Source of the DNA: Thiomicrospira sp.
GTDB lineage: Bacteria > Pseudomonadota > Gammaproteobacteria > Thiomicrospirales > Thiomicrospiraceae
NCBI RefSeq assembly: GCF_014859555.1
Contig: NZ_JACUTY010000006.1
Coordinates: 1 to 59,923 of the forward strand
DNA length: 59,923 bases
Direction: 5' to 3'
Both the position numbers and the translations under genes were made by a program. A model generated the notes under the pieces. The model worked only from the letters and a program-made list of their open reading frames with translations. It was not told where the DNA came from and did not search any database. Shown here one piece after another: positions 1-59,923 of this stretch. The number at the start of each line of letters is the position of its first letter. Position 1 is the first letter of the stretch.

Positions 1-81
1 CAGTTCGCTTTTTATGCCGTTTAAGTGCTTAAATTACAGTCTGTATGTGGTAGACAAAACAGCCTCGAAACAGACGATCAC

Positions 82-109
82 TTGACACTTTAAAGTCCTG
101 AGGTATAAT
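82..109 (+). promoter_or_regulatory. sigma70 promoter for purEK
   Basis: A perfect -35 TTGACA (82-87) and a perfect -10 TATAAT (104-109) are separated by 16 bp, placing transcription start about 25 bases before the purE start codon. The first 81 bases of the window hold no recognisable gene. No PurR-type operator was recognised. Confidence 0.8.
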
Positions 110-142
110 TCACGGTTTTTTCAAATCTGAGGGGGCAACATT

Positions 143-649
143 ATGCCAGCATCAAACCAGCCATTAGTGGGTGTCATTATGGGTTCAAAGACCGATTGGC
201 CGACGATGCAACACGCCGTCGATATGCTGACATTGTTTAATGTTCCGCACGAAGTCAAAGTTGTGTCGGCTCACCGTACTCCAGATTTGATGTTTGAATA
301 TGCCTCGCAAGCCGAGTCACGTGGTTTAGAAGTGATTATTGCTGGCGCAGGTGGCGCCGCGCATTTGCCTGGCATGGTGGCCGCCAAAACCCTGGTGCCG
401 GTATTAGGTGTACCCATCAAATCCAAAGCCTTAAACGGCCAGGATTCTTTATTATCGATCGTGCAAATGCCCGGTGGCATTCCGGTTGGAACACTAGCTA
501 TCGGCGAAGCTGGTGCCAAAAACGCCGGTATTCTAGCCGCACAAATGGTCGGCACACAACGCCCAGACATTCGCGAGGCCGTGCGCGCTTGGCGTCAAGC
601 ACAAACCGAGGATGTGCTGACCAATTCCGATCCGCGCTTAGCTAACTAA
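143..649 (+). CDS. purE: N5-carboxyaminoimidazole ribonucleotide mutase PurE
   Basis: PurE converts N5-CAIR to CAIR in cytosolic de novo purine synthesis, directly after the PurK reaction. The 168-residue length is normal for class I PurE. The N-terminal nucleotide-binding motif MGSKTDW (residues 13-19), the SAHRTPD motif and the [11 protein letters not shown] loop of the family are all present. The ATG is preceded by a G-rich Shine-Dalgarno (gaggggg) and a strong sigma70 promoter. purK follows on the same strand after about 70 bases, so the two are likely one operon; in this pathway the enzymes act as a pair. Nothing is missing or odd. Confidence 0.97.
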
Positions 650-717
650 GCCGAATTACATACAAGCTGAATTCAGGGTAAAATGCCGGTATTAAATTAT
701 TGTTGAGGATTGGGTTT

Positions 718-1821
718 ATGACACCGTTTAGCCGTCGAGTGGGTATTTTAGGCGCAGGCCAGCTGGGCCGCATGCTCGCGATGGCGGGCTACCCGTTAGG
801 CCATAAATTTGGTTTTTACGGCTTAAACCATGACGAACCGGCGGCGATGCTGGGTAATATGCACATACAATCTGACGATACCGATAGCTTGGGTCAACTG
901 GTGGACTTTGCCGATGTTATCACCTACGAAAGCGAAAACACCTCGGTCGAGTTGGTTGAAAAGATCAGCCAAACCACACCGGTTTATCCGAGCGCCGCAT
1001 CGCTTTATTACTCGCAACATCGTGGGCGTGAAAAAAGTTTATTTACTGAATTAAACATTCCTTGTGCGCCCTACACCCTCGTTACCAATTTGGCTGAATT
1101 ACATCAAGCTGTCGATATGATTGGCTTACCCGCCATTCTTAAAAGCACCACCGAAGGTTATGATGGCAAAGGCCAGTTTGTGATTAAACAAACCAGCCAA
1201 ATTGAGCAGGCCTGGTCGTCGATTGGTGAACGCGAAGCCATCTTAGAAGGTTTTATTGAGTTTAAACGCGAGCTGTCGATTATCGCGGTACGTAATGCCG
1301 ACAACCAACACGTTTATTATCCACTGGTCGAAAACCAGCATCACGAAGGCATTTTGCGTTTAACCGTTGCGCCAGCTCAACAAATCAGCCCGGCGATTCA
1401 ACAACAAGCCGAAACCTATATGCAGGCTTTATTGGATCAGATGGATCATGTCGGTGTTTTGACATTAGAGTTATTTGAAACCGAAGCAGGCCTGGTGGCG
1501 AATGAAATGGCGCCTCGCGTTCACAATTCCGGTCACTGGACGATGGAAGGCGCGCAAACTTCACAGTTTGAAAACCATATTCGTGCCATTACCGGCTTAC
1601 CGTTAGGTTCAACCGTACCACGCCAGCCGTTTGCCGCCATGGTGAACATCATTGGTCAACATGGTGATATCGAAGCCGTTCTTAAAATGCCGAATGCATT
1701 TTTACATCTCTACGACAAAGCCGAACGTGCCGGACGCAAACTCGGCCATATCAATGTCGTGGCGGATAGCGAAGCCGAACTGCAAACCAGCCTAGAACAA
1801 CTCAAAGCCTGGATGCCGTAA
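718..1821 (+). CDS. purK: N5-carboxyaminoimidazole ribonucleotide synthase PurK
   Basis: PurK is an ATP-grasp enzyme that makes N5-CAIR from AIR, ATP and bicarbonate, feeding PurE. The N-terminal Rossmann-like segment has the GAGQLGRM motif. The central ATP-grasp fold shows KSTTEGYDGKGQ, and the C-terminal part has EMAPRVHNSGHWT, which is diagnostic of PurK. The frame is open from a TTG at 700, but the ATG at 718 is preferred because GAGGA lies about 9 bases upstream; this gives 367 residues. It is the second gene of a purEK operon. Two one-arm copies of the window-wide palindrome lie inside it (1207-1216 and 1487-1496), encoding QAW and AGLV. Confidence 0.96.
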   Translation: MTPFSRRVGILGAGQLGRMLAMAGYPLGHKFGFYGLNHDEPAAMLGNMHIQSDDTDSLGQLVDFADVITYESENTSVELVEKISQTTPVYPSAASLYYSQHRGREKSLFTELNIPCAPYTLVTNLAELHQAVDMIGLPAILKSTTEGYDGKGQFVIKQTSQIEQAWSSIGEREAILEGFIEFKRELSIIAVRNADNQHVYYPLVENQHHEGILRLTVAPAQQISPAIQQQAETYMQALLDQMDHVGVLTLELFETEAGLVANEMAPRVHNSGHWTMEGAQTSQFENHIRAITGLPLGSTVPRQPFAAMVNIIGQHGDIEAVLKMPNAFLHLYDKAERAGRKLGHINVVADSEAELQTSLEQLKAWMP

Positions 1822-1876
1822 GTTTAAAACCTGTCGGCTTCAGCGATGCAGAATCTGCCCTTTGAAAAGGATCGTT

Positions 1877-1960
1877 TTGTTGTTTGGCGTAGCGAGCGTA
1901 AAAAAATATCTTGTTTGAGCGCAGCGAGTTGATATTTTTTAGCGAGTAGCCTAGCAACAA
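1877..1960. repeat. long folded intergenic element in the purK downstream gap
   Basis: The 316-base gap between purK and the next gene (1822-2137) has no credible gene. Bases 1877-1960 form a large imperfect hairpin: TTGTTGTTTGGC pairs with GCCTAGCAACAA at the base, and AAAAAATATC pairs exactly with GATATTTTTT further in. The following stretch (about 1985-2020, around ggctactttggggtcatcaa) has the look of a dispersed intergenic repeat. It could be a REP/MITE-like element or part of the terminator region between these convergent genes. Confidence 0.45.
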
Positions 1961-2137
1961 AGAGACTTTTCTCGGGGCAAAAACTTTTTGGCTACTTTGG
2001 GGTCATCAAAGTAGCACGAACGCCTTCACGGGAAGAACCGAGAAACGTTCATATTTATTGGCGTTCGTAACCTTAACAACACGCATTTAAAGCACTAAAT
2101 TATTCTTCAGATACGGTCTAATCAACTTTACAAACTC

Positions 2138-2692
2138 TTACACTTTCCACTTAATCGAACAGCCCATTGACGGAATTTGCTCTAGCGGTCCTTGATCGGT
2201 TTGCGCCACTTGCTTCATCGCTTCAAACAAATCACGCCGCACATTCGCCTCCGCGGCTTGCTTACGCGATTCATCCAAACGCCCGCGATACTGCAGCTTC
2301 AAATCGGCGTTATAACCAAAAAAATCTGGTGTGCAAACTGCACCATAAGCTTTGGCGACCTGTTGAGTTTCATCTAATACATAAGGAAACGGAAACTGCC
2401 ATTGGTCAGAAATTGCCTTCATATTCTCAAACGAGTCTTCGGCATATTCATTTGGGTCGTTCGACATAATCGCAATGCTATTGACACCCAAGGTTTTTAA
2501 TTCCGCACAATCTCTAGTCAAACGTGCCTGAATGGCTTTGACATAAGGACAATGATTGCAAATAAACATAACCAACAAGCCCTTTGGCCCTTTGGCTTTA
2601 TCCAAAGTCCAAACCTGACCATCAACGCCAGGCAAGGCAAAATCCAATGCGTCCTGACCAAAATCACAAACTGGCGTCGTTAAACTCACCAT
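2138..2692 (-). CDS. thioredoxin-like/AhpC-TSA family protein
   Basis: This 184-residue redoxin-fold protein is probably a thiol-disulfide oxidoreductase or peroxiredoxin-like reductase. The motif FICNHCPYVKA (residues about 43-53) contains a CxxC pair in the position of the thioredoxin active site, and a later CTPDFFGY segment resembles the cis-proline region (TP). No signal peptide or membrane segment is visible, so it is expected in the cytosol. Proteins with the CNHCPYV motif form a recognised family usually annotated only as thioredoxin family protein; the substrate is unknown. It faces purK across a gene-free gap and is transcribed away from metK. Confidence 0.85.
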   Translation of the reverse strand: MVSLTTPVCDFGQDALDFALPGVDGQVWTLDKAKGPKGLLVMFICNHCPYVKAIQARLTRDCAELKTLGVNSIAIMSNDPNEYAEDSFENMKAISDQWQFPFPYVLDETQQVAKAYGAVCTPDFFGYNADLKLQYRGRLDESRKQAAEANVRRDLFEAMKQVAQTDQGPLEQIPSMGCSIKWKV

Positions 2693-2764
2693 TCCTTTCT
2701 CCTAACTATTAAAAACTTGCCTCAAATTAGACCAAACTCACACTTTGGTCAAGGCTGGTGTGCG

Positions 2765-2792
2765 TTGACAGTTATAAATTTTCTGCGATAAT
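2765..2792 (+). promoter_or_regulatory. sigma70 promoter for metK
   Basis: TTGACA (2765-2770) and GATAAT (2787-2792) are 16 bp apart. Transcription from here leaves a leader of roughly 115 nucleotides before the metK ATG, long enough to carry a regulatory structure. Confidence 0.65.
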
Positions 2793-2799
2793 ACCCCTT

Positions 2800-2914
2800 G
2801 CGCCGATTTGATTATCAGCTTGCGGGCGCATTAAATAAGTACGGCTAAAGCGAGGAGTGTTCCCGCCTCTTTCCGTACCTCTCTTTTGTTTTTTTTGAAT
2901 GCGAGGTTGCACAT
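2800..2914 (+). promoter_or_regulatory. structured 5' leader of metK, candidate attenuator or riboswitch
   Basis: The leader can form a hairpin whose outer stem is GTACGG (2839-2844) with CCGTAC (2873-2878) and inner stem GAGG with CCTC. It is followed by a U-rich run (2880-2898). Loop bases CCCGC (2863-2867) are complementary to GCGGG (2822-2826) upstream, so an H-type pseudoknot is possible. The inner-arm sequence GCGAGG recurs at the ribosome-binding site (2901-2906), so CCTC in the leader could mask the Shine-Dalgarno. The pairings are visible in the sequence; a ligand response is inference, and no known SAM or SAH riboswitch consensus was recognised. Confidence 0.4.
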
Positions 2915-4072
2915 ATGACTACCACTGTTTTTACTTCTGAATCGGTTTCCGAAGGTCATCCGGATAAAATTGCCGACCAAATTTCTGATGCGATGCTGGA
3001 TGCGATTCTGCAACAAGATCCGCGTGCACGTGTGGCCTGCGAAACCTTTGTTAAAACCGGCATGGTCTTAATTGGTGGCGAAATCACCACCAGTGCTTGG
3101 GTTGATCAAGAAGAATTAGTGCGTAAAGTTGTCAGGGATATCGGCTACGACAGTGCGGACTTAGGTTTTGATGGCGATACCTGTGCGGTGTTAAGCGCGA
3201 TTGGTAAGCAATCGCCCGAAATCGCCATGGGCGTTGACGAGTTTGATGACCACGAACAAGGCGCGGGCGACCAAGGTTTAATGTTTGGTTACGCATCGAA
3301 TGAAACCGATGTATTGATGCCGGCCCCGATTTATTACGCACACCGTTTAATGGAGCGCCAAGCTCAAGTTCGTAAAAGCGGTGAGTTGCCTTGGTTACGT
3401 CCCGATGCGAAAAGCCAGGTCACACTTCGTTATGAAAACGGTCAACCTGTCGCGATTGACGCGGTGGTATTATCGACCCAACATTCGCCGGACATCGACA
3501 ACGCGGCGCTACGTGATGCGGTAATGGATTGCATTATCAAACCTACTTTGCCAGCTGAATGGTTACACAAAGACACCCAATATCACATTAACCCAACCGG
3601 GCGTTTTGTAATCGGCGGGCCGGTGGGTGACGCGGGGTTAACCGGGCGTAAAATCATTGTTGATACTTACGGCGGTATGGCACGTCATGGTGGCGGTGCT
3701 TTCTCTGGTAAAGATCCATCCAAAGTCGATCGTTCAGCGGCTTATGCTGGGCGTTATGTGGCTAAAAACATTGTCGCCGCTGGTTTAGCCGACAAGTGTG
3801 AAATTCAAATTTCTTACGCCATTGGTGTGGCGCAGCCCACCTCGATCAGCGTGGACACCTTTGGTACTGAAAAGGTCAGCGTCGAACGCATTGAGCAACT
3901 GGTACGCGAACATTTTGATTTGCGCCCGAAAGGTTTAATTGCAATGTTGGATTTATACCGTCCGATTTACCAAAAAACCGCCTCTTACGGTCACTTCGGA
4001 CGTGAACTGCCTGAGTTCACTTGGGAAAAAACCGACAAAGCCGCCGCATTACGCACTGACGCCGGATTGTAA
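2915..4072 (+). CDS. metK: S-adenosylmethionine synthase MetK
   Basis: MetK makes S-adenosylmethionine from methionine and ATP, the methyl donor for the methyltransferases in this window and elsewhere. The 385-residue length is normal. The N-terminal [20 protein letters not shown] motif, the central [10 protein letters not shown] motif and the glycine-rich [19 protein letters not shown] loop, all MetK signatures, are present. The ATG is preceded by GCGAGG, about 8 bases upstream. It lies upstream of metF on the same strand, a methionine/one-carbon grouping; ahcY, often found beside these genes in related bacteria, is not here. Confidence 0.98.
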
Positions 4073-4093
4073 ATTTTTTAGAATGTCACTTTC

Positions 4094-4157
4094 ACCTTGT
4101 GCCCCGACTCCTTCGGCTTTTTGCGACGCAAAAAGAGGTGTCGCTGGAGCACAAGGT
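4094..4157 (+). promoter_or_regulatory. three-tier hairpin in the metK-metF intergenic leader
   Basis: Three nested helices can stack coaxially: ACCTTGTGC (4094-4102) with GCACAAGGT (4149-4157), CGAC (4105-4108) with GTCG (4140-4143), and CTTTTTGC (4117-4124) with GCAAAAAG (4128-4135). No U-run follows, so this is not a simple intrinsic terminator. It could protect an mRNA end, control metF translation, or be a dispersed repeat. metF begins 36 bases downstream. Confidence 0.5.
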
Positions 4158-4192
4158 TACGTGCCATGCTACAACCTCACAGGATTTTTTTG

Positions 4193-5062
4193 ATGAAATC
4201 GCAAAAACAATATCCGCAAACCTTGAGTTTAGAGTGTTTTCCGCCACGCACGCCTGAAGGTTCATTAAAGCTGAACCAAGTAATTGATGATTTGACCGTA
4301 CTGAAGCCGGAATATATTTCCGTTACTTACGGTGCAGGCGGCTCAACACAAGAAAAAACCCTTGAAACAGTCACTCATATTCAAAAAAATACTGCATTTG
4401 AAGCAGTGCCGCATTTAACCTGTATCGGCGCGAGTCAAGACAGTATTCGAGCGTTGCTTAAAACCTATCAAGACCTCGGCGTTAAACGGATTGTCGCTTT
4501 GCGCGGTGATATGCCGTCGGGCATGATGGATCCGGGCGAGTTTAAATACGCGGCTGATTTAGTGGCGTTTATCCGCCAGCAAACCGGCGATCATTTTACG
4601 CTTGAAGTCGCGGCCTACCCAGAAACCCATCCCCAGGCTCGTAATTGCGATCAAGGTATCAAACACTTTAAACACAAGGTTGACCAAGGTGCGGATGCGG
4701 CTATTACGCAGTATTTCTTTAATGCCGACAGCTACTTCTACTTTATTGATAGTTGCGAAAAAGCCGGCATTGATCTGCCAATCGTGCCTGGCATCATGCC
4801 GATCACCAACTACGAACAGCTGATCCGTTTCTCCGCCATGTGTGGAGCCGAAGTGCCGCGTTGGTTAAAATGCCGTTTGGAAAGTTTTGAGGATGATACC
4901 GAAAGTTTGCGTGCATTCGGTCAAGACTATGTGACCCGCATGTGTCAACGTCTGCTGGATCAAGGCGCACCAGGCCTGCATTTTTACAGCATGAACCGCA
5001 CTCAACCTACCTTTGATATTGTGCGCGACTTAAGCTGGCGCCAAGATCATATGCAACTTTAA
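4193..5062 (+). CDS. metF: methylenetetrahydrofolate reductase MetF
   Basis: This FAD-dependent enzyme reduces 5,10-methylene-THF to 5-methyl-THF for methionine synthesis. Family features include the N-terminal SLECFPPRTPEG, YISVTYGAGGST, the FAD-site region ALRGDMPSG, and EVAAYPETHP. The frame is open from 4097, but those codons fall in the structured leader. The ATG at 4193 follows an AGGA Shine-Dalgarno and gives the usual 289 residues. It is downstream of metK and directly upstream of rsmE (11-base gap), so the three may be cotranscribed. A one-arm palindrome copy lies at 4969-4978 (PGL codons). Confidence 0.96.
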   Translation: MKSQKQYPQTLSLECFPPRTPEGSLKLNQVIDDLTVLKPEYISVTYGAGGSTQEKTLETVTHIQKNTAFEAVPHLTCIGASQDSIRALLKTYQDLGVKRIVALRGDMPSGMMDPGEFKYAADLVAFIRQQTGDHFTLEVAAYPETHPQARNCDQGIKHFKHKVDQGADAAITQYFFNADSYFYFIDSCEKAGIDLPIVPGIMPITNYEQLIRFSAMCGAEVPRWLKCRLESFEDDTESLRAFGQDYVTRMCQRLLDQGAPGLHFYSMNRTQPTFDIVRDLSWRQDHMQL

Positions 5063-5073
5063 GCTGAATTTGC

Positions 5074-5820
5074 ATGCGCATTCCAAGGCTTTATTTACCG
5101 GCTGAATACCAATCCGGGCGTGTACTGGACTTGACCAAAGATCAAGCTCATTATGCGTTAACCGTATTGCGTTTAAAGGCTGAACACCCGCTTGAAGTAT
5201 TTGATGGCGAAGGTCATCAAGCCCAAGCGCAACTTCAGATTCTCAACAAACGCGAAGCCCAAATCACACTCGGTGAAATTCAACGCCCCAATACAGAATC
5301 GCCCCTTAACACGTTACTGATACAAGGGATTTCGCGCGGCGAACGCATGGATTATAGCCTGCAAAAAGCCGTCGAGCTCGGTGTAAGTGCGATTCAACCC
5401 GTTTTTACTGAGCGTTGCGAAGTTCGGTTAGATCCACAAAAAGCCGAAAAACGTCGCCAACAATGGCAGGCCTTAGTGATCAGTGCATGTGAACAATCCG
5501 GTCGCTGTGTGGTACCGATCGTGCGCCCACTTATCACGTTGAACACATGGTTTTCTGACCACCCGCAACAACCAGGCCTGGTGCTTGATCCTTATGCGCA
5601 ACAAACCCTGATGACATTCAAACCTGAACAAATGCAAACGACTGAGCTAGCTTTACTGATTGGCCCGGAAGGTGGTTTAAGCGAAACCGAAGTTGAGCAG
5701 GCAAAAACTAACGGTTTAACAGCCGTGCGATTGGGCCCTCGCGTATTACGTACTGAAACCGCGGCACCTGTTGTATTAAGCTTACTTCAAGCTCAATGGG
5801 GCGATTTAAACGCATCTTAA
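5074..5820 (+). CDS. rsmE: 16S rRNA (uracil-1498-N3)-methyltransferase RsmE
   Basis: RsmE is a SPOUT methyltransferase that modifies U1498 in the decoding region of 16S rRNA. The N-terminal PUA-like part (residues 1-70) is followed by the knotted SAM-binding domain with LLIGPEGGLSETE (about 196-208) and LGPRVLRTETAA, both family signatures. The 248-residue length is normal. The start lies 11 bases after metF, suggesting cotranscription. The full palindrome ACCAGGCCTGGT at 5571-5582 sits inside the gene and encodes PGLV. In many gammaproteobacteria rsmE neighbours glutathione synthesis genes, as here with gshA. Confidence 0.95.
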   Translation: MRIPRLYLPAEYQSGRVLDLTKDQAHYALTVLRLKAEHPLEVFDGEGHQAQAQLQILNKREAQITLGEIQRPNTESPLNTLLIQGISRGERMDYSLQKAVELGVSAIQPVFTERCEVRLDPQKAEKRRQQWQALVISACEQSGRCVVPIVRPLITLNTWFSDHPQQPGLVLDPYAQQTLMTFKPEQMQTTELALLIGPEGGLSETEVEQAKTNGLTAVRLGPRVLRTETAAPVVLSLLQAQWGDLNAS

Positions 5821-5860
5821 ACCGGCTACTCATTTAAAACCGACAAAATCAGTCGGATAT

Positions 5861-5889
5861 TTATCATCCTGCTAGCGCTTTGCTATAAT
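5861..5889 (+). promoter_or_regulatory. sigma70 promoter for gshA
   Basis: A -35-like TTATCA (5861-5866) and a perfect -10 TATAAT (5884-5889) lie 17 bp apart in the 109-base gap before gshA. Confidence 0.6.
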
Positions 5890-5929
5890 GGAATTTCCCA
5901 ATAACGCAATTGAAACCGAGTTCTAGACT

Positions 5930-7225
5930 ATGCCGCACTCTTATAAAGTTCCCAATCTGAAAACCGTATTAAAAGGCCCTTTGCTTGAACTAGAAGCGCA
6001 TTTCCTTAATCACAGTGTCGCGATTGAGAGCTGGTTTCGCCAACAATTTCGAGAAACCCCCGCACCTTTTTACGCCTCGGTTGATTTGCGTAATGCCGGT
6101 TACAAACTCGCGCCGGTTGACACCAACTTGTTTCCGGCGGGCTTTAATAATCTGCACCCAGACTTGCGCCCTTTGGCCGTACAAGCCACTCAGAATGCGA
6201 TTACCCAAGCTTGCCCTATCACGGATGGTGTGTTGATTATTCCGGAAAACCATACTCGCAATATGTATTATTTGGAAAATGTTTGCACACTCAAAGAAAT
6301 CATTGAAAGTGCGGGTTATGAAGTTCATATTGGCTCAATTAACCCAGATGTCACCGACACCACACCGATTGACTTACCCTCGGGTAAAACGCTGATACTC
6401 AAACCGCTTATTCGTCAAGCTGAACGAGTTGGTGTTGAATCGTTTTTTCCGTGCGCCGTATTATTAAACAACGACCTGTCTTCTGGCCGTCCGGCGATCT
6501 TGGAGAATATTGAGCAAACCCTACTGCCACCATTAGACCTAGGTTGGGCCACCCGTTACAAAACCCAACATTTTACCCACTATGCGGATGTCGCCAAAAG
6601 CTTTGCTGAGTTGGTGGAAATTGATCCTTGGTTAATCACACCTGAATCCATCCAATGTGGCCCAATCAACTTCAAAGATGGCACTGGCCTCGAACAACTG
6701 GCTAAAACCGTTAATAAGGTGTTAGAAAACACCGCCAATTATTACCATGAACATGACATTGACTGTAAACCGTTTGTGATTGTCAAGTCTGACAGCGGCA
6801 CTTACGGCATGGCCATTATGTCAGTTAAAAATGCCGAAGATGTATTAAACCTAAACCGAAAACAACGTAACAAAATGACCTCAGCCAAAGAAGGCTTAGC
6901 GGTTGATAAAATGCTGGTGCAAGAAGGTGTGTATACGTTTGAAAAATTAGATGAAGCGGTCGCTGAACCGGTGGTTTATATGATCCACAATCATGTTATA
7001 GGTGGCTTTTACCGTATTCATACTGGCAAAACCGTTACAGACAACCTAAATTCACCCGGCATGCATTTTGAGCCTATGGCTTTCCAGCAGTCGGGGGTAT
7101 TGCCAGATCAAAACCAAACACCAGATGCCGAACCCAACCGTTTCTATGCTTACGGTGTGGTCGCACGCTTGGCTTTGCTCGCGGCGGCTAGAGAAATTCA
7201 GTCGGCCCGAAACGCGAAGGCGTAA
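5930..7225 (+). CDS. gshA: glutamate-cysteine ligase, PF08886 (GshA) type
   Basis: This is the first enzyme of glutathione synthesis, joining glutamate and cysteine. The 431-residue sequence matches the proteobacterial GshA family seen in chemolithoautotrophs rather than the E. coli GshA family. Recognisable segments include ASVDLRNAGYKLAPVDTNLFPAGFNN near the N terminus, IIPENHTRNMYYLENV, and FVIVKSDSGTYGMAIMSV toward the C terminus, which resembles an ATP-grasp site. It has its own promoter after rsmE. No gshB is in the window. The family call rests on recalled sequence character, with no domain search run. Confidence 0.9.
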   Translation: MPHSYKVPNLKTVLKGPLLELEAHFLNHSVAIESWFRQQFRETPAPFYASVDLRNAGYKLAPVDTNLFPAGFNNLHPDLRPLAVQATQNAITQACPITDGVLIIPENHTRNMYYLENVCTLKEIIESAGYEVHIGSINPDVTDTTPIDLPSGKTLILKPLIRQAERVGVESFFPCAVLLNNDLSSGRPAILENIEQTLLPPLDLGWATRYKTQHFTHYADVAKSFAELVEIDPWLITPESIQCGPINFKDGTGLEQLAKTVNKVLENTANYYHEHDIDCKPFVIVKSDSGTYGMAIMSVKNAEDVLNLNRKQRNKMTSAKEGLAVDKMLVQEGVYTFEKLDEAVAEPVVYMIHNHVIGGFYRIHTGKTVTDNLNSPGMHFEPMAFQQSGVLPDQNQTPDAEPNRFYAYGVVARLALLAAAREIQSARNAKA

Positions 7226-7246
7226 TTTAGTCGAGGTGCCCATTAT

Positions 7247-8095
7247 TTAGTGGGCGGTTTCGTCCACTTTGTCCAAGTTTACTAAATCGGTTTTTCGTTT
7301 AGTGAGTTCGGCTAATACCGCTGCGTTCCAAATCACAATAAACCAAATCAAATACAACCATAACAAAAACAGTGGCACCGCCGCCATCGCGCCATATACC
7401 AAATCGTAAGTAGGAAAGGCGCTCACATACCAACCAAACCCCAACTTTAATATCTCTATTTGAATCGCCGCCATCAAACCAATCCACCAGGCCTGCTTTA
7501 AACTCACAGGGGCCACCGGAACAAATCGATATAACATCATAAAGCCCAGCGCACTGAACAACAAAGGTAGCAGGTTTAAGAGTTGACCCAAGCCCAATCC
7601 GTCTAGTGCAAAATAGCCCAATAAAGGGCTGGCTAATAAGTAGGCACTGATCAACAAACTCAAACCGAGCAACAGTGGCCCAATTAAGCTAATGCCTAAA
7701 TAATTTAACAAACTCAGCCACCAGCGCCGTTGATAACGACTGTTCCACATGGTGTTAATTTTTTGATCAATCGTCCAAAGCAACATCAATGCGGTACCAA
7801 ACATGACCACCAGGCCTGGTGTGGTTAAACGCGAAGCCTGTTCAGCAAAACGCAATAGGTACTGCTGAATAATCGGCTGAGAGTCCGGCATTAAATAGGT
7901 AAAGACCTGTTGCATCACTAGTTGTTGAAAGGGTTCAAACCAGCTGGACGTCGAGAACAGACTGAGCATGACGGCTAACAGCGGCACCAAACCAATCAGG
8001 CTGGTATAGGCCAGAATTGCCACGGCCTCCGTTCCTTGCTTGCGCCAAAAACGCGCTAATACATTACGCCAAAACGATATCGACAACCAAGCCAT
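7247..8095 (-). CDS. YihY/BrkB-type inner membrane protein
   Basis: This is a 282-residue polytopic membrane protein of the YihY family (UPF0761), historically misnamed ribonuclease BN. The N-terminal AILAYTSLIGLVPLLAVMLS segment and about six hydrophobic helices across the length fit the family. The reaction or transport substrate is unknown. It converges with gshA, the two stop codons about 20 bases apart, with a short GCCCA/TGGGC hairpin between them. It contains one full palindrome (7809-7820, PGLV codons) and a one-arm copy (7487-7496, QAW codons). Confidence 0.88.
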   Translation of the reverse strand: MAWLSISFWRNVLARFWRKQGTEAVAILAYTSLIGLVPLLAVMLSLFSTSSWFEPFQQLVMQQVFTYLMPDSQPIIQQYLLRFAEQASRLTTPGLVVMFGTALMLLWTIDQKINTMWNSRYQRRWWLSLLNYLGISLIGPLLLGLSLLISAYLLASPLLGYFALDGLGLGQLLNLLPLLFSALGFMMLYRFVPVAPVSLKQAWWIGLMAAIQIEILKLGFGWYVSAFPTYDLVYGAMAAVPLFLLWLYLIWFIVIWNAAVLAELTKRKTDLVNLDKVDETAH

Positions 8096-8199
8096 ACATA
8101 AGCCCCTTCGCTTCTAACCCTATCATTAATATTTATTTGTGAGTCGCCATATAAGACACCATAATAGGCATCGCGTATTTTGCCGCTAACAATTAATGG

Positions 8200-10605
8200 A
8201 TGACTGTGAGTAAAACCACTAAAAACACTACCTTTTATATCGCGCTCGGCTATGCATTAATATGCAGCTTGGCCTTAGTCACTAGTTTATTAGCCTTTGG
8301 CTTCGACAATCGTATTCAACAATCGATTGCTAAACTTGATTCACAGTTTCAACAAAAAGAACTGGTCGAAAAACTCTATCAAAACGCGCGCGACCGCAGC
8401 ATTCTATTGCTTCAAATGGTGACCGCAAAAGAACCATTTGAACTTGACCACTATCAAATGCAACTGTACGATCGCGCCGAAAAAATTATGATCGCGTTGC
8501 AAAAGTATCAAGCCCTCGAAACCAATGACGATGAAAAACGTCTGTTTAATCAGCTGCTAAGCGAAACCACGATGAATCGCGAGTTGCAAAACCGCGTTAT
8601 GTCCTTAATTGTAAACCAACAGGCCGACATTGCCCTTGAATTATTAGTGTTAGAAACGTTGCCGGTTCAAGAAAACGCGATTCAGCTTTTCCAAACGCTT
8701 TACAGCATAAAAGACCAGCAACTCAAACAATCACGCAAAAATGTAGATCAAGATGTGAGCGCCATTAAAAAACTATGGGTTTTTACGCTGGTGAGCTTTT
8801 TTATTTTAATTACCCTAATCAGTGCCTACACACTCAAAAAACTCCACCATGCACAGCGCATTCAACATAACTTCCAAGCCGAACTTGAGCAAAAAGTACA
8901 GGAACGCACTAAAGAAATCGTGCTCGACAGTGCCATTTTACAAAACATACATGAGTCAATTGCCATTGCCACCGAACAAGGTCGTTTGGTTAAAACCAAC
9001 ATTAAATATAATGCGCTGGTTAAACCATTTGATCTCGACCAACACCTTGATATTTGGACATTATTGCCTCAGCTGTTTGCTGACATCGATATTGAATGTT
9101 TATTTTCCGATGTCATTCAGGAAGGCTATGCTCGTCAAGAAGGGGCTTTAAAGTCAGATCAAAATCAGCATTATTTAATAGATGTGCATCAAATCGAAGA
9201 TATCCGCCTCGACAATACTTATTTATCCTTTTTATTAACGGATGTCACCGACCTCAAGCAAACCCAAAAAGAGCTCGAAAACCTAGCCAATTATGACCTA
9301 ATAACCGAGTTACCCAACCGTAATCTTTTCCAAAAAACCGTTAAACATTGGATTAAACAAGATAACAACCAAAGCTTTGGTTTATTCTTTTTAGACCTAG
9401 ACAATTTTAAATGGGTAAACGACACACAAGGTCACGAAGCTGGTGATCAGGTGCTTAAGCAAGTCGCTCAGATTATTCGCAACCATTTACCGGATGATAA
9501 AAACCAGATGGTCGCGCGCTTGGGTGGTGACGAGTTTGCGATTATTTGCCGTCGCTGTGATGAACTGGCACTTGCCAAACTTGCCAACCAATTAATTGAT
9601 GCCATCAAACAGCTTTATCAAACCAATAACCAGTCTCAAACCTTAGGTTGTAGTATTGGAATTGTCACCTACCCCAAAGATGGCAACAGCTTAGAAGATC
9701 TGATGCGCCACGCGGATTTTTCGATGTACAAGGCCAAGGAGCAGGGTAAAAATGGTTACTGCTTGTTCTCAGATAAGATGAATGAACACATTCATTATCT
9801 TTACCAAACCGAAATCAATCTGCATCACGCGCTTCTCAATCGTGAGTTTTTTGTCGTTTATCAACCACAATACCAATTAGATACGCTTGAGGTGACTGGC
9901 GCGGAAGCCCTTATACGCTGGCAAAAAGGCGGCCAACTGATTCCGCCTAGCGAGTTTATCCCACTCGCTGAAAAGTTTGGGCTGATCAATGCGATTGGTG
10001 GCTTTGTGCTCGAAAGTGCACTGGCGCAACTAAAAACGTGGCAACAATCAAGCAATCCACTCAAGCGAGTGGCGATTAATGTATCCAGTGCACAATTGAA
10101 TGAAAAAGGCTTTACTCAACACGTCAAACAGCAGCTTGACATCAACAACTTGCAACCTAACCAACTTGACTTGGAGATTACTGAAAGTCTGTTGCTGAAT
10201 CATTTAAGCGAAGACAATCAAGCATTAAGCATTTTACAAAAGAAGGGGTTAGAGATTTCCATTGATGACTTTGGTACCGGCTACAGTTCGTTGGCTTATA
10301 TTAAACACTTGAATGTGGATCGGATTAAAATTGATCAGAGTTTTGTGCGCGATTTGACTTACAATTCCGAGTCTTACTCGATTGTCACCGCCATTATTAC
10401 AATGGGGCACAGTCTAGGCTTAAAAGTCTTGGCTGAAGGCATTGAAACAATGCAACAGTTAGCCCTATTACGCGAGTTGGGTTGTGATGAGGGTCAAGGA
10501 TATTTGTTGTCATATCCACACCCTGCGGATCAAGTCAGCTTTAAACAGTTAGATTTTGGGCGACTGGAGTCCGCAACAGTTGAGAACAACTATGGCGGAA
10601 TTTGA
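8200..10605 (+). CDS. membrane GGDEF-EAL protein (c-di-GMP turnover)
   Basis: This 801-residue membrane protein probably makes or breaks cyclic di-GMP in response to a periplasmic signal. TM helices lie at about residues 10-32 and 195-215, enclosing a helical periplasmic sensor. A coiled stretch and a PAS-like domain (about 245-355) follow. The GGDEF domain keeps GGDEF (about 444-448), the cyclase active site. The EAL domain keeps EALIR (about 568) and DDFGTGYSS (about 687), so both activities could be functional. No RxxD I-site is apparent just before GGDEF. A small gene overlaps its 3' end. Confidence 0.94.
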   Translation: MTVSKTTKNTTFYIALGYALICSLALVTSLLAFGFDNRIQQSIAKLDSQFQQKELVEKLYQNARDRSILLLQMVTAKEPFELDHYQMQLYDRAEKIMIALQKYQALETNDDEKRLFNQLLSETTMNRELQNRVMSLIVNQQADIALELLVLETLPVQENAIQLFQTLYSIKDQQLKQSRKNVDQDVSAIKKLWVFTLVSFFILITLISAYTLKKLHHAQRIQHNFQAELEQKVQERTKEIVLDSAILQNIHESIAIATEQGRLVKTNIKYNALVKPFDLDQHLDIWTLLPQLFADIDIECLFSDVIQEGYARQEGALKSDQNQHYLIDVHQIEDIRLDNTYLSFLLTDVTDLKQTQKELENLANYDLITELPNRNLFQKTVKHWIKQDNNQSFGLFFLDLDNFKWVNDTQGHEAGDQVLKQVAQIIRNHLPDDKNQMVARLGGDEFAIICRRCDELALAKLANQLIDAIKQLYQTNNQSQTLGCSIGIVTYPKDGNSLEDLMRHADFSMYKAKEQGKNGYCLFSDKMNEHIHYLYQTEINLHHALLNREFFVVYQPQYQLDTLEVTGAEALIRWQKGGQLIPPSEFIPLAEKFGLINAIGGFVLESALAQLKTWQQSSNPLKRVAINVSSAQLNEKGFTQHVKQQLDINNLQPNQLDLEITESLLLNHLSEDNQALSILQKKGLEISIDDFGTGYSSLAYIKHLNVDRIKIDQSFVRDLTYNSESYSIVTAIITMGHSLGLKVLAEGIETMQQLALLRELGCDEGQGYLLSYPHPADQVSFKQLDFGRLESATVENNYGGI

Positions 10606-10756
10606 AAGTGATACACAAAAAGAAATTAAACGCCTACTTGAATACATAGCACAGGCTGAGAATAAACCTAATTTGAACTTACCCAGTATCAGCCCTGAAG
10701 CCGCCAAACAACTGGCTCAACAAATCAAAGCGATGCTGCGTAAAACCTTACATTAA
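10592..10756 (+). CDS. small hypothetical helical protein
   Basis: The frame encodes 54 residues from the ATG at 10592 and overlaps the end of the GGDEF-EAL gene by 14 bases, which suggests translational coupling. The product is charged and predicted helical by eye (KEIKRLLEYIAQAE, then AAKQLAQQIKAMLRK), with no signal peptide or cysteine. No family was recognised. The overlap and helical character make it more likely real than a shadow, but the evidence is thin. Confidence 0.5.
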   Translation: MAEFESDTQKEIKRLLEYIAQAENKPNLNLPSISPEAAKQLAQQIKAMLRKTLH

Positions 10757-10778
10757 TTTTTTCCCGAGCCCCAAATTC

Positions 10779-11333
10779 TTAAGCACGCACTAAACTGGCT
10801 TCGACCTTAGCGCGAGATTCAACACCATTTAAGCGTTCAATTAAATGCAAAGTAAAATCCATCGCCGTACCCGGCCCTCTGGACGTAACAATCGAGCCTG
10901 CATCCACCACCGGTTGATTTAGATAAACCATACCTTCAGCCGGACTTTTATCTAACACTCCTGGAAAACTGGTTGCATTTACACCATCCAACAAACCGGC
11001 CGCTTTTAATACTTTGGGAGCGGCACAAATCGCCGCACTGATGCCACCAGACTGCACCGTTTGTCGCAACAAACTTAGCAAACGTTCATCGGCCGCCAAA
11101 TAATCTGCACCTGGCAATCCGCCTGGCAATACCACCATATCAAAGGTTTGATCTAACACATCAGCTAAACTTGTTTGCGCTTGCAATACGACGCCACGTG
11201 AACACTGAATCAAATGTTGATCATCCAAACTGGCGGTCACTACCTCCATATCCGCGCGCACCAGCAAATCTATGATGGTGACGGCTTCAAGTTCTTCGCA
11301 ACCTTGTGCAAGTGGTACCAGTACCTTAGGCAT
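10779..11333 (-). CDS. DJ-1/PfpI family protein (YajL-like)
   Basis: This 184-residue protein belongs to the DJ-1/ThiJ/PfpI superfamily, close in style to YajL. The N-terminal VLVPLAQGCEELEAVTIIDLLVRA carries the conserved glutamate that contacts the reactive cysteine. The nucleophile elbow is AAICAAP (residues about 99-105), followed by a conserved SFPGV segment. Such proteins are linked to thiol stress and protein or glyoxal repair; the exact activity is unsettled in the family. Its ATG overlaps the stop of the upstream protease gene by one base (TAATG), so it is likely coupled to that gene. Confidence 0.92.
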   Translation of the reverse strand: MPKVLVPLAQGCEELEAVTIIDLLVRADMEVVTASLDDQHLIQCSRGVVLQAQTSLADVLDQTFDMVVLPGGLPGADYLAADERLLSLLRQTVQSGGISAAICAAPKVLKAAGLLDGVNATSFPGVLDKSPAEGMVYLNQPVVDAGSIVTSRGPGTAMDFTLHLIERLNGVESRAKVEASLVRA

Positions 11334-12661
11334 TATTTATTTGTCGCGGCTTTGTTCATAAACATCATGCCTTTAAGCAAGTTTAGCGCTTCGTGAAGTT
11401 CGTAGTCATCTGACAACAAGTTGACCGTTGCATCGTCAACCAATTCTGTCTCTTCAGTGATCTTAGTTGTATTACTCAAATGACCATCTAAACTGGCTTC
11501 ATTCATTCGACCTAACTTACTGGCCTCAATACGTTCAACCTTAACCATATCGACCTCAATATCCGGTTTAATACCGTCGGCCTGAATTGAACGACCCGCC
11601 GGGGTGTAATACAAAGCAGTGGTCAGCTTAATCGCGGCGCCGTTATTTAATGGCAATAGAGTTTGAACCGAACCTTTACCAAAAGTTTTACGTCCGACAA
11701 TTAATGCACGGTTATGATCTTGCAAAGCGCCAGCCACAATCTCAGACGCCGAAGCCGAACCTTCATTTACCAATATGACAATTGGCTTACCTCTCATCAC
11801 ATCGCCTTTTTTCGCTTCAAAGCGCATTTTTGAATTCTGAATACGACCTTCGGTATACACAATCAAACCGCCATCTAAAAACACATCCGATATATCTACT
11901 GATGCATTTAATACGCCACCAGGGTTGTTGCGCAAATCAAGTACCAGACCAGCTAGGTTTGCCTCGTTTTCTTTTTCGAGTTCCTTAATCGCCGAAACCA
12001 AGTCACGCCCTGTTCTCACTTGGAACTGGCTGATGCGAACATAACCTATGTCTTTCGCCAGCAGTCGCTGACGCACACTTTTTACTTTTACAACCGCTCG
12101 TGTCAACTCTTTTTCAAATGGCTCGCGTTCACCTTGACGCATAATCGTAAGTACAATTTTGCTACCCGGTTCGCCACGCATTATCTCAACCGCATCGGTC
12201 AAACCCATACCTTTAACTGGTTTATCATCTAGCTTGATAATTAAGTCACCCGCTTTAATACCTGCACGCTGGGCTGGTGTATCATCAATTGGTGCGATAA
12301 CTTTTACAAAACCGTCTTCCAACCCGACTTCCATACCCAAGCCACCAAACTCGCCCCGGGTTTGTTCTTCGACTTTTTCGAAGTGTTCGGCTGGTAAATA
12401 AGCGGAATGTGGATCTAATTTCGATAACATTCCGCTGATGGCATTCTCAAGTAGTTTTTCGTCTTCAATTTCTTCAACATAGCTGGAGGAAATTCGATCA
12501 AATACCTCAACAAACGCGCGCAATTCTTCAATTGGTAAAGAAACCACCTGAGTATCGGCCTGCTTTTCGGCCATCACACTACTACCAAACACTAACATAG
12601 CGCCCAGCAGGGTACCTGTAAACACCCAAAGGGTTTTCTTCATATAGGTTATTTTATTCAC
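11333..12661 (-). CDS. C-terminal processing peptidase, S41 family (CtpA-type)
   Basis: This secreted serine protease trims proteins at their C termini in the periplasm. After an N-terminal signal or anchor segment (VFTGTLLGAMLVFGSSVMA) come a PDZ domain (GGLGMEVGLEDGFVKVIAPI onward) and the S41 catalytic domain. The Ser in NEGSASASEI and the Lys in KTFGKGSVQ form the Ser-Lys dyad. I prefer the GTG at 12661, which has GGAG six bases upstream; an ATG at 12643 and an in-frame ATG at 12703 are alternatives. The DJ-1 gene overlaps the stop codon. Confidence 0.94.
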   Translation of the reverse strand: MNKITYMKKTLWVFTGTLLGAMLVFGSSVMAEKQADTQVVSLPIEELRAFVEVFDRISSSYVEEIEDEKLLENAISGMLSKLDPHSAYLPAEHFEKVEEQTRGEFGGLGMEVGLEDGFVKVIAPIDDTPAQRAGIKAGDLIIKLDDKPVKGMGLTDAVEIMRGEPGSKIVLTIMRQGEREPFEKELTRAVVKVKSVRQRLLAKDIGYVRISQFQVRTGRDLVSAIKELEKENEANLAGLVLDLRNNPGGVLNASVDISDVFLDGGLIVYTEGRIQNSKMRFEAKKGDVMRGKPIVILVNEGSASASEIVAGALQDHNRALIVGRKTFGKGSVQTLLPLNNGAAIKLTTALYYTPAGRSIQADGIKPDIEVDMVKVERIEASKLGRMNEASLDGHLSNTTKITEETELVDDATVNLLSDDYELHEALNLLKGMMFMNKAATNK

Positions 12662-12808
12662 CAAACACTCCAGATTCTCTGTGGTTTTATTTAAATGACT
12701 CATTGCAATTTTATAACATTATAAGTGAAGTTTAGATGACATGAGGCCTCGTTTTCAATTAGAATTTAATTAACAACTTAAACCCAACTAAATAGGACCC
12801 ATTGCATA

Positions 12809-13120
12809 ATGAGCGATTTAAATCTGTTTGAAATGAAAGAAGACAACATATTGAAAGCTTCAAAAGCTCTAAAAGCCATGGGACATCCACTTCGCTTAAA
12901 GATTCTATGTGTAATTGGCGATGGTGAGCTGCCGGTCATGGATATTGTCGCCAAGGTAGGCACAACACAGAGTAATGTATCACAACATATTGATATATTA
13001 CGTGAAAAAGGCATTGTTAGTTCGCGCCGAGAAGGCAGTAAGATTTTATGTAAAGTGGCTGATAAAGAAATTATCAATTTGTTAGGTGCGATGCAGGATA
13101 CCTTTTGTCCAACACTTTAA
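12809..13120 (+). CDS. ArsR-family winged-helix transcriptional regulator
   Basis: This is a 103-residue dimeric-type HTH repressor. KALKAMGHPLRLKILCVIGDGELPV starts the ArsR fold, and the recognition region is TTQSNVSQHIDILREKGIVSSRREGSKILC. Cysteines occur in LKILCVI, KILCKV and near the C terminus (DTFCPTL), so a metal or thiol ligand is possible; the classic ELCVCDL metal motif is absent. It is divergent from the protease gene with about 147 bases between them, so it may control that promoter, itself, or both. No clear operator palindrome was identified. Confidence 0.88.
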   Translation: MSDLNLFEMKEDNILKASKALKAMGHPLRLKILCVIGDGELPVMDIVAKVGTTQSNVSQHIDILREKGIVSSRREGSKILCKVADKEIINLLGAMQDTFCPTL

Positions 13121-13183
13121 AAGTCTAAAAATGGTAATCTAAACGCTTAAACGATCGACACTGTTCAATCGCGACTGGTGCTT

Positions 13184-13993
13184 TTAAGTACTAATCGCAA
13201 ACACATCCGCTGGCTGCGCTTGCATACTGATTCTGATTTCAAATTCATTTCGATCCGAACTCACAGCATTCGCCACGTTTAGATTGGCGGAACTCTCTGA
13301 ATCACGACTTGATTTTTGTTGGGCTTTTAGGCTTGTAGGGGCGCCTGCCAGATCCGTTTGATTATCTAATTCTTCGCTATCCGATTGCGCCGTTTCCGCG
13401 CGTTGCAACTGAATTTCAACTTGTGCTTGCATCATCATTTGTGAAGCTTGAGCCGCGACTTTCATATCTTGCCCCGAAGGCTGAGCGGGTGCCAAAGCCG
13501 CTCGCTGTAACACACGCGCTTTGTGCAACGTGGCTTCTGAATCGCCGGCTACTGGCGAAGTATCAATGCCAACCGAACCACCTATGGCATACTTTTGACC
13601 ATCCGGCCCGGTTTGATAACTGTATTGAATCCCACCCATTGCATATTGACCCGCCGCCGATAAATGCGCCTGCTCGTGTGTCCGCACTTCTTGATCTCGT
13701 GCCCGTAACTGAGCCAAAACTTGTTCAACCGCCAGTTCACGTTGGCGCTGTTCAGCCGCCTGCTCACTTGAGACGGTATCGGTTCGGGTACTTTGACGAG
13801 CTGGCTCAGTTGATTGTTTTGGGTATTCAGCAGCACCAGGCCTGGTGGTTTGAGTTGAACGAGTGGAAGAGTTTGATTCCTGAGCTGCGCCCGCAGGAAT
13901 CACAATGCGTTGCGAAGCTTGTGACGGCAAAACAGCTTGCGTTGCGCTCAGCCAGTTTGGCGTTGAATATTGTGATTGCCCTACACTGTCCAT
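13184..13993 (-). CDS. SprA-related putative metalloprotease-like protein
   Basis: This 269-residue protein has a low-complexity Gln/Ser/Thr-rich N-terminal third, then a conserved block: QLRARDQEVRTHEQAHLSAA and YAIGGSVGIDTSPV. That block matches proteins annotated as SprA-related or putative metalloprotease CJM1_0395 family. The HEQAH sequence resembles an HExxH zinc site but is not a canonical one, so protease activity is unproven. No signal peptide is visible. A full palindrome at 13835-13846 lies in the low-complexity region and encodes TRPG, so this copy reads in a different frame from the PGLV and QAW copies. Confidence 0.8.
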   Translation of the reverse strand: MDSVGQSQYSTPNWLSATQAVLPSQASQRIVIPAGAAQESNSSTRSTQTTRPGAAEYPKQSTEPARQSTRTDTVSSEQAAEQRQRELAVEQVLAQLRARDQEVRTHEQAHLSAAGQYAMGGIQYSYQTGPDGQKYAIGGSVGIDTSPVAGDSEATLHKARVLQRAALAPAQPSGQDMKVAAQASQMMMQAQVEIQLQRAETAQSDSEELDNQTDLAGAPTSLKAQQKSSRDSESSANLNVANAVSSDRNEFEIRISMQAQPADVFAIST

Positions 13994-14060
13994 AACTCAA
14001 AACCTGAGATTAAGCTAATGATTTAGTTCAGTTTAGCACAGAGTATTTTTTTGATAAAGA

Positions 14061-15320
14061 TTAAGCAGTTTGCAGACGTTCAAACTTGTGGCAAATTTGG
14101 TTACGACCTTGATCTTTCGCGTCATAAAGTTTTTGGTCGGCTTGTGAAATCAGTTGTTCAAAATTGGTCGCGTTAAAAGCCACGCCAATACTACAACTAA
14201 AACTAACCCCAACTTGCTGATCCGATTCGAGCTCGATGGCTTTTCTGAAATTTTCGGCCTTCACCAACACATCATAACTATTGTCCGCGGTGCCGAGCAC
14301 TAAAAATTCCTCGCCGCCAAACCTGGCGACAACTTTGTCTTCAAAGTACTGCTTAAGCTGGGCCGCCACAAATACGATTGCCTGATCGCCTTTCGGATGT
14401 CCATAAAGATCATTAATACGTTTAAAGAAATCAATATCCACTAATAACGCAAACACTTCCAAACCAGATGACTGCCATTTGAGATATTGATGCTGACCCA
14501 CATCTAGACAATAACGCCGATTGTATAAACCACTTAAGGCATCGGTTTGGGAAATACGTTTGATATCTTGATAGGCTTGTTGCTGTTCGATATTTTGATT
14601 AACCCGTGTGTAAAACTCTTCAACACCAAAGGGTTGAACAATATAATCGGTGGCGCCATATTTCATGTATTTAAGTGCGCAATTAATGTCGGATTCCGTC
14701 TCAATACAGGCCAGAATAGGTAACTCATAAAACGCGTATTTCGCTCGCGTTTCCGATAAAGTATGAAGCCAATTATTATCGTGATTCGCGTGCCCCATTA
14801 CTAACAAATTCGGTGTACGGCGACTGAGCGCGGCAAGCAGCTCTTTGTGACGTTCGAAAACACGTGTTTTAAACCGTTGAATGGCTAACAAGCCACTCAG
14901 CTTACGCGCCATACGGTCGGATACATTCGCTAGCCAAATTTCGCGTTGATCATTGGTCAAAAGTAGGTTTAGGATACGCAAGACATACTCAATCGCCCCC
15001 GCGCCCTCTTTTAGAACATAATCCGCAACATGTTCTTTAAAAATACGTTGACGAAGTGCTTCATCGTAACTAGCGGTTAATACCACGGTAGTGATCCCGG
15101 ATTTCTTAAGCAATTTAACGGCTTCACCATTAGGCGCATCCGGCAAATTCAAATCACTTAAGGCCAGATAAATTTGATCGTTATAATCCGTCAGCATTTG
15201 CTGGGTTTGAGCCAAATCATGCGCCAATAGAACGTCCACCTCAAATCGAGCTTCAATGCGCGACTTAAGCAACATTCCCATAGCTTTTTGATCATCAATG
15301 ACTAAAACTTTTTTTCGCAT
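14061..15320 (-). CDS. response regulator with GGDEF domain (diguanylate cyclase)
   Basis: This is a 419-residue PleD-like protein. An N-terminal receiver (residues 1-120) has VIDDQ acidic residues, the likely phospho-acceptor Asp in LALSDLNLPDA and a Lys in ADYVLKEG. A second receiver-like domain (about 155-245) is degenerate: LPILACIE replaces the acceptor segment, though YIVQPF keeps the fold ending. The C-terminal GGDEF domain reads GGEEF, an accepted active-site variant. It should make c-di-GMP when phosphorylated. It is transcribed after the chemoreceptor gene, about 30 bases downstream, so the two may share a signal. Confidence 0.92.
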   Translation of the reverse strand: MRKKVLVIDDQKAMGMLLKSRIEARFEVDVLLAHDLAQTQQMLTDYNDQIYLALSDLNLPDAPNGEAVKLLKKSGITTVVLTASYDEALRQRIFKEHVADYVLKEGAGAIEYVLRILNLLLTNDQREIWLANVSDRMARKLSGLLAIQRFKTRVFERHKELLAALSRRTPNLLVMGHANHDNNWLHTLSETRAKYAFYELPILACIETESDINCALKYMKYGATDYIVQPFGVEEFYTRVNQNIEQQQAYQDIKRISQTDALSGLYNRRYCLDVGQHQYLKWQSSGLEVFALLVDIDFFKRINDLYGHPKGDQAIVFVAAQLKQYFEDKVVARFGGEEFLVLGTADNSYDVLVKAENFRKAIELESDQQVGVSFSCSIGVAFNATNFEQLISQADQKLYDAKDQGRNQICHKFERLQTA

Positions 15321-15351
15321 ATCCCTACTTAATGGCTCAATGCATCAGCTG

Positions 15352-17376
15352 TTAAATTTTAAATTGGTGTACCAGTTTCTCTAGACGGTCGGCCAAGGCT
15401 TGCATTTGATGACCGGCTTTTTCCGTGTTTAAAGCTTCACGGGCGGTTGATTCGCTCACCGCATGGATTTGGCTGATATGTTGATTGACTTCGTGTGCCA
15501 AACTGGACTGTGATTGTGCGGCATTAAACATCTGCTCACTCATTTTGCTAATGTCATCCATCAACACCACCACTGGTGCAAGCTCTTGTTGTGCGCGCTG
15601 AATAGCTTCACAACTGGTATGCGAACTTTCTTCTCCGGCCGATACCACTTTTACGGTTTGCTTGGTTGCGCCCTTAATTTTTTCGATAATACGCTCAATT
15701 TCAAGTGTAGATTCTTGAGTACGTTGAGCTAAGCCACGCACCTCATCAGCGACAACGGCAAACCCTCGTCCGTGCTCACCCGCGCGTGCGGCTTCAATCG
15801 CCGCGTTTAACGCTAGCAGATTGGTCTGCTCGGCAATATCACGAATAACACTCACCACCTGACCAATTGACTTGGAATCTTGGCTTAACTGATTAACCGC
15901 CGTGGTCATTTCTTGCATGCCATCCGATAAGGACTGAATCGCTACGTTAGCGCCGGATACCACTTGGCTACCTTGTTTAACGCGCGATGCGGCTTGTTCG
16001 GTGGCACGCGTGGCATTACGCGAATGATCTTCTACTGTCTTGGCCTTGGTCGTCATTTCACCAACCGAAGCGGTCAATTCTGCGGTCGCTTTAAGCTGCT
16101 GGTCTGAGCCTTTTTTGGTCGACTGTGTTACACCCAGCAACTCGGTGGACGAACGCTCTAGCTCTTCAACCGTAAAGGTTAACTCTTGCAGCATCTGCTG
16201 GATGCGCTCCACAAAAATATTGAAATAACTTGATAACTGCGCCAACTCATCTCGACCACGCACCGGCAAACGGCGTGTTAAATCACCTTCACCTTGTGCC
16301 ATATCTTTCATCGCTAAGGTCGCGTTATTAACCGGGCTGACAACCGAATGTGTAACACGTCTAGAAATCAGCATTCCCATGAACTGACCAAAAATTGATA
16401 AGCCAAGCAACAACAAAATATTGTTCAAACTGCTACTAACAACCTGATCACTCATGTCAACCATATCTTTTACGGCGGCATTAGAAACCATTTCCAAATC
16501 TCGCTCTAACGACTCAAATAATGGCTTAATTTCGTTTTCCATCATCCAAGTATCCATACGCCATCTTTCGCCTTCATGAATCGTTTTCAATGTCATGTAG
16601 TTTTGGCGGTAAGTCGAAAACGCATCCATAATAGTAGGCAAGGCGTCTTCTTCTTCAATCGTTAATTCGATCGCAGTTTGCTGAGCAATGCGTTCAATTA
16701 ACTGCTCAGTCACATTTAAATACATTTCTGTATTATCGGACATGTCCGATGAGCGAAATGCGACATAACCACGTACGCTGCTCAGCACATTTAACCAGTT
16801 ATTCTGTAACGCCAACAAATCTTCCAATAAAACCCGACGTTCCGCATCCAACTCATTTAACTCAGAGGCCACCATAGTGGATATTGAGAATTGAATCGTG
16901 TTGGCTAAACCGGCTAAATTGTCACTGACGTATTTAAAGGCCGGATATTGTTCATTACGATTTTTTTGTAGGTGTTTGATCGCCTCGATATAAGCAGGCA
17001 ATTTCGCCATATCTAAACGCACTTGTTTTAAATACTGACGACTTTGTTGATATTTAGCCTCGGCTAAACGGGCTTCGAGCTCAGTTAAAATCTCGGCGGA
17101 TTCGGCGTAACTTTGCTGGTAACCGCTCAGGGTGTCTTCATCACCAGTCAGCATATAAACACTCAAAGAGTTCATGCTTTTTTCAAGCTTAATAATCAAT
17201 TGACTGGATGCTAAGGCAACCGGCTGTTTGTTTTCCACCACGTCTTTAACATTGATGCGAACAACTGATAAATTAAATGCCGCCTGAATCGTAATAATGG
17301 CCAAAACCAACCAAATCACGCCAAAACCAAAGCGCATTTTTTGTTTTATTGTTAGCTTCTGTAAAAACTTGCCCAT
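15352..17376 (-). CDS. methyl-accepting chemotaxis protein
   Basis: This is a 674-residue chemoreceptor. TM1 lies at about residues 13-33. A long all-helical periplasmic region (about 35-310), probably a double four-helix-bundle type sensor, is followed by TM2 (about 312-335), a HAMP domain (around [20 protein letters not shown]) and the cytoplasmic signalling hairpin. The hairpin tip [21 protein letters not shown] with [15 protein letters not shown] is diagnostic. No C-terminal CheR-tether pentapeptide is seen. The ligand is unknown. It sits upstream of the GGDEF response regulator on the same strand. A GGGATGA Shine-Dalgarno precedes the ATG. Confidence 0.95.
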
Positions 17377-17504
17377 GAGCGTTCATCCCAAAATATAAAT
17401 AGTATGTATTGATTTTTAAAGCAAAAATAGTACCAAACCAATTGCAGAAAGGCTAACCAGTTTGCCATATGGTTTGTAAACCTGATAAAATGCAGGTTTA
17501 GCAT

Positions 17505-17580
17505 CCGCTTATAGTTTAACAGGATAAAACGGCTGCCTCCTAAGCGGCAACTCCAGGTTCGAGTCCTGGTGAGCGGACCA
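17505..17580 (+). tRNA. tRNA-Arg (anticodon CCU)
   Basis: Seventy-six bases fold into a full cloverleaf with encoded CCA. The acceptor CCGCTTA pairs with TGAGCGG; the anticodon stem GCTGC/GCGGC holds the loop CTCCTAA (anticodon CCT); the T arm is CCAGG-TTCGAGT-CCTGG. It reads the rare AGG codon. It points toward the murG stop codon 13 bases downstream. No integrase or partial repeat of its 3' end is seen, so there is no sign that it has served as an attachment site here. Confidence 0.97.
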
Positions 17581-17593
17581 TTCCTTTAGCCAG

Positions 17594-18673
17594 TCATTCT
17601 TGATTGTGTAATACCAAAACCCGATCAACCAAGGCTTGTGCCGCGCCTAGATTAGCATGTTGGCGGATTTTCTTTGAAGCTTCAACACCCACCTCATCTT
17701 GTAACCAATACTGAATTTGTTCAGCCAAAATGTCTGGGGTTAAATCCGTTTGCTGAATCACTTGGCCGACCTGTAAGTTTTGCATTACCTGTGCGTTCGC
17801 GGTTTGATGATCGTCCACCGCATACGGAAAAGGCACCAAGATAGCCGGACGCGCACTCGCCATTAATTCAGCAATCGTTAAAGCGCCCGACCGTGCCACC
17901 ACCAAACGGGCTTCACGATAAGCCAACGCCATATCTTCAATAAAGGCTTCAACTTGCGCTTCAACCCCAACTTGCTGATACGCTTGGCGGGTTGATTCGA
18001 CACTATTTTTGCCGGTTTGGTGAAGCACAACCGGCCTTTGCATTTCAGGCATTAAGGCTAAGGCGGCCGGTAAAGCTTGGTTTAAAGCTTGCGCGCCACG
18101 ACTGCCGCCAATCACGAGTATTTTAGCTGGCTGGTGTGGTTCGATTTCTGCAACCGCTTCAATACTTGCTCGCACTGGGTTACCAATCACCTCCAACTTA
18201 TTGGAGGACAAGTTTTGAGGTTCGAATCCGCAAAACATTCGCTTTGCAAACGGCAACAAAAGTTTATTGGTTAACCCGGCTACGGCATTTTGTTCGTGTA
18301 AATACAGATCAATACCCAATGAACGCGCGGCTAGGCCACCTGGACCACAAACAAAACCGCCCATGCCAATCACCAGGCCTGGTGATTGCTGTTTAAGTAT
18401 TCGGCGTGCTTGCATAAAGGCGCGCCAAACATTGATTGGCGCCATTAACCAGCCTTTTAGGCCGTTACCACGTAATCCCTTAATACTAATCGCCGAAAAA
18501 GGCAGGCCAGCTTGTGCAACCCAGTTAGCTTCTAGGCCACCTTGCGTACCTAGCCAGTGCGTCGTGATGCCCTTTTGAGCAAACGCCTCGGCCAAAGCTA
18601 TCCCCGGAAACACATGCCCACCGGTACCACCCGCCATAATCACAATATTTTTTAACGGATCAGTCTGAGGCAT
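17594..18673 (-). CDS. murG: UDP-GlcNAc:lipid I N-acetylglucosaminyltransferase MurG
   Basis: MurG adds GlcNAc to lipid I to make lipid II on the inner face of the cytoplasmic membrane. The N-terminal GGTGGHVFPG motif, the HEQNAVAGLTNK segment and the C-terminal donor site (RSGALTIAELMASARPAILVPFPYAVDDHQ) identify it; 359 residues is normal. It overlaps the end of ftsW by 14 bases and is the last dcw gene here: a convergent tRNA follows instead of murC. A full palindrome (18372-18383) lies within and encodes PGLV. Confidence 0.97.
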   Translation of the reverse strand: MPQTDPLKNIVIMAGGTGGHVFPGIALAEAFAQKGITTHWLGTQGGLEANWVAQAGLPFSAISIKGLRGNGLKGWLMAPINVWRAFMQARRILKQQSPGLVIGMGGFVCGPGGLAARSLGIDLYLHEQNAVAGLTNKLLLPFAKRMFCGFEPQNLSSNKLEVIGNPVRASIEAVAEIEPHQPAKILVIGGSRGAQALNQALPAALALMPEMQRPVVLHQTGKNSVESTRQAYQQVGVEAQVEAFIEDMALAYREARLVVARSGALTIAELMASARPAILVPFPYAVDDHQTANAQVMQNLQVGQVIQQTDLTPDILAEQIQYWLQDEVGVEASKKIRQHANLGAAQALVDRVLVLHNQE

Positions 18674-19817
18674 GTTTGACTCCTAAACGTTCAGATTTTC
18701 GTTGTTCATAATCGACTCGAAATACTAAAGCCATCGCCACACACAGCATCATAATACTGCTGCCACCATAACTCATAAATGGCAAGGTCAAGCCTTTGGT
18801 CGGTAATAGGCCTAAATTCACGCCTAAATTAATCATCACCTGAAATGCAATCCAGGTGGCCACGCCATAAACTAACAGGGCTGAAAATTGCTGGTCAGGC
18901 AACCAAGCACGCTGGGCTACTTGGAACATGCGATAGACAAAAAAACCATATAACAATAGCAATCCAATCACCCCGATAAAGCCAAATTCTTCTGCAAAAA
19001 TTGAGAATAAAAAGTCGGTATGTGCATCCGGTAAATAAAGTAGTTTTTGCACACTCGCCCCCAGCCCAGAACCGAACCAACCACCCGAACCGGAGGCAAT
19101 CAAAGCTTGTGTTAACTGATAACCTGCGCCAAAAGGGTCCTGCCAAGGATCTAAAAAACTCACCACCCTCGCCATTCGATAGGGTGAATAAAACACCAGT
19201 AAACTCAGCAGCACTACAACAGGCATAATAGTTAACACAAAGTAACGCCAAGGCGCGCCCGAAATTAATAACATCGCAGTTACGACCGCCGCGATCAGTA
19301 ATGTGGAACCATAGTCAGGCTGAAATAATAATAAAAGCGCCATTAAACCAAACGGCAAGGACAGGCGCATAATGACGTTAAAGTCTTCTTTCACCGCGCT
19401 TAAATGGCGCTGAAGATAGCCCGCCACAAACACAATTGCGGCCAACTTAACAAATTCGGCCGGCTGAAAGTTCATTACCACTAAGGGCAGCCAGCGCTTT
19501 GAACCGCCGATTTCACGACCAAAAATCAGTACCAATACCAGCAACAACAAACCAAATAAAAACAGTTTACCTCGGTGGGTATGCCAAAACTGGATAGGTA
19601 CATTAAACACCATTAACGCGGCTACTAAGCCGATGCCTAATGCAATGGATTGGCGAATAAAATAATGGGTAGCTAGATCAAATCGTTGCTCACTAATGGC
19701 TAATGAACTTGACAAAACCATGGTCAGACCTAAAAAAACCAACAATAACAGCGAACCCAACAACCAATAATCTACCGGCCATTGATCTTGTTTGAAAGAC
19801 GCGAGCCAAGCCTTCAT
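18660..19817 (-). CDS. ftsW: cell division SEDS glycosyltransferase FtsW
   Basis: This 385-residue polytopic membrane protein of the SEDS family polymerises septal glycan with FtsI. Family marks are GGSKRWLP, FNFQPAEF-like (here MNFQPAEFVKL), FQPDYGSTLL and the C-terminal LPTKGLTLPFMSYGGSS. About ten hydrophobic helices are visible. The start overlaps the murD stop (ATGA type, 4 bases) and the end overlaps murG, so it is tightly embedded in the dcw operon. Confidence 0.96.
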   Translation of the reverse strand: MKAWLASFKQDQWPVDYWLLGSLLLLVFLGLTMVLSSSLAISEQRFDLATHYFIRQSIALGIGLVAALMVFNVPIQFWHTHRGKLFLFGLLLLVLVLIFGREIGGSKRWLPLVVMNFQPAEFVKLAAIVFVAGYLQRHLSAVKEDFNVIMRLSLPFGLMALLLLFQPDYGSTLLIAAVVTAMLLISGAPWRYFVLTIMPVVVLLSLLVFYSPYRMARVVSFLDPWQDPFGAGYQLTQALIASGSGGWFGSGLGASVQKLLYLPDAHTDFLFSIFAEEFGFIGVIGLLLLYGFFVYRMFQVAQRAWLPDQQFSALLVYGVATWIAFQVMINLGVNLGLLPTKGLTLPFMSYGGSSIMMLCVAMALVFRVDYEQRKSERLGVKHASD

Positions 19818-21151
19818 AATCCCAAGGCCTTGTTAACCTCTAAGGCAAATTGTTCACCTCGATCTTGATAGTTTTTGAACTGATCAAAACTGGCGCAAGC
19901 CGGTGATAACAATACGATATCACCCGGCAAAGCCAGTTTTTGCGCTTGGCTGACTGCTTGCTGTAGGTTTTCGACTTGATAACAATCCGTGCTATCGGCT
20001 AGGGTTTGATGCATAATTTGCGCATCTCGGCCAAACAAAACTAATGCGCGTGCGTAAGCTTTTAAAGCCGGTTTTAAAGCCGAAAAATCAGCACCTTTGC
20101 CCACCCCTCCTGCCAACAAAATAATACGGCCATTCGGCAAAACTTGCTGCCCCAGACTTTGCAAGGCACTCAAGCTAGCACCCACATTGGTGCCTTTTGA
20201 ATCATCAAACCACTGAATATGTGCGTGTTCGACCACTAATTGTGTGCGGTGCGCCAGTCCTTTAAAATCCGCCAACACTTGCTTAAACACATCAATTGGA
20301 ACCGCAAAAGGTTCACACAAAGCCATCGCAGCTAAAGCATTTAATTGATGATGAGGGGCATTCAAAGCGATCTGATCCAGGGCTAACCAGGCCTGCTCAC
20401 CTCGGCCTAACCAGGCCTGGTGGTTATGTTCTAACACACCATATTCGTTATCAGTCTGCGGTTTTTCTAGCCCAAAATAGACTTTATTAAGTTGTTTTGT
20501 CAGCCACAATTTCGACTCATAGCCTTTCGGAACCACCGCCAACTCGGTGTCTGAATACACATTGGTTTTGGCTTGAATATAATCATCCAGCCCAACATAT
20601 CGATCCATATGGTCTTCGCTAATGTTCAAAACCGTTGAGGCGGCGCTATGCAATGAATAGGTGGTTTCCAATTGAAAACTCGATAACTCCAATACATACA
20701 CATCACATTCACAGTCATCCAACAACACATCCAGCGCCGGACGCCCAATATTGCCGCCTACGCCTACCAAGTAACCAGCCGCAGTTAAAAATTGGCCCAC
20801 CAAGGTGGTAACAGTACTTTTGCCATTTGAACCGGTAATTGCTATTACTGGCTGACTTACCGCGCGCGCAAACAATTCAATATCGCCGACCACTTCAACG
20901 CCACGTTCTTGTAAGGCCAGCACCCAAGCTTCGCGTCGACAAATACCCGGGCTTAACACCACACGTGTGATCCATTTATGCCAGGCTTTGGGTAAATCAC
21001 CTGCCGCAAATAATACCTTCGGGTAGGCTTCTTGCAGTTGGCTAAAATCAAAATCAGGCCGCGTATCAAACGCTAACATCTGCTCACCCGATGCCTCTAA
21101 ATAGCGCATTACAGATTGTCCTGTTTGTCCTAGCCCAGCTACTAAATTCAC
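19814..21151 (-). CDS. murD: UDP-MurNAc-L-Ala:D-Glu ligase MurD
   Basis: This cytosolic ligase adds D-glutamate to UDP-MurNAc-L-Ala. The N-terminal UDP-binding segment (GLGQTGQSV) is followed by the ATP site ITGSNGKSTVTTLVGQ, the LELSSFQLE segment and the C-terminal WFDDSKGTNVGAS; 445 residues is normal. It is spaced five bases from mraY. It contains both a full palindrome (20410-20421) and a one-arm copy (20387-20396) 23 bases apart, each encoding QAWL, so the local protein sequence repeats the same tetrapeptide. Confidence 0.97.
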   Translation of the reverse strand: MNLVAGLGQTGQSVMRYLEASGEQMLAFDTRPDFDFSQLQEAYPKVLFAAGDLPKAWHKWITRVVLSPGICRREAWVLALQERGVEVVGDIELFARAVSQPVIAITGSNGKSTVTTLVGQFLTAAGYLVGVGGNIGRPALDVLLDDCECDVYVLELSSFQLETTYSLHSAASTVLNISEDHMDRYVGLDDYIQAKTNVYSDTELAVVPKGYESKLWLTKQLNKVYFGLEKPQTDNEYGVLEHNHQAWLGRGEQAWLALDQIALNAPHHQLNALAAMALCEPFAVPIDVFKQVLADFKGLAHRTQLVVEHAHIQWFDDSKGTNVGASLSALQSLGQQVLPNGRIILLAGGVGKGADFSALKPALKAYARALVLFGRDAQIMHQTLADSTDCYQVENLQQAVSQAQKLALPGDIVLLSPACASFDQFKNYQDRGEQFALEVNKALGL

Positions 21152-21156
21152 GTTTA

Positions 21157-22239
21157 TTACCTAAGTTTTAAACTGGCTAACCCAATTAAGACCAGTACGA
21201 TGGTGATAATCCAGAAACGCACAATAATCTGCGATTCCGGCCAATTTTTTTGTTCAAAATGATGATGTAGCGGCGCCATCAGGAATACCCGTTTGCCACG
21301 CATTTTGTAAGACCCAACTTGTAATATAACCGACAGGGTTTCGATCACAAAAATACCGCCCATAATAAACAAGACTATTTCTTGTCGAACCGCGATCGCG
21401 GTGGCGCCGAGTGCAGCGCCAATGGCTAAGGAACCGACATCTCCCATAAACACTTGCGCTGGATGTGCGTTAAACCATAAAAAGCCTAAACCTGCGCCCA
21501 CTAAGGCTGCCATTAAAATCGTCAACTCTCCCACGCCCGGAATGTACGGAATGTCGAGATAATTCGCAAACACGACGTGACCTGACAAGTACGCAAACAC
21601 CGCCAAAGCGGCCGCGACCATCACAGTCGGCATAATCGCCAAACCATCTAAGCCATCGGTTAGGTTGACCGCATTCGAGCTGCCCACTATGACTAAATAA
21701 CCCAACACGATGACCCAGGCACCCAAATAAATATAAGTATCTTTCATATAAGGGATTAACAGTTGGGTTTCAGCTGGTACGCTAGCTATCGCGTAAAAAC
21801 TGTATGCCGCAGCTAACCCTATAATGCTTTGCCAGAAAAACTTGGTGCGCGAACGCATACCATTTGGGTCGCGATACACAACTTTTTTATAATCATCAAT
21901 AAACCCAATTACACCAAAACTCAACATGGTTAAAGTGACAATTAGTAGATATTGGTTGGTTAGATCGCCCCATAACACAATCGCTAACCCCACCGAAAAC
22001 AAAATCAGCGTGCCACCCATTGTGGGTGTACCGGCTTTAATTAAATGGGTTTGCGGGCCATCTTCACGAATACTTTGCCCCACTTTTAAACGGGTTAACC
22101 AACGGATCATCGACGGGCCGATTAAAAACGAAATCACGAGGGCGGTGAGAACACTCATAATGGCTCGAACCGTGATGTAACTAAACACGGCCAACCCAGT
22201 ATAATACTGGCTAAGATATTGACTAAGATAGACGAGCAT
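21157..22239 (-). CDS. mraY: phospho-MurNAc-pentapeptide transferase MraY
   Basis: MraY makes lipid I from UDP-MurNAc-pentapeptide and undecaprenyl phosphate in the inner membrane. The 360-residue, ten-helix protein has [11 protein letters not shown], the FIDDYKKV catalytic aspartates, [10 protein letters not shown] and the late APLHHHFE motif, all family signatures. Its first codons overlap the end of murF by 17 bases. The carrier lipid it uses is supplied in part by UppP, also in this window (48510-49319). Confidence 0.97.
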
Positions 22240-23638
22240 ATTGATTCCTCTCTAAAATGGCTTCGACCACACGCTCCATTTGCGCGCTACGTGACCCTTT
22301 AATTAAAATATCTATTGGCTGATGAGTATTAATCAATTGTTGTACTTGATCAGTCATTTCAGCATGTGACAAAGGTTGCGACGGACTCGCGTTAAATGCG
22401 GTTAAGGTCGCCTGCGTCGCCTCACCAAAACCAAATACATAATCCACACCTTGTTGGCGTGCATAATCCCCAACTTGAATATGTGCGTCTTGCGAACCTG
22501 AACCCAGCTCGGCCATCGCACCCAAACACAATACGGTTTTACCCGGCAAAGCCGCCAATGTATCAATCGCGGCTTTAACCGAACTCGGATTGGCATTGTA
22601 GCTGTCATCAATCAACAAACCTTGAGCAGATTGATAGGTTTGCAACCGCCCCGCCACACCCTGAAAACTTTCTAAACCTGGCTGTATTTGCGGCCAACTT
22701 AAGCCAATCGCTAAACAAACCGCACAAGCGGCCGCGGCGTTCATTGCATTATGCAACCCCATGATTGGCATGTTCACTGAATGTACTTGGTTTTTAATCA
22801 CCAGCTCAAACTCGATCCCTTTTGGGTTAGATTGTCCGTTCTTTATGCGGATATCCGCTTGCTCAGCACGCCCAAAGGTCATGATTTTTTTGCCGGCTAA
22901 TTGATTACGCCATTGTTCAAAGCCAGGCGAATCGGTGTTAATCACCCCCACACCTTGGTCACTTAATCCGTTAAAAATTTCACCCTTGGTATCAATCACG
23001 CCCTGCAAACTGCCAAAACCTTCGAGATGTGCTTCGGCGGCTAACGTAATCAACGCCACATCCGGCTGGGCTATACGGGTTAAATAATCAATTTCGCCAA
23101 TATGGTTTGCGCCCATTTCTATCACCGCATAACGATGCTGTGCGCTAATTTGTAATAAGGTTCTAGGCACGCCAAAATCATTATTTAAATTGCCTGGTGT
23201 CGCCCAAGTTGGTGCTTGTGTTTGCAAAATATGCGCCAATAATGTTTTAACCGTGGTTTTGCCGTTACTTCCAGTTACCGCAATCAAGCGGTTTAAATGT
23301 TGGCTTTGACGATGACCATTCGCCATCAGACCTAACGCAATGCGTGTATCGTCTACCAATAAGCTAGGCACGGCGTAATCGCCGGGTTCAGACACTAATA
23401 AAACCACCGCGCCCTGCTTAATCGCTTGATCGATAAACGCATGGCCATCAAAACGTTCGCCTTTAATTGCAATATAGCAATCACCAGGCCTGGTGCTTCT
23501 AGAATCAGTCGATACACCCATACAAACACGTTGATTAGCATCGCCTGTTGCATCAATTAACTTAGCCTGCGTCCACTCGGCTAATCTGGCTAACGACCAG
23601 GCCTGGTGGTTTGGGTTTTCGGTTATGATGGATGCCAT
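22223..23638 (-). CDS. murF: UDP-MurNAc-tripeptide:D-Ala-D-Ala ligase MurF
   Basis: MurF adds D-Ala-D-Ala to complete the cytoplasmic peptidoglycan precursor. The ATP site is [18 protein letters not shown]; the family [13 protein letters not shown] and [11 protein letters not shown] segments follow. At 471 residues it is slightly longer than E. coli MurF but within range. It overlaps murE by 16 bases and mraY by 17. Two full palindromes lie 113 bases apart in the 5' part: 23596-23607 encodes QAW near the N terminus, and 23483-23494 encodes TRPG. Two different frames are therefore used within one gene. Confidence 0.97.
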
Positions 23639-25068
23639 TGTTCGATTACCTTTTGATCACTAAACGGGTGTTTCACCCCATTAATTTCCTGTGTTTGCTC
23701 ATGGCCTTTGCCGGCGACTAAAATCAAATCACCTGCTTGTGATTGGCTTAACGCCCATTCAATCGCCGCTTGCCTGGATTCAATTTGAATCGCTGGTTGG
23801 CTTAAGCCTTGTTGAATATCACGCAAAATGTTTTGCGGGTTTTCAGTACGTGGGTTATCACTCGTTAATATAAGCTGATCTGCGAGACGTTCAGCGACTT
23901 CGCCCATTAATGGACGTTTACCTTTATCACGATCGCCACCACAGCCAAATACAACCCATAATTGACCTTTATTTAGGTGAGCTCGAATCCCTAGCAAAAC
24001 CTGCTCCAACGCATCCGGTGTATGGGCATAATCAACTAATACAGTGATGGCTTTAGCCGGCACAGTTACCGGCTGCATTCTACCTGTAACCGGTTTCAAG
24101 CTGGTCAAACTTGTCAGAATATTTTTTAATTCAAACTCTAGCGCAACTAAACAGCTGAGTGCGCATAATAGATTTTCGGCATTAAAAGCCCCCATTAAAC
24201 CAGTTTGACAAACGTAAGTTTGATTTTGATAAACCAAACGGCCTTGTAAACCTTGCGGGCTAAGCTCAAGTGACTCGCAAACTAAATTCGCCGCTGGGTT
24301 TTTTAAGCTGTAACCAAAACTATGGGGTTCATCCACTAAACTTCGGCCAATCGAATCATCTAAATTCAACACGCGTTTTTGCGCGACATAATCTCGAAAC
24401 AAGCGTTTTTTGGTATTTTGATAATCCGCCACATCTAGGTGAAAATCCAGGTGATCCCGCGTTACTTGGGTTAAGGCAACACAGGCAAATTCAACCCCCG
24501 TTATGCGTCCCAACGCCAAACCGTGCGAGGAAACTTCCATCACCGCATAATCCAGCCCGTCGGTCACAAACTTTGCAAGCCAACCTTGCACCACTAAAAT
24601 ATCCGGCGTGGTATTGGCGGTTTCGCTTAACTGACCAAACTCGCCGTTACCAAGTGTGCCAATTAAACCGACACGTTTTGCCTGACTATCCAGTAGCTGC
24701 GCGATATAGTGTGTAGTTGAAGTTTTGCCATTTGTGCCCGTCACGCCAATCACTTTAATATGACGACTGGGGAAATCATAAAACCAATTCGCTAGCTCCG
24801 CCAATCGATTGGCTAGATTGGTTATTAACAGCACGGGCAAATCACAGTCTGCAATCTCGCGATCACTTAACACGCAAGTTGCGCCTTGAGCTTTGGCTTG
24901 CGTCCAATAATCTGCACCATGTTTTTGGCTACCGGCTAAAGCCACAAAACCCCAGCCTTTTTGTAATAAATGCGTGTGGTTCGATAAACCTTGCAATGCT
25001 ACGTCCACCACCAGGCCTGGTGGTAATGCCTGATCAAAAAACTGACCAATCTGAGCCATGGTTTTCAT
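23623..25068 (-). CDS. murE: UDP-MurNAc-tripeptide synthetase MurE
   Basis: MurE adds the third stem-peptide residue. The ATP site GVTGTNGKTSTTHYIAQ and the DNPRTENP motif (residues near 405) are present; DNPR with this context is typical of enzymes that add meso-diaminopimelate. The 481-residue length is normal. Its ATG directly abuts the ftsI stop codon. A full palindrome (25010-25021) encodes PGLV at residues 17-20, in a variable N-terminal loop. Confidence 0.97.
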   Translation of the reverse strand: MKTMAQIGQFFDQALPPGLVVDVALQGLSNHTHLLQKGWGFVALAGSQKHGADYWTQAKAQGATCVLSDREIADCDLPVLLITNLANRLAELANWFYDFPSRHIKVIGVTGTNGKTSTTHYIAQLLDSQAKRVGLIGTLGNGEFGQLSETANTTPDILVVQGWLAKFVTDGLDYAVMEVSSHGLALGRITGVEFACVALTQVTRDHLDFHLDVADYQNTKKRLFRDYVAQKRVLNLDDSIGRSLVDEPHSFGYSLKNPAANLVCESLELSPQGLQGRLVYQNQTYVCQTGLMGAFNAENLLCALSCLVALEFELKNILTSLTSLKPVTGRMQPVTVPAKAITVLVDYAHTPDALEQVLLGIRAHLNKGQLWVVFGCGGDRDKGKRPLMGEVAERLADQLILTSDNPRTENPQNILRDIQQGLSQPAIQIESRQAAIEWALSQSQAGDLILVAGKGHEQTQEINGVKHPFSDQKVIEQWHPS

Positions 25069-26727
25069 CTACAAAGCTCCATCCGGATCGACATTTCGTA
25101 ATCGTAACGCATGGCGCATCACCTCTTGAAATATCGGTGCAGCCACACTGCCACCGCCATAAATCCCCCGACTGGGTTTATCCACAATCACCGCCATAAT
25201 CATATCCGGTCTCGAGGCGGGCACCATCCCAACAAACATGGCGGCATACTCATTTTGTTGATACTGACCTGCCTTAGTTTTATGTACGGTGCCAGTTTTT
25301 CCCGCCACGCGGTAGCCTTCAATCCGTGCTTCAGTGCCAGTGCCGCCGCGGTGAGTGACACTTTCCAGCATCGCCAATACTTGTTTGGCGGCTTGCGGAC
25401 TCACGACTTGTTTTGACTCCGGCACTTGATCAATTTTCAATAAAGACAAAGGTAACAGGCGCCCTTCGTTAGCAAATACGGTGTAGGCGTGCGCTAACTG
25501 CATTAAGTTAATATTAAAACCATAACCAAACGAACTCGACACCTGATCAACCAGCATCCATTCGGTGTGATGACGTAAATAACCCATCGACTCGCCGGGT
25601 AAAAACAAGCCTAAATCCTGCGCGAAGCCTAACTGTCGAAACAGTTCCCACTGTTGTTCAGGTTTTAAACGACGGGCAACATTGGCAATGCCCACATTGC
25701 TCGACTTCTGAATCACCTCACCCGCCGTCAAATGTCCGTAATTAACCGCATCACTAATCATATGGCCTTGCACATTAATATAACCCGGCGACGTATTAAT
25801 GCTTTCGTCTGATTTAATCAACTCATATTCCAAAGCCTTGGCCAATATAAACGGTTTAATGGTTGAACCCGGCTCTATTAATGTCGCAATTGCGCGATTA
25901 CGAATCGCTTCGCCTTTTATCTGCGCACGATTATTAGGGTTAAAACCCGGCTCGTTAACTAAGGCTAATACCTCGCCGGTTTTGGCATCCAAAATCACCA
26001 GCGAAGCGGAGTCGGCCTGATGTTTTACACGCGCTTCTTTTAAAGCACGCTGTGCGAAATATTGAAGATCCTTGTCAATACTCAATATCAAATCTTTGCC
26101 AGGCTCAGCGACCTGGATGTTTTTGACAAATTTGACAACTCGGCCTTCCAGGTCTTTAATAATTTGCTGTCGCCCAGCTTGGCCGCTTAGCCAACCATCA
26201 TAGATATATTCAATGCCATCTTGGCCTTTATCATCAATATCGGTATAACCCACCAAATGTGCGGTGGTATCTGCGCTGGGGTAATAACGTTTATATTCGG
26301 CTTTAGCATACACCCCAGGCAAACCCAAACTTTCAATTTGAGCGGCCGATTGGGGCAGGATAGATCGTTTAATAAACAAAAAACGCCGATTGGAATTTGA
26401 GTTAATACTTTGGAGCAAATCGGCTTCGGATTGCCCCAATTCACGAGCTAATTTTCGGATCGCTTCCGGGTACTGGCTAAAAATTTTTGGGTCAACCCAA
26501 ATCGAAGCCAGCGGGGTACTCAGCGCCAAAACCGAACCATGCCGATCTAAAATATGCCCACGCGGCGCAGGTACATCTAAGGCACGAACTTGTCGTTTAT
26601 TGCCTTCCGTTTCTAAAAAATCAGACCACACCACCTGCACATAAAAAGCACGGGCAGCCAAAATTACAAAACCAAGAATCAACAAACCAAATACGATCTG
26701 ATGCCTTTGTAATGGCCAGACCCACAT
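25069..26727 (-). CDS. ftsI: septal transpeptidase FtsI (PBP3)
   Basis: This class B penicillin-binding protein crosslinks septal peptidoglycan with FtsW. An N-terminal membrane anchor (about residues 10-33) is followed by the dimerisation/pedestal region and the transpeptidase domain. Active-site motifs are complete: STIK at 288-291 (catalytic Ser), SSN at 342-344 and KTG at 477-479. The start abuts the ftsL stop and the end abuts the murE start, as in the standard dcw order. The length of 552 residues is normal. Confidence 0.96.
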   Translation of the reverse strand: MWVWPLQRHQIVFGLLILGFVILAARAFYVQVVWSDFLETEGNKRQVRALDVPAPRGHILDRHGSVLALSTPLASIWVDPKIFSQYPEAIRKLARELGQSEADLLQSINSNSNRRFLFIKRSILPQSAAQIESLGLPGVYAKAEYKRYYPSADTTAHLVGYTDIDDKGQDGIEYIYDGWLSGQAGRQQIIKDLEGRVVKFVKNIQVAEPGKDLILSIDKDLQYFAQRALKEARVKHQADSASLVILDAKTGEVLALVNEPGFNPNNRAQIKGEAIRNRAIATLIEPGSTIKPFILAKALEYELIKSDESINTSPGYINVQGHMISDAVNYGHLTAGEVIQKSSNVGIANVARRLKPEQQWELFRQLGFAQDLGLFLPGESMGYLRHHTEWMLVDQVSSSFGYGFNINLMQLAHAYTVFANEGRLLPLSLLKIDQVPESKQVVSPQAAKQVLAMLESVTHRGGTGTEARIEGYRVAGKTGTVHKTKAGQYQQNEYAAMFVGMVPASRPDMIMAVIVDKPSRGIYGGGSVAAPIFQEVMRHALRLRNVDPDGAL

Positions 26728-27060
26728 TTAGTTTGCCTCCGATGGCGGCAACACAATGATTTGTTCAGGTTTACCCAAACTCATGCCCAATTTTTCTCTT
26801 GCATTGCGTTCAACGCGCGCCGATGACCCCAAATGATATTTTTCCAACGTCAAACGACCCCACTCTTCATCCAACGTCGCCTTGAGTTGCATCTGTTCAT
26901 AATAACGAGTTTCTAGGTGTCTAACTTCGTGTTGAACCAACACAATCAAAACCAAACTGACCGCTAAAAAACTCAATAATAGAAACGCAAAAAGCCCAAC
27001 CAAATTGGACTTAACAATTTGGAAGGGCTTGAAGGAACGAGGCATACTCAGCCGAACCAT
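26728..27060 (-). CDS. ftsL: cell division protein FtsL
   Basis: This is a small bitopic divisome protein of about 110 residues. A short cytoplasmic N terminus, one TM helix (around VGLFAFLLLSFLAVSLVLIV) and a periplasmic coiled coil (HEVRHLETRYYEQMQLKA onward) match FtsL, which links FtsB/FtsQ to FtsWI. The family diverges quickly, so the call leans on this architecture and on its place immediately before ftsI. The frame is open from a TTG at 27066, but the ATG at 27060 is the better start. Unusually, ftsZ rather than rsmH lies immediately upstream. Confidence 0.9.
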   Translation of the reverse strand: MVRLSMPRSFKPFQIVKSNLVGLFAFLLLSFLAVSLVLIVLVQHEVRHLETRYYEQMQLKATLDEEWGRLTLEKYHLGSSARVERNAREKLGMSLGKPEQIIVLPPSEAN

Positions 27061-27075
27061 GGCCAACGACCTAAA

Positions 27076-28278
27076 TTAATCGGCTTGGCGACGTAAGAAA
27101 GCCGGAATATCTAAATAATTGCTGTTCGATTGAACATGCTGAACACCGGCATTTACTACCATCTTTGGACGCACAACTTCGGTCTCTTGAGCTGGCTGCA
27201 TAGCGGCTGGTTTTTCAACGGGTTGCTCCGCCACTTCATCACGCTCGGCTTCCTGACGTGTGGCCTGAACGGCCTGTAAATTAGGCTTAACCATTTCAGG
27301 TTTTTTAGACAGGCTACCGACTAAACCCGTAGCCACCACGGTCACGCGAATCTCATCTTCAAGCGACTCATCAATCGAAGTACCCACAATCACACGCGCG
27401 TCTTTATCCGCAAAGCTATTCACAACTTCACCAATGATGCTGTATTCACCAAGACTAAAGTCGGTACCACCGGTAATGTTCACCAATATACCACGTGCGC
27501 CAGATACTGCAATGTCGTCCAACAATGGATTCGCAATCGCTTTCTCTATTGCTTTTCGAGCACGGTCTTCGCCACTTGCCAAACCGACCCCCATCATGCC
27601 TAAGCCACGCTCAGACATAACGGTGCGTAAATCTTCAAAGTCAACGTTGATCAGACCTGGCCGTGTCACCATTTCTGAAATACCTTGCACCGCGCCGTAT
27701 AGAATTTCGTTAGCATGATCAAATGCTTGGCTGAACTTAAAATCCTTACCCAGCACTTCGACCAACTTATCATTCGGCACCGTAATCAGGGAATCTACGT
27801 GATTGGATAATTCTTCGATACCGGCTTCAGCCGCCGCGGTACGACGTTCGAAACTGAATGGCTTGCTGACCACACCGACCGTAAGAATACCCATTTCACG
27901 TGCCACTTTTGCGACAACAGGTGCGGCACCCGTGCCGGTACCGCCACCCATGCCGGCGGTAATGAACAACATATCCGCATCACGAATATGGTCTTTAATT
28001 TCTTCTATGTCTTCTTCAGCCGCTTCGCGCCCGCGCTCAGGGTTCGCACCCGCACCCAAGCCATTACGACCAATTTGGATTCTGACCGGCACGTTTGAAT
28101 GCGCCAGCGCTTGTGCATCGGTATTCGCACAAATGAAGTCAACACCCTCAACCTTCGAGCGCACCATAAAATCAACGGCATTGCTACCGCCGCCCCCCAA
28201 ACCAATTACCTTGATCACTGGCATTCCAGGTTGGCGAGATACTTTCGCTTCTTTAAGATCAAATTTCATGGTACTCAT
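27076..28278 (-). CDS. ftsZ: cell division GTPase FtsZ, in an atypical dcw position
   Basis: This is a complete FtsZ of 400 residues. The tubulin signature GGGTGTG is at residues 111-117, the N-terminal nucleotide loop GLGGGGSNAVD is intact, and the C-terminal interaction peptide YLDIPAFLRRQAD ends the protein. It should form the cytokinetic ring. FtsZ normally lies at the far end of dcw after ftsA; here it sits between rsmH (47-base gap) and ftsL (15-base gap) on the same strand. Either ftsZ moved or this is a second copy. The linker (about residues 325-385) is Glu/Gln/Pro-rich. An AGGG Shine-Dalgarno precedes the ATG. Confidence 0.97.
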   Translation of the reverse strand: MSTMKFDLKEAKVSRQPGMPVIKVIGLGGGGSNAVDFMVRSKVEGVDFICANTDAQALAHSNVPVRIQIGRNGLGAGANPERGREAAEEDIEEIKDHIRDADMLFITAGMGGGTGTGAAPVVAKVAREMGILTVGVVSKPFSFERRTAAAEAGIEELSNHVDSLITVPNDKLVEVLGKDFKFSQAFDHANEILYGAVQGISEMVTRPGLINVDFEDLRTVMSERGLGMMGVGLASGEDRARKAIEKAIANPLLDDIAVSGARGILVNITGGTDFSLGEYSIIGEVVNSFADKDARVIVGTSIDESLEDEIRVTVVATGLVGSLSKKPEMVKPNLQAVQATRQEAERDEVAEQPVEKPAAMQPAQETEVVRPKMVVNAGVQHVQSNSNYLDIPAFLRRQAD

Positions 28279-28324
28279 GGCACGTTCCCTCTAGTCAGCA
28301 AGACAAAAATTATTAAGTTATAAA

Positions 28325-29260
28325 TTACAAATGTTCCGCAACACGGAGTACCGCACTGCGTGATCGTGGGTTTTCTGCACACTCCCGATCACTCGGAAAG
28401 ACAGGTTTCGCCACGACCTTTAATACTGGTTCGCTCCCGGTCACCAAAATGGGTAAGCCTGGGAATAAATCTTTAACACGCGACTGGTCGCGCATAAAAT
28501 GTTTCACTATTCGATCTTCCAGTGAGTGGAAACTAATCACACTCAAACGACCCTGTGGTGCTAAAACCACCAAACTGGCTTCTAGCACGGTCTTTAAAAC
28601 TTCCAGCTCTCGGTTTATATGAATCCGAATTGCTTGAAAACTGCGTGTCGCTGGATGTTTATGTTTTTCTTTAGAAGGCGCGACTCGCCCAATCATCTCA
28701 GCCAAATCTCGCGTGGTATTAATTAAACCCTGGCGAGCATCGTGACTTAAAGCGCGCGCAATTTTAAAAGCAAAACGCTCTTCGCCGTAATTTTTTAACA
28801 CCGAAGCCAACTCAGCGGGTTCCACTTCCTGCAACCATTCTTTGGCACTTTGACCTTGTTCTGGATTCATTCGCATATCCAATGGCCCTTCACGCATAAA
28901 ACTAAACCCGCGTTCGGCTTGGTCCAACTGAGGTGATGACACACCCAAATCTAACAACAATCCATCGATCTTTCCGGTCAAACCGCGTGCTTCACAAATC
29001 TGTTCTAAATCGGCAAAACTGGCATGTACGATTTCAAAACGCTCATCTTTAATAGCTTGATTAGCATAGCTGACGGCGTCCGGGTCTTGGTCAATCGCAA
29101 TCAAACGACCCTGTTCACCTAACTGCTTCAAAATTTCGCTACTATGCCCACCGCGACCAAATGTGCCATCTATATAAACACCATTAGGCTGAATATTTAA
29201 ACCCGCGATCGACTCTTCCAATAAAACCGAATAATGTCCAGATAACTGACTTTCCATCAT
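28325..29260 (-). CDS. rsmH: 16S rRNA (cytosine-1402-N4)-methyltransferase RsmH (MraW)
   Basis: RsmH methylates C1402 of 16S rRNA; RsmI, also in this window, methylates the ribose of the same nucleotide. Family motifs: [10 protein letters not shown] near the start, [12 protein letters not shown] (SAM site), [10 protein letters not shown] and GERFAFKIA-like [13 protein letters not shown]. The ATG at 29260 overlaps the mraZ stop (TGATG) and gives about 311 residues. An in-frame upstream extension would run through mraZ and is rejected. It is second in the dcw cluster, with ftsZ following. Confidence 0.96.
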
Positions 29261-29718
29261 CACAAACTCAAGGTCGATAATGAGCCGGTCACATCCAGCG
29301 TTTGAACTTGCTCCAGCATCTCGGGACGATCTGCATCCCACGCCTCCTGCCCCCAAAGCTCAAACTTATTACCCTGACCTAATAAAATCGCCTGCTTTTG
29401 CAGCCCGGCATGATCACGCAATAAACCTGGTAGCAAAACCCGACCTTGCGCATCCATCTCAATTTCAGTCGCATGGCCTAATAATAAGCGTTGCACTAAA
29501 CGTGCTTGCGGATCAACGTTCGGCATCGCCATTAATTTACGTTCAATCACTTCCCACTCGTCTTGGGTATAAATCAATAAACAAGGGCTGTGCAAATCGA
29601 TAGTAGCAATTAAGTGATTATCGCTGGCGTCAGCAATAGACTCACGGTAACGCTTAGGAATCGAAAAGCGCCCCTTGTCATCTAAATTTACTGAGTTAAT
29701 GCCGCGAAAAAATAACAC
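29260..29718 (-). CDS. mraZ: transcriptional regulator MraZ
   Basis: MraZ is a double AbrB-fold DNA-binding protein that represses the dcw promoter. Two copies of the fold are visible: [20 protein letters not shown] and, later, [20 protein letters not shown]. The best start is the GTG at 29718, which has GGAG seven bases upstream and gives the family-typical 152 residues; an open frame to 29751 would run into the operator. Three 10-bp-spaced GTGG boxes and a strong promoter lie immediately upstream, so autoregulation is well supported. Confidence 0.95.
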
Positions 29719-29726
29719 CGTCCGTC

Positions 29727-29751
29727 TCCACTTAATTCCACCATTCCCCAC
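29727..29751 (-). promoter_or_regulatory. MraZ-binding boxes upstream of mraZ
   Basis: On the minus strand, three direct repeats GTGG(G/A) occur at exactly 10-bp intervals (29751-29747, 29741-29737, 29731-29727), between the promoter -10 and the mraZ start. MraZ is known to bind such helically phased GTGG/TGGG repeats ahead of mraZ, so this is its expected operator. Confidence 0.85.
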
Positions 29752-29759
29752 ATGACACC

Positions 29760-29788
29760 ACTATATTGCTGTTACAAACCACTGTCAA
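29760..29788 (-). promoter_or_regulatory. sigma70 promoter of the dcw cluster
   Basis: On the minus strand, TTGACA (29788-29783) and TATAGT (29765-29760) are separated by exactly 17 bp. The MraZ boxes start about nine bases after the -10, a position where binding would block initiation. The AT-rich stretch from here to about 30015 holds no gene or structure I can support. Confidence 0.85.
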
Positions 29789-30017
29789 GCAGTTTGCCAC
29801 CACATAATTATAAAAATATCATTACAGGACAATAACTTAGACGAGAGACCTCATATCAAGCCGCAGCCCAATACAAAATAGAAATATTATTATTTACAAT
29901 AGGATAGAAGGGATTGTTAAGTATAAATATTAACAATAAATGATAACGCATTAATATAAATTGAGATTGTATTGCCCTGCAAGCGCAACCGCTACCCCAC
30001 CACATATAGCGAAGGTA

Positions 30018-30046
30018 AAAAAAAAACCACAACATGGTGTGGTTTT
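30018..30046 (-). terminator. rnpB terminator
   Basis: Reading the minus strand, AAACCACA pairs with TTGTGGTTT across a short loop, followed by a run of T residues. It lies about 15 bases after the mature rnpB 3' end. Confidence 0.85.
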
Positions 30047-30060
30047 CCTGAAATAAAACT

Positions 30061-30443
30061 AAGTGGGTCTGTAAGCCGGGTTCTGTTTCCACTACGCATA
30101 ACGTAGAGGTTAGCAATCATTCATCTGGGAGATACATCACTGCATTCCTCAAGCAACCTACCCGAAAACAAGTGCGAGCCGCACCCTGCCCGAAAGCGCG
30201 TTTTCCTATTTGGTCTTGCACCGGATGGGGTTTACCTAGCCACAAACTGTTACCAGTTGCGCGGTGAGCTCTTACCTCGCCGTTTCAGCCTTACCTGTGC
30301 GCCGAAGCGCCATCGGCGGTCTATTCTCTGTTGCACTTTCCGTCGGCTCACACCGCCCAGCCGTTAACTGGCATCCTGCTCTATGGTGCCCGGACTTTCC
30401 TCCGAATGCCGAAACATTCCGCGATTGCCCAACCCACTTGGGC
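30061..30443 (-). ncRNA. rnpB: RNase P RNA (bacterial class A)
   Basis: This is the catalytic RNA of RNase P, which trims tRNA 5' ends. On the minus strand the conserved GGAGGAAAGTCCGGGC block lies near the 5' end, GGTAACAGTTTGTGG and AGACCAAATAGG occur in the middle, and AACCCGGCTTACAGACCCAC lies at the 3' end. The 5' and 3' ends pair (GTGGGT with ACCCAC) as helix P1. The length of about 380 nucleotides is normal. The 5' end is placed by P1 and by a promoter ending about seven bases earlier; the exact ends are approximate. Confidence 0.95.
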
Positions 30444-30449
30444 GCAAAC

Positions 30450-30476
30450 AATATAGTAATTCCACACGCTTGTCTA
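30450..30476 (-). promoter_or_regulatory. putative rnpB promoter
   Basis: On the minus strand, TAGACA (30476-30471) and TATATT (30455-30450) are 15 bp apart. The spacing is short, but the -10 lies the right distance before the predicted 5' end of RNase P RNA. Confidence 0.5.
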
Positions 30477-30510
30477 GCGATTAATCAAAGCCGGCACATA
30501 GCTCAACACG

Positions 30511-31368
30511 TTAAGTATTGGCTTCCTTCAAGGCTTGTACTCTAGGGTAAACCGCATTTTTTTTGACTTGATAATAGTCCGCTACAATTTCGGATATTTG
30601 CTTAACGGGTAAAGACTGCGCCAGCAAAATAGTAATTAAACCATCCCATTCACTGGCTTCGGCCGCTTGCTGTTCGGGCGCACCGGCCACCACCAAAACA
30701 AACTCACCTCGAACTTTATCGGGATGACTAGCAAAATAGTCCAATACCTCTGGTATAGTGCCGGATACAAATTGTTCAAACTGTTTGGTCATTTCACGCC
30801 CGGCCATCATCGCGCGCTCCGAACCCAGCGCTTCGACTAATGCGGCTAAACTTTCAAGTATACGGTGTGGCGACTCATAAAGCACCATGGTGCGAGTTTC
30901 GAGCGCCAAAGCCTGCAATTGGGTTAAACGTTTTTGTGATTTAGCTGGCAAAAAGCCTTCAAAACTAAATCGATCCGTCGGCAAACCCGCCACACTCAAG
31001 GCACTGATCATCGCTGAAGCCCCTGGTATTGGACGCACCATTACGTTTTGATCACGTAAAGTTTTAACCAGGTGATAACCTGGATCACTGATCAAAGGCG
31101 TTCCAGCATCGGAAATCAATGCCCCCGCTTCGCCCGCTTGCAAACGAACTAACAAGTCTTCTGAGCGCATTTTTTCGTTGTGATCATGCAAGCTAATCAA
31201 TTTGGCCTGCACACCCAAATGCTGCAAAAGTTTTTGAGAGTGACGTGTATCTTCTGCAGCCACCCAATCTACTTGGCTCAAAACGTCAATTGCACGCTGC
31301 GAAATATCGCCTAGGTTTCCAATTGGGGTAGCGACGATGTAAAGCGTCCCTTTTTCAATAGTTTGCAT
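30511..31368 (-). CDS. rsmI: 16S rRNA (cytidine-1402-2'-O)-methyltransferase RsmI
   Basis: RsmI methylates the 2'-hydroxyl of C1402 in 16S rRNA, complementing RsmH. It is a tetrapyrrole-methylase-fold enzyme of 285 residues with LYIVATPIGNLGDIS, AAEDTRHS, SDAGTPLISDPG and the FEGFLPAKSQKR segment, all family signatures. It is divergent from lpoA, the conserved rsmI/lpoA/yraN arrangement of gammaproteobacteria, with a 99-base shared promoter region. Confidence 0.96.
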   Translation of the reverse strand: MQTIEKGTLYIVATPIGNLGDISQRAIDVLSQVDWVAAEDTRHSQKLLQHLGVQAKLISLHDHNEKMRSEDLLVRLQAGEAGALISDAGTPLISDPGYHLVKTLRDQNVMVRPIPGASAMISALSVAGLPTDRFSFEGFLPAKSQKRLTQLQALALETRTMVLYESPHRILESLAALVEALGSERAMMAGREMTKQFEQFVSGTIPEVLDYFASHPDKVRGEFVLVVAGAPEQQAAEASEWDGLITILLAQSLPVKQISEIVADYYQVKKNAVYPRVQALKEANT

Positions 31369-31467
31369 ATATAATTAACTCACTTTAATTCTCATTTTCT
31401 GTGCAGCGCTGGCTATTGTAACCAGATTGGCGCTGCTGAAGAAATTAAACAAAGATAAGCGCCCGCC

Positions 31468-33102
31468 ATGTTAAAAAACAACCTGTTGAAATACATTTTA
31501 CTCATCAGCTTAGTGCTTGGCCTCATCAGCTGTACCGTGCCACCCAAACCGATACCCGCCGAACGCGGCGTGGTGCCGTTTGAAGCCCCTATTTTACAAC
31601 TCGACTCTCGGCTCGAACGTCTTCAACAAGCCCGCATTGAGACCGCCAAGAAAGCCGACTGGGTCAGCTATATTCAATATACCGAAGCTTTATGGGAACA
31701 AAGCACGGATGACCAACGCGCCTTAATCCTACAAGACACCTGGATTACACTGCAAGCCGTTGAACTAGAGGCTCAACAGGCCTTGATTGAGAATGGCGCC
31801 AGTCGAGTCAGTGCGTGGGGTTGGCTACTTAGCAGTCGTCAACAACAAGGCTTGAACTTCAAACGCGCGTTAGAAGACTTGCAGCAGGTCATACCTGACG
31901 CCTCCTTCAGCCAAAACTTGATTCCCGAATTATTGGCCCATTTTGAAGAACTCCGTACCAAACCACGCACCATTGCAGTGATGCTGCCCTTCTCTGATCG
32001 TTTAAGTGCGGTGAGTGAGCAGATTCGTGCCGGCATTTTAAAAGCCTATTGGCAATCCAATCAAAACGATAAACTGATATTTTTTAACACCAAAGACCCA
32101 ACCGAAATTCTCCACCAATACAACAATGCGAAACAAGCGGGTGCCGACATTATCATCGGCCCACTCACGCCCGAAGCGATTCAAACCTTAATGGACAATG
32201 ACGCCACCGATCTGATTGCCTTAAATGACATTGACCAGGCGGCTCCATTTGTGCAGTTCAGTTATCGCAATCAATACGAAGCTCAGCAGCTCATTTACCA
32301 CCTTGAATTGGAGCATTATCGTCATATTGCTGTGCTCACCAGCGATAACGAAACCGACACCAAACTAACCCATCAATTGCAATCCATGTGGTCAAAAAGC
32401 CATGCATTTCCGCTCACGGTTCAAAGTTATCCACAACGTAACCCGAACCTGCGAGCCGAGATGAGCAAAGTGCTGAATGCCGATGCGAGCCAATCGCGCG
32501 CCGGTCACTTAAGCCGCAGCATCAATCAACCGATTGAGTTTTTCCCCCGCACCCGACAAGATTTCGAAGCCATGATATTGATGGGCGATGAGAAACAGAT
32601 CGCGATTTTACAACCCCAACTCGACTATTATTTAATCGACCTCCCCATTTATGGCTCCTCTATGCTCACGCCGGACAGTCTGAGTCACGCTCGACCCAAT
32701 CGAGATTTAAAAAACATTCGTTTTCCAAGCTTTCCAGCGGCACTAGAAACCTCGCCGTTGCAGAATGGGCTGGAAGCTTTTGGTTGGGACAGCTTCTTAA
32801 TAGCCACCCAGAAACATCTATTAGCTCCCGGCTTAATGGTGCATGGCGCGATGGGACAACATAGCATTACCCAAACCAACAAAGTCTTCACTAAATTGAC
32901 TTGGAGCCGTTTTTTACCCAATGGGCGGCTCGTGCCGCTGTATCCAGACAAATTCTCACCACCCTACTTCGGCCAGCTTGACCGAGGTTTGGAAACTTCT
33001 TTAAGCAAGGAAGAAATGGATAAAATTCGTCAAGATTTGTTGGATGAAATTACCCAACCCCGATTTGAAGAATTGCCCGTTCGCCCAAGCTTTACCTTTT
33101 AA
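31468..33102 (+). CDS. lpoA: penicillin-binding protein activator lipoprotein LpoA
   Basis: This is a 544-residue outer-membrane lipoprotein of the LpoA/YraM family, which stimulates PBP1A from the outer membrane. A signal peptide ends in the lipobox LISC (Cys 22). An N-terminal helical TPR-like part is followed by a periplasmic-binding-protein-like domain beginning near TIAVMLPFSDRLSAVSEQIRAG. Its position between divergent rsmI and downstream yraN (9-base gap) is the conserved one, which supports the call although the sequence diverges from E. coli. Confidence 0.92.
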   Translation: MLKNNLLKYILLISLVLGLISCTVPPKPIPAERGVVPFEAPILQLDSRLERLQQARIETAKKADWVSYIQYTEALWEQSTDDQRALILQDTWITLQAVELEAQQALIENGASRVSAWGWLLSSRQQQGLNFKRALEDLQQVIPDASFSQNLIPELLAHFEELRTKPRTIAVMLPFSDRLSAVSEQIRAGILKAYWQSNQNDKLIFFNTKDPTEILHQYNNAKQAGADIIIGPLTPEAIQTLMDNDATDLIALNDIDQAAPFVQFSYRNQYEAQQLIYHLELEHYRHIAVLTSDNETDTKLTHQLQSMWSKSHAFPLTVQSYPQRNPNLRAEMSKVLNADASQSRAGHLSRSINQPIEFFPRTRQDFEAMILMGDEKQIAILQPQLDYYLIDLPIYGSSMLTPDSLSHARPNRDLKNIRFPSFPAALETSPLQNGLEAFGWDSFLIATQKHLLAPGLMVHGAMGQHSITQTNKVFTKLTWSRFLPNGRLVPLYPDKFSPPYFGQLDRGLETSLSKEEMDKIRQDLLDEITQPRFEELPVRPSFTF

Positions 33103-33111
33103 GCGTTAAAC

Positions 33112-33465
33112 ATGAGCAAACAACTCGGACAAGATTACGAACAACACGCCGAGGCGTTTCTAATCAAACAAGGGATTCAAATACTGGCTCGCAACTTTCA
33201 TTGCAAAGGTGGCGAGCTGGACTTGGTTGGATTGGATCAACGCTGCTTGGTTTTCATTGAAGTCAAATACCGTCAAACCGAGAAATTCGGTCATCCAAAT
33301 GAATTCGTTAGTGCTCAAAAGCAGCAACGACTTTACCGCTGCGCGCAAAACTTCCTGTTAAAACACCCGTCATATCAATCACACCCAATGCGGTTTGATG
33401 TGATTTCGTTCTTAAGCGCCCACTCCAATCCTAACTGGACAAAAGACGCCTTTGGCAGCTGGTAA
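33112..33465 (+). CDS. YraN family protein (UPF0102, endonuclease-like)
   Basis: This 117-residue protein has a PD-(D/E)xK nuclease-like fold. It shows GQDYEQHAEAFL, then GGELDLVGLDQRCLVFIEVKYR, where the D and ExK residues match the nuclease core. YraN homologues follow lpoA in many proteobacteria; the cellular role is not firmly established. It begins nine bases after lpoA and is probably cotranscribed. Confidence 0.93.
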   Translation: MSKQLGQDYEQHAEAFLIKQGIQILARNFHCKGGELDLVGLDQRCLVFIEVKYRQTEKFGHPNEFVSAQKQQRLYRCAQNFLLKHPSYQSHPMRFDVISFLSAHSNPNWTKDAFGSW

Positions 33466-33632
33466 CTCAGTTAAAATCGTCTCATACAGCTTCATAGTTA
33501 AAATCAAACGTTTTGTTAAATATTTTCAAACAAAAACTATCAAAATCTATGCTATTGTTTAATAGAAATAGTAAAGGAGCAGTTTCGACTAAGAAACTTA
33601 ACCCAGTCATTTACCCACCAAGGAGAAAGCGC

Positions 33633-34103
33633 ATGGATATTAATATTGGTATTAACGAGCCCAAACGTAAAGAAATTGCAGAAGGACTTTCTCATCTATT
33701 GGCTGACTCCTACCTGTTGTTTTTAAAAACTCACAATTACCACTGGAATGTAACTGGCCCAATGTTCCAAGCACTGCATACCATGTTTGAAACGCAGTAC
33801 ACCGAGTTGTTTACCGCGGTCGATGAAATTGCCGAACGAATTCGTTCACTGGGTGAATTTGCACCAGGTTCGTTCCAAGCCTTTCAGAAAATCAGTCAGA
33901 TTAAAGAGGAAACCAGTCATCCTAGTGCGGAAGACATGATTAGAAACCTAGTATTAGGTCAAGAAGCGGTCACCAAAACCGCAAGAGAAATCATCAAAAT
34001 TGCCAATGAAGCACACGATGAACCCACTGTTGACCTGTTAACTCAACGTATGCAGATTCATGAAAAAAACGCTTGGATGTTACGCAGCTTAATTGCTAAA
34101 TAA
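33633..34103 (+). CDS. Dps/ferritin-like DNA-binding protein
   Basis: This is a 156-residue Dps family protein that oxidises and stores iron and may coat DNA under oxidative stress. The ferroxidase-site segments KTHNYHWNVTGPMFQALH and FETQYTELFTAVDEIAERIR are intact. The frame is open from 33513, but the ATG at 33633 follows a strong AGGAGAAAG Shine-Dalgarno and matches family length. The protein lacks a long basic N-terminal tail, so direct DNA binding is uncertain. It is monocistronic and converges on lrgB across a double palindrome. Confidence 0.93.
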   Translation: MDINIGINEPKRKEIAEGLSHLLADSYLLFLKTHNYHWNVTGPMFQALHTMFETQYTELFTAVDEIAERIRSLGEFAPGSFQAFQKISQIKEETSHPSAEDMIRNLVLGQEAVTKTAREIIKIANEAHDEPTVDLLTQRMQIHEKNAWMLRSLIAK

Positions 34104-34125
34104 ACCGTCTCCATTCTGACTTAAG

Positions 34126-34160
34126 CAGGCCTGGTGTTTTCCGAAACCACCAGGCCTGGT
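34126..34160. repeat. two palindrome copies between dps and lrgB
   Basis: A one-arm copy CAGGCCTGGT (34126-34135) is followed 13 bases later by a full ACCAGGCCTGGT (34149-34160) extended to an 18-bp palindrome with CCA/TGG flanks. The site lies between convergent genes and could act as a bidirectional terminator. Confidence 0.8.
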
Positions 34161-34205
34161 GGTCTTGTTTAGAGTTATTCAGCTTATTCCCCGTCTTATT
34201 TGTGC

Positions 34206-34919
34206 TTAAAGCGCACTCATTAACCAAGGTAAAATCAATGCTGCGATAAAAGCCGACAAAGCCATCGCCAAACCTGAAAACGCACCCATCTGATCACTTA
34301 ACTGAAACGCTTTAGCGGTGCCCAATCCGTGCGCACTCACACCCATTGCAATACCTTTAACTCGATCATCTTTTAGTCGCATAAGTTTAAACACCCAGGT
34401 CGCCATCATCGCGCCCAGAATGCCGGTAATCACTACAAACGCCGCCGTCAAAGTTGCGACCCCGCCATTTTTCTCCGCAATCCCCATTGCCACTGGCGCC
34501 GTGACCGATTTGGGCACCAACGACAACATGGTTTCGATACTCGCGCCTAAACTCTGCGCAATCCAAAACGCACTTAAACCTGCTGCCACCAAACCAAATG
34601 ATGACGCAATCACAATCGGCAACCACAAGTCTTTAAGCGTTTGACGATATTGATATAACGGAATCGCCAACGCTACCGTCGCGGGGCCTAATAAAAAATG
34701 GATAAACTGTGCGCCTTCAAAATAGGTTTCATAATCAATATCAAACAGGGTCAATACGCCAATAATAGCGAGCACACTTAAAGCCACCGGATTTAATAAC
34801 GGATGGTGATTAAATCGGCGGTAAATCGCTTGCGCGATTTGAAAAAAAACCAAGGTGAGCACTAAACCAAATAAAGGACTGGCGGCTAAATATACCCAAA
34901 TATCCGCAACATTAGTCAT
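34206..34919 (-). CDS. lrgB: LrgB family membrane protein
   Basis: This is a 237-residue polytopic protein of the LrgB/CidB/YohK family. The late motif KSVTAPVAMGIAEKNGG and HGLGTAKAFQ are characteristic. LrgAB pairs have been linked to murein hydrolase control and to transport of small organic acids. Its start overlaps the lrgA stop codon by 8 bases, so the pair is translationally coupled. Several hydrophobic helices span the length. Confidence 0.92.
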   Translation of the reverse strand: MTNVADIWVYLAASPLFGLVLTLVFFQIAQAIYRRFNHHPLLNPVALSVLAIIGVLTLFDIDYETYFEGAQFIHFLLGPATVALAIPLYQYRQTLKDLWLPIVIASSFGLVAAGLSAFWIAQSLGASIETMLSLVPKSVTAPVAMGIAEKNGGVATLTAAFVVITGILGAMMATWVFKLMRLKDDRVKGIAMGVSAHGLGTAKAFQLSDQMGAFSGLAMALSAFIAALILPWLMSAL

Positions 34920-35319
34920 GTTTCTTTACCCCTGCGATGCGTGCATTCAAACGCATAACCAGCAACATCACTACAGCGGTCACGACTAAACTCACCAGCG
35001 TACTAATCACCAAGGCGGCGCCAATCGCCAACCACTGTTCGCCAACCCGGGTTAAATGCATCATCACCCCAACGCCGGCCGGCACAAAAAACAGCGATAA
35101 ATAACGCAAAAAATGTTGCGAAGGTTCAATCCAACCTTTCGCCCAGCTCGAGCGAAACAACAAACTAATAAACAATAAAAACATGCCGATCACCGGCCCA
35201 GGAATCGGCCAATTTAAAACACGCACAATAATTTCGCCAATCAACTGATAAGCCAGCAACAGCGTAATCAAGCCTAAAAAACTAAAACCCGCTAGGCGAT
35301 CGGAGGTGGAATCAGACAT
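34912..35319 (-). CDS. lrgA: CidA/LrgA family holin-like membrane protein
   Basis: This is a protein of about 135 residues with four TM helices. LLLAYQLIGEIIVRVLNWPIPGPVIGM and FFVPAGVGVMMHL are LrgA signatures. The ATG at 35319 (MSDSTSD) is chosen over an upstream in-frame start at 35358. It lies immediately upstream of lrgB and forms the usual two-gene unit. Confidence 0.9.
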   Translation of the reverse strand: MSDSTSDRLAGFSFLGLITLLLAYQLIGEIIVRVLNWPIPGPVIGMFLLFISLLFRSSWAKGWIEPSQHFLRYLSLFFVPAGVGVMMHLTRVGEQWLAIGAALVISTLVSLVVTAVVMLLVMRLNARIAGVKKHD

Positions 35320-35377
35320 GGTTCGTTCATTTCTCCATTTCAATTCTGTGCGCTTCAATTATGAAACCCACTCGGTA

Positions 35378-36034
35378 TTAAGCATTGGTCGCACGTGCTT
35401 TTTCAACCGCTTGATCCATCGCCTTAAATAGGGTCGCACGCAATAACTCGATGTCCAACACCTCCTCACCCAAACTCGCGACTAACCGCGCAAACACAAC
35501 ATTGTCTTCTTCGCCCTCAATCATTTTCAAATAATCCCCATCCGCATCTTTGTAACCGCGCTCTTGTCGATAGTGATTCAAAAGGTTTTTAGTCATATAA
35601 GCTTGATGAACGTCTGTTAAATTCATCTCCAACCGATCAAACAAACCAAACAACGCCTGCAAGGCTTTGATCACCTTATTTTCAAGGGTATAAAGTGCCA
35701 CTTGTTTCAGCCAATCTACATAAGACAAAGAATTCGGCCCTTTATGCTCGACCAGTTCCAGCATGGTTTTCACCACAAAATCGCTATCGCGATACTGTTT
35801 TAAAGCTTTCGAAATCAGAAAGTGCAACAAGTCCACCGCCTCAACGCGCAAATTGGCCATATTGGTTTCGCCGTGTTTCCACCACTTCCAATCGGTCGAA
35901 TCAATTGCCTCAGCCGTTTCCACCAAAATCGCACTGTCCCAGTCAAGATCATGTGCCATCCAATTCGGTACCGTGCGCTCATTCAATAGAATTTGCATAG
36001 CGACGACTTGTTCAATCTGTGATTTTGCCTGCAT
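35378..36034 (-). CDS. dimeric dUTPase family protein (PF08761-type)
   Basis: This 218-residue all-alpha NTP pyrophosphatase hydrolyses dUTP to dUMP, keeping uracil out of DNA and feeding thymidylate synthesis. ETAEAIDSTDWKWWK and the following NLRVEAVDLLHF carry the Glu/Asp metal ligands of the dimeric dUTPase/MazG-like fold. The homotrimeric dUTPase motifs are absent. It sits just downstream of the DUF423 gene (12 bases) on the same strand. Confidence 0.88.
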   Translation of the reverse strand: MQAKSQIEQVVAMQILLNERTVPNWMAHDLDWDSAILVETAEAIDSTDWKWWKHGETNMANLRVEAVDLLHFLISKALKQYRDSDFVVKTMLELVEHKGPNSLSYVDWLKQVALYTLENKVIKALQALFGLFDRLEMNLTDVHQAYMTKNLLNHYRQERGYKDADGDYLKMIEGEEDNVVFARLVASLGEEVLDIELLRATLFKAMDQAVEKARATNA

Positions 36035-36046
36035 AATAATTTCCCT

Positions 36047-36472
36047 CTAATTCTGTTTTTGATGATGCGTCAAGCACCAGGCCTGGTAGGCCAAACTAAA
36101 CCAAACAACCAACCAAATAAGCCCACCCATCGGCGTTAAAAACACCAACCACGACCAACCTGTTAACACCCAAATATACAAGCTACCCGAAAACAAAATC
36201 AAACCGATCAATAAACCCGTTTTAATCCCGCGAAACGCTAATTCCGGTTTAGCCAAAACCGCCAAACTTAACCCTAATAAAGCCAAACCATGTACAAAAT
36301 GATAAAGCACCGCCGTCTGCCAAGTTTGCATTTGTTTCGCACTAATCAGCGTTTCCAAACCATGCGCACCAAACGCCCCCAAACCCACGGCCAACATCAT
36401 TGTTAAGGCTGACACGGCTAACCAATTATTCGCTTGCACTGATTGTTCACTCCAAGTTTCAAAACCTACCAT
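36047..36472 (-). CDS. DUF423 (YgdD-like) membrane protein
   Basis: This 141-residue, four-helix inner-membrane protein has the DUF423 signature GAFGAHGLE and YHFVHGLALLGL. The function is unknown. A full palindrome (36076-36087) near the 3' end encodes QAW. It is upstream of and probably cotranscribed with the dUTPase gene. Confidence 0.88.
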   Translation of the reverse strand: MVGFETWSEQSVQANNWLAVSALTMMLAVGLGAFGAHGLETLISAKQMQTWQTAVLYHFVHGLALLGLSLAVLAKPELAFRGIKTGLLIGLILFSGSLYIWVLTGWSWLVFLTPMGGLIWLVVWFSLAYQAWCLTHHQKQN

Positions 36473-36637
36473 TTATAACCAATTATCATAACGTGCGCAT
36501 GACAAGGCTCACAATATTTTTTGCGAATCATTATTCATTTCAAAATATCCTTCACTCTACAATTTGATCATTACTTGGATTCACTAATTATTCGTCAAGC
36601 CTCCTGACAAACTGTGTTAACCAACCAGATTAAAGTA

Positions 36638-36739
36638 TTTGCGGTGAATAATGTCTCTATTCACCGCAAAATGTTCAGTGAAAAGCCTTTACCTTGCGGC
36701 GAATAAACTCTACAATCACATTAAAATATGCGGTGAATA
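36638..36739 (+). promoter_or_regulatory. repeated GCGGTGAATA operator upstream of fic
   Basis: A perfect 13-bp inverted repeat, TTTGCGGTGAATA (36638-36650) and TATTCACCGCAAA (36658-36670) with a 7-base spacer, is followed by two more direct copies: TGCGGCGAATA (36695-36705, one mismatch) and TGCGGTGAATA (36729-36739). The last copy contains the only plausible Shine-Dalgarno for fic. The winged-helix end of the Fic protein is the likely reader, giving autoregulation; that link is inference. Confidence 0.75.
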
Positions 36740-36747
36740 GAATCTAT

Positions 36748-37854
36748 ATGTGGATACATCAACACAAAAACTGGCCTAACTTCTCCTGGGATACCCAAAC
36801 TCTCACATCCAAACTGGCGGAAATTCGTTATCGTCAAGGTCGGTTATTAGGTCAAATGCAAAGTCTAGGCTTCGACTTAAAACGCGAAGCCAGCCTCAGC
36901 ACCTTAACCAATGACGTAGTTAAATCCTCCGCTATCGAAGGCGAAACCTTGAACCCCGAAGAAGTACGATCTTCGATTGCACGACGCCTTGGTATCGACA
37001 TAGCTGGCCTCATTCCAGCTAGCCGAGATGTTGAAGGCATTGTTGAAATGATGCTTGATGCAACACAGAAATACACAAACCCGCTAACCAAAGAACGCCT
37101 GTTTGACTGGCACGCCGCATTATTTCCAACTGGGCGTAGCGGCATGCACCGCATTACAGTTGGTCAATGGCGCACAATTGAGGCTGGCCCAATGCAAGTG
37201 GTTTCCGGCCCAATTGGACGTGAGAAAGTCCACTTTGAAGCACCTAACGCCGAGCACTTAGAATACGAAATGAACTGCTTTCTAGCCTGGTTTGAAACTC
37301 AAAAAGAGGTTGATCCGGTTATTAAGGCAGGCATAGCACATTTTTGGTTTGTCACCATCCACCCATTTGAAGACGGCAATGGTCGTATAGCCAGGGCCAT
37401 TGGCGATATGGCGCTAGCGCGGGCAGATGATACGCCAGATCGTTTCTATAGCTTATCCAGCCAAATTGAGTTAGAACGGAAAAATTATTACGATCAACTT
37501 GAGCAACAACAACGTCAGTCACCGGACATCACCGGCTGGCTTGAGTGGTTTTTAGATTGCCTTGGTCGCGCTATAGACAGTGCAGAAACCACACTAAGAA
37601 AAGTCTTGTTCAAAGCAGAACTCTGGAACCAAATCAATCAAAATCCGGTGAACGAACGTCAACGCATCATCATTAATCGAATGCTAGAGCCAAACTTTGT
37701 CGGACACATCAACACATCCAAATACGCCAAACTAGCCAAGTGCTCCAACGATACAGCGTTAAGAGATATTTCGGACTTAAAAACGCGCGGCATCCTAATC
37801 CAAAATCCCGGCGGAGGCCGAAGCACTAGCTACAGGCTACAGGCGAAAATTTGA
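36748..37854 (+). CDS. Fic family protein with N-terminal DUF4172-like and C-terminal winged-helix domains
   Basis: This is a 368-residue class II Fic protein, probably an AMP-transferase. The N-terminal DUF4172-like segment starts WIHQHKNWPNFSWD. The inhibitory helix motif SSAIEGE fits (S/T)xxxE(G/N), and the active site is HPFEDGNGRIAR (residues about 208-219). A C-terminal winged helix (YAKLAKCSNDTALRDISDLK) suggests DNA binding. The ATG at 36748 is chosen; a TTG at 36694 lies inside the operator. The target protein is unknown. It stands alone, with its own operator, in an accessory pocket next to tRNA-Ile. Confidence 0.93.
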   Translation: MWIHQHKNWPNFSWDTQTLTSKLAEIRYRQGRLLGQMQSLGFDLKREASLSTLTNDVVKSSAIEGETLNPEEVRSSIARRLGIDIAGLIPASRDVEGIVEMMLDATQKYTNPLTKERLFDWHAALFPTGRSGMHRITVGQWRTIEAGPMQVVSGPIGREKVHFEAPNAEHLEYEMNCFLAWFETQKEVDPVIKAGIAHFWFVTIHPFEDGNGRIARAIGDMALARADDTPDRFYSLSSQIELERKNYYDQLEQQQRQSPDITGWLEWFLDCLGRAIDSAETTLRKVLFKAELWNQINQNPVNERQRIIINRMLEPNFVGHINTSKYAKLAKCSNDTALRDISDLKTRGILIQNPGGGRSTSYRLQAKI

Positions 37855-38005
37855 ACTTAACATAGTTAGATAATCTAAACCCGCTTTGTAATGTGTAAAA
37901 GTGGAGTTGGCTTTACAGCACGATATATTGCATGATAACTGAACCAATTGCTCAAAGAAAAGGCTATGTTCGAAGAGTTTTTTCCAGCACATATAAGTCA
38001 GACAA

Positions 38006-38413
38006 ATGATTATTGATTTTACAACATTGCAGGCAAGCGACTATGCAGCTTGGTGGGGTGCAATAATTGCATCATTAACATTAACTTGGAATATTGTTGT
38101 TGCCATAAGGTCTGGTGCACGCTTAAAGATATATGTAACTCCTAACATGGAGCTACATCCTCCACATCCAGGTAAAGAAGGTCAAAGATACATTCATGTT
38201 CGTGCTGTAAACAATGGTACTTTAGCCACAACCATCACACATTTCTGTGGATATACTGCAAAAACTCAGTTTCATAGCGTTACAAAAAATGTACAACCGT
38301 TCATTATCATGAACGGTAACTTTAATATTCCTTTCAAATTGAAACCAGGTGAGAAATGGACAGGACTAGCAAGCCAAGATATGAACTATTTCAGAATGAA
38401 TTACTCTATTTAG
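38006..38413 (+). CDS. hypothetical membrane-anchored protein
   Basis: This 135-residue protein was not recognised. One N-terminal TM helix (about residues 15-33, WWGAIIASLTLTWNIVVAI) is followed by a soluble domain rich in beta-type residues (KIYVTPNMEL, RYIHVRAVNNGTLATTITHF, then FIIMNGNFNIPFKLKPGEKW). This style, a single helix plus a small beta domain, is common in uncharacterised proteins of defence or mobile islands. Base composition looks more AT-rich than its neighbours. It lies 151 bases after fic with its own start region. Confidence 0.6.
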   Translation: MIIDFTTLQASDYAAWWGAIIASLTLTWNIVVAIRSGARLKIYVTPNMELHPPHPGKEGQRYIHVRAVNNGTLATTITHFCGYTAKTQFHSVTKNVQPFIIMNGNFNIPFKLKPGEKWTGLASQDMNYFRMNYSI

Positions 38414-38511
38414 GAATCATTCATAACCAAAAACAAAAACCCATTTATAAACGTGTAAAATCAGCCCCTAACCTCTTTTTTGAATAAAAGTTACTTAATT
38501 TTTTGTAAGCA

Positions 38512-38523
38512 ACCAGGCCTGGT
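38512..38523. repeat. intergenic copy of ACCAGGCCTGGT
   Basis: A full copy of the window-wide palindrome lies in the 189-base gap between the orphan membrane protein and tRNA-Ile. Unlike the copies at 38709 and 51978 it is not extended into a longer palindrome. Confidence 0.85.
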
Positions 38524-38602
38524 AGTCACCACGCAGTGTTGGCGTCTATGTAAAAAATTGAGGAATAAATTAGTTCTAGAGAATTACGCAAGTAAATATA
38601 AA

Positions 38603-38679
38603 TGGTGGGCCCTCACGGACTTGAACCGTGGACCTAACGATTATGAGTCGTTTGCTCTAACCAGCTGAGCTAAGGGCCC
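38603..38679 (-). tRNA. tRNA-Ile2 (anticodon CAU, lysidine-type)
   Basis: Seventy-seven bases on the minus strand with encoded CCA. Acceptor GGGCCCT pairs with AGGGCCC, the anticodon loop is CTCATAA, and the T arm is CACGG-TTCAAGT-CCGTG. A CAT anticodon is shared by Met and Ile2 tRNAs; the CGACTCATAATCG anticodon arm and overall sequence resemble ileX much more than elongator tRNA-Met. It should therefore need TilS to convert C34 to lysidine and read AUA. The identity call is by resemblance. Confidence 0.85.
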
Positions 38680-38699
38680 CTTTGGGAAGGGAGTATAAA

Positions 38700-38729
38700 A
38701 CTTAAACCACCAGGCCTGGTGGTTTAAGT
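38700..38729. terminator. 30-bp perfect palindrome downstream of rpoD
   Basis: The full palindrome core ACCAGGCCTGGT (38709-38720) is extended on both sides by matching ACTTAAACC/GGTTTAAGT arms into a perfect 30-bp palindrome. It lies between the end of rpoD and tRNA-Ile2 (both minus strand), the place for an rpoD terminator. The 3' flank toward the tRNA is A/T-rich. Confidence 0.75.
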
Positions 38730-38769
38730 GCGCTTATTATAGCGGGTTTTGCGGGGATGTAAACGGGAC

Positions 38770-40557
38770 TTAGTGATCCAAGAAGCTACGCAAACGCTCA
38801 GCACGACTTGGATGACGAAGTTTACGCAAGGCTTTGGCTTCGATTTGACGAATACGTTCACGCGTTACATCAAACTGTTTGCCGACTTCTTCCAACGTGT
38901 GGTCGGTATTCATACCTAAACCAAAACGCATGCGTAGCACTTTGGCTTCGCGTGGTGTCAGGGTGCCGAGCATTTCACGAACCGTTTCACTCATGCCTTC
39001 TTGATCGGCTGAATCCGATGGCGACAGGATATTTGAATCTTCGATAAAATCGCCTAACGATGAATCTTCGTCATCACCAATTGGAGTTTCCATCGAGATC
39101 GGTTCTTTGGCAATTTTCATGACCTTACGAATCTTGTCTTCTGGCATTTCCATTTCTTCGGCTAGTTCTTCAGGAGTGGGTTCGCGACCCATTTTCTGGA
39201 GTAACTGACGCTGGATACGATTAAGTTTGTTGATGGTCTCAATCATATGCACCGGAATACGAATGGTACGGGCTTGGTCGGCAATCGAACGTGTAATGGC
39301 CTGACGAATCCACCATGTGGCATAGGTCGAGAACTTGTAACCACGGCGATATTCAAACTTATCAACCGCTTTCATCAAACCGATGTTGCCTTCCTGAATT
39401 AAATCGAGGAACTGCAAACCACGGTTGGTGTATTTTTTCGCGATCGAAATTACCAAACGTAAGTTGGCTTCGATCATTTCGCGCTTGGCGGCGCGGGCTA
39501 AGCTTTCAGATTTACTCAGGTCTTTATAGACCTTTTTGTAATAACTGATGGCCATCTTTTCGTTTTTCTCAATCAAAGCTAAACGTTTTTGTGCGCGCTT
39601 GATTTCGGTGCGCAATTCTTCAATCGCGGCTGATTTAGCCGGGTTGGCTTCAATCAAACGGTCCACTAAATCCGCACTGGATTCCGATTCTACAAAAATT
39701 TCTAGGAATTTACTGCGTGTAACACCGGCTTTGCGAACCACGCCATTTACGATCACACGTTCTTGTTCACGAATGCCAGCAATTTTGGATTTAATATCGC
39801 GAATAACGCCATTGGTAAACAAAGGTGTCAAACGTACGGTGCGCAGGTGATCAACCACCAATTCACGTTTTTTCTTGGCTTTTGGATCGCCTGAACCATG
39901 TTGATCTTCAGCTTTCACCGCATCACGGTGTAACTTTTCAAGCGTGGTTAAAAACGCTTCGATTAGGGCCGGATCAATTGAATCATCTTTTGGTTCGTTG
40001 TTGTCTGAATCAGCACTTAGGTCTTCAACCGCGACTTCTTCAAGATCGGTTGGGTCAATAAAGCCCTGGATAACGTCGGCGACTTTGCCTTCACCGTTAT
40101 CCATTCTTTTAAAGGTTTTTAGAATTTTTTCTGCACACATTGGGTATTTGGATAAAGAGTCCAACATGCCGCGAATATTAGCTTCGATGCGCTTGGCGAT
40201 ATCAATTTCGCCTTTGCGTGTTAACAACTCAACCGAACCCATTTCACGCATATACATTCTGACCGGATCGGTGGTGCGACCAAATTCAGAATCGACCTCA
40301 GCCAAAGCTAAAATCGCCGCTTCCGCTGCGGCTTCATCAAACGCGCCGCCTTCTTTGGTAAGGAGTTCGTCTTCTTCGGGTGCTGAGTCAAATAGCTGAA
40401 TACCAAAATCGGTCAGAATCGTCAGGACTTGTCCTAGCTGATCTTCTTCGATATCATCCGGCAAAACGTCGCTCACATCCGCATAGGTGAGGTAGCCCAA
40501 ATCTTTGGCACGCTCTATCAAGTCAATTAACTGTTGCTTTCTTTCTACTTTTGTCAT
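38770..40557 (-). CDS. rpoD: housekeeping sigma factor RpoD (sigma70)
   Basis: This 595-residue primary sigma factor carries all regions. Region 1.1 is at the N terminus. Region 1.2 begins near [17 protein letters not shown]. Region 2 contains [26 protein letters not shown] and [16 protein letters not shown]. Region 4.2 is [24 protein letters not shown]. The non-conserved insert after 1.2 is moderately short. It follows dnaG in the macromolecular-synthesis order and ends at a 30-bp palindrome. Confidence 0.98.
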
Positions 40558-40681
40558 GTTTGCCTCAAATAACGATTATAGACGCCGTCATACACCCGAC
40601 ACCAAATCAAAAAACTAACCGTAAATTATAACAAAAAACCAACTTGTTATTTTACTATCTATTCGAATTTAGCGATTAAAA

Positions 40682-42442
40682 TTACTGCCTTACGGCCAAA
40701 AAGGCCTGCAAATCCGCCAGTGATTGGCGACTCAAACTTTGTTGCGTTAAACTCATTTTTTCTAATTCATCCAGCAGGCGATTCGCGGCTTCTTGCAGCA
40801 TCACCTTTAAGGCCTCTTCATCCTCTGGCAAACGACGTGTCTGGATAAACTCGTATTCTTTTGCAAACCCGGCTTGTTGCATCCAACGCACCGCCGCTAC
40901 CGCTTCAAAACTTTGCATTAACTGGTGCAGCACGCCCGATAATAATCGATCATCTCGACGTTGTGATTGTTCCAACGCGTTTCCGATCGCTTGATTTAAC
41001 GCCGCCGCCCAACCCGGACGTACTAGCAAAATACACACCAAATGTTTCGATAAACTCATCACTTGCGATACTTCAGGACTTGAATCGACCGCCACCGGTT
41101 TTGAGGATTTAAACTGCGAAAACCCAGTTTTTACCCCCATTTGTTTTTCTAACCGCCAAGTGGGTAAATCCACAGCTTCAGCGACCGCTTCCACCAGTAA
41201 ATACTGATATAAACCCTGCGCACTTTGCACATAGGGCTGCGCCAATGCAACGAGTTGTTGACGTCCTTCACGAGATTGTATGGGGACGCTTAAGCGGTTT
41301 TGCAAGCCCTGCAACCAAAATTGTGACAAAGTCAGCGCTTGTTTTGCGCGTTGTTTAAAGCCGTCCGCGCCTTCTTTGCGCACCACCGAGTCCGGGTCTT
41401 CGCCATCCGGTAAAAATAAAAACTTCACCGAACGCGTTTGCTCCATCATCGGCATAGCCAGCTCTAGTGCTTTCCAAGCGGCTTTTAAACCCGCGCTATC
41501 GCCATCAAAACAAAACACCACTTCATTGACCTGACGAAACAACATCTGCAAGTGATCAATCGTAGTGGCCGTACCTAAGGTAGCGACCGCATTACGCACA
41601 CCGAACTGCGCTAAGGCGACCACATCCATATAACCTTCTACTACGATAATGTGGTCAAAGTTTTGGCGTGCTTGACGTAACTCATACAGACCATACAGGG
41701 CATAGCTTTTATGGAAAATTGGGGTTTCTGGTGAGTTTAAATATTTAGGCTGATCGTCTGAACTTAAAACACGTCCGCCAAACGCCACAATTCGGCCACG
41801 CCCGTCTCGAATCGGGAACATAATACGGTTGCGAAATCGGTCGTAGAGTTTGTCCGTATCCTTTTCAACCAGCATGCCCAGTTCAATCAACTGAGCCTTT
41901 AAAGGCTTATCGGCTTTTAAGCCAGAAACTAAACTATCCCAGCCCGGCGGTGCAAAACCAATTAAGAACTGTTTGGCGATATCGGAGGTTAAACCACGCT
42001 GACGTAAATAGTTCTTGGCCTGTTCGGATGCCGCATGCTCACGTAATTGTTTTCGATAGAACTTGGTGACTAACGTCATCACTTCATACAAATCACGTGC
42101 ATGTTCGATTTTTTTAGCGGCTTGCGGTGTTTGTTTTTCACGTGGCACTTCTAAGCCAACTTGTGCCGCTAACGACTCCACCGCTTCAACGAAGGATAAA
42201 CCCTCATATTCCATCACAAACTTGAGCGCATCACCACTCGCACCACAACCAAAGCAATGGTAAAACTGCTTTTGTGGATTAACATTAAATGACGGGGTTT
42301 TTTCTTGATGAAACGGACAACAGGCTTTAAAAGTAGCGCCTGCTTTTTTGAGCGGTACACGTTGGTTAATAACCTCGACAATATCGGCACGGGATAACAG
42401 CGAATCAATAAAATCGCGAGGAATTGCGCCTTTATACTCCAT
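40682..42442 (-). CDS. dnaG: DNA primase DnaG
   Basis: DnaG makes RNA primers for replication. The N-terminal CHC2 zinc finger (CPFHQEKTPSF with FHCFGCG-like YHCFGCGASGD) is followed by the catalytic core with TOPRIM residues in VVEGYMDVVAL and the DGDSAG segment. The C-terminal helicase-binding region (about 440-586) is divergent, as usual. The 586-residue length is normal. It lies between the rpsU/yqeY unit and rpoD, all minus strand, with a terminator-like hairpin before it. Confidence 0.97.
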   Translation of the reverse strand: MEYKGAIPRDFIDSLLSRADIVEVINQRVPLKKAGATFKACCPFHQEKTPSFNVNPQKQFYHCFGCGASGDALKFVMEYEGLSFVEAVESLAAQVGLEVPREKQTPQAAKKIEHARDLYEVMTLVTKFYRKQLREHAASEQAKNYLRQRGLTSDIAKQFLIGFAPPGWDSLVSGLKADKPLKAQLIELGMLVEKDTDKLYDRFRNRIMFPIRDGRGRIVAFGGRVLSSDDQPKYLNSPETPIFHKSYALYGLYELRQARQNFDHIIVVEGYMDVVALAQFGVRNAVATLGTATTIDHLQMLFRQVNEVVFCFDGDSAGLKAAWKALELAMPMMEQTRSVKFLFLPDGEDPDSVVRKEGADGFKQRAKQALTLSQFWLQGLQNRLSVPIQSREGRQQLVALAQPYVQSAQGLYQYLLVEAVAEAVDLPTWRLEKQMGVKTGFSQFKSSKPVAVDSSPEVSQVMSLSKHLVCILLVRPGWAAALNQAIGNALEQSQRRDDRLLSGVLHQLMQSFEAVAAVRWMQQAGFAKEYEFIQTRRLPEDEEALKVMLQEAANRLLDELEKMSLTQQSLSRQSLADLQAFLAVRQ

Positions 42443-42530
42443 TCCGTCTCCTACCCCCTAGCCAATACACGCCATGATGGCCGCGATATATAACAAATCG
42501 AAACCATCAACAAAACGTTTTGCCGAAAAC

Positions 42531-42567
42531 AAAAAAACCCATCAACCTATTGTTAACGGGTTTTTTG
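42531..42567 (-). terminator. hairpin terminator between yqeY and dnaG
   Basis: On the minus strand, AAAACCCGTTAAC pairs imperfectly with GTTGATGGGTTTT around an AATAG loop and is followed by a T-run. It ends the rpsU-yqeY unit before dnaG; E. coli also has a terminator between rpsU and dnaG. A-runs on both sides could make it act in both directions. Confidence 0.75.
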
Positions 42568-42598
42568 AACGGGCTCAAACTTAAAATAGACGAACTAT

Positions 42599-43045
42599 TT
42601 AGGCTAAGCTGGCTTTGATTTTCTGGCTTACCACCGCCATATCGGCTTTACCTTGCATCTTAGGTTTTAACAAGGCCATAACCTTACCCATATCCTGCAT
42701 GGTTTTCGCTTCGACCTCAGTAACAGCATCAGCGACCATTTGGGCGATTTCTGTTTCTGTCAAAGGTTGTGGCATAAAATCCTGAATCACCGAAATTTCA
42801 TAAGCCTCTTGCTCAGCCAAGTCTTCACGTGCGGCCTCTGTGTATTGAGTAAAAGAATCTCGGCGTTGCTTTAACGCCTTATCCAATACCGCCAACACCT
42901 GAGTGTCATCTAACGTGATTTGCTGATCAATTTCCTGCTGCTTGATGGCAGCCAGCATGGCACGCACCACCATCAAACGAGCTTTTTCGCCCGCTTTCAT
43001 GCAGCGCTTCATTTCTTCGGTTAAACCCGTTTTATAATCGCTCAT
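42599..43045 (-). CDS. GatB/YqeY domain protein
   Basis: This 148-residue helical protein is related to the tail domain of the amidotransferase subunit GatB. MKAGEKARLMVVRAMLAAIKQQEID at the start and MGKVMALLKPKMQGKADMAVVSQ at the end are family signatures. A role in tRNA-dependent amidation is suggested by the domain but not established for YqeY proteins. It is inserted between rpsU (18 bases upstream) and dnaG, a common order in proteobacteria outside the enterics. Confidence 0.93.
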   Translation of the reverse strand: MSDYKTGLTEEMKRCMKAGEKARLMVVRAMLAAIKQQEIDQQITLDDTQVLAVLDKALKQRRDSFTQYTEAAREDLAEQEAYEISVIQDFMPQPLTETEIAQMVADAVTEVEAKTMQDMGKVMALLKPKMQGKADMAVVSQKIKASLA

Positions 43046-43063
43046 CGACTCATCCCGACCGTC

Positions 43064-43282
43064 TTAAAACGGACGGCCGTTCAAACGGCGACGCTCACGA
43101 GACAAACGCTTAGCTAGGCGTTTAACCGCGGCGGCTTTCATGCGTTTCTTAGCCCAAGTTGGCTTCTCATAAAACTCACGCTTACGCGACTCAGTTAATA
43201 CGCCCGCTTTTTCACAAGCACGCTTAAAACGACGTAAAGCAACGTCAAATGGTTCTGTATCTCTTAATTTTACAATTGGCAT
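43064..43282 (-). CDS. rpsU: 30S ribosomal protein bS21
   Basis: This is a 72-residue basic ribosomal protein needed for initiation on natural mRNAs. [17 protein letters not shown] and [21 protein letters not shown] are bS21 hallmarks. It heads the rpsU-yqeY-dnaG-rpoD macromolecular-synthesis cluster and is divergent from tsaD across about 150 bases, the classic arrangement. Confidence 0.98.
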
Positions 43283-43431
43283 AAAGCTTCTTCTTTGATT
43301 TAATTGGAAAAATTCTGTCCGCTAACCTTGACTGGCAGCAATAAAGAGCAAGATTATAGTTTTGCGCGCCCGCATTTGCAAATTATTTTGTTAAAATCGC
43401 TACTTAATTTTTATTTGTTCACAGGAAAAGC

Positions 43432-44472
43432 ATGACTGATTCACATCACCCCCTTATTGTACTCGGAATCGAAAGCTCATGCGATGAAAGTGCCGTCGCA
43501 GTTTATGACACCCAGCGCGGCTTATTGGCCCATAATTTATACAGCCAAATCGAACTGCATGCTGAGTATGGCGGCGTTGTACCTGAATTGGCCTCACGTG
43601 ATCATATTCGTAAACTTACGCCACTGATCCTACAGACGCTTGAGGAAGCCGGTCAACCCAAAATTTCTGGCGTAGCTTACACCGCCGGGCCCGGCTTAAT
43701 TGGTGCGTTATTGGCGGGTGGCGCGATTGCGCGCAGTTTAGCTTATGCTTGGCAAGTGCCGGCTATTGGTGTGCATCATATGGAAGGTCATTTACTAGCA
43801 CCAATGCTGGAAGATAACCCGCCGGCCTTTCCCTTTATTGCATTATTAGTGTCGGGTGGCCATACCATGATAATTCGGGTGGATGGTATTGGTCGTTATC
43901 GTTTATTGGGCGATACACTCGACGATGCCGCGGGCGAAGCGTTTGATAAAACCGCCAAAATGCTGGGACTGGGTTATCCGGGTGGACCGATTGTTTCAAA
44001 ACTGGCGCAACAAGGTGATGCGTCACGCTATAAATTTCCGCGCCCAATGGTAGATCGCCCCGGCTTGGATATGAGTTTTAGTGGCCTAAAAACGTTCAGT
44101 TTAAACACCTGGCACAAGGCGCAAGCTCAAGGCGATGATAATGATCAAACTCGTGCGGATATTTGCCGAGCATTTGAGTTAGCAGTAGCCGACACCTTAA
44201 CAATTAAATGCAAACGCGCCTTAGAGCAAGAGGGATTAAACACCCTAGTGGTGTCCGGCGGCGTAAGTGCTAACCGCGAAATTCGCACCAAACTGGATGC
44301 GTTAATGCTTAAACGCAAAGGGCACGCCTTCTACCCACGTTTAGAGTTTTGCACCGACAATGGCGCCATGATTGCCTATGCTGGCGCACAGCGGCTGTTA
44401 GCGGGCGAACACAATGATCTTAACTTTGCGGCCAAAGCTCGCTGGTCACTGGAAGATCTACCCGCGATTTAA
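43432..44472 (+). CDS. tsaD: tRNA N6-adenosine threonylcarbamoyltransferase TsaD
   Basis: TsaD transfers threonylcarbamoyl to A37 of ANN-decoding tRNAs, together with TsaB and TsaE. The ASKHA-fold protein has GIESSCDES near the start, the metal-binding HHMEGH (about residues 112-117), [13 protein letters not shown] and [12 protein letters not shown] near the end. The 346-residue length is normal. It is divergent from rpsU, as is usual. The next gene downstream is a small unrelated secreted protein. Confidence 0.97.
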
Positions 44473-44600
44473 ACCTTCCAATTCAATTATTCATTTTTCT
44501 TTTAAAAAAAATGACATCCAAACCAATTTATGCATAATTGATAGTTAAGCGACCTAAATTCTTAGACTCGCTTAGGTTCCACCAAATAGGAGGAAACATC

Positions 44601-44921
44601 ATGAAACGTCTCATTTTATTATTAACCCTACCCTTTGCAATTGGCTTAGCCCAGGCACAAAGTAGCCCTAACGAACGCCAAGATCGTATGCCAATGCACG
44701 ACCGCCAAGGAACTTATGGCTCAGGTGAGATGCGGCATAACGAAACCGCGCGTGAGTATCAAGAAAGAATGCGGGAGGAGCGTCGTGACATGCACCGTCA
44801 ACAGCGCCCTTACGACGGAAAAGGACCGCAAGGACGACCTGGTGAGTTTCGTGAAGACACTGAAATTCGACTACATAGAGAGCGCATGCTGGAAGAACGT
44901 CGCGAGATGCAACGCCAGTAA
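44601..44921 (+). CDS. small secreted Arg/Glu-rich hypothetical protein
   Basis: This 106-residue protein has a clear signal peptide (LILLLTLPFAIGLAQAQ, cleavage near AQA) and a mature part very rich in Arg, Glu, Met and Gln. Two imperfect copies of a 17-residue unit are visible: EYQERMREERRDMHRQ and LHRERMLEERREMQRQ. No family was recognised; it could bind metal or nucleic acid or be a periplasmic stress protein of the Spy/CpxP style, but the Spy LTxxQ motif is absent. A strong AGGAGG Shine-Dalgarno lies eight bases before the ATG at 44601. A GCCACTT/AAGTGGC hairpin (44968-44993) follows. Confidence 0.75.
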   Translation: MKRLILLLTLPFAIGLAQAQSSPNERQDRMPMHDRQGTYGSGEMRHNETAREYQERMREERRDMHRQQRPYDGKGPQGRPGEFREDTEIRLHRERMLEERREMQRQ

Positions 44922-45057
44922 CGCCGCAATAGCCACCCTGGTAGCGGAATGAACCGTTAACCAAAATGCCACTTGGTTTTTCAACTAAGTGGCGCTACAA
45001 AACTAAACCAACCACATTACCTAAATAAATCAAGGTCAAATCGAAGCTCAACTCTAA

Positions 45058-45684
45058 TCACTTAGGTTTAATCAGGCTTTCTTCGCCTTTTAACAAGCGT
45101 TCGATATTGCCGCGATGGCGCCAGAATAACATCGCCGTCATGATTGCCGTCACCCAAACCCAACTCATTTCAGGCCCTCCTGTTATCAATTGGGTAATAA
45201 AATAAATATAGATCGGCGCCAAAAAAGTAGCGATCAAAGCGGATAAAGACGACACTTTTAAAACCTTCGCCACAAATAACCAAGTTGCCACGGTGGCTAG
45301 GCCGGCCCAAAAGTTTAAGGCCAACAACACGCCCAACATGGTCGCCACCCCTTTTCCGCCTTTAAACTGGAAAAAAACCGGATACAAATGGCCAATAAAC
45401 GCGGCCAAACCGACCAACACAATCCACAAGGCATCCAAGGCCAGCCAGTGCGCGACTAGCACTGGAATCACGCCTTTTAGCACATCACCTAACAAGGTAA
45501 TCGCCGCCGCCATTTTGGCTTTTTCGCCGCCAATACGTAATACATTGGTGGCACCCGGGTTGCCGGAACCAGCCTCGCGCGGATCACCTAAGCCCATTAA
45601 CTTGCACACAATAATCGCCGACGACACCGAACCGACTAGATAAGCGAGCACCACCAGGCCTGGTAATAAGATCATTTCACTCAT
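45058..45684 (-). CDS. plsY: acyl-phosphate:glycerol-3-phosphate acyltransferase PlsY
   Basis: PlsY is an integral membrane enzyme making lysophosphatidic acid in phospholipid synthesis. The 208-residue protein shows the three conserved motifs: GSGNPGATNVLR (cytoplasmic loop 1), the KGGKGVAT motif, and a late GNIERLLKGEE segment. At least five hydrophobic helices are present. It is divergent from folB, as in many proteobacteria. A full palindrome (45653-45664) near the 5' end encodes PGLV in the first TM helix. Confidence 0.96.
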   Translation of the reverse strand: MSEMILLPGLVVLAYLVGSVSSAIIVCKLMGLGDPREAGSGNPGATNVLRIGGEKAKMAAAITLLGDVLKGVIPVLVAHWLALDALWIVLVGLAAFIGHLYPVFFQFKGGKGVATMLGVLLALNFWAGLATVATWLFVAKVLKVSSLSALIATFLAPIYIYFITQLITGGPEMSWVWVTAIMTAMLFWRHRGNIERLLKGEESLIKPK

Positions 45685-45741
45685 GAGGTTATTATTCCTT
45701 TAAAATAAGTCGACGGATTTTAACATTATTGGATAAACACT

Positions 45742-46125
45742 GTGAGCAAACACACTCAAATGCAAACGGACAGTATTTTTATTGAAGGCCTCAAAGTCAA
45801 CACGATTATCGGTGTACACGCCTGGGAAAAGTGCCAAGCGCAACCCTTGTTGTTTGACATTGAACTTTTCACCACAATTATCAGCGCGGCGCAAACCGAC
45901 CAATTGGCGGACACGGTTGATTATGCGAAAGTCTCACAAGACATTATTAAACTGGCACAACAGGAAAGTTTTGAGTTGATTGAAACCCTAGCGGAGCAGG
46001 TTTGTCAGCATGTGCTGCAACACTATAGCGGCGTACAAGCTATTCAACTAAAGCTAGCCAAGCCTCACGCGGTCGCGGAGGCCAAGCAAGTTGGGGTCAA
46101 AATCTGGCGGCAACGCCAGCTTTAA
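45742..46125 (+). CDS. folB: dihydroneopterin aldolase FolB
   Basis: FolB cleaves dihydroneopterin in folate synthesis. The 127-residue T-fold protein has IFIEGLKVNTIIGVHAWEK at the start, DTVDYAKVSQDI, and the ETLAEQVCQHVL segment with the conserved Glu. The GTG at 45742 is used; an ATG six codons later is possible, and neither has a strong Shine-Dalgarno. It is divergent from plsY and convergent with the FliG-C-like pair. Confidence 0.93.
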   Translation: MSKHTQMQTDSIFIEGLKVNTIIGVHAWEKCQAQPLLFDIELFTTIISAAQTDQLADTVDYAKVSQDIIKLAQQESFELIETLAEQVCQHVLQHYSGVQAIQLKLAKPHAVAEAKQVGVKIWRQRQL

Positions 46126-46161
46126 AGAATTAAGGCACGCCTGACCTCAAAAGCTGAAGGT

Positions 46162-46623
46162 TTAGCCTTCGGCTTGAATTTGTCGGCGAGCTTGAATCAC
46201 TTTTTTAAGAATCGGCACCATTTTCTCCATCTGCGTGCTGGCTTGATGGATGGAGATTTTATCTAACCGCTTAAAATCATCTTCAAACTGACGTGCGTTT
46301 TGGCGCGACAAGTTAGCCGTGATTTTTTTATAAACCTCATCACCTACGGCAATACGCGCCAAGGTCACCATTTGTTCAGAACTGATCTGATTCAACAAAT
46401 CTTGCATTAACGCATTTTCGATTTGGGTTAGTTTTCCGGCTAACGCACGATACGCAGTCAAACGTTTTTGCATGCGTTCTTTGTCTTGCTCGGTGACCAC
46501 TTTAAAACGCTCTCTGATCACCTTATTTAAGGCTTCAACCACCGTTTCCGGCAGGTTAAAAATGGTGGGGCCGACTTCAATGACATATTGACCAGACTGC
46601 TGACGTTTGGCTTTAATTTCCAT
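46162..46623 (-). CDS. FliG C-terminal-domain-like protein, second of pair
   Basis: This 153-residue protein is not assigned to a named family. The N-terminal 45 residues look beta-type (GQYVIEVGPTIFNLPETVVEALN). The remainder is helical and resembles the FliG middle/C-terminal fold: DLLNQISSEQMVTLARIA, then ITANLSRQNARQFEDDF, which aligns by eye with the FliG NMS-RAA-DDL region. It lies eight bases after a paralogue of almost equal length (154 residues) with the same layout. No membrane segment, signal peptide or cysteine is seen. No flagellar gene is near, so a role at the flagellar motor is only one possibility. Confidence 0.7.
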   Translation of the reverse strand: MEIKAKRQQSGQYVIEVGPTIFNLPETVVEALNKVIRERFKVVTEQDKERMQKRLTAYRALAGKLTQIENALMQDLLNQISSEQMVTLARIAVGDEVYKKITANLSRQNARQFEDDFKRLDKISIHQASTQMEKMVPILKKVIQARRQIQAEG

Positions 46624-46631
46624 CTGACTTC

Positions 46632-47096
46632 CTAAATGTATTGGGTGTTTTCGTCAATAAACTCAATTTTGCCGTTGCTATCGAGTTCAAACAGTTTTTC
46701 AATCAAGCGCTGTATACAGCGTTTCGCTTCTTCGTGCTCCGGCAAGGGATTATTTAACAAGTCGGATTCAATCTGTTTCGCCAGAATGGCGCCCACATTC
46801 TCGAGCACTTTATCGGTCAAACTTTGATCCTTAGCCAAACCTAACAATACCACTAAGTCCTGATTATTAATTTCGCGAATCACCACTTGCATATCATTCG
46901 GGCTGAGCTGTTTGAGTTTTAAACCCAATTTGATGTAACTTTTTAGGGTTGAGTGGTTTTCGCCATGTGCTAAGGCGAGCATATGCTCAAGCGTGATATT
47001 AAGCAGCTCAACCGAAAAGCGATCCAAGCGCATAATGGCACACCCCATCTGCACCAACCACTCGTTTTCATGTACTTTTTGAATACCGACTTTCAT
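46632..47096 (-). CDS. FliG C-terminal-domain-like protein, first of pair
   Basis: This is a 154-residue protein from the ATG at 47096 (an in-frame start at 47135 is weaker). An N-terminal beta-type segment (NEWLVQMGCAIMRLDRFSVELLN) matches the paralogue downstream. The C-terminal 90 residues strongly recall FliG-C: LSPNDMQVVIREINNQDLVVLL, VLENVGAILAKQIESDLLNN, then EEAKRCIQRLIEKLFELDSNGKIEFID. FliG-C is the torque-generating, MotA-contacting domain; here it is alone on a small protein. The resemblance is from memory of FliG and needs a profile search. Confidence 0.7.
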   Translation of the reverse strand: MKVGIQKVHENEWLVQMGCAIMRLDRFSVELLNITLEHMLALAHGENHSTLKSYIKLGLKLKQLSPNDMQVVIREINNQDLVVLLGLAKDQSLTDKVLENVGAILAKQIESDLLNNPLPEHEEAKRCIQRLIEKLFELDSNGKIEFIDENTQYI

Positions 47097-47294
47097 AAAT
47101 AATGACTTCCTAATCGTCCGCTTGATTAAATCCAATATGAACCTAGCTTATTGTAACTAGCAAATCTCGGCCCAAATCATGATTATTAGAAATATTCTAA
47201 CACCAGATAGCCACAAACCAAATTTATCCAAATCCATAACCAAGCCAACTATAATAAGCCTCAATTTAAATGCTAACCAAACTCAAACTTGTTG

Positions 47295-48479
47295 ATGAAA
47301 CCAAATAAATCGCTCCCTGAACCGAATGATGACGCGAAACAGCGCAGCCAACTTCTAACAGACAAAATTCGACGCCACCTAAACCGTCATAACCAACTCA
47401 GTTTTGCCGACTATATGCGCCTAGTGCTTTATACACCCGGCCTAGGTTATTACACCAACGGATTGCCCAAAATCGGCTTAGAGGGCGACTTTGTTACCGC
47501 TCCAGAAGTGTCATCCATTTTCTCGCGTTGTTTGGCGCGCCAAGCGCAACAGGTGCTGAGTCAACTTAACCATCCGAACATCATCGAATTTGGTGCGGGG
47601 CGCGGTGTGATGGCGCGCGACATTTTGCTTGAATTAGCCGAACTTGAACAACCGATTGAGCATTATTTTATTATCGAGTTAAGCGCCGATTTGAAACAAC
47701 GTCAAAAAGAAACCTTACAAAACTTACCTGAAGCGCTTTTTAATAAGGTGGTTTGGTTGGACAGCTTGCCGAGCACTCCGATTCAGGGCGTAGTTTTGGC
47801 CAATGAAGTATTAGATGCCATGCCGGTTGAGCGTTTACGCCTTGAGCCAGCTCAAGCATCAAAAGCGTTTGTGCAGTGGAATAAAGAAAAAGCCGAATTT
47901 GAATGGCAATATCAACCGATTACCGAACCGACTTTGCAGAAAATCGCCAATCAACTATTAAAACAAATCGGCGAACCATCCGAACGTTTTTATCACACCG
48001 AAATCAATTTAAATATCGCACCCTGGTTACATTCGATTGATGACTTTCTAGAAGCAGGCCTGGTGCTTTTAATTGACTATGGCTACCCGCGCAAAGAGTT
48101 TTATCAAGCCGCACGCCATATGGGAACCCTACGTTGCCATTACCAACACCGTGCACATAGCAACCCATTTTTTTACCCAGGCTTGCAAGACATTACCGCC
48201 CATGTGGATTTTACCGCGGTGGCGGAAGCGGCTTATGATTCCAAACTAAAAGTAGCCGGTTATACCACTCAAGCGCATTTTTTAATGGGATCGGGTTTAC
48301 TTGAAATGGCGCGCGACCAAGATGCGCCCCTTACCGAACAACTTAAAGTCGCCCAACAAATAAAAACCCTAACTTTACCAAATGAAATGGGCGAAAACTT
48401 TAAAGTGATGGCTTTAAGCAAACACCTGGACTTAGGATTAATCGGCTTCAAAATGCGCGATTTACGCCATCAACTCTAA
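47295..48479 (+). CDS. MidA/NDUFAF7-family SAM-dependent methyltransferase
   Basis: This is a 394-residue class I methyltransferase of the PF02636 family (mitochondrial homologues methylate an arginine of complex I). Typical segments are FADYMRLVLYTPGLGYY, DFVTAPEVSSIFSRCLARQ, the SAM site IIEFGAGRGVMARDIL and the ANEVLDAMPVERL motif. The bacterial substrate is not settled. The ATG at 47295 replaces a TTG two codons earlier. A one-arm palindrome (48055-48064) encodes AGLV, and a full palindrome lies directly after the stop codon. Confidence 0.92.
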   Translation: MKPNKSLPEPNDDAKQRSQLLTDKIRRHLNRHNQLSFADYMRLVLYTPGLGYYTNGLPKIGLEGDFVTAPEVSSIFSRCLARQAQQVLSQLNHPNIIEFGAGRGVMARDILLELAELEQPIEHYFIIELSADLKQRQKETLQNLPEALFNKVVWLDSLPSTPIQGVVLANEVLDAMPVERLRLEPAQASKAFVQWNKEKAEFEWQYQPITEPTLQKIANQLLKQIGEPSERFYHTEINLNIAPWLHSIDDFLEAGLVLLIDYGYPRKEFYQAARHMGTLRCHYQHRAHSNPFFYPGLQDITAHVDFTAVAEAAYDSKLKVAGYTTQAHFLMGSGLLEMARDQDAPLTEQLKVAQQIKTLTLPNEMGENFKVMALSKHLDLGLIGFKMRDLRHQL

Positions 48480-48481
48480 CC

Positions 48482-48493
48482 ACCAGGCCTGGT
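48482..48493. repeat. palindrome copy between the methyltransferase gene and uppP
   Basis: A full ACCAGGCCTGGT begins three bases after the methyltransferase stop codon and ends 16 bases before the uppP start, in a 30-base gap between codirectional genes. It could terminate transcription or sit just upstream of the uppP ribosome-binding site (AAAGGAA). Confidence 0.85.
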
Positions 48494-48509
48494 CTTAAAA
48501 GGAATACCC

Positions 48510-49319
48510 ATGCAAGAAACCTTAGATTGGATACAAATTGTCTGGCTTGCTGTCATTCAGGGCATAACGGAGTTTTTACCGGTTTCAAGCTCCGCCCATC
48601 TTATTTTAATGCCCCAACTGTTTGGTTGGCCTGATCAAGGTTTGGCGTTTGATGTCGCGGTGCATGTCGGCACTTTACTGGCTGTGGTGATCTATTTTCG
48701 CCAAGATATTTGGCATATGAGTCGAGATTGGAGTGTGTCGATTGTTAAACGCCAACCCACCTCAAACAGCCGACTCGCTTGGGCGATTATCTTCGCCACA
48801 ATTCCAGCGGTACTGTTTGGTCTGATCATTAATAATGGGCTAGAAGAGACCTTGCGTAATCCGTTAATTATCGCCGCCACCACCATCGGCTTTGGTGCAT
48901 TGCTTTGGTGGTCGGACGTCAAAGGCAAACGCGAACGCGATGAACACACGCTGAGTTATAAAGACATTGCTATTATGGGGTTTGCCCAAGCCTTGTCACT
49001 CATTCCCGGCACTTCAAGATCTGGCATCACCATTACTGCCGGGCTGATGATCGGCCTGACACGACAAGCCGCGGCGCGTTTTTCATTTTTACTCTCCATC
49101 CCAATTATTTTGGGCGCGGGACTATTAAAACTAAAAGATTTACTGCAATCCACCGGCCCGGTTTATTGGGATATTTTGATTGTCGGCGCTTTTATCGCCT
49201 TTATCAGCGCCTACCTGGTGATCGCCCTGTTTCTAAAATGGATTAACCGGATCGGCATGGCGCCGTTTGCTTGGTATCGATTTGCGCTCGGACTGCTGTT
49301 GCTTTATCTCTTTTTGTAA
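48510..49319 (+). CDS. uppP: undecaprenyl-diphosphate phosphatase UppP (BacA)
   Basis: UppP recycles undecaprenyl pyrophosphate to the monophosphate carrier used by MraY and other envelope enzymes. The 269-residue polytopic protein has QGITEFLPVSSSAHL near the start and LIPGTSRSGITITAGL in the second half, the two active-site repeats. It also confers bacitracin tolerance in other species. About 300 gene-free bases with hairpin structure follow it. Confidence 0.96.
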   Translation: MQETLDWIQIVWLAVIQGITEFLPVSSSAHLILMPQLFGWPDQGLAFDVAVHVGTLLAVVIYFRQDIWHMSRDWSVSIVKRQPTSNSRLAWAIIFATIPAVLFGLIINNGLEETLRNPLIIAATTIGFGALLWWSDVKGKRERDEHTLSYKDIAIMGFAQALSLIPGTSRSGITITAGLMIGLTRQAAARFSFLLSIPIILGAGLLKLKDLLQSTGPVYWDILIVGAFIAFISAYLVIALFLKWINRIGMAPFAWYRFALGLLLLYLFL

Positions 49320-49626
49320 GGTTTAACAAAGAGCTTCTAAAAAACTTGCAGAAAAGCGTGCTTAAGCGGTTGTAATTCCGACCGGACTTCTTTAACATGC
49401 GCGGTCTGTTTTTAACTATGGAGAGACTGTGTGGGTTCGAGTTTAAGCAACCGATGTTGCATTACATTTTCCACCTTCTTGGCCAAGCCTTAAAGCCCTG
49501 TCTTTAATCGCTTTTCCAAGACTTGGCTATTAAGGCTTGGAAAAGCGCAGTACATTTAATTTTTTAAAAAATCTGACTGCATAAAACCGAATTCGACGGT
49601 CTTACCTTTTATAGGAAGATGTCGCG
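49320..49626 (+). other. gene-free structured stretch after uppP, possible sRNA
   Basis: No credible gene lies here. A 12-bp perfect hairpin (CGCTTTTCCAAG at 49509-49520 with CTTGGAAAAGCG at 49536-49547) is followed after about 10 bases by a T-rich run, like a terminator. Upstream lies a small hairpin, GCAAC-CGAT-GTTGC, around 49447-49460. A short transcript of about 150-200 nucleotides ending here, or a long uppP 3' untranslated region, are both possible. It does not match 6S, tmRNA or SRP RNA as I remember them. Confidence 0.4.
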
Positions 49627-49827
49627 ATGAAAACGCTCGTTAAGAAAAATGTGTTCATTATTCTGTTTGTCGGCTTAGCCACCTCAGCGCAAGCTTATCC
49701 TATTCATAAAGGCCGCCCGCAAGGCAAAGACAACACCGGCATTTTAGAAACTATCAACCCAGATTTACATCTTAAAATCTGGTGGGATTTTTTCCGCGTT
49801 TACGATCAATTCAAACGCCAGCCATGA
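49627..49827 (+). CDS. small secreted hypothetical protein
   Basis: This 66-residue protein has an N-terminal signal peptide (VFIILFVGLATSAQA, cleavage after AQA). The mature part, about 43 residues, is unassigned and carries YPIHKGRPQGKDNTG followed by an aromatic-rich tail (IWWDFFRVYDQF). A Shine-Dalgarno AGGAAG lies about eight bases before the ATG. It converges on the DUF3147 gene. A periplasmic or secreted location is supported by the leader; the role is unknown. Confidence 0.7.
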   Translation: MKTLVKKNVFIILFVGLATSAQAYPIHKGRPQGKDNTGILETINPDLHLKIWWDFFRVYDQFKRQP

Positions 49828-49845
49828 TCAAACCAGTGCCTGAAC

Positions 49846-50202
49846 TCAAATATCCAGCAGTTCAACTCCCACGAAACGCGCCGACCAAGCCACCAAAATA
49901 AACGATAAAATTGTAATGGCGACACTACCGACCATCGCCCAGACAAATCCGAACTTCGTTATTAACCAAGGAAACGCCAAAAACATCGGCAAGGTCGGAA
50001 TCACATACCAAAAGGTATACCAGGCATGATTGGCTATTTTGGTTACCGCTTGACCTTCGACATACAACCAAATCAATACCAACACCGTCACCATTGGTAA
50101 AGCTGCAATCAACGCCCCCAACTTATCACTGCGTTTCGCGACTTCAGAAATCAGCACCACCAGGCCTGCGGTAATTAAATATTTGGTTATAAGCCAGCTC
50201 AT
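49846..50202 (-). CDS. DUF3147-like membrane protein
   Basis: This is a 118-residue protein with four hydrophobic helices (for example YLITAGLVVLISEVAKRS and ALIAALPMVTVLVLIWLYVEG) resembling DUF3147/GlpM-like small membrane proteins. The function is unknown. It overlaps the end of the upstream cysteine-rich gene by four bases, so they are coupled. A one-arm palindrome (50159-50168) encodes AGLV. Confidence 0.8.
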   Translation of the reverse strand: MSWLITKYLITAGLVVLISEVAKRSDKLGALIAALPMVTVLVLIWLYVEGQAVTKIANHAWYTFWYVIPTLPMFLAFPWLITKFGFVWAMVGSVAITILSFILVAWSARFVGVELLDI

Positions 50203-50411
50203 TTACTTTTCTCGCAACAGCTTAAATTGGCTTGAATAGATGGACAAGGTACCGTTCCATAAGAACAAAACACACAACAATCGCCTTTTTTCGGGGTCAT
50301 GAGTAGGCCACATTGCACACATTCAAAATAATACTGACAAGCTTGCGTCGGCATAGTTTCCGTCGATTTATAACCACACGCAGGACAAGTTAACTCCGAC
50401 TCTAATTGCAT
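50199..50411 (-). CDS. small cysteine-rich GDCCVFCSYG-type protein
   Basis: This 70-residue protein has about ten cysteines: CPACGYKS, CQYYFECVQCG and GDCCVFCSYGTVPCP. The CxxC knuckles suggest zinc or metal binding. Proteins with the GDCCVFCSYG motif recur in bacteria and are often near metal or mercury genes, but their role is not established to my knowledge. The ATG at 50411 has GGGAG six bases upstream; an in-frame ATG two codons earlier touches that Shine-Dalgarno. It is coupled by overlap to the DUF3147 gene. Confidence 0.8.
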   Translation of the reverse strand: MQLESELTCPACGYKSTETMPTQACQYYFECVQCGLLMTPKKGDCCVFCSYGTVPCPSIQANLSCCEKSK

Positions 50412-50577
50412 ATCCATCTCCCTTATAAGGCTTTGTATAGCATTCAATTATAACCTGAGCAGCGCCAAAGCTTAAATGATTCATCACTCATCGGATTGTT
50501 TACGCCAAGCGCTAGGTTTCGTTATACTAAATCCCATATCCTTAATTAAACCCAACTTAGAGCAGGCCTGGCGACCA

Positions 50578-51966
50578 ATGAATTACCCATGGATTTGGGA
50601 TCCCTCACATGACAAACAAGTTTCTCAAGACCGGATAACCGAGCTCAACAAACTATTAGATCAAAAACACTTTGATGTGATTCGTCAAGTCGTGCTTGAG
50701 GTCGAAATACCGGACATGGCCGAGCTGCTCGAAGCGTTGCCAAAAGCCCACCAAACTTTATTTTTTCGCACCCTACCGCGAAAAACCGCCAGTGCGGTCT
50801 TTGCCTATTTATCACAAGGGGCAAAAGAAGACTTAATCAACGCACTCAGCGATGAAGATGCTTTGCATTTGGTTAAAAATCTTGATGCCGATGACCGCGC
50901 CGCCTTTTTAGACGAGCTACCGGCCGAGGTTGTACAAGTCTTAACCCAGCGATTGCCCCACGACAAACTTAAAGAAGTTCAGCTTTTACTGGGTTATCCG
51001 CCTGAGAGTGTGGGGCGTTTAATGCGCCCAGATTATGTCAGCATCCAAGAACACTGGACCGTGCAACAAGCCCTTAACTACTTGCGCAGTTTTCGACAAG
51101 ATTCCACCCGCTTTAATACTTTATTTGTCACCAATGAAGACAATCAACTTACCGATGCATTACACATTCGTAAACTCGCCCTAGCACTTGATCCGCAAAC
51201 CCTGATTAAACAGCTTATGGATCATCGCGTAATTTATATTCATGCCCGCGAAGACCAAGAAAAAGCGGTCGAAATCATGCAACATTACGACCTCAACGCC
51301 TTACCCGTCGTGGATGAAGATAACGTTCTGATCGGGATGGTTACAGTGGATGATGTATTAGACGTGGCTCAAGCTGAAACCACCGAAGACTTCCACAAAA
51401 TGGGTTCTGTGGGTGTGATTAATTTCAACATCAGTGAAGCTGGGCCATTTTTGCTGTACCGAAAACGCATCGGCTGGTTATTGTTATTGGTGTTTGTCAA
51501 TATTTTCGCCGGCATGGCGATTGCCACCTTTGAGCATATGATTGCTGCCGTAGTGGCGTTAGTATTCTTTTTACCCTTAATTATCGGCAGCAGCGGTAAC
51601 GCCGGCGCACAAGCCTCCACGCTCATGGTGCGCTCGCTCGCCACTGGTGATGTTCGCATGAAAGACTGGGGGCATTTAATGCTCAAAGAAATCTCGGTCG
51701 CCGCCGCATTGGGTTTAACCATGGGCGTGGCGATATCTGCAATCGGCTTTTGGCAAGGTGGCCAAGCACTCGCCATGGTGGTGGGCTTATCTATGGTGGC
51801 GGTGGTTGTGGTCGGCAGTTTAATGGGCATGAGCCTGCCGTTTTTACTCAGCAAACTCAAAATAGACCCCGCCACCGCCAGCGCGCCACTCATTACATCG
51901 ATGGCGGACATTCTAGGGATACTTATTTACTTTAGTATTGCGGTCGCGATTATCCCAATCCCTTAA
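50578..51966 (+). CDS. mgtE: magnesium transporter MgtE
   Basis: This is a 462-residue Mg2+ channel. The N-terminal superhelical domain (LLEALPKAHQTLFFRTLP, DELPAEVVQVLTQRL) is followed by two CBS domains (LMRPDYVSIQEHWTV; ALPVVDEDNVLIGMVTVDDVLDV) and a five-helix membrane domain with the conserved FFLPLIIGSSGNAGAQAS pore motif. The frame opens at 50476, but the ATG at 50578 fits the family start. Its last 135 bases lie in a perfect 390-bp repeat, so a second 3' end exists at 56144-56278. Confidence 0.95.
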   Translation: MNYPWIWDPSHDKQVSQDRITELNKLLDQKHFDVIRQVVLEVEIPDMAELLEALPKAHQTLFFRTLPRKTASAVFAYLSQGAKEDLINALSDEDALHLVKNLDADDRAAFLDELPAEVVQVLTQRLPHDKLKEVQLLLGYPPESVGRLMRPDYVSIQEHWTVQQALNYLRSFRQDSTRFNTLFVTNEDNQLTDALHIRKLALALDPQTLIKQLMDHRVIYIHAREDQEKAVEIMQHYDLNALPVVDEDNVLIGMVTVDDVLDVAQAETTEDFHKMGSVGVINFNISEAGPFLLYRKRIGWLLLLVFVNIFAGMAIATFEHMIAAVVALVFFLPLIIGSSGNAGAQASTLMVRSLATGDVRMKDWGHLMLKEISVAAALGLTMGVAISAIGFWQGGQALAMVVGLSMVAVVVVGSLMGMSLPFLLSKLKIDPATASAPLITSMADILGILIYFSIAVAIIPIP

Positions 51967-52221
51967 AACAACAAAGCACCAGGCCTGGTGCTTTGCTTCT
52001 ACTTTCTAGCCCAGCTCAAGTTTGGGGCGATCAAAATAAAGTTCGACCAGTAAGCCACCCAGGCTTTCGCTGTGACCGAATACCAAATGCCCTTGATAGG
52101 CATACACCATTTGTTCGACCTGCTGCAAACCACCCGGCTCCTCACCTGGTTGACGTGCTTGAGAACGTTGCTGAATTTGCTCTAAACGATCCGCTGCCAT
52201 GCCTTCACCATCGTCTTCAAA
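51832..52221. repeat. 390-bp direct repeat, left copy
   Basis: This block is base-for-base identical to 56144-56533. It holds the mgtE 3' end, the intergenic palindrome and the 3' end of a convergent kinase-like gene. The two copies flank about 3.9 kb of unique DNA carrying two cell-surface genes. Confidence 0.97.
51972..51995. terminator. 24-bp palindromic bidirectional terminator after mgtE
   Basis: CAAAGC and GCTTTG arms extend the ACCAGGCCTGGT core into a perfect 24-bp palindrome between the convergent mgtE and kinase-gene ends. An identical copy sits at 56284-56307 in the right repeat. Confidence 0.75.
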
Positions 52222-52389
52222 GCTTATACACAAGCGTTCTATAAATGTGCAATAAACAAGGGTTTTAACCTCTTTATTGCCTTTATTAAAAACATTGAGT
52301 TGAGCTAGAAAGAACTCTAGGTACGAAAAAGTGTATACACTCCAAGTCGTTTGGTGACTGATTTGTTGTAGAGGAAAGCATTTCAGCAC
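52006..52389 (-). pseudogene. truncated, chimeric 3' fragment of the kinase-like gene
   Basis: The C-terminal part, from FEDDGEGMAADR onward, is identical to the intact gene at 56318-57481. Upstream of 52221 the sequence stops being identical but still reads like the same ATPase domain: ERLCISFEDD against DRLCLRFEDD, and LAQLNVFNKGN in the N-box position at matching spacing. Further upstream the likeness ends. The fragment therefore appears to come partly from a diverged homologue. The start codon given is only the end of the open frame. Confidence 0.8.
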
Positions 52390-52768
52390 CCCGCTTCTGA
52401 TTCACAAACACTCCTAGGCTTGACAAAAACTATTGCCTCTCATTCAAGTGTCCGTTTCGATTAGACCAGAACAGTCTGGCAGACAGACCACAAATTTGAC
52501 ACAAATAGACGCGGTAAGCTTAAAACACGTTTATGGGACAACTACTCCGGGTTTAAGGGGTAGCGGTTGTGGATGGCGGTTAAGACACTGATTTAAGTAA
52601 TTATTTGCAAATTTTTCTATGTTACTGATAAAAAAAAGGATAATAACAAAATACTACTGCATACTGCTAGTAATAAAAATACGCAAAATAAATCGTCATC
52701 GCTCCGCTTAGATGCATACTGAGTTAGAACGGGGCAATATGGTTCTTTTTAGGATCGGATAACATAGG
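52390..52768. other. gene-free left part of the insertion
   Basis: This 379-base AT-rich stretch precedes the lipoprotein gene and holds no credible gene. A short repeat GCATACTG occurs near 52660 and again near 52712. No IS end, integrase fragment or terminal inverted repeat was seen. It probably contains the promoter of the lipoprotein gene, but no strong sigma70 match stands out. Confidence 0.4.
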
Positions 52769-54424
52769 ATGAATAGAATGAACAAACTTAAAAAATTTAC
52801 CACACCACTGCTATGGTTTTCAGCATTACTGCTGATTGCTCTGGCGGCTGGTTGTAATAGTGGTAGCGATCCCATTCTTGGCGGCAGCGGCGGTGGCGGC
52901 AGCGGCGGTGGCGAGAATGCGCCGATTGTGGTGGATAGTACCGCACCCACAATAATCCGTGTCAGTGAGCTGGATGGTACGACCGAATTGATGCCCTTAA
53001 ACCGGGATATTACCGCGACCTTTAGCGAAGCGATGGATCCGGCTACATTGATTTCGGCCTCTCCATCTACTGCTGAGGGCACGACCTTTACGGTATGCTC
53101 AACCGCAACTGAGGGAGGTGATTGTGTTAGTCCCGTTGCAGGTGTCGTGAGCTATACCAACAATACGGTGGCATTCAATCCGGATGTCGATCTCGCTAAT
53201 GCCACATGGCATAAGTCAAGCATTACAGCGGCGGCAACAGATTTGGCAGGCAATGCACTGCTTGTACCTCCAGCCGTAGGCAGTTTGCCCAATCCGTGGA
53301 ACTGGCAGACTGGCACGGCAGATCTTGATGCTCCCACTATAACCTTGACCAATCCGGCTGATCTCGACACTGATGTGCCGCTTAATAAAACGATTAACGC
53401 AACCTTTAGTGAGGAGATGCGTCAGGCCACAATAACCGCCACGAACTATACGGTGATGGAGACGGCTACCCAGGTCAATGTGCCTGGAACAGTTTCTTAT
53501 GATGTGCAGCACCATATCGCATCTTTTGTACCATCGTCCAATCTCTCGCCTGATACCGACTACACGGTAACGGTCAGTGATGCGGTAGAAGATCTGGCGG
53601 GTAATGCACTGCAGGCAGGAGTTTCGCCGAATCCGTGGACTTTCCGAACAGGAGAAACCGTTGTGGAGCCGCAAGCGCTGGCCATCAATTTGGGTGTCGC
53701 TGAATCCTTCGGTATCGCCTCGCGTGCTGGGCTGACAACAACGGGGGTTACTGTAGTAAATGGCGATATTGCCCTATATCCAGAAGCAAGCTGTACCGAT
53801 GCTACTGGTAATGCGGGTGCATCGCAGACCTGTCTTGTGAAGACCTATGTAAGCTCAACTGGCATGACTGTGAATGGCTCAATCTACTGGGCGGGTGATC
53901 CCTATGATGACGGCGCTACTGCTCTTGCTGTCACCAATGATCTGAATACCGCGTGGGTCGAGGGCAAGAATAAGGCAGACACTTTTGCTACTGGATTCCT
54001 CGGTGGTGAGCTGGGTGCTTCATCACTTCCAGACGGGAAAATCCTCCTCCCTGGCGTCTATCATGAGGCCGCGCTTGGTCTAGCTGCAGGTAATACCGTC
54101 ACTTTCGATGCTGAAGGTGATCCGAATGCGATCTTTATTATTAAGATAGACAGCTCCTTTGTTGATTCTGGGATTGTAGGCAACGAGACTGAAGTCAAAT
54201 TAGCCAACGGTGCGCAGGCCAGAAATATCTGGTTTATCGCCGGTCTGGATATCACTATCGGCCAAGGTACAACCTGGTATGGCAATATTTTGGCAGGTCG
54301 GACCGCAACAATTAATAGCGGCTCTGCGGTAAGTGGGCGTGTTCTGGCAGGTGCTAGCGGAGCGGGTGCGATTACCCTTACTGGCGCGGATACATCCGTC
54401 ACAAGTATTAGCGTACCCCAGTAA
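52769..54424 (+). CDS. lipoprotein with two Ig-like domains and a DUF3494 ice-binding-like domain
   Basis: This is a 551-residue exported lipoprotein: signal peptide with lipobox LAAGC (Cys 29), a Gly/Ser linker, two Big_5-type Ig-like repeats (about 54-175 and 187-295, each with TATFSEAMD- or NATFSEEM-like motifs and TDLAGNAL/EDLAGNAL), then a DUF3494 domain (about 303-551) starting NLGVAESFGIASRAGLTTTG. DUF3494 proteins include ice-binding adhesins; in many bacteria of temperate habitats the fold probably serves adhesion. An in-frame ATG at 52778 has the better-spaced AGGAT. Codon choice looks unlike the flanking genes, consistent with transfer. Confidence 0.88.
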   Translation: MNRMNKLKKFTTPLLWFSALLLIALAAGCNSGSDPILGGSGGGGSGGGENAPIVVDSTAPTIIRVSELDGTTELMPLNRDITATFSEAMDPATLISASPSTAEGTTFTVCSTATEGGDCVSPVAGVVSYTNNTVAFNPDVDLANATWHKSSITAAATDLAGNALLVPPAVGSLPNPWNWQTGTADLDAPTITLTNPADLDTDVPLNKTINATFSEEMRQATITATNYTVMETATQVNVPGTVSYDVQHHIASFVPSSNLSPDTDYTVTVSDAVEDLAGNALQAGVSPNPWTFRTGETVVEPQALAINLGVAESFGIASRAGLTTTGVTVVNGDIALYPEASCTDATGNAGASQTCLVKTYVSSTGMTVNGSIYWAGDPYDDGATALAVTNDLNTAWVEGKNKADTFATGFLGGELGASSLPDGKILLPGVYHEAALGLAAGNTVTFDAEGDPNAIFIIKIDSSFVDSGIVGNETEVKLANGAQARNIWFIAGLDITIGQGTTWYGNILAGRTATINSGSAVSGRVLAGASGAGAITLTGADTSVTSISVPQ

Positions 54425-54457
54425 GCCCTGAAAAATGGGTTGCATTAGAAAAGTCCG

Positions 54458-54480
54458 AAGCCCCTCGCTAGGGGGGCTTT
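54458..54480 (+). terminator. hairpin terminator after the DUF3494 gene
   Basis: AAGCCCC (54458-54464) pairs with GGGGCTT (54473-54479) around a TCGCTAGG loop, followed by a short T stretch. It separates the lipoprotein gene from the OmpA-family gene. Confidence 0.75.
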
Positions 54481-54543
54481 CGCAAGCTGGCACATTATAT
54501 TGGTGGCTCTCGATGAGTTGCACCAGGATATTTGGAGAACAAT

Positions 54544-55986
54544 ATGAAAAGAATTACTAAGACCGCAGGCATGCTAGGCATAATGGGGTGTGCTGTGATG
54601 GTTAGCCCATACGCGCTGGCCGACGATTCATTCTGGTATATGGGTGGCAATATCGGCCAATCCAAAGCGAAGATTGATGATAAGTCTATTAATAGACAGC
54701 TAATTGATTCTGGTTTCACTTCGAGCACAATCAATGCCGACGATAGCGACTGGGCGTATAAACTTTTTGGTGGATATCAGCTTAATCATAACTTTGCTAT
54801 AGAAGCTGGCTATTTTGACCTTGGACAGTTTAGTTACAAAGCGACTACCGTACCAGAGGGAACTCTAAATGGGAAGATCAACCTTAAAGGCGTGAATCTC
54901 GATTTAGTCGGTTTTCTGCCAGTCAATGAGAAGTTCTCCGCATTCGCCAGAGTGGGCGCGAACTATGCCCGTACTGAAGGCACTTTTTCTAGTAGCGGTG
55001 CTGTTAGTGGGCCAACGGATGACACACCAACCAAAACCGCTACCCACTACAAAGCTGGTGTGGGGCTTCAATATGATCTAAGCAGATCGGTTGGGCTGCG
55101 TGCAGAAGCGGAACGCTACCGTATCGACGACGTAGTGGGGGGCCAGGGCGACATTAATATGTTTTCACTAGGCCTAGTCTATCGCTTCGGCAGGGAAACG
55201 CCCGTTCAGCCACAGGTAGTCGTGCCGATCAAAGTGAAGACACAGGAGTATTGCACCATCCTCGATATCCAGTTTGAGATAAAGCAGGATGTGATTGAGC
55301 GCCAAGAGAAGGAGAAGCTTGCAGTCATAGGGACATTTATGAAAAAATACCCCGACACCACAGCCGTAATCGAAGGGCATTCTGACAATGTCGGTACCAG
55401 GGACTACAACCTGAAACTCTCGCAGCGTCGTGCACAAAGTGTGGTGAGCTATCTGGTCGATGAGTTAAATATTGCCCCCGACCGTTTAACGGCAGTGGGA
55501 TACGGTGAGACTCGCCCCATCGCTGACAATAGTACGCGCGAAGGCAAACAGGCGAATCGTCGCATTGCAGCGGTCATTGCTTGTGTAACGGATATCGCAG
55601 GTCTTAAGGTGACCCCCGCTAGAATGACAATCGCGATGGAGATGAATTTCGATCCATACAAAACCGTAGTAGATCAACAGTACTACAATGAACTTGCTAA
55701 TGTGGCGAAGCTTATGAGAGCGGACCCTGCTATCACTGCAGCCGTTGAAGGGCATGCGGCTGGCCGCGTCGGCAAGACAAGTGTATCTGATAAAGATGCA
55801 ATGGAAATCTCGCAGAAGCGTGCAGAGGCGGTGGTCGATCATCTAGTGAGCAAAGAGGGCATATCGCGTGAACGACTGTCTACTGCAGCGTTCGGCAAAA
55901 CCAAACGCGTCTCTTACGACACTATGCTGAAAGGTCAGGAGGAAAACCGTCGCGTTAATATTATCTTCAATTACGTGACAAAATAA
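54544..55986 (+). CDS. OmpA-family outer-membrane protein with two tandem OmpA-C domains
   Basis: This is a 480-residue protein. A signal peptide (cleaved near YALA) is followed by an eight-strand OmpA-type barrel (about 22-217, ending LGLVYRFGRE) and two OmpA-like domains. The first has the full peptidoglycan motif EGHSDNVGTRDYNLKLSQRRA and QANRRI. The second has EGHAAGRVGK, ISQKRAEAVV and EENRRVNI, with the diaminopimelate-binding Asp replaced (HSD to HAA). The ATG at 54544 with GGAG upstream is preferred to a TTG at 54532. It follows the ice-binding-like gene on the same strand inside the insertion, suggesting a surface module. Confidence 0.9.
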   Translation: MKRITKTAGMLGIMGCAVMVSPYALADDSFWYMGGNIGQSKAKIDDKSINRQLIDSGFTSSTINADDSDWAYKLFGGYQLNHNFAIEAGYFDLGQFSYKATTVPEGTLNGKINLKGVNLDLVGFLPVNEKFSAFARVGANYARTEGTFSSSGAVSGPTDDTPTKTATHYKAGVGLQYDLSRSVGLRAEAERYRIDDVVGGQGDINMFSLGLVYRFGRETPVQPQVVVPIKVKTQEYCTILDIQFEIKQDVIERQEKEKLAVIGTFMKKYPDTTAVIEGHSDNVGTRDYNLKLSQRRAQSVVSYLVDELNIAPDRLTAVGYGETRPIADNSTREGKQANRRIAAVIACVTDIAGLKVTPARMTIAMEMNFDPYKTVVDQQYYNELANVAKLMRADPAITAAVEGHAAGRVGKTSVSDKDAMEISQKRAEAVVDHLVSKEGISRERLSTAAFGKTKRVSYDTMLKGQEENRRVNIIFNYVTK

Positions 55987-56027
55987 TTAAAGGGGGGGGC
56001 AGAGCCACTGCTCCCCCCCCCCTTTAA
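55987..56027 (+). terminator. strong G/C-tract terminator after the OmpA-family gene
   Basis: TTAAAG followed by a G8 tract pairs with a C10 tract followed by TTTAA around a CAGAGCCACTG loop, then TTT. The long homopolymer arms are unusual for this window. It begins right after the stop codon. Confidence 0.85.
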
Positions 56028-56095
56028 TTTCTCACCAAACATAAATTCATTTGAGGCCGCACTTTTCTACAATAGGTGGCGGCTTTAGAAGATGT

Positions 56096-56278
56096 GTGGT
56101 GGCACTGTTGTTCTTTTTGCCTTTAATTCTCGGCAGGCGCACAAGCCTGCCGTTTTTACTCAGCAAACTCAAAATAGACCCCGCCACCGCCAGCGCGCCA
56201 CTCATTACATCGATGGCGGACATTCTAGGGATACTTATTTACTTTAGTATTGCGGTCGCGATTATCCCAATCCCTTAA
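56096..56278 (+). pseudogene. mgtE: mgtE 3' fragment, diverged then identical
   Basis: Bases 56096-56136 match the mgtE pore region at 32 of 41 positions, with mostly synonymous differences ([13 protein letters not shown] against VVALVFFLPLIIG). Two internal deletions follow. From 56144 the sequence is identical to the intact mgtE 3' end. The open frame starts in unrelated sequence at 56051, so no functional product is expected. The diverged part indicates a donor mgtE from another strain or species. Confidence 0.85.
56131..56152. repeat. 8-bp inverted repeat at the right junction of the insertion
   Basis: CGGCAGGC (56131-56138) and GCCTGCCG (56145-56152) are perfect inverted repeats around GCACAA, exactly where diverged mgtE sequence gives way to the identical repeat. 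It was probably created by the deletion joint, which used the AGCCT shared by both edges. Confidence 0.6.
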
Positions 56279-56533
56279 AACAACAAAGCACCAGGCCTGG
56301 TGCTTTGCTTCTACTTTCTAGCCCAGCTCAAGTTTGGGGCGATCAAAATAAAGTTCGACCAGTAAGCCACCCAGGCTTTCGCTGTGACCGAATACCAAAT
56401 GCCCTTGATAGGCATACACCATTTGTTCGACCTGCTGCAAACCACCCGGCTCCTCACCTGGTTGACGTGCTTGAGAACGTTGCTGAATTTGCTCTAAACG
56501 ATCCGCTGCCATGCCTTCACCATCGTCTTCAAA
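56144..56533. repeat. 390-bp direct repeat, right copy
   Basis: Identical throughout to 51832-52221 (offset 4312). Here it continues into the complete kinase-like gene on the right, whereas on the left side only a diverged mgtE remnant remains. Confidence 0.97.
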
Positions 56534-57481
56534 ACGCAAACATAAGCGATCATCTAAATGAGCCACACTGACCATCACCTGCGACTCACTCCAATTGACC
56601 GCGTTATTCAGTAAGTTTTTTAATAGTAAATCCATGTCCGTTTGCGCAATCAAAAAGGTGGCGTCTTCAGGCGTATAATTTAATTTGATCTGCAGGTCTG
56701 GATGACTGGCTTGATAAGCGTCAATATGACGACGCAAATCACGTGGCCAATGAATTTGATAAGCGTTGGGTTTTTGATCGTTTAACACCATGCGCGCTCG
56801 AAGCTGAATCAGAGCCTGGTGTAAATGGTCGGCTAAAGGCATCCATTCGGATGGCCAACGTTTACCAAAAATATCGGCCTGCAAACTTTGCAACCCAAGC
56901 TGTTTAGAATTCGGTAAGTGCCCCAATTGATGCCCTAAAAAATATCGACTTAAGCCCAAGGTAATCAACCATAACAAGCCAATTAAGGCACTATAAAACA
57001 CATAAAACTGTTTAAGCATGGCGGTTTCTAAGGTGTAATCCTTTGCGACAGCTAAATCCAACCAGCGGTCATTAAACTCCACACTACCAAAACTCACTAA
57101 CACCGGTTTTTGATTGGGTCCCTCAGCAATAAATAAATCAACGTCTGCACTGGTGCGCTCCGGTAAAGGCAGCACATAACCATCTAACGAAGGCGAGTCT
57201 ATATGCTGCTGACCTTGAGCATACAAAACAAAATAATGCCCAGAACCGGGTTCAGAAAAGTTGACTCGCTGAGAACTGATGTCGACCTCAATAGGTTGGT
57301 TTTCCGACCATTGCGTCTGCGTCAATAAAGCACGCGCATCGGCAGTCAATTGCTGACCTACCCAGTATTGGCTACCAAAATAAACCGCGGACAAACCTAG
57401 CCCCCAAAAAACCAAAAACACCAAACTTACCGTGAATCCAAAACCACGATTAAATTGAGTTCGTAATGACCGAAACTTCAT
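56318..57481 (-). CDS. membrane sensor kinase-like ATPase without a canonical H-box
   Basis: This is a 387-residue protein with TM helices near residues 14-38 and about 158-180 enclosing a periplasmic domain, and a C-terminal HATPase_c domain with N-box NLLNNAVNW and DDGEG. The region where HisKA should carry HExxxPL shows only LADHLHQALIQLRARM, so a normal phospho-accepting histidine is not evident. No response regulator is adjacent. It follows the chemoreceptor gene after about 50 bases, so the two may share a transcript. The ATG at 57481 has GGGAGGGG upstream. Its last third is duplicated at 52006-52221. Confidence 0.82.
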   Translation of the reverse strand: MKFRSLRTQFNRGFGFTVSLVFLVFWGLGLSAVYFGSQYWVGQQLTADARALLTQTQWSENQPIEVDISSQRVNFSEPGSGHYFVLYAQGQQHIDSPSLDGYVLPLPERTSADVDLFIAEGPNQKPVLVSFGSVEFNDRWLDLAVAKDYTLETAMLKQFYVFYSALIGLLWLITLGLSRYFLGHQLGHLPNSKQLGLQSLQADIFGKRWPSEWMPLADHLHQALIQLRARMVLNDQKPNAYQIHWPRDLRRHIDAYQASHPDLQIKLNYTPEDATFLIAQTDMDLLLKNLLNNAVNWSESQVMVSVAHLDDRLCLRFEDDGEGMAADRLEQIQQRSQARQPGEEPGGLQQVEQMVYAYQGHLVFGHSESLGGLLVELYFDRPKLELG

Positions 57482-57534
57482 AGGTGCCCCTCCCTTTCTT
57501 AACAACCCAGGGAGTGTCTTGGTTGATAAGGTGT

Positions 57535-59649
57535 TTAACTTTGTTTTTTAGTAATCGCCACATTAGCGCTGGGTTCCAGTCTAAATCGCGACACCTGTTG
57601 ACGTAAGTCATCGGCCTGCTCTTGCAAATCGTGACTGCCGGCGGCTAACTCTTCAACTATCGCGGCGTTTTGTTGGGTCACGCTATCCATTTCACTTACC
57701 GCATGACTCACGGTATTTATACCGTCAGCTTGCTGTTGGCTCGCATTCGCAATGTCTGACACCATTGAACTCATGGTCGCCATGCTTTGATTAATTTCGG
57801 TTAAGGCTTCGCTGGTTTGACGCACTAAATCACCGCTGGTTTCACTAATTCTTAACGTGTCTTCTATTAAGCCTTTAATTTGTCCGGCGGCCTCAGCCGA
57901 CTTACCCGCCAATCCACGTACTTCGCCCGCCACTACGGCAAAACCACGCCCGTGATCACCCGCTCTGGCGGCTTCTACTGCGGCGTTTAAGGCTAACAGG
58001 TTAGTTTGGAAGGCAATGCCATCAATCAATGTAATAATATCTTCGATTTTGCGACTGGCGGCCAGCATATCTTCCATTGAGCCCATCGCTTGCTGCATGA
58101 TACTTACACCTTGCGTCAGTTTTTGTTGAGCTTCAGTTGACATTTTATTAGCCTGATCCGCATTTTCCGCATTACGTTTAACACTGCCGGTCATTTCTTC
58201 CATTGATGAAGATGTCTTTTCTAACGACTGCGCCAACTGCTGAATACGATCGGATAAGTCTTGGCTACCATTCGCCATCGAACGCGCGCCAGAGCTAACG
58301 CCATGAGTAACCAGACCCACCTGACCAATCATTTCAGCCATATTCTGGGTTGATTGATTGAGGTTATCACGCAACCACTGCATTTTACCTTCGTAAGATT
58401 GTGTAATACGGGCACTTAAATCGCCCTGACTAATCTGATTTTGAACCTGCCCTAGGCTTTCAACAAATTGTTCGAGTGAATCCAAACTCTTATTAATCGA
58501 ATCCTTCAGCGGCACAAAGTCGCCACGCGCTTCGGCTTCAACCCGCTTTGAAAAATCGCCATGTTCTAAAGCATTGAGGGTCTGACCGATATCATCGACC
58601 GACTCTTTAATATGGCTAGCTGAACGCTCTAAGTCAAACAATACATCTTCAAAACCACCTTGCAACTGGGCATGCTGATCGCGGTGCACATTTAATTCAC
58701 CCGAACGGAAGTTGTGTGCGGTTTTTTGCAACATGTTCATAACGGCTTCAACTTGATTAACCGATTGGTTAACGCCATTTTTAAGTTCCAAAAAGTGGCC
58801 TTCATATTGGTTAGACACCCGCGCTGAAAACTGGCCTTTCGCCACCGTCTGCATCACCTGGTTCACTTCTTTGATGGCGCTTTCAATATTCGCCATGAGT
58901 TGATCCATACCTTGAGCAATCATGCCCATTTCGCCTTTGCATTTTAAGTTGGCGCGATGGGTTAAATCTCCCGTCTGCACCACTTTTTGCATGGTATTCG
59001 CCATATGTTCAAGCGGTTTCGTGATGCTGGATGCGACCCATAAACCACCAAAAATTAACAACAAAGCACTTATACCCAAACCTGACCAAATTAACATTTG
59101 GTTAAACTGCTGATCTTTATGCATCGCATTAACGGCATTCACATTCTGTTGCATTTCGTAACGCAAAAACACATCCACAATCTGCGCAAACTCTTGATAT
59201 TTAGGATCAAAGTCGTTTAATAAAATGTCTTTTGCTTCATCCGTAAAACCAACATCCAGCGCAACAGTAAAACCACCGAACGATGAAAACGCGCTGGCCG
59301 CATTCGCGCGCAAACGCCCTAACATAATGGCTTCGGCCTTATCAAGCTCCATCGCATCCAAAGCATCAAATAAGCCGGCGATATTTTGTGAAGAGTCGGT
59401 TAATAACGTCATCTGCTTAGCTAAAGCCTCTTCATCCTCAATGATCACCATATTACGCTGCATAATGGCGCGCTCGTCGGCAAAGTTTTTCAACTTGTTC
59501 ACGGCATTGAGCTTGGCGCTGTTGACATTAATAATCTTATCGACCGCTTGTTGCGACTGATGCATAATAAATTGTGTAAATAAATTACCCAGCGTTAACA
59601 ACACCAGCACAGCAATAATACTTAACAACAAGCGCGTTTTGATTTTCAT
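57535..59649 (-). CDS. methyl-accepting chemotaxis protein with stacked HAMP-like modules
   Basis: This is a 704-residue chemoreceptor. TM1 lies at about 7-28, a helical periplasmic sensor (about 30-185) follows, then TM2 (about 188-212, [19 protein letters not shown]). HAMP and several further HAMP-like helical modules occupy about 213-440: units such as [32 protein letters not shown] and [16 protein letters not shown] recur. The signalling tip has [34 protein letters not shown]. No C-terminal CheR-binding pentapeptide is seen. The ligand is unknown. Downstream on the same strand is the kinase-like gene. The last 274 bases of the window, upstream of this gene, hold no recognisable gene. Confidence 0.94.
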
Positions 59650-59923
59650 TCAAATCTCCGTAAGTAAAAACAAGGTAATTCTTAGCCGGTCAAAAAATAA
59701 TCTGGCGCCCAGTCTAATCAAAAAACTTAACAAACGTAATAAAATTATCTTTTTGCCAGCACAAGTCTGGCTTATATCAGCTAATGCCAATTGTGGCTTT
59801 GTCGTGCGGTTTTGAGTTGTTCTTTATTTTCATATTTAAATTAACCCCGCTGGGTTAGACTGTCTTAAAAATGGGCACCTCGATTAACCCCTGATTCATT
59901 CTGGCAACGCCAAGTTTTTCAGA

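Follow-up and report, generated by a model that had tools for sequence, protein, structure and literature searches.

Predicted ice-binding protein and OmpA-family genes between exact 390-bp repeats at the mgtE/kinase locus of Thiomicrospira: a probable single-crossover-like integration of foreign DNA

INTRODUCTION

In a Thiomicrospira genome, the genes for an MgtE magnesium transporter and a sensor histidine kinase are separated by a segment of 3,922 bp (52222-56143). The segment is framed by two exact copies of a 390-bp sequence, and still neither of the two genes is broken. How can DNA enter a locus, duplicate a part of it and leave the genes on both sides complete? We examined the borders, the content and the relatives of this segment within the window, which is the whole stretch of 59,923 bp of DNA that was analysed.

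RESULTS

An exact repeat of probably resident DNA and an empty site in a congener

Positions 51832-52221 and 56144-56533 were compared directly and are identical at 390/390 bases; the genome is a draft assembly of 146 contigs, and a short-read assembly, if this is one, can make near-identical copies appear exactly identical. The edges of the repeat are sharp, as the exact match grows by 0 bases on either side, and the perfect direct repeat of the preliminary description was thereby reproduced. An exact match of 390 bases is far too long for a chance origin. The two copies are spaced by 4,312 bp from start to start, and theirs is the sole family listed by a repeat finder among direct repeats of at least 40 bp in the window. 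Orphan gene ends result from the duplication: an mgtE 3′ end lies within the right copy and a kinase 3′ end within the left copy. The open reading frames of mgtE and the kinase are nevertheless complete, as had been claimed (Table 1).

Table 1. Features of the mgtE/kinase locus and its insert (coordinates in the window)
Feature	Position	Strand	Remarks
mgtE magnesium transporter, complete ORF	50476..51966	+	MgtE, MgtE_N and CBS domains (Pfam); last 135 bp and stop codon inside left copy
Left copy of 390-bp direct repeat	51832..52221	.	mgtE 3′ end, terminator-like palindrome and kinase 3′ end; equals 56144-56533 exactly
k', putative scrap of a diverged histidine kinase	52222..52309	-	kinase frame continues from left copy; visible over about the first 30 bases, remainder unassigned
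IS-A, IS3-family end (orfB C-terminus side)	52310..52347	+	interior leftward; copies in G006, G011 and G012
IS-B, second IS3-family element, left end and orfA start	52392..52476	-	interior leftward
Ice-binding protein (IBP; ice binding predicted), 551 aa	52769..54424	+	two Big_5 domains and DUF3494 (PF11999); lipoprotein-like N-terminus by eye
OmpA-family protein, 484 aa	54532..55986	+	OmpA-like barrel and two OmpA domains (Pfam)
Terminator-like perfect inverted repeat 3′ of ompA	55985..56029	+	15-nt arms, G-run / C-run
m', scrap of a diverged mgtE	56096..56143	+	abuts right copy; joined at 5-bp AGCCT
Right copy of 390-bp direct repeat	56144..56533	.	exact identity to left copy
Sensor histidine kinase, complete ORF	56318..57505	-	HATPase_c (Pfam); 3′ end inside right copy

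The preliminary description had proposed that the segment is an insertion and that relatives should be checked for the empty site. Such a site was found in a genome of the same genus (G001), where mgtE and the kinase gene are adjacent and the insert is missing. The relatives compared were represented by one genome per species. In a DNA search of 39 genomes, the source genome included, the best candidates of each genome (seven at most) were scored, and at least 13 of the 39 matched the region; among the matches listed, G001 was the only one of the 38 relatives that matched both mgtE and the kinase. At the protein level, the identity to the G001 locus is 90% for MgtE, 82% for the kinase and 90% for an MCP. 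The alignment of the two kinases spans 394 of 395 residues, and that of the two MgtE proteins runs from residue 29 to the protein end. Seven other congeners were compared. In six of them (G002, G003, G005, G006, G007 and G008) mgtE is present and this kinase is absent from the 14-15 kb around it; in the seventh (G004), a kinase with 45% identity lies on a contig of 12 kb that lacks mgtE. When the insert is taken out of the window, the repeat is 75-82% identical in DNA to G001, compared to 71-85% over the locus. Since its distance from G001 is similar to that of the remaining locus, the repeat looks like resident DNA.

A scrap of mgtE and a putative scrap of the kinase gene at the borders of the insert

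The right border of the insert is formed by m', which derives from a diverged mgtE. Positions 56099-56138 agree with positions 51553-51592 of the resident mgtE at 30 of 40 bases. Among 59,000 placements on the plus strand of the window, two reach a value of 30, and these are necessarily the mgtE segment itself and m'. The Pfam MgtE match spans m' and continues into the repeat, and an unanchored DNA alignment of this edge to mgtE scored 48, barely above the maximum of 46 in 200 shuffles. Read by eye, 7 of 13 codons differ from the resident mgtE; five of the changes are synonymous and the others are V-to-L and I-to-L. Because the changes are mostly synonymous or conservative, these 13 codons, compared by eye, suggest that m' evolved as a working gene elsewhere. 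Inspection by eye also indicates that m' lacks 14 bp present in the resident mgtE just before the join, and that it jumps from a position matching about 51616 to 51832, with AGCCT common to both sides. The right join is a candidate microhomology join on these 5 bp.

At the left border lies k', whose assignment to a kinase is less firm than that of m' to mgtE. In an anchored protein alignment to the resident kinase, from which the shared part was left out, k' scored 21 compared to a maximum of 16 in the shuffled controls (0/300 reached the score); this anchored test and the in-register tests of m' and k' were selected after the unanchored alignment had failed. With the kinases of G001 and G004, the anchored score of k' was reached by 1/300 and 3/300 shuffles, respectively. 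The in-register and anchored tests set the scraps apart from chance, with one exception: the ungapped DNA identity of k' is 14/29, a value reached at 3,087 of 59,000 places when the threshold is shifted by one base from the register. When the k' edge was aligned to the kinase as DNA and unanchored, it scored 39, less than the shuffle median of 46.5 (200 shuffles). The open reading frame of k' matches HATPase_c (Pfam) beginning at residue 51, under the curated cut-off. If k' is kinase-derived, the left join is in register, beside the conserved EDDG motif of the kinase.

Next to k' lie the ends of two IS3-family elements. The IS-A end matches IS copies in three related genomes over 29-32 bp at 93-94%, and the transposase ORFs beside IS-A matches at two loci were assigned to the IS3 family by eye. 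IS-B is 81-84% identical to at least five places in one related genome (G008), and four plasmids carry an IS3-family transposase gene whose end matches it at 77%. The 9 matches listed for the source genome (best 40 of 183 candidates) include neither IS-A nor IS-B. In the genomes and loci used for comparison, no IS end was found for the right side of the insert. The preliminary description had noted neither the scraps of donor type nor the remnants of IS elements nor the cargo.

An ice-binding protein gene paired with an OmpA-family gene

The two large open reading frames of the insert are cargo genes. The first encodes a predicted DUF3494 ice-binding protein: its match to PF11999 has an E-value of 1.7e-29 and reaches 103.4 bits, where the curated cut-off is 28.7, and its relatives in the PDB are antifreeze proteins (best E-value 1.2e-16). 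The second encodes an OmpA-family protein with a homologue in genome G293 that is 50-52% identical over nearly the full length. Of 62 genomes from the family, three contain PF11999; one of them is the source genome, which itself has three further PF11999 genes clustered on another contig. The insert IBP is 28-31% identical to these other IBPs, and 33-35% identical to two of them in a second comparison. The closest IBP found, with 52% identity, belongs to a Desulfobulbaceae MAG; no match to the OmpA-family protein was found on that contig, which stops 0.9 kb past the IBP gene.

Among 369 genomes of the class, the source genome included, three others encode the OmpA-family protein at an E-value of 1e-40. 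In two of these three (G293 and G087, which belong to other families of the same class), the gene immediately upstream of the ompA homologue encodes a Big_5/DUF3494 protein, and in the third carrier (G167) no such gene was found in the 10 kb around its homologue. The IBP itself matched six other genomes of the class at an E-value of 1e-20. The surroundings of four of the six were compared: the OmpA gene adjoins the IBP gene in G087, and the other three neighbourhoods gave no OmpA match at an E-value of 1e-10 within 7-11 kb. The pairing of IBP and OmpA is recurrent yet far from general. In both G293 and G087, the relatives of the cassette are in gene surroundings different from the mgtE/kinase site.

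Our literature search found no work that joins ice-binding protein, OmpA and DUF3494, and under the topics DUF3494 and horizontal gene transfer, Thiomicrospira and ice binding, and single crossover, no title pointed to the mgtE/kinase locus. The available portion of PMC11035741 names Thiomicrospirales in the body text and has 'ice-binding' in one reference.

Search for a donor

Only four of 72,556 plasmid records matched the 3,922-bp insert, each solely at an IS3-family end, and none of 50,697 phage records matched it. In viral contigs, 13 stretches matched the IBP pattern and none of them encodes an IBP relative; in genome contigs, one of 21 such stretches does, which is the Desulfobulbaceae MAG contig. 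A donor with the order k'-cargo-m' was not found among these plasmids, phages, viral contigs and genome contigs. With respect to uptake, the DprA and ComEC families are present in the source genome; this does not demonstrate natural transformation, since E. coli also matches in the same controls.

DISCUSSION

The repeat, the empty site in the congener, the mgtE scrap, the IS ends and the cargo are established features of the locus, and the kinase scrap is less firm. A foreign origin of the insert is supported by the IS ends, whose listed copies lie in other genomes, and by the insert IBP, which is closer to that of a Desulfobulbaceae MAG than to the other IBPs of the source genome. Considering these features jointly, we think that the segment probably represents a single-crossover-like (ends-in) integration of a foreign cassette, with 390 bp of recipient DNA on both sides. 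In this scenario, DNA from a diverged lineage would have entered the cell, carrying the IBP/OmpA gene pair, with k' from the kinase of that lineage at one end and m' from its mgtE at the other. The order k'-cargo-m' is what a circle, or a linear molecule of the ends-in type, would show if it had been opened between the two genes. The molecule that integrated at the resident mgtE/kinase locus may have been a recircularised one, or a linear fragment that spanned two copies of the chromosome. Both sides would have received their 390 bp, the stretch from one joining point to the other, from the chromosome, giving identical copies and complete host genes. The left join would have formed in register at kinase homology, and the right join would be illegitimate, on AGCCT. 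The form of the donor, the order of the steps and the route of uptake are what we infer from the arrangement of the pieces.

The preliminary description had suggested a single crossover or a duplication-insertion. As a class, this fits: the insert lies between direct repeats of the target and the target genes are rebuilt, as in a product of single-crossover (Campbell or ends-in) integration. In its plain form, the suggestion fails on the identical copies, because a simple crossover involving a diverged donor would be expected to leave unequal, complementary hybrids, and this is contradicted by the sequence of the repeats. We therefore assume an extra copying step. Since the 390 bp are exact while the adjoining DNA is diverged (30/40 bases in m'), the recipient must, in this scenario, have supplied both copies; gap filling, template switching or a subsequent conversion might have achieved this.

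Several other explanations have to be weighed against a single-crossover-like integration. The same contig could be produced from a short-read graph by an assembly artefact, or by a free 4.3-kb circle (m'-repeat-k'-cargo) existing beside an empty chromosome. The number of contigs (146) and the exact identity of the two copies would agree with this, but a random misjoin is not expected to put fragments of these two genes each on its matching side, and no replication domain was recognised by Pfam in the two large ORFs of the insert (of the smaller ORFs, the two that overlap the repeats were scanned). We consider such an origin unlikely, with a chance that is still appreciable. Another history would start from an ancient tandem duplication of the mgtE/kinase region within this lineage: the inner copies would have decayed, the cassette and the IS elements would have entered, and gene conversion would hold the 390 bp identical. 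Remains of each gene on the side where they are expected agree with it, as does the ability of direct repeats 4.3 kb apart to convert each other. On the other hand, the changes in m' are mostly synonymous or conservative (by eye, for 13 codons with an adjoining 14-bp gap), unlike decay in place; the cargo is rare in the family, and the listed copies of the IS ends lie in other genomes. This history seems quite unlikely to us.

It is very improbable that the segment is the remnant of an integrative element (IME or CIME) that has lost its integrase and whose attachment sites are the repeats. Cargo flanked by direct repeats at gene ends, with both genes rebuilt, does resemble such an element. However, attachment cores are usually tens of bases long, not 390; the two large ORFs are cargo genes in which no integrase was recognised, and the relatives of the cassette in G293 and G087 sit in other gene surroundings. 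We set this explanation aside on account of the cargo nature of the large ORFs and the length of the repeat. The two IS3-family ends at the left could point to transposition as a composite transposon, to which we attach next to no probability: both ends are truncated and turn their interiors leftward from one and the same side of the insert, and the genomes and loci used for comparison revealed no IS end at the right. Target duplications of the IS3 family measure 3-5 bp. IS transposition of the cassette was rejected because the IS ends are truncated and one-sided. The earlier claim that the repeat is not a transposase target duplication holds: the repeat has 390 bp, the two large ORFs do not encode transposases, and no intact IS ends adjoin it.

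If a single-crossover-like integration is the right explanation, the locus is a readable natural case of foreign DNA inserted without breaking its target, in which one can still discern the scraps of donor type, the microhomology join and the duplicated recipient DNA. It would also mean that a long perfect repeat can be the scar of an import rather than the element's own end. The cargo, an ice-binding protein with an OmpA-family protein, is rare in the family, as the few PF11999 genomes indicate. The class of mechanism is already known, and there is nothing mechanistically new in it; the scars are unusually clear on the mgtE side, and the cargo is uncommon. Excision of the segment by recombination between the repeats is possible. 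A more far-reaching idea, to which we give a slim chance, is a reversible switch: RecA would loop out the segment and the circle would re-enter at the empty site, so that the population holds an on/off cassette for cold surfaces, with conversion keeping the repeats identical and IBP-OmpA being a travelling two-gene module for attachment to ice.

The insert IBP shares PF11999 and Big_5 domains as well as antifreeze relatives in the PDB with DUF3494 (type 1) ice-binding proteins. It differs from them in being paired with an OmpA-family gene, and its ice binding is predicted.

With regard to the integration, the closest parallel comes from E. coli, for which the available text of PMC3240628 describes linear DNA with one homologous end that led to target duplications in 56 of 60 clones, as judged by PCR. 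The duplications measured 109-950 bp in 14 sequenced clones and were explained by trimming, recircularisation and single crossover; the other 4 of 60 were apparently true cases of homology-facilitated illegitimate recombination (HFIR), which was predicted to delete target DNA (PMC3240628). Like those pJA2 clones, the locus described here combines an insertion with a partial target duplication, and what looks like a shortened homologous end is joined to foreign DNA. The pJA2 clones, as far as they are described in the accessible part of that report, derive from a laboratory construct that used a cloned piece of the target as homology, whereas the scraps found here are diverged and the repeats exact. 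HFIR would be similar in that one join is putatively homologous, the other putatively illegitimate and foreign cargo is gained. According to the same portion of PMC3240628, however, HFIR predicts a deletion of the target, whereas here 390 bp are duplicated and nothing is lost between the joins. Our literature search found nothing that combines gap repair with ends-in integration of this type. Imported DNA that bridges chromatids and thereby gives a direct duplication is known from merodiploid formation by transformation in Streptococcus pneumoniae, following the available sections of PMC3784515; the duplications described there comprise about 100-900 kb and arise via repeats, whereas at the mgtE/kinase locus 390 bp are duplicated around a foreign insert.

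Palindrome of the repeated segment and hairpin at the right junction

The palindrome carried by each copy of the 390-bp repeat (see table) was also found by DNA search, in full or in part, at sites on four other contigs of the same draft genome (C18, C137, C22 and C7), and a search of relatives returned it likewise, full or partial, from the congeners G001 and G004. It may be a terminator that recurs, or else a sequence of the uptake type. The terminator-like hairpin at the right junction could be a product of the join, or it could have aided formation of the join.

Features in the window and at ice-binding loci of other genomes
Feature	Location	Positions	Remarks
Perfect 24-bp palindrome, terminator-like	window	51972-51995; 56284-56307	between mgtE and kinase, once per repeat copy
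Hairpin, 8-bp perfect stem and 6-nt loop, then T-run	window	56131-56152	straddles right junction
BON-domain gene	L055, Desulfobulbaceae contig	7-738	near ice-binding gene
BON-domain gene	L083, G293	4483-5049	near ice-binding gene

Genes related to mgtE and to the ice-binding gene

Five congeners, G002 (locus L048), G007 (L050), G003 (L051), G008 (L052) and G006 (L053), carry an additional, diverged mgtE immediately upstream of the mgtE orthologue, with 40-45% amino acid identity to the mgtE of the window.

Three more DUF3494 ice-binding genes lie consecutively on contig C12 of the same genome (L068, positions 1-9000) and are mutually related, with 62-94% identity across repeat blocks. Judged by eye, the adjoining ORFs resemble a protease of the subtilase type and a lipoprotein. 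Elsewhere, the BON-domain genes listed in the table suggest that the ice-binding genes of the Desulfobulbaceae contig and of G293, a genome of another family in the same class, lie in an envelope-stress neighbourhood.
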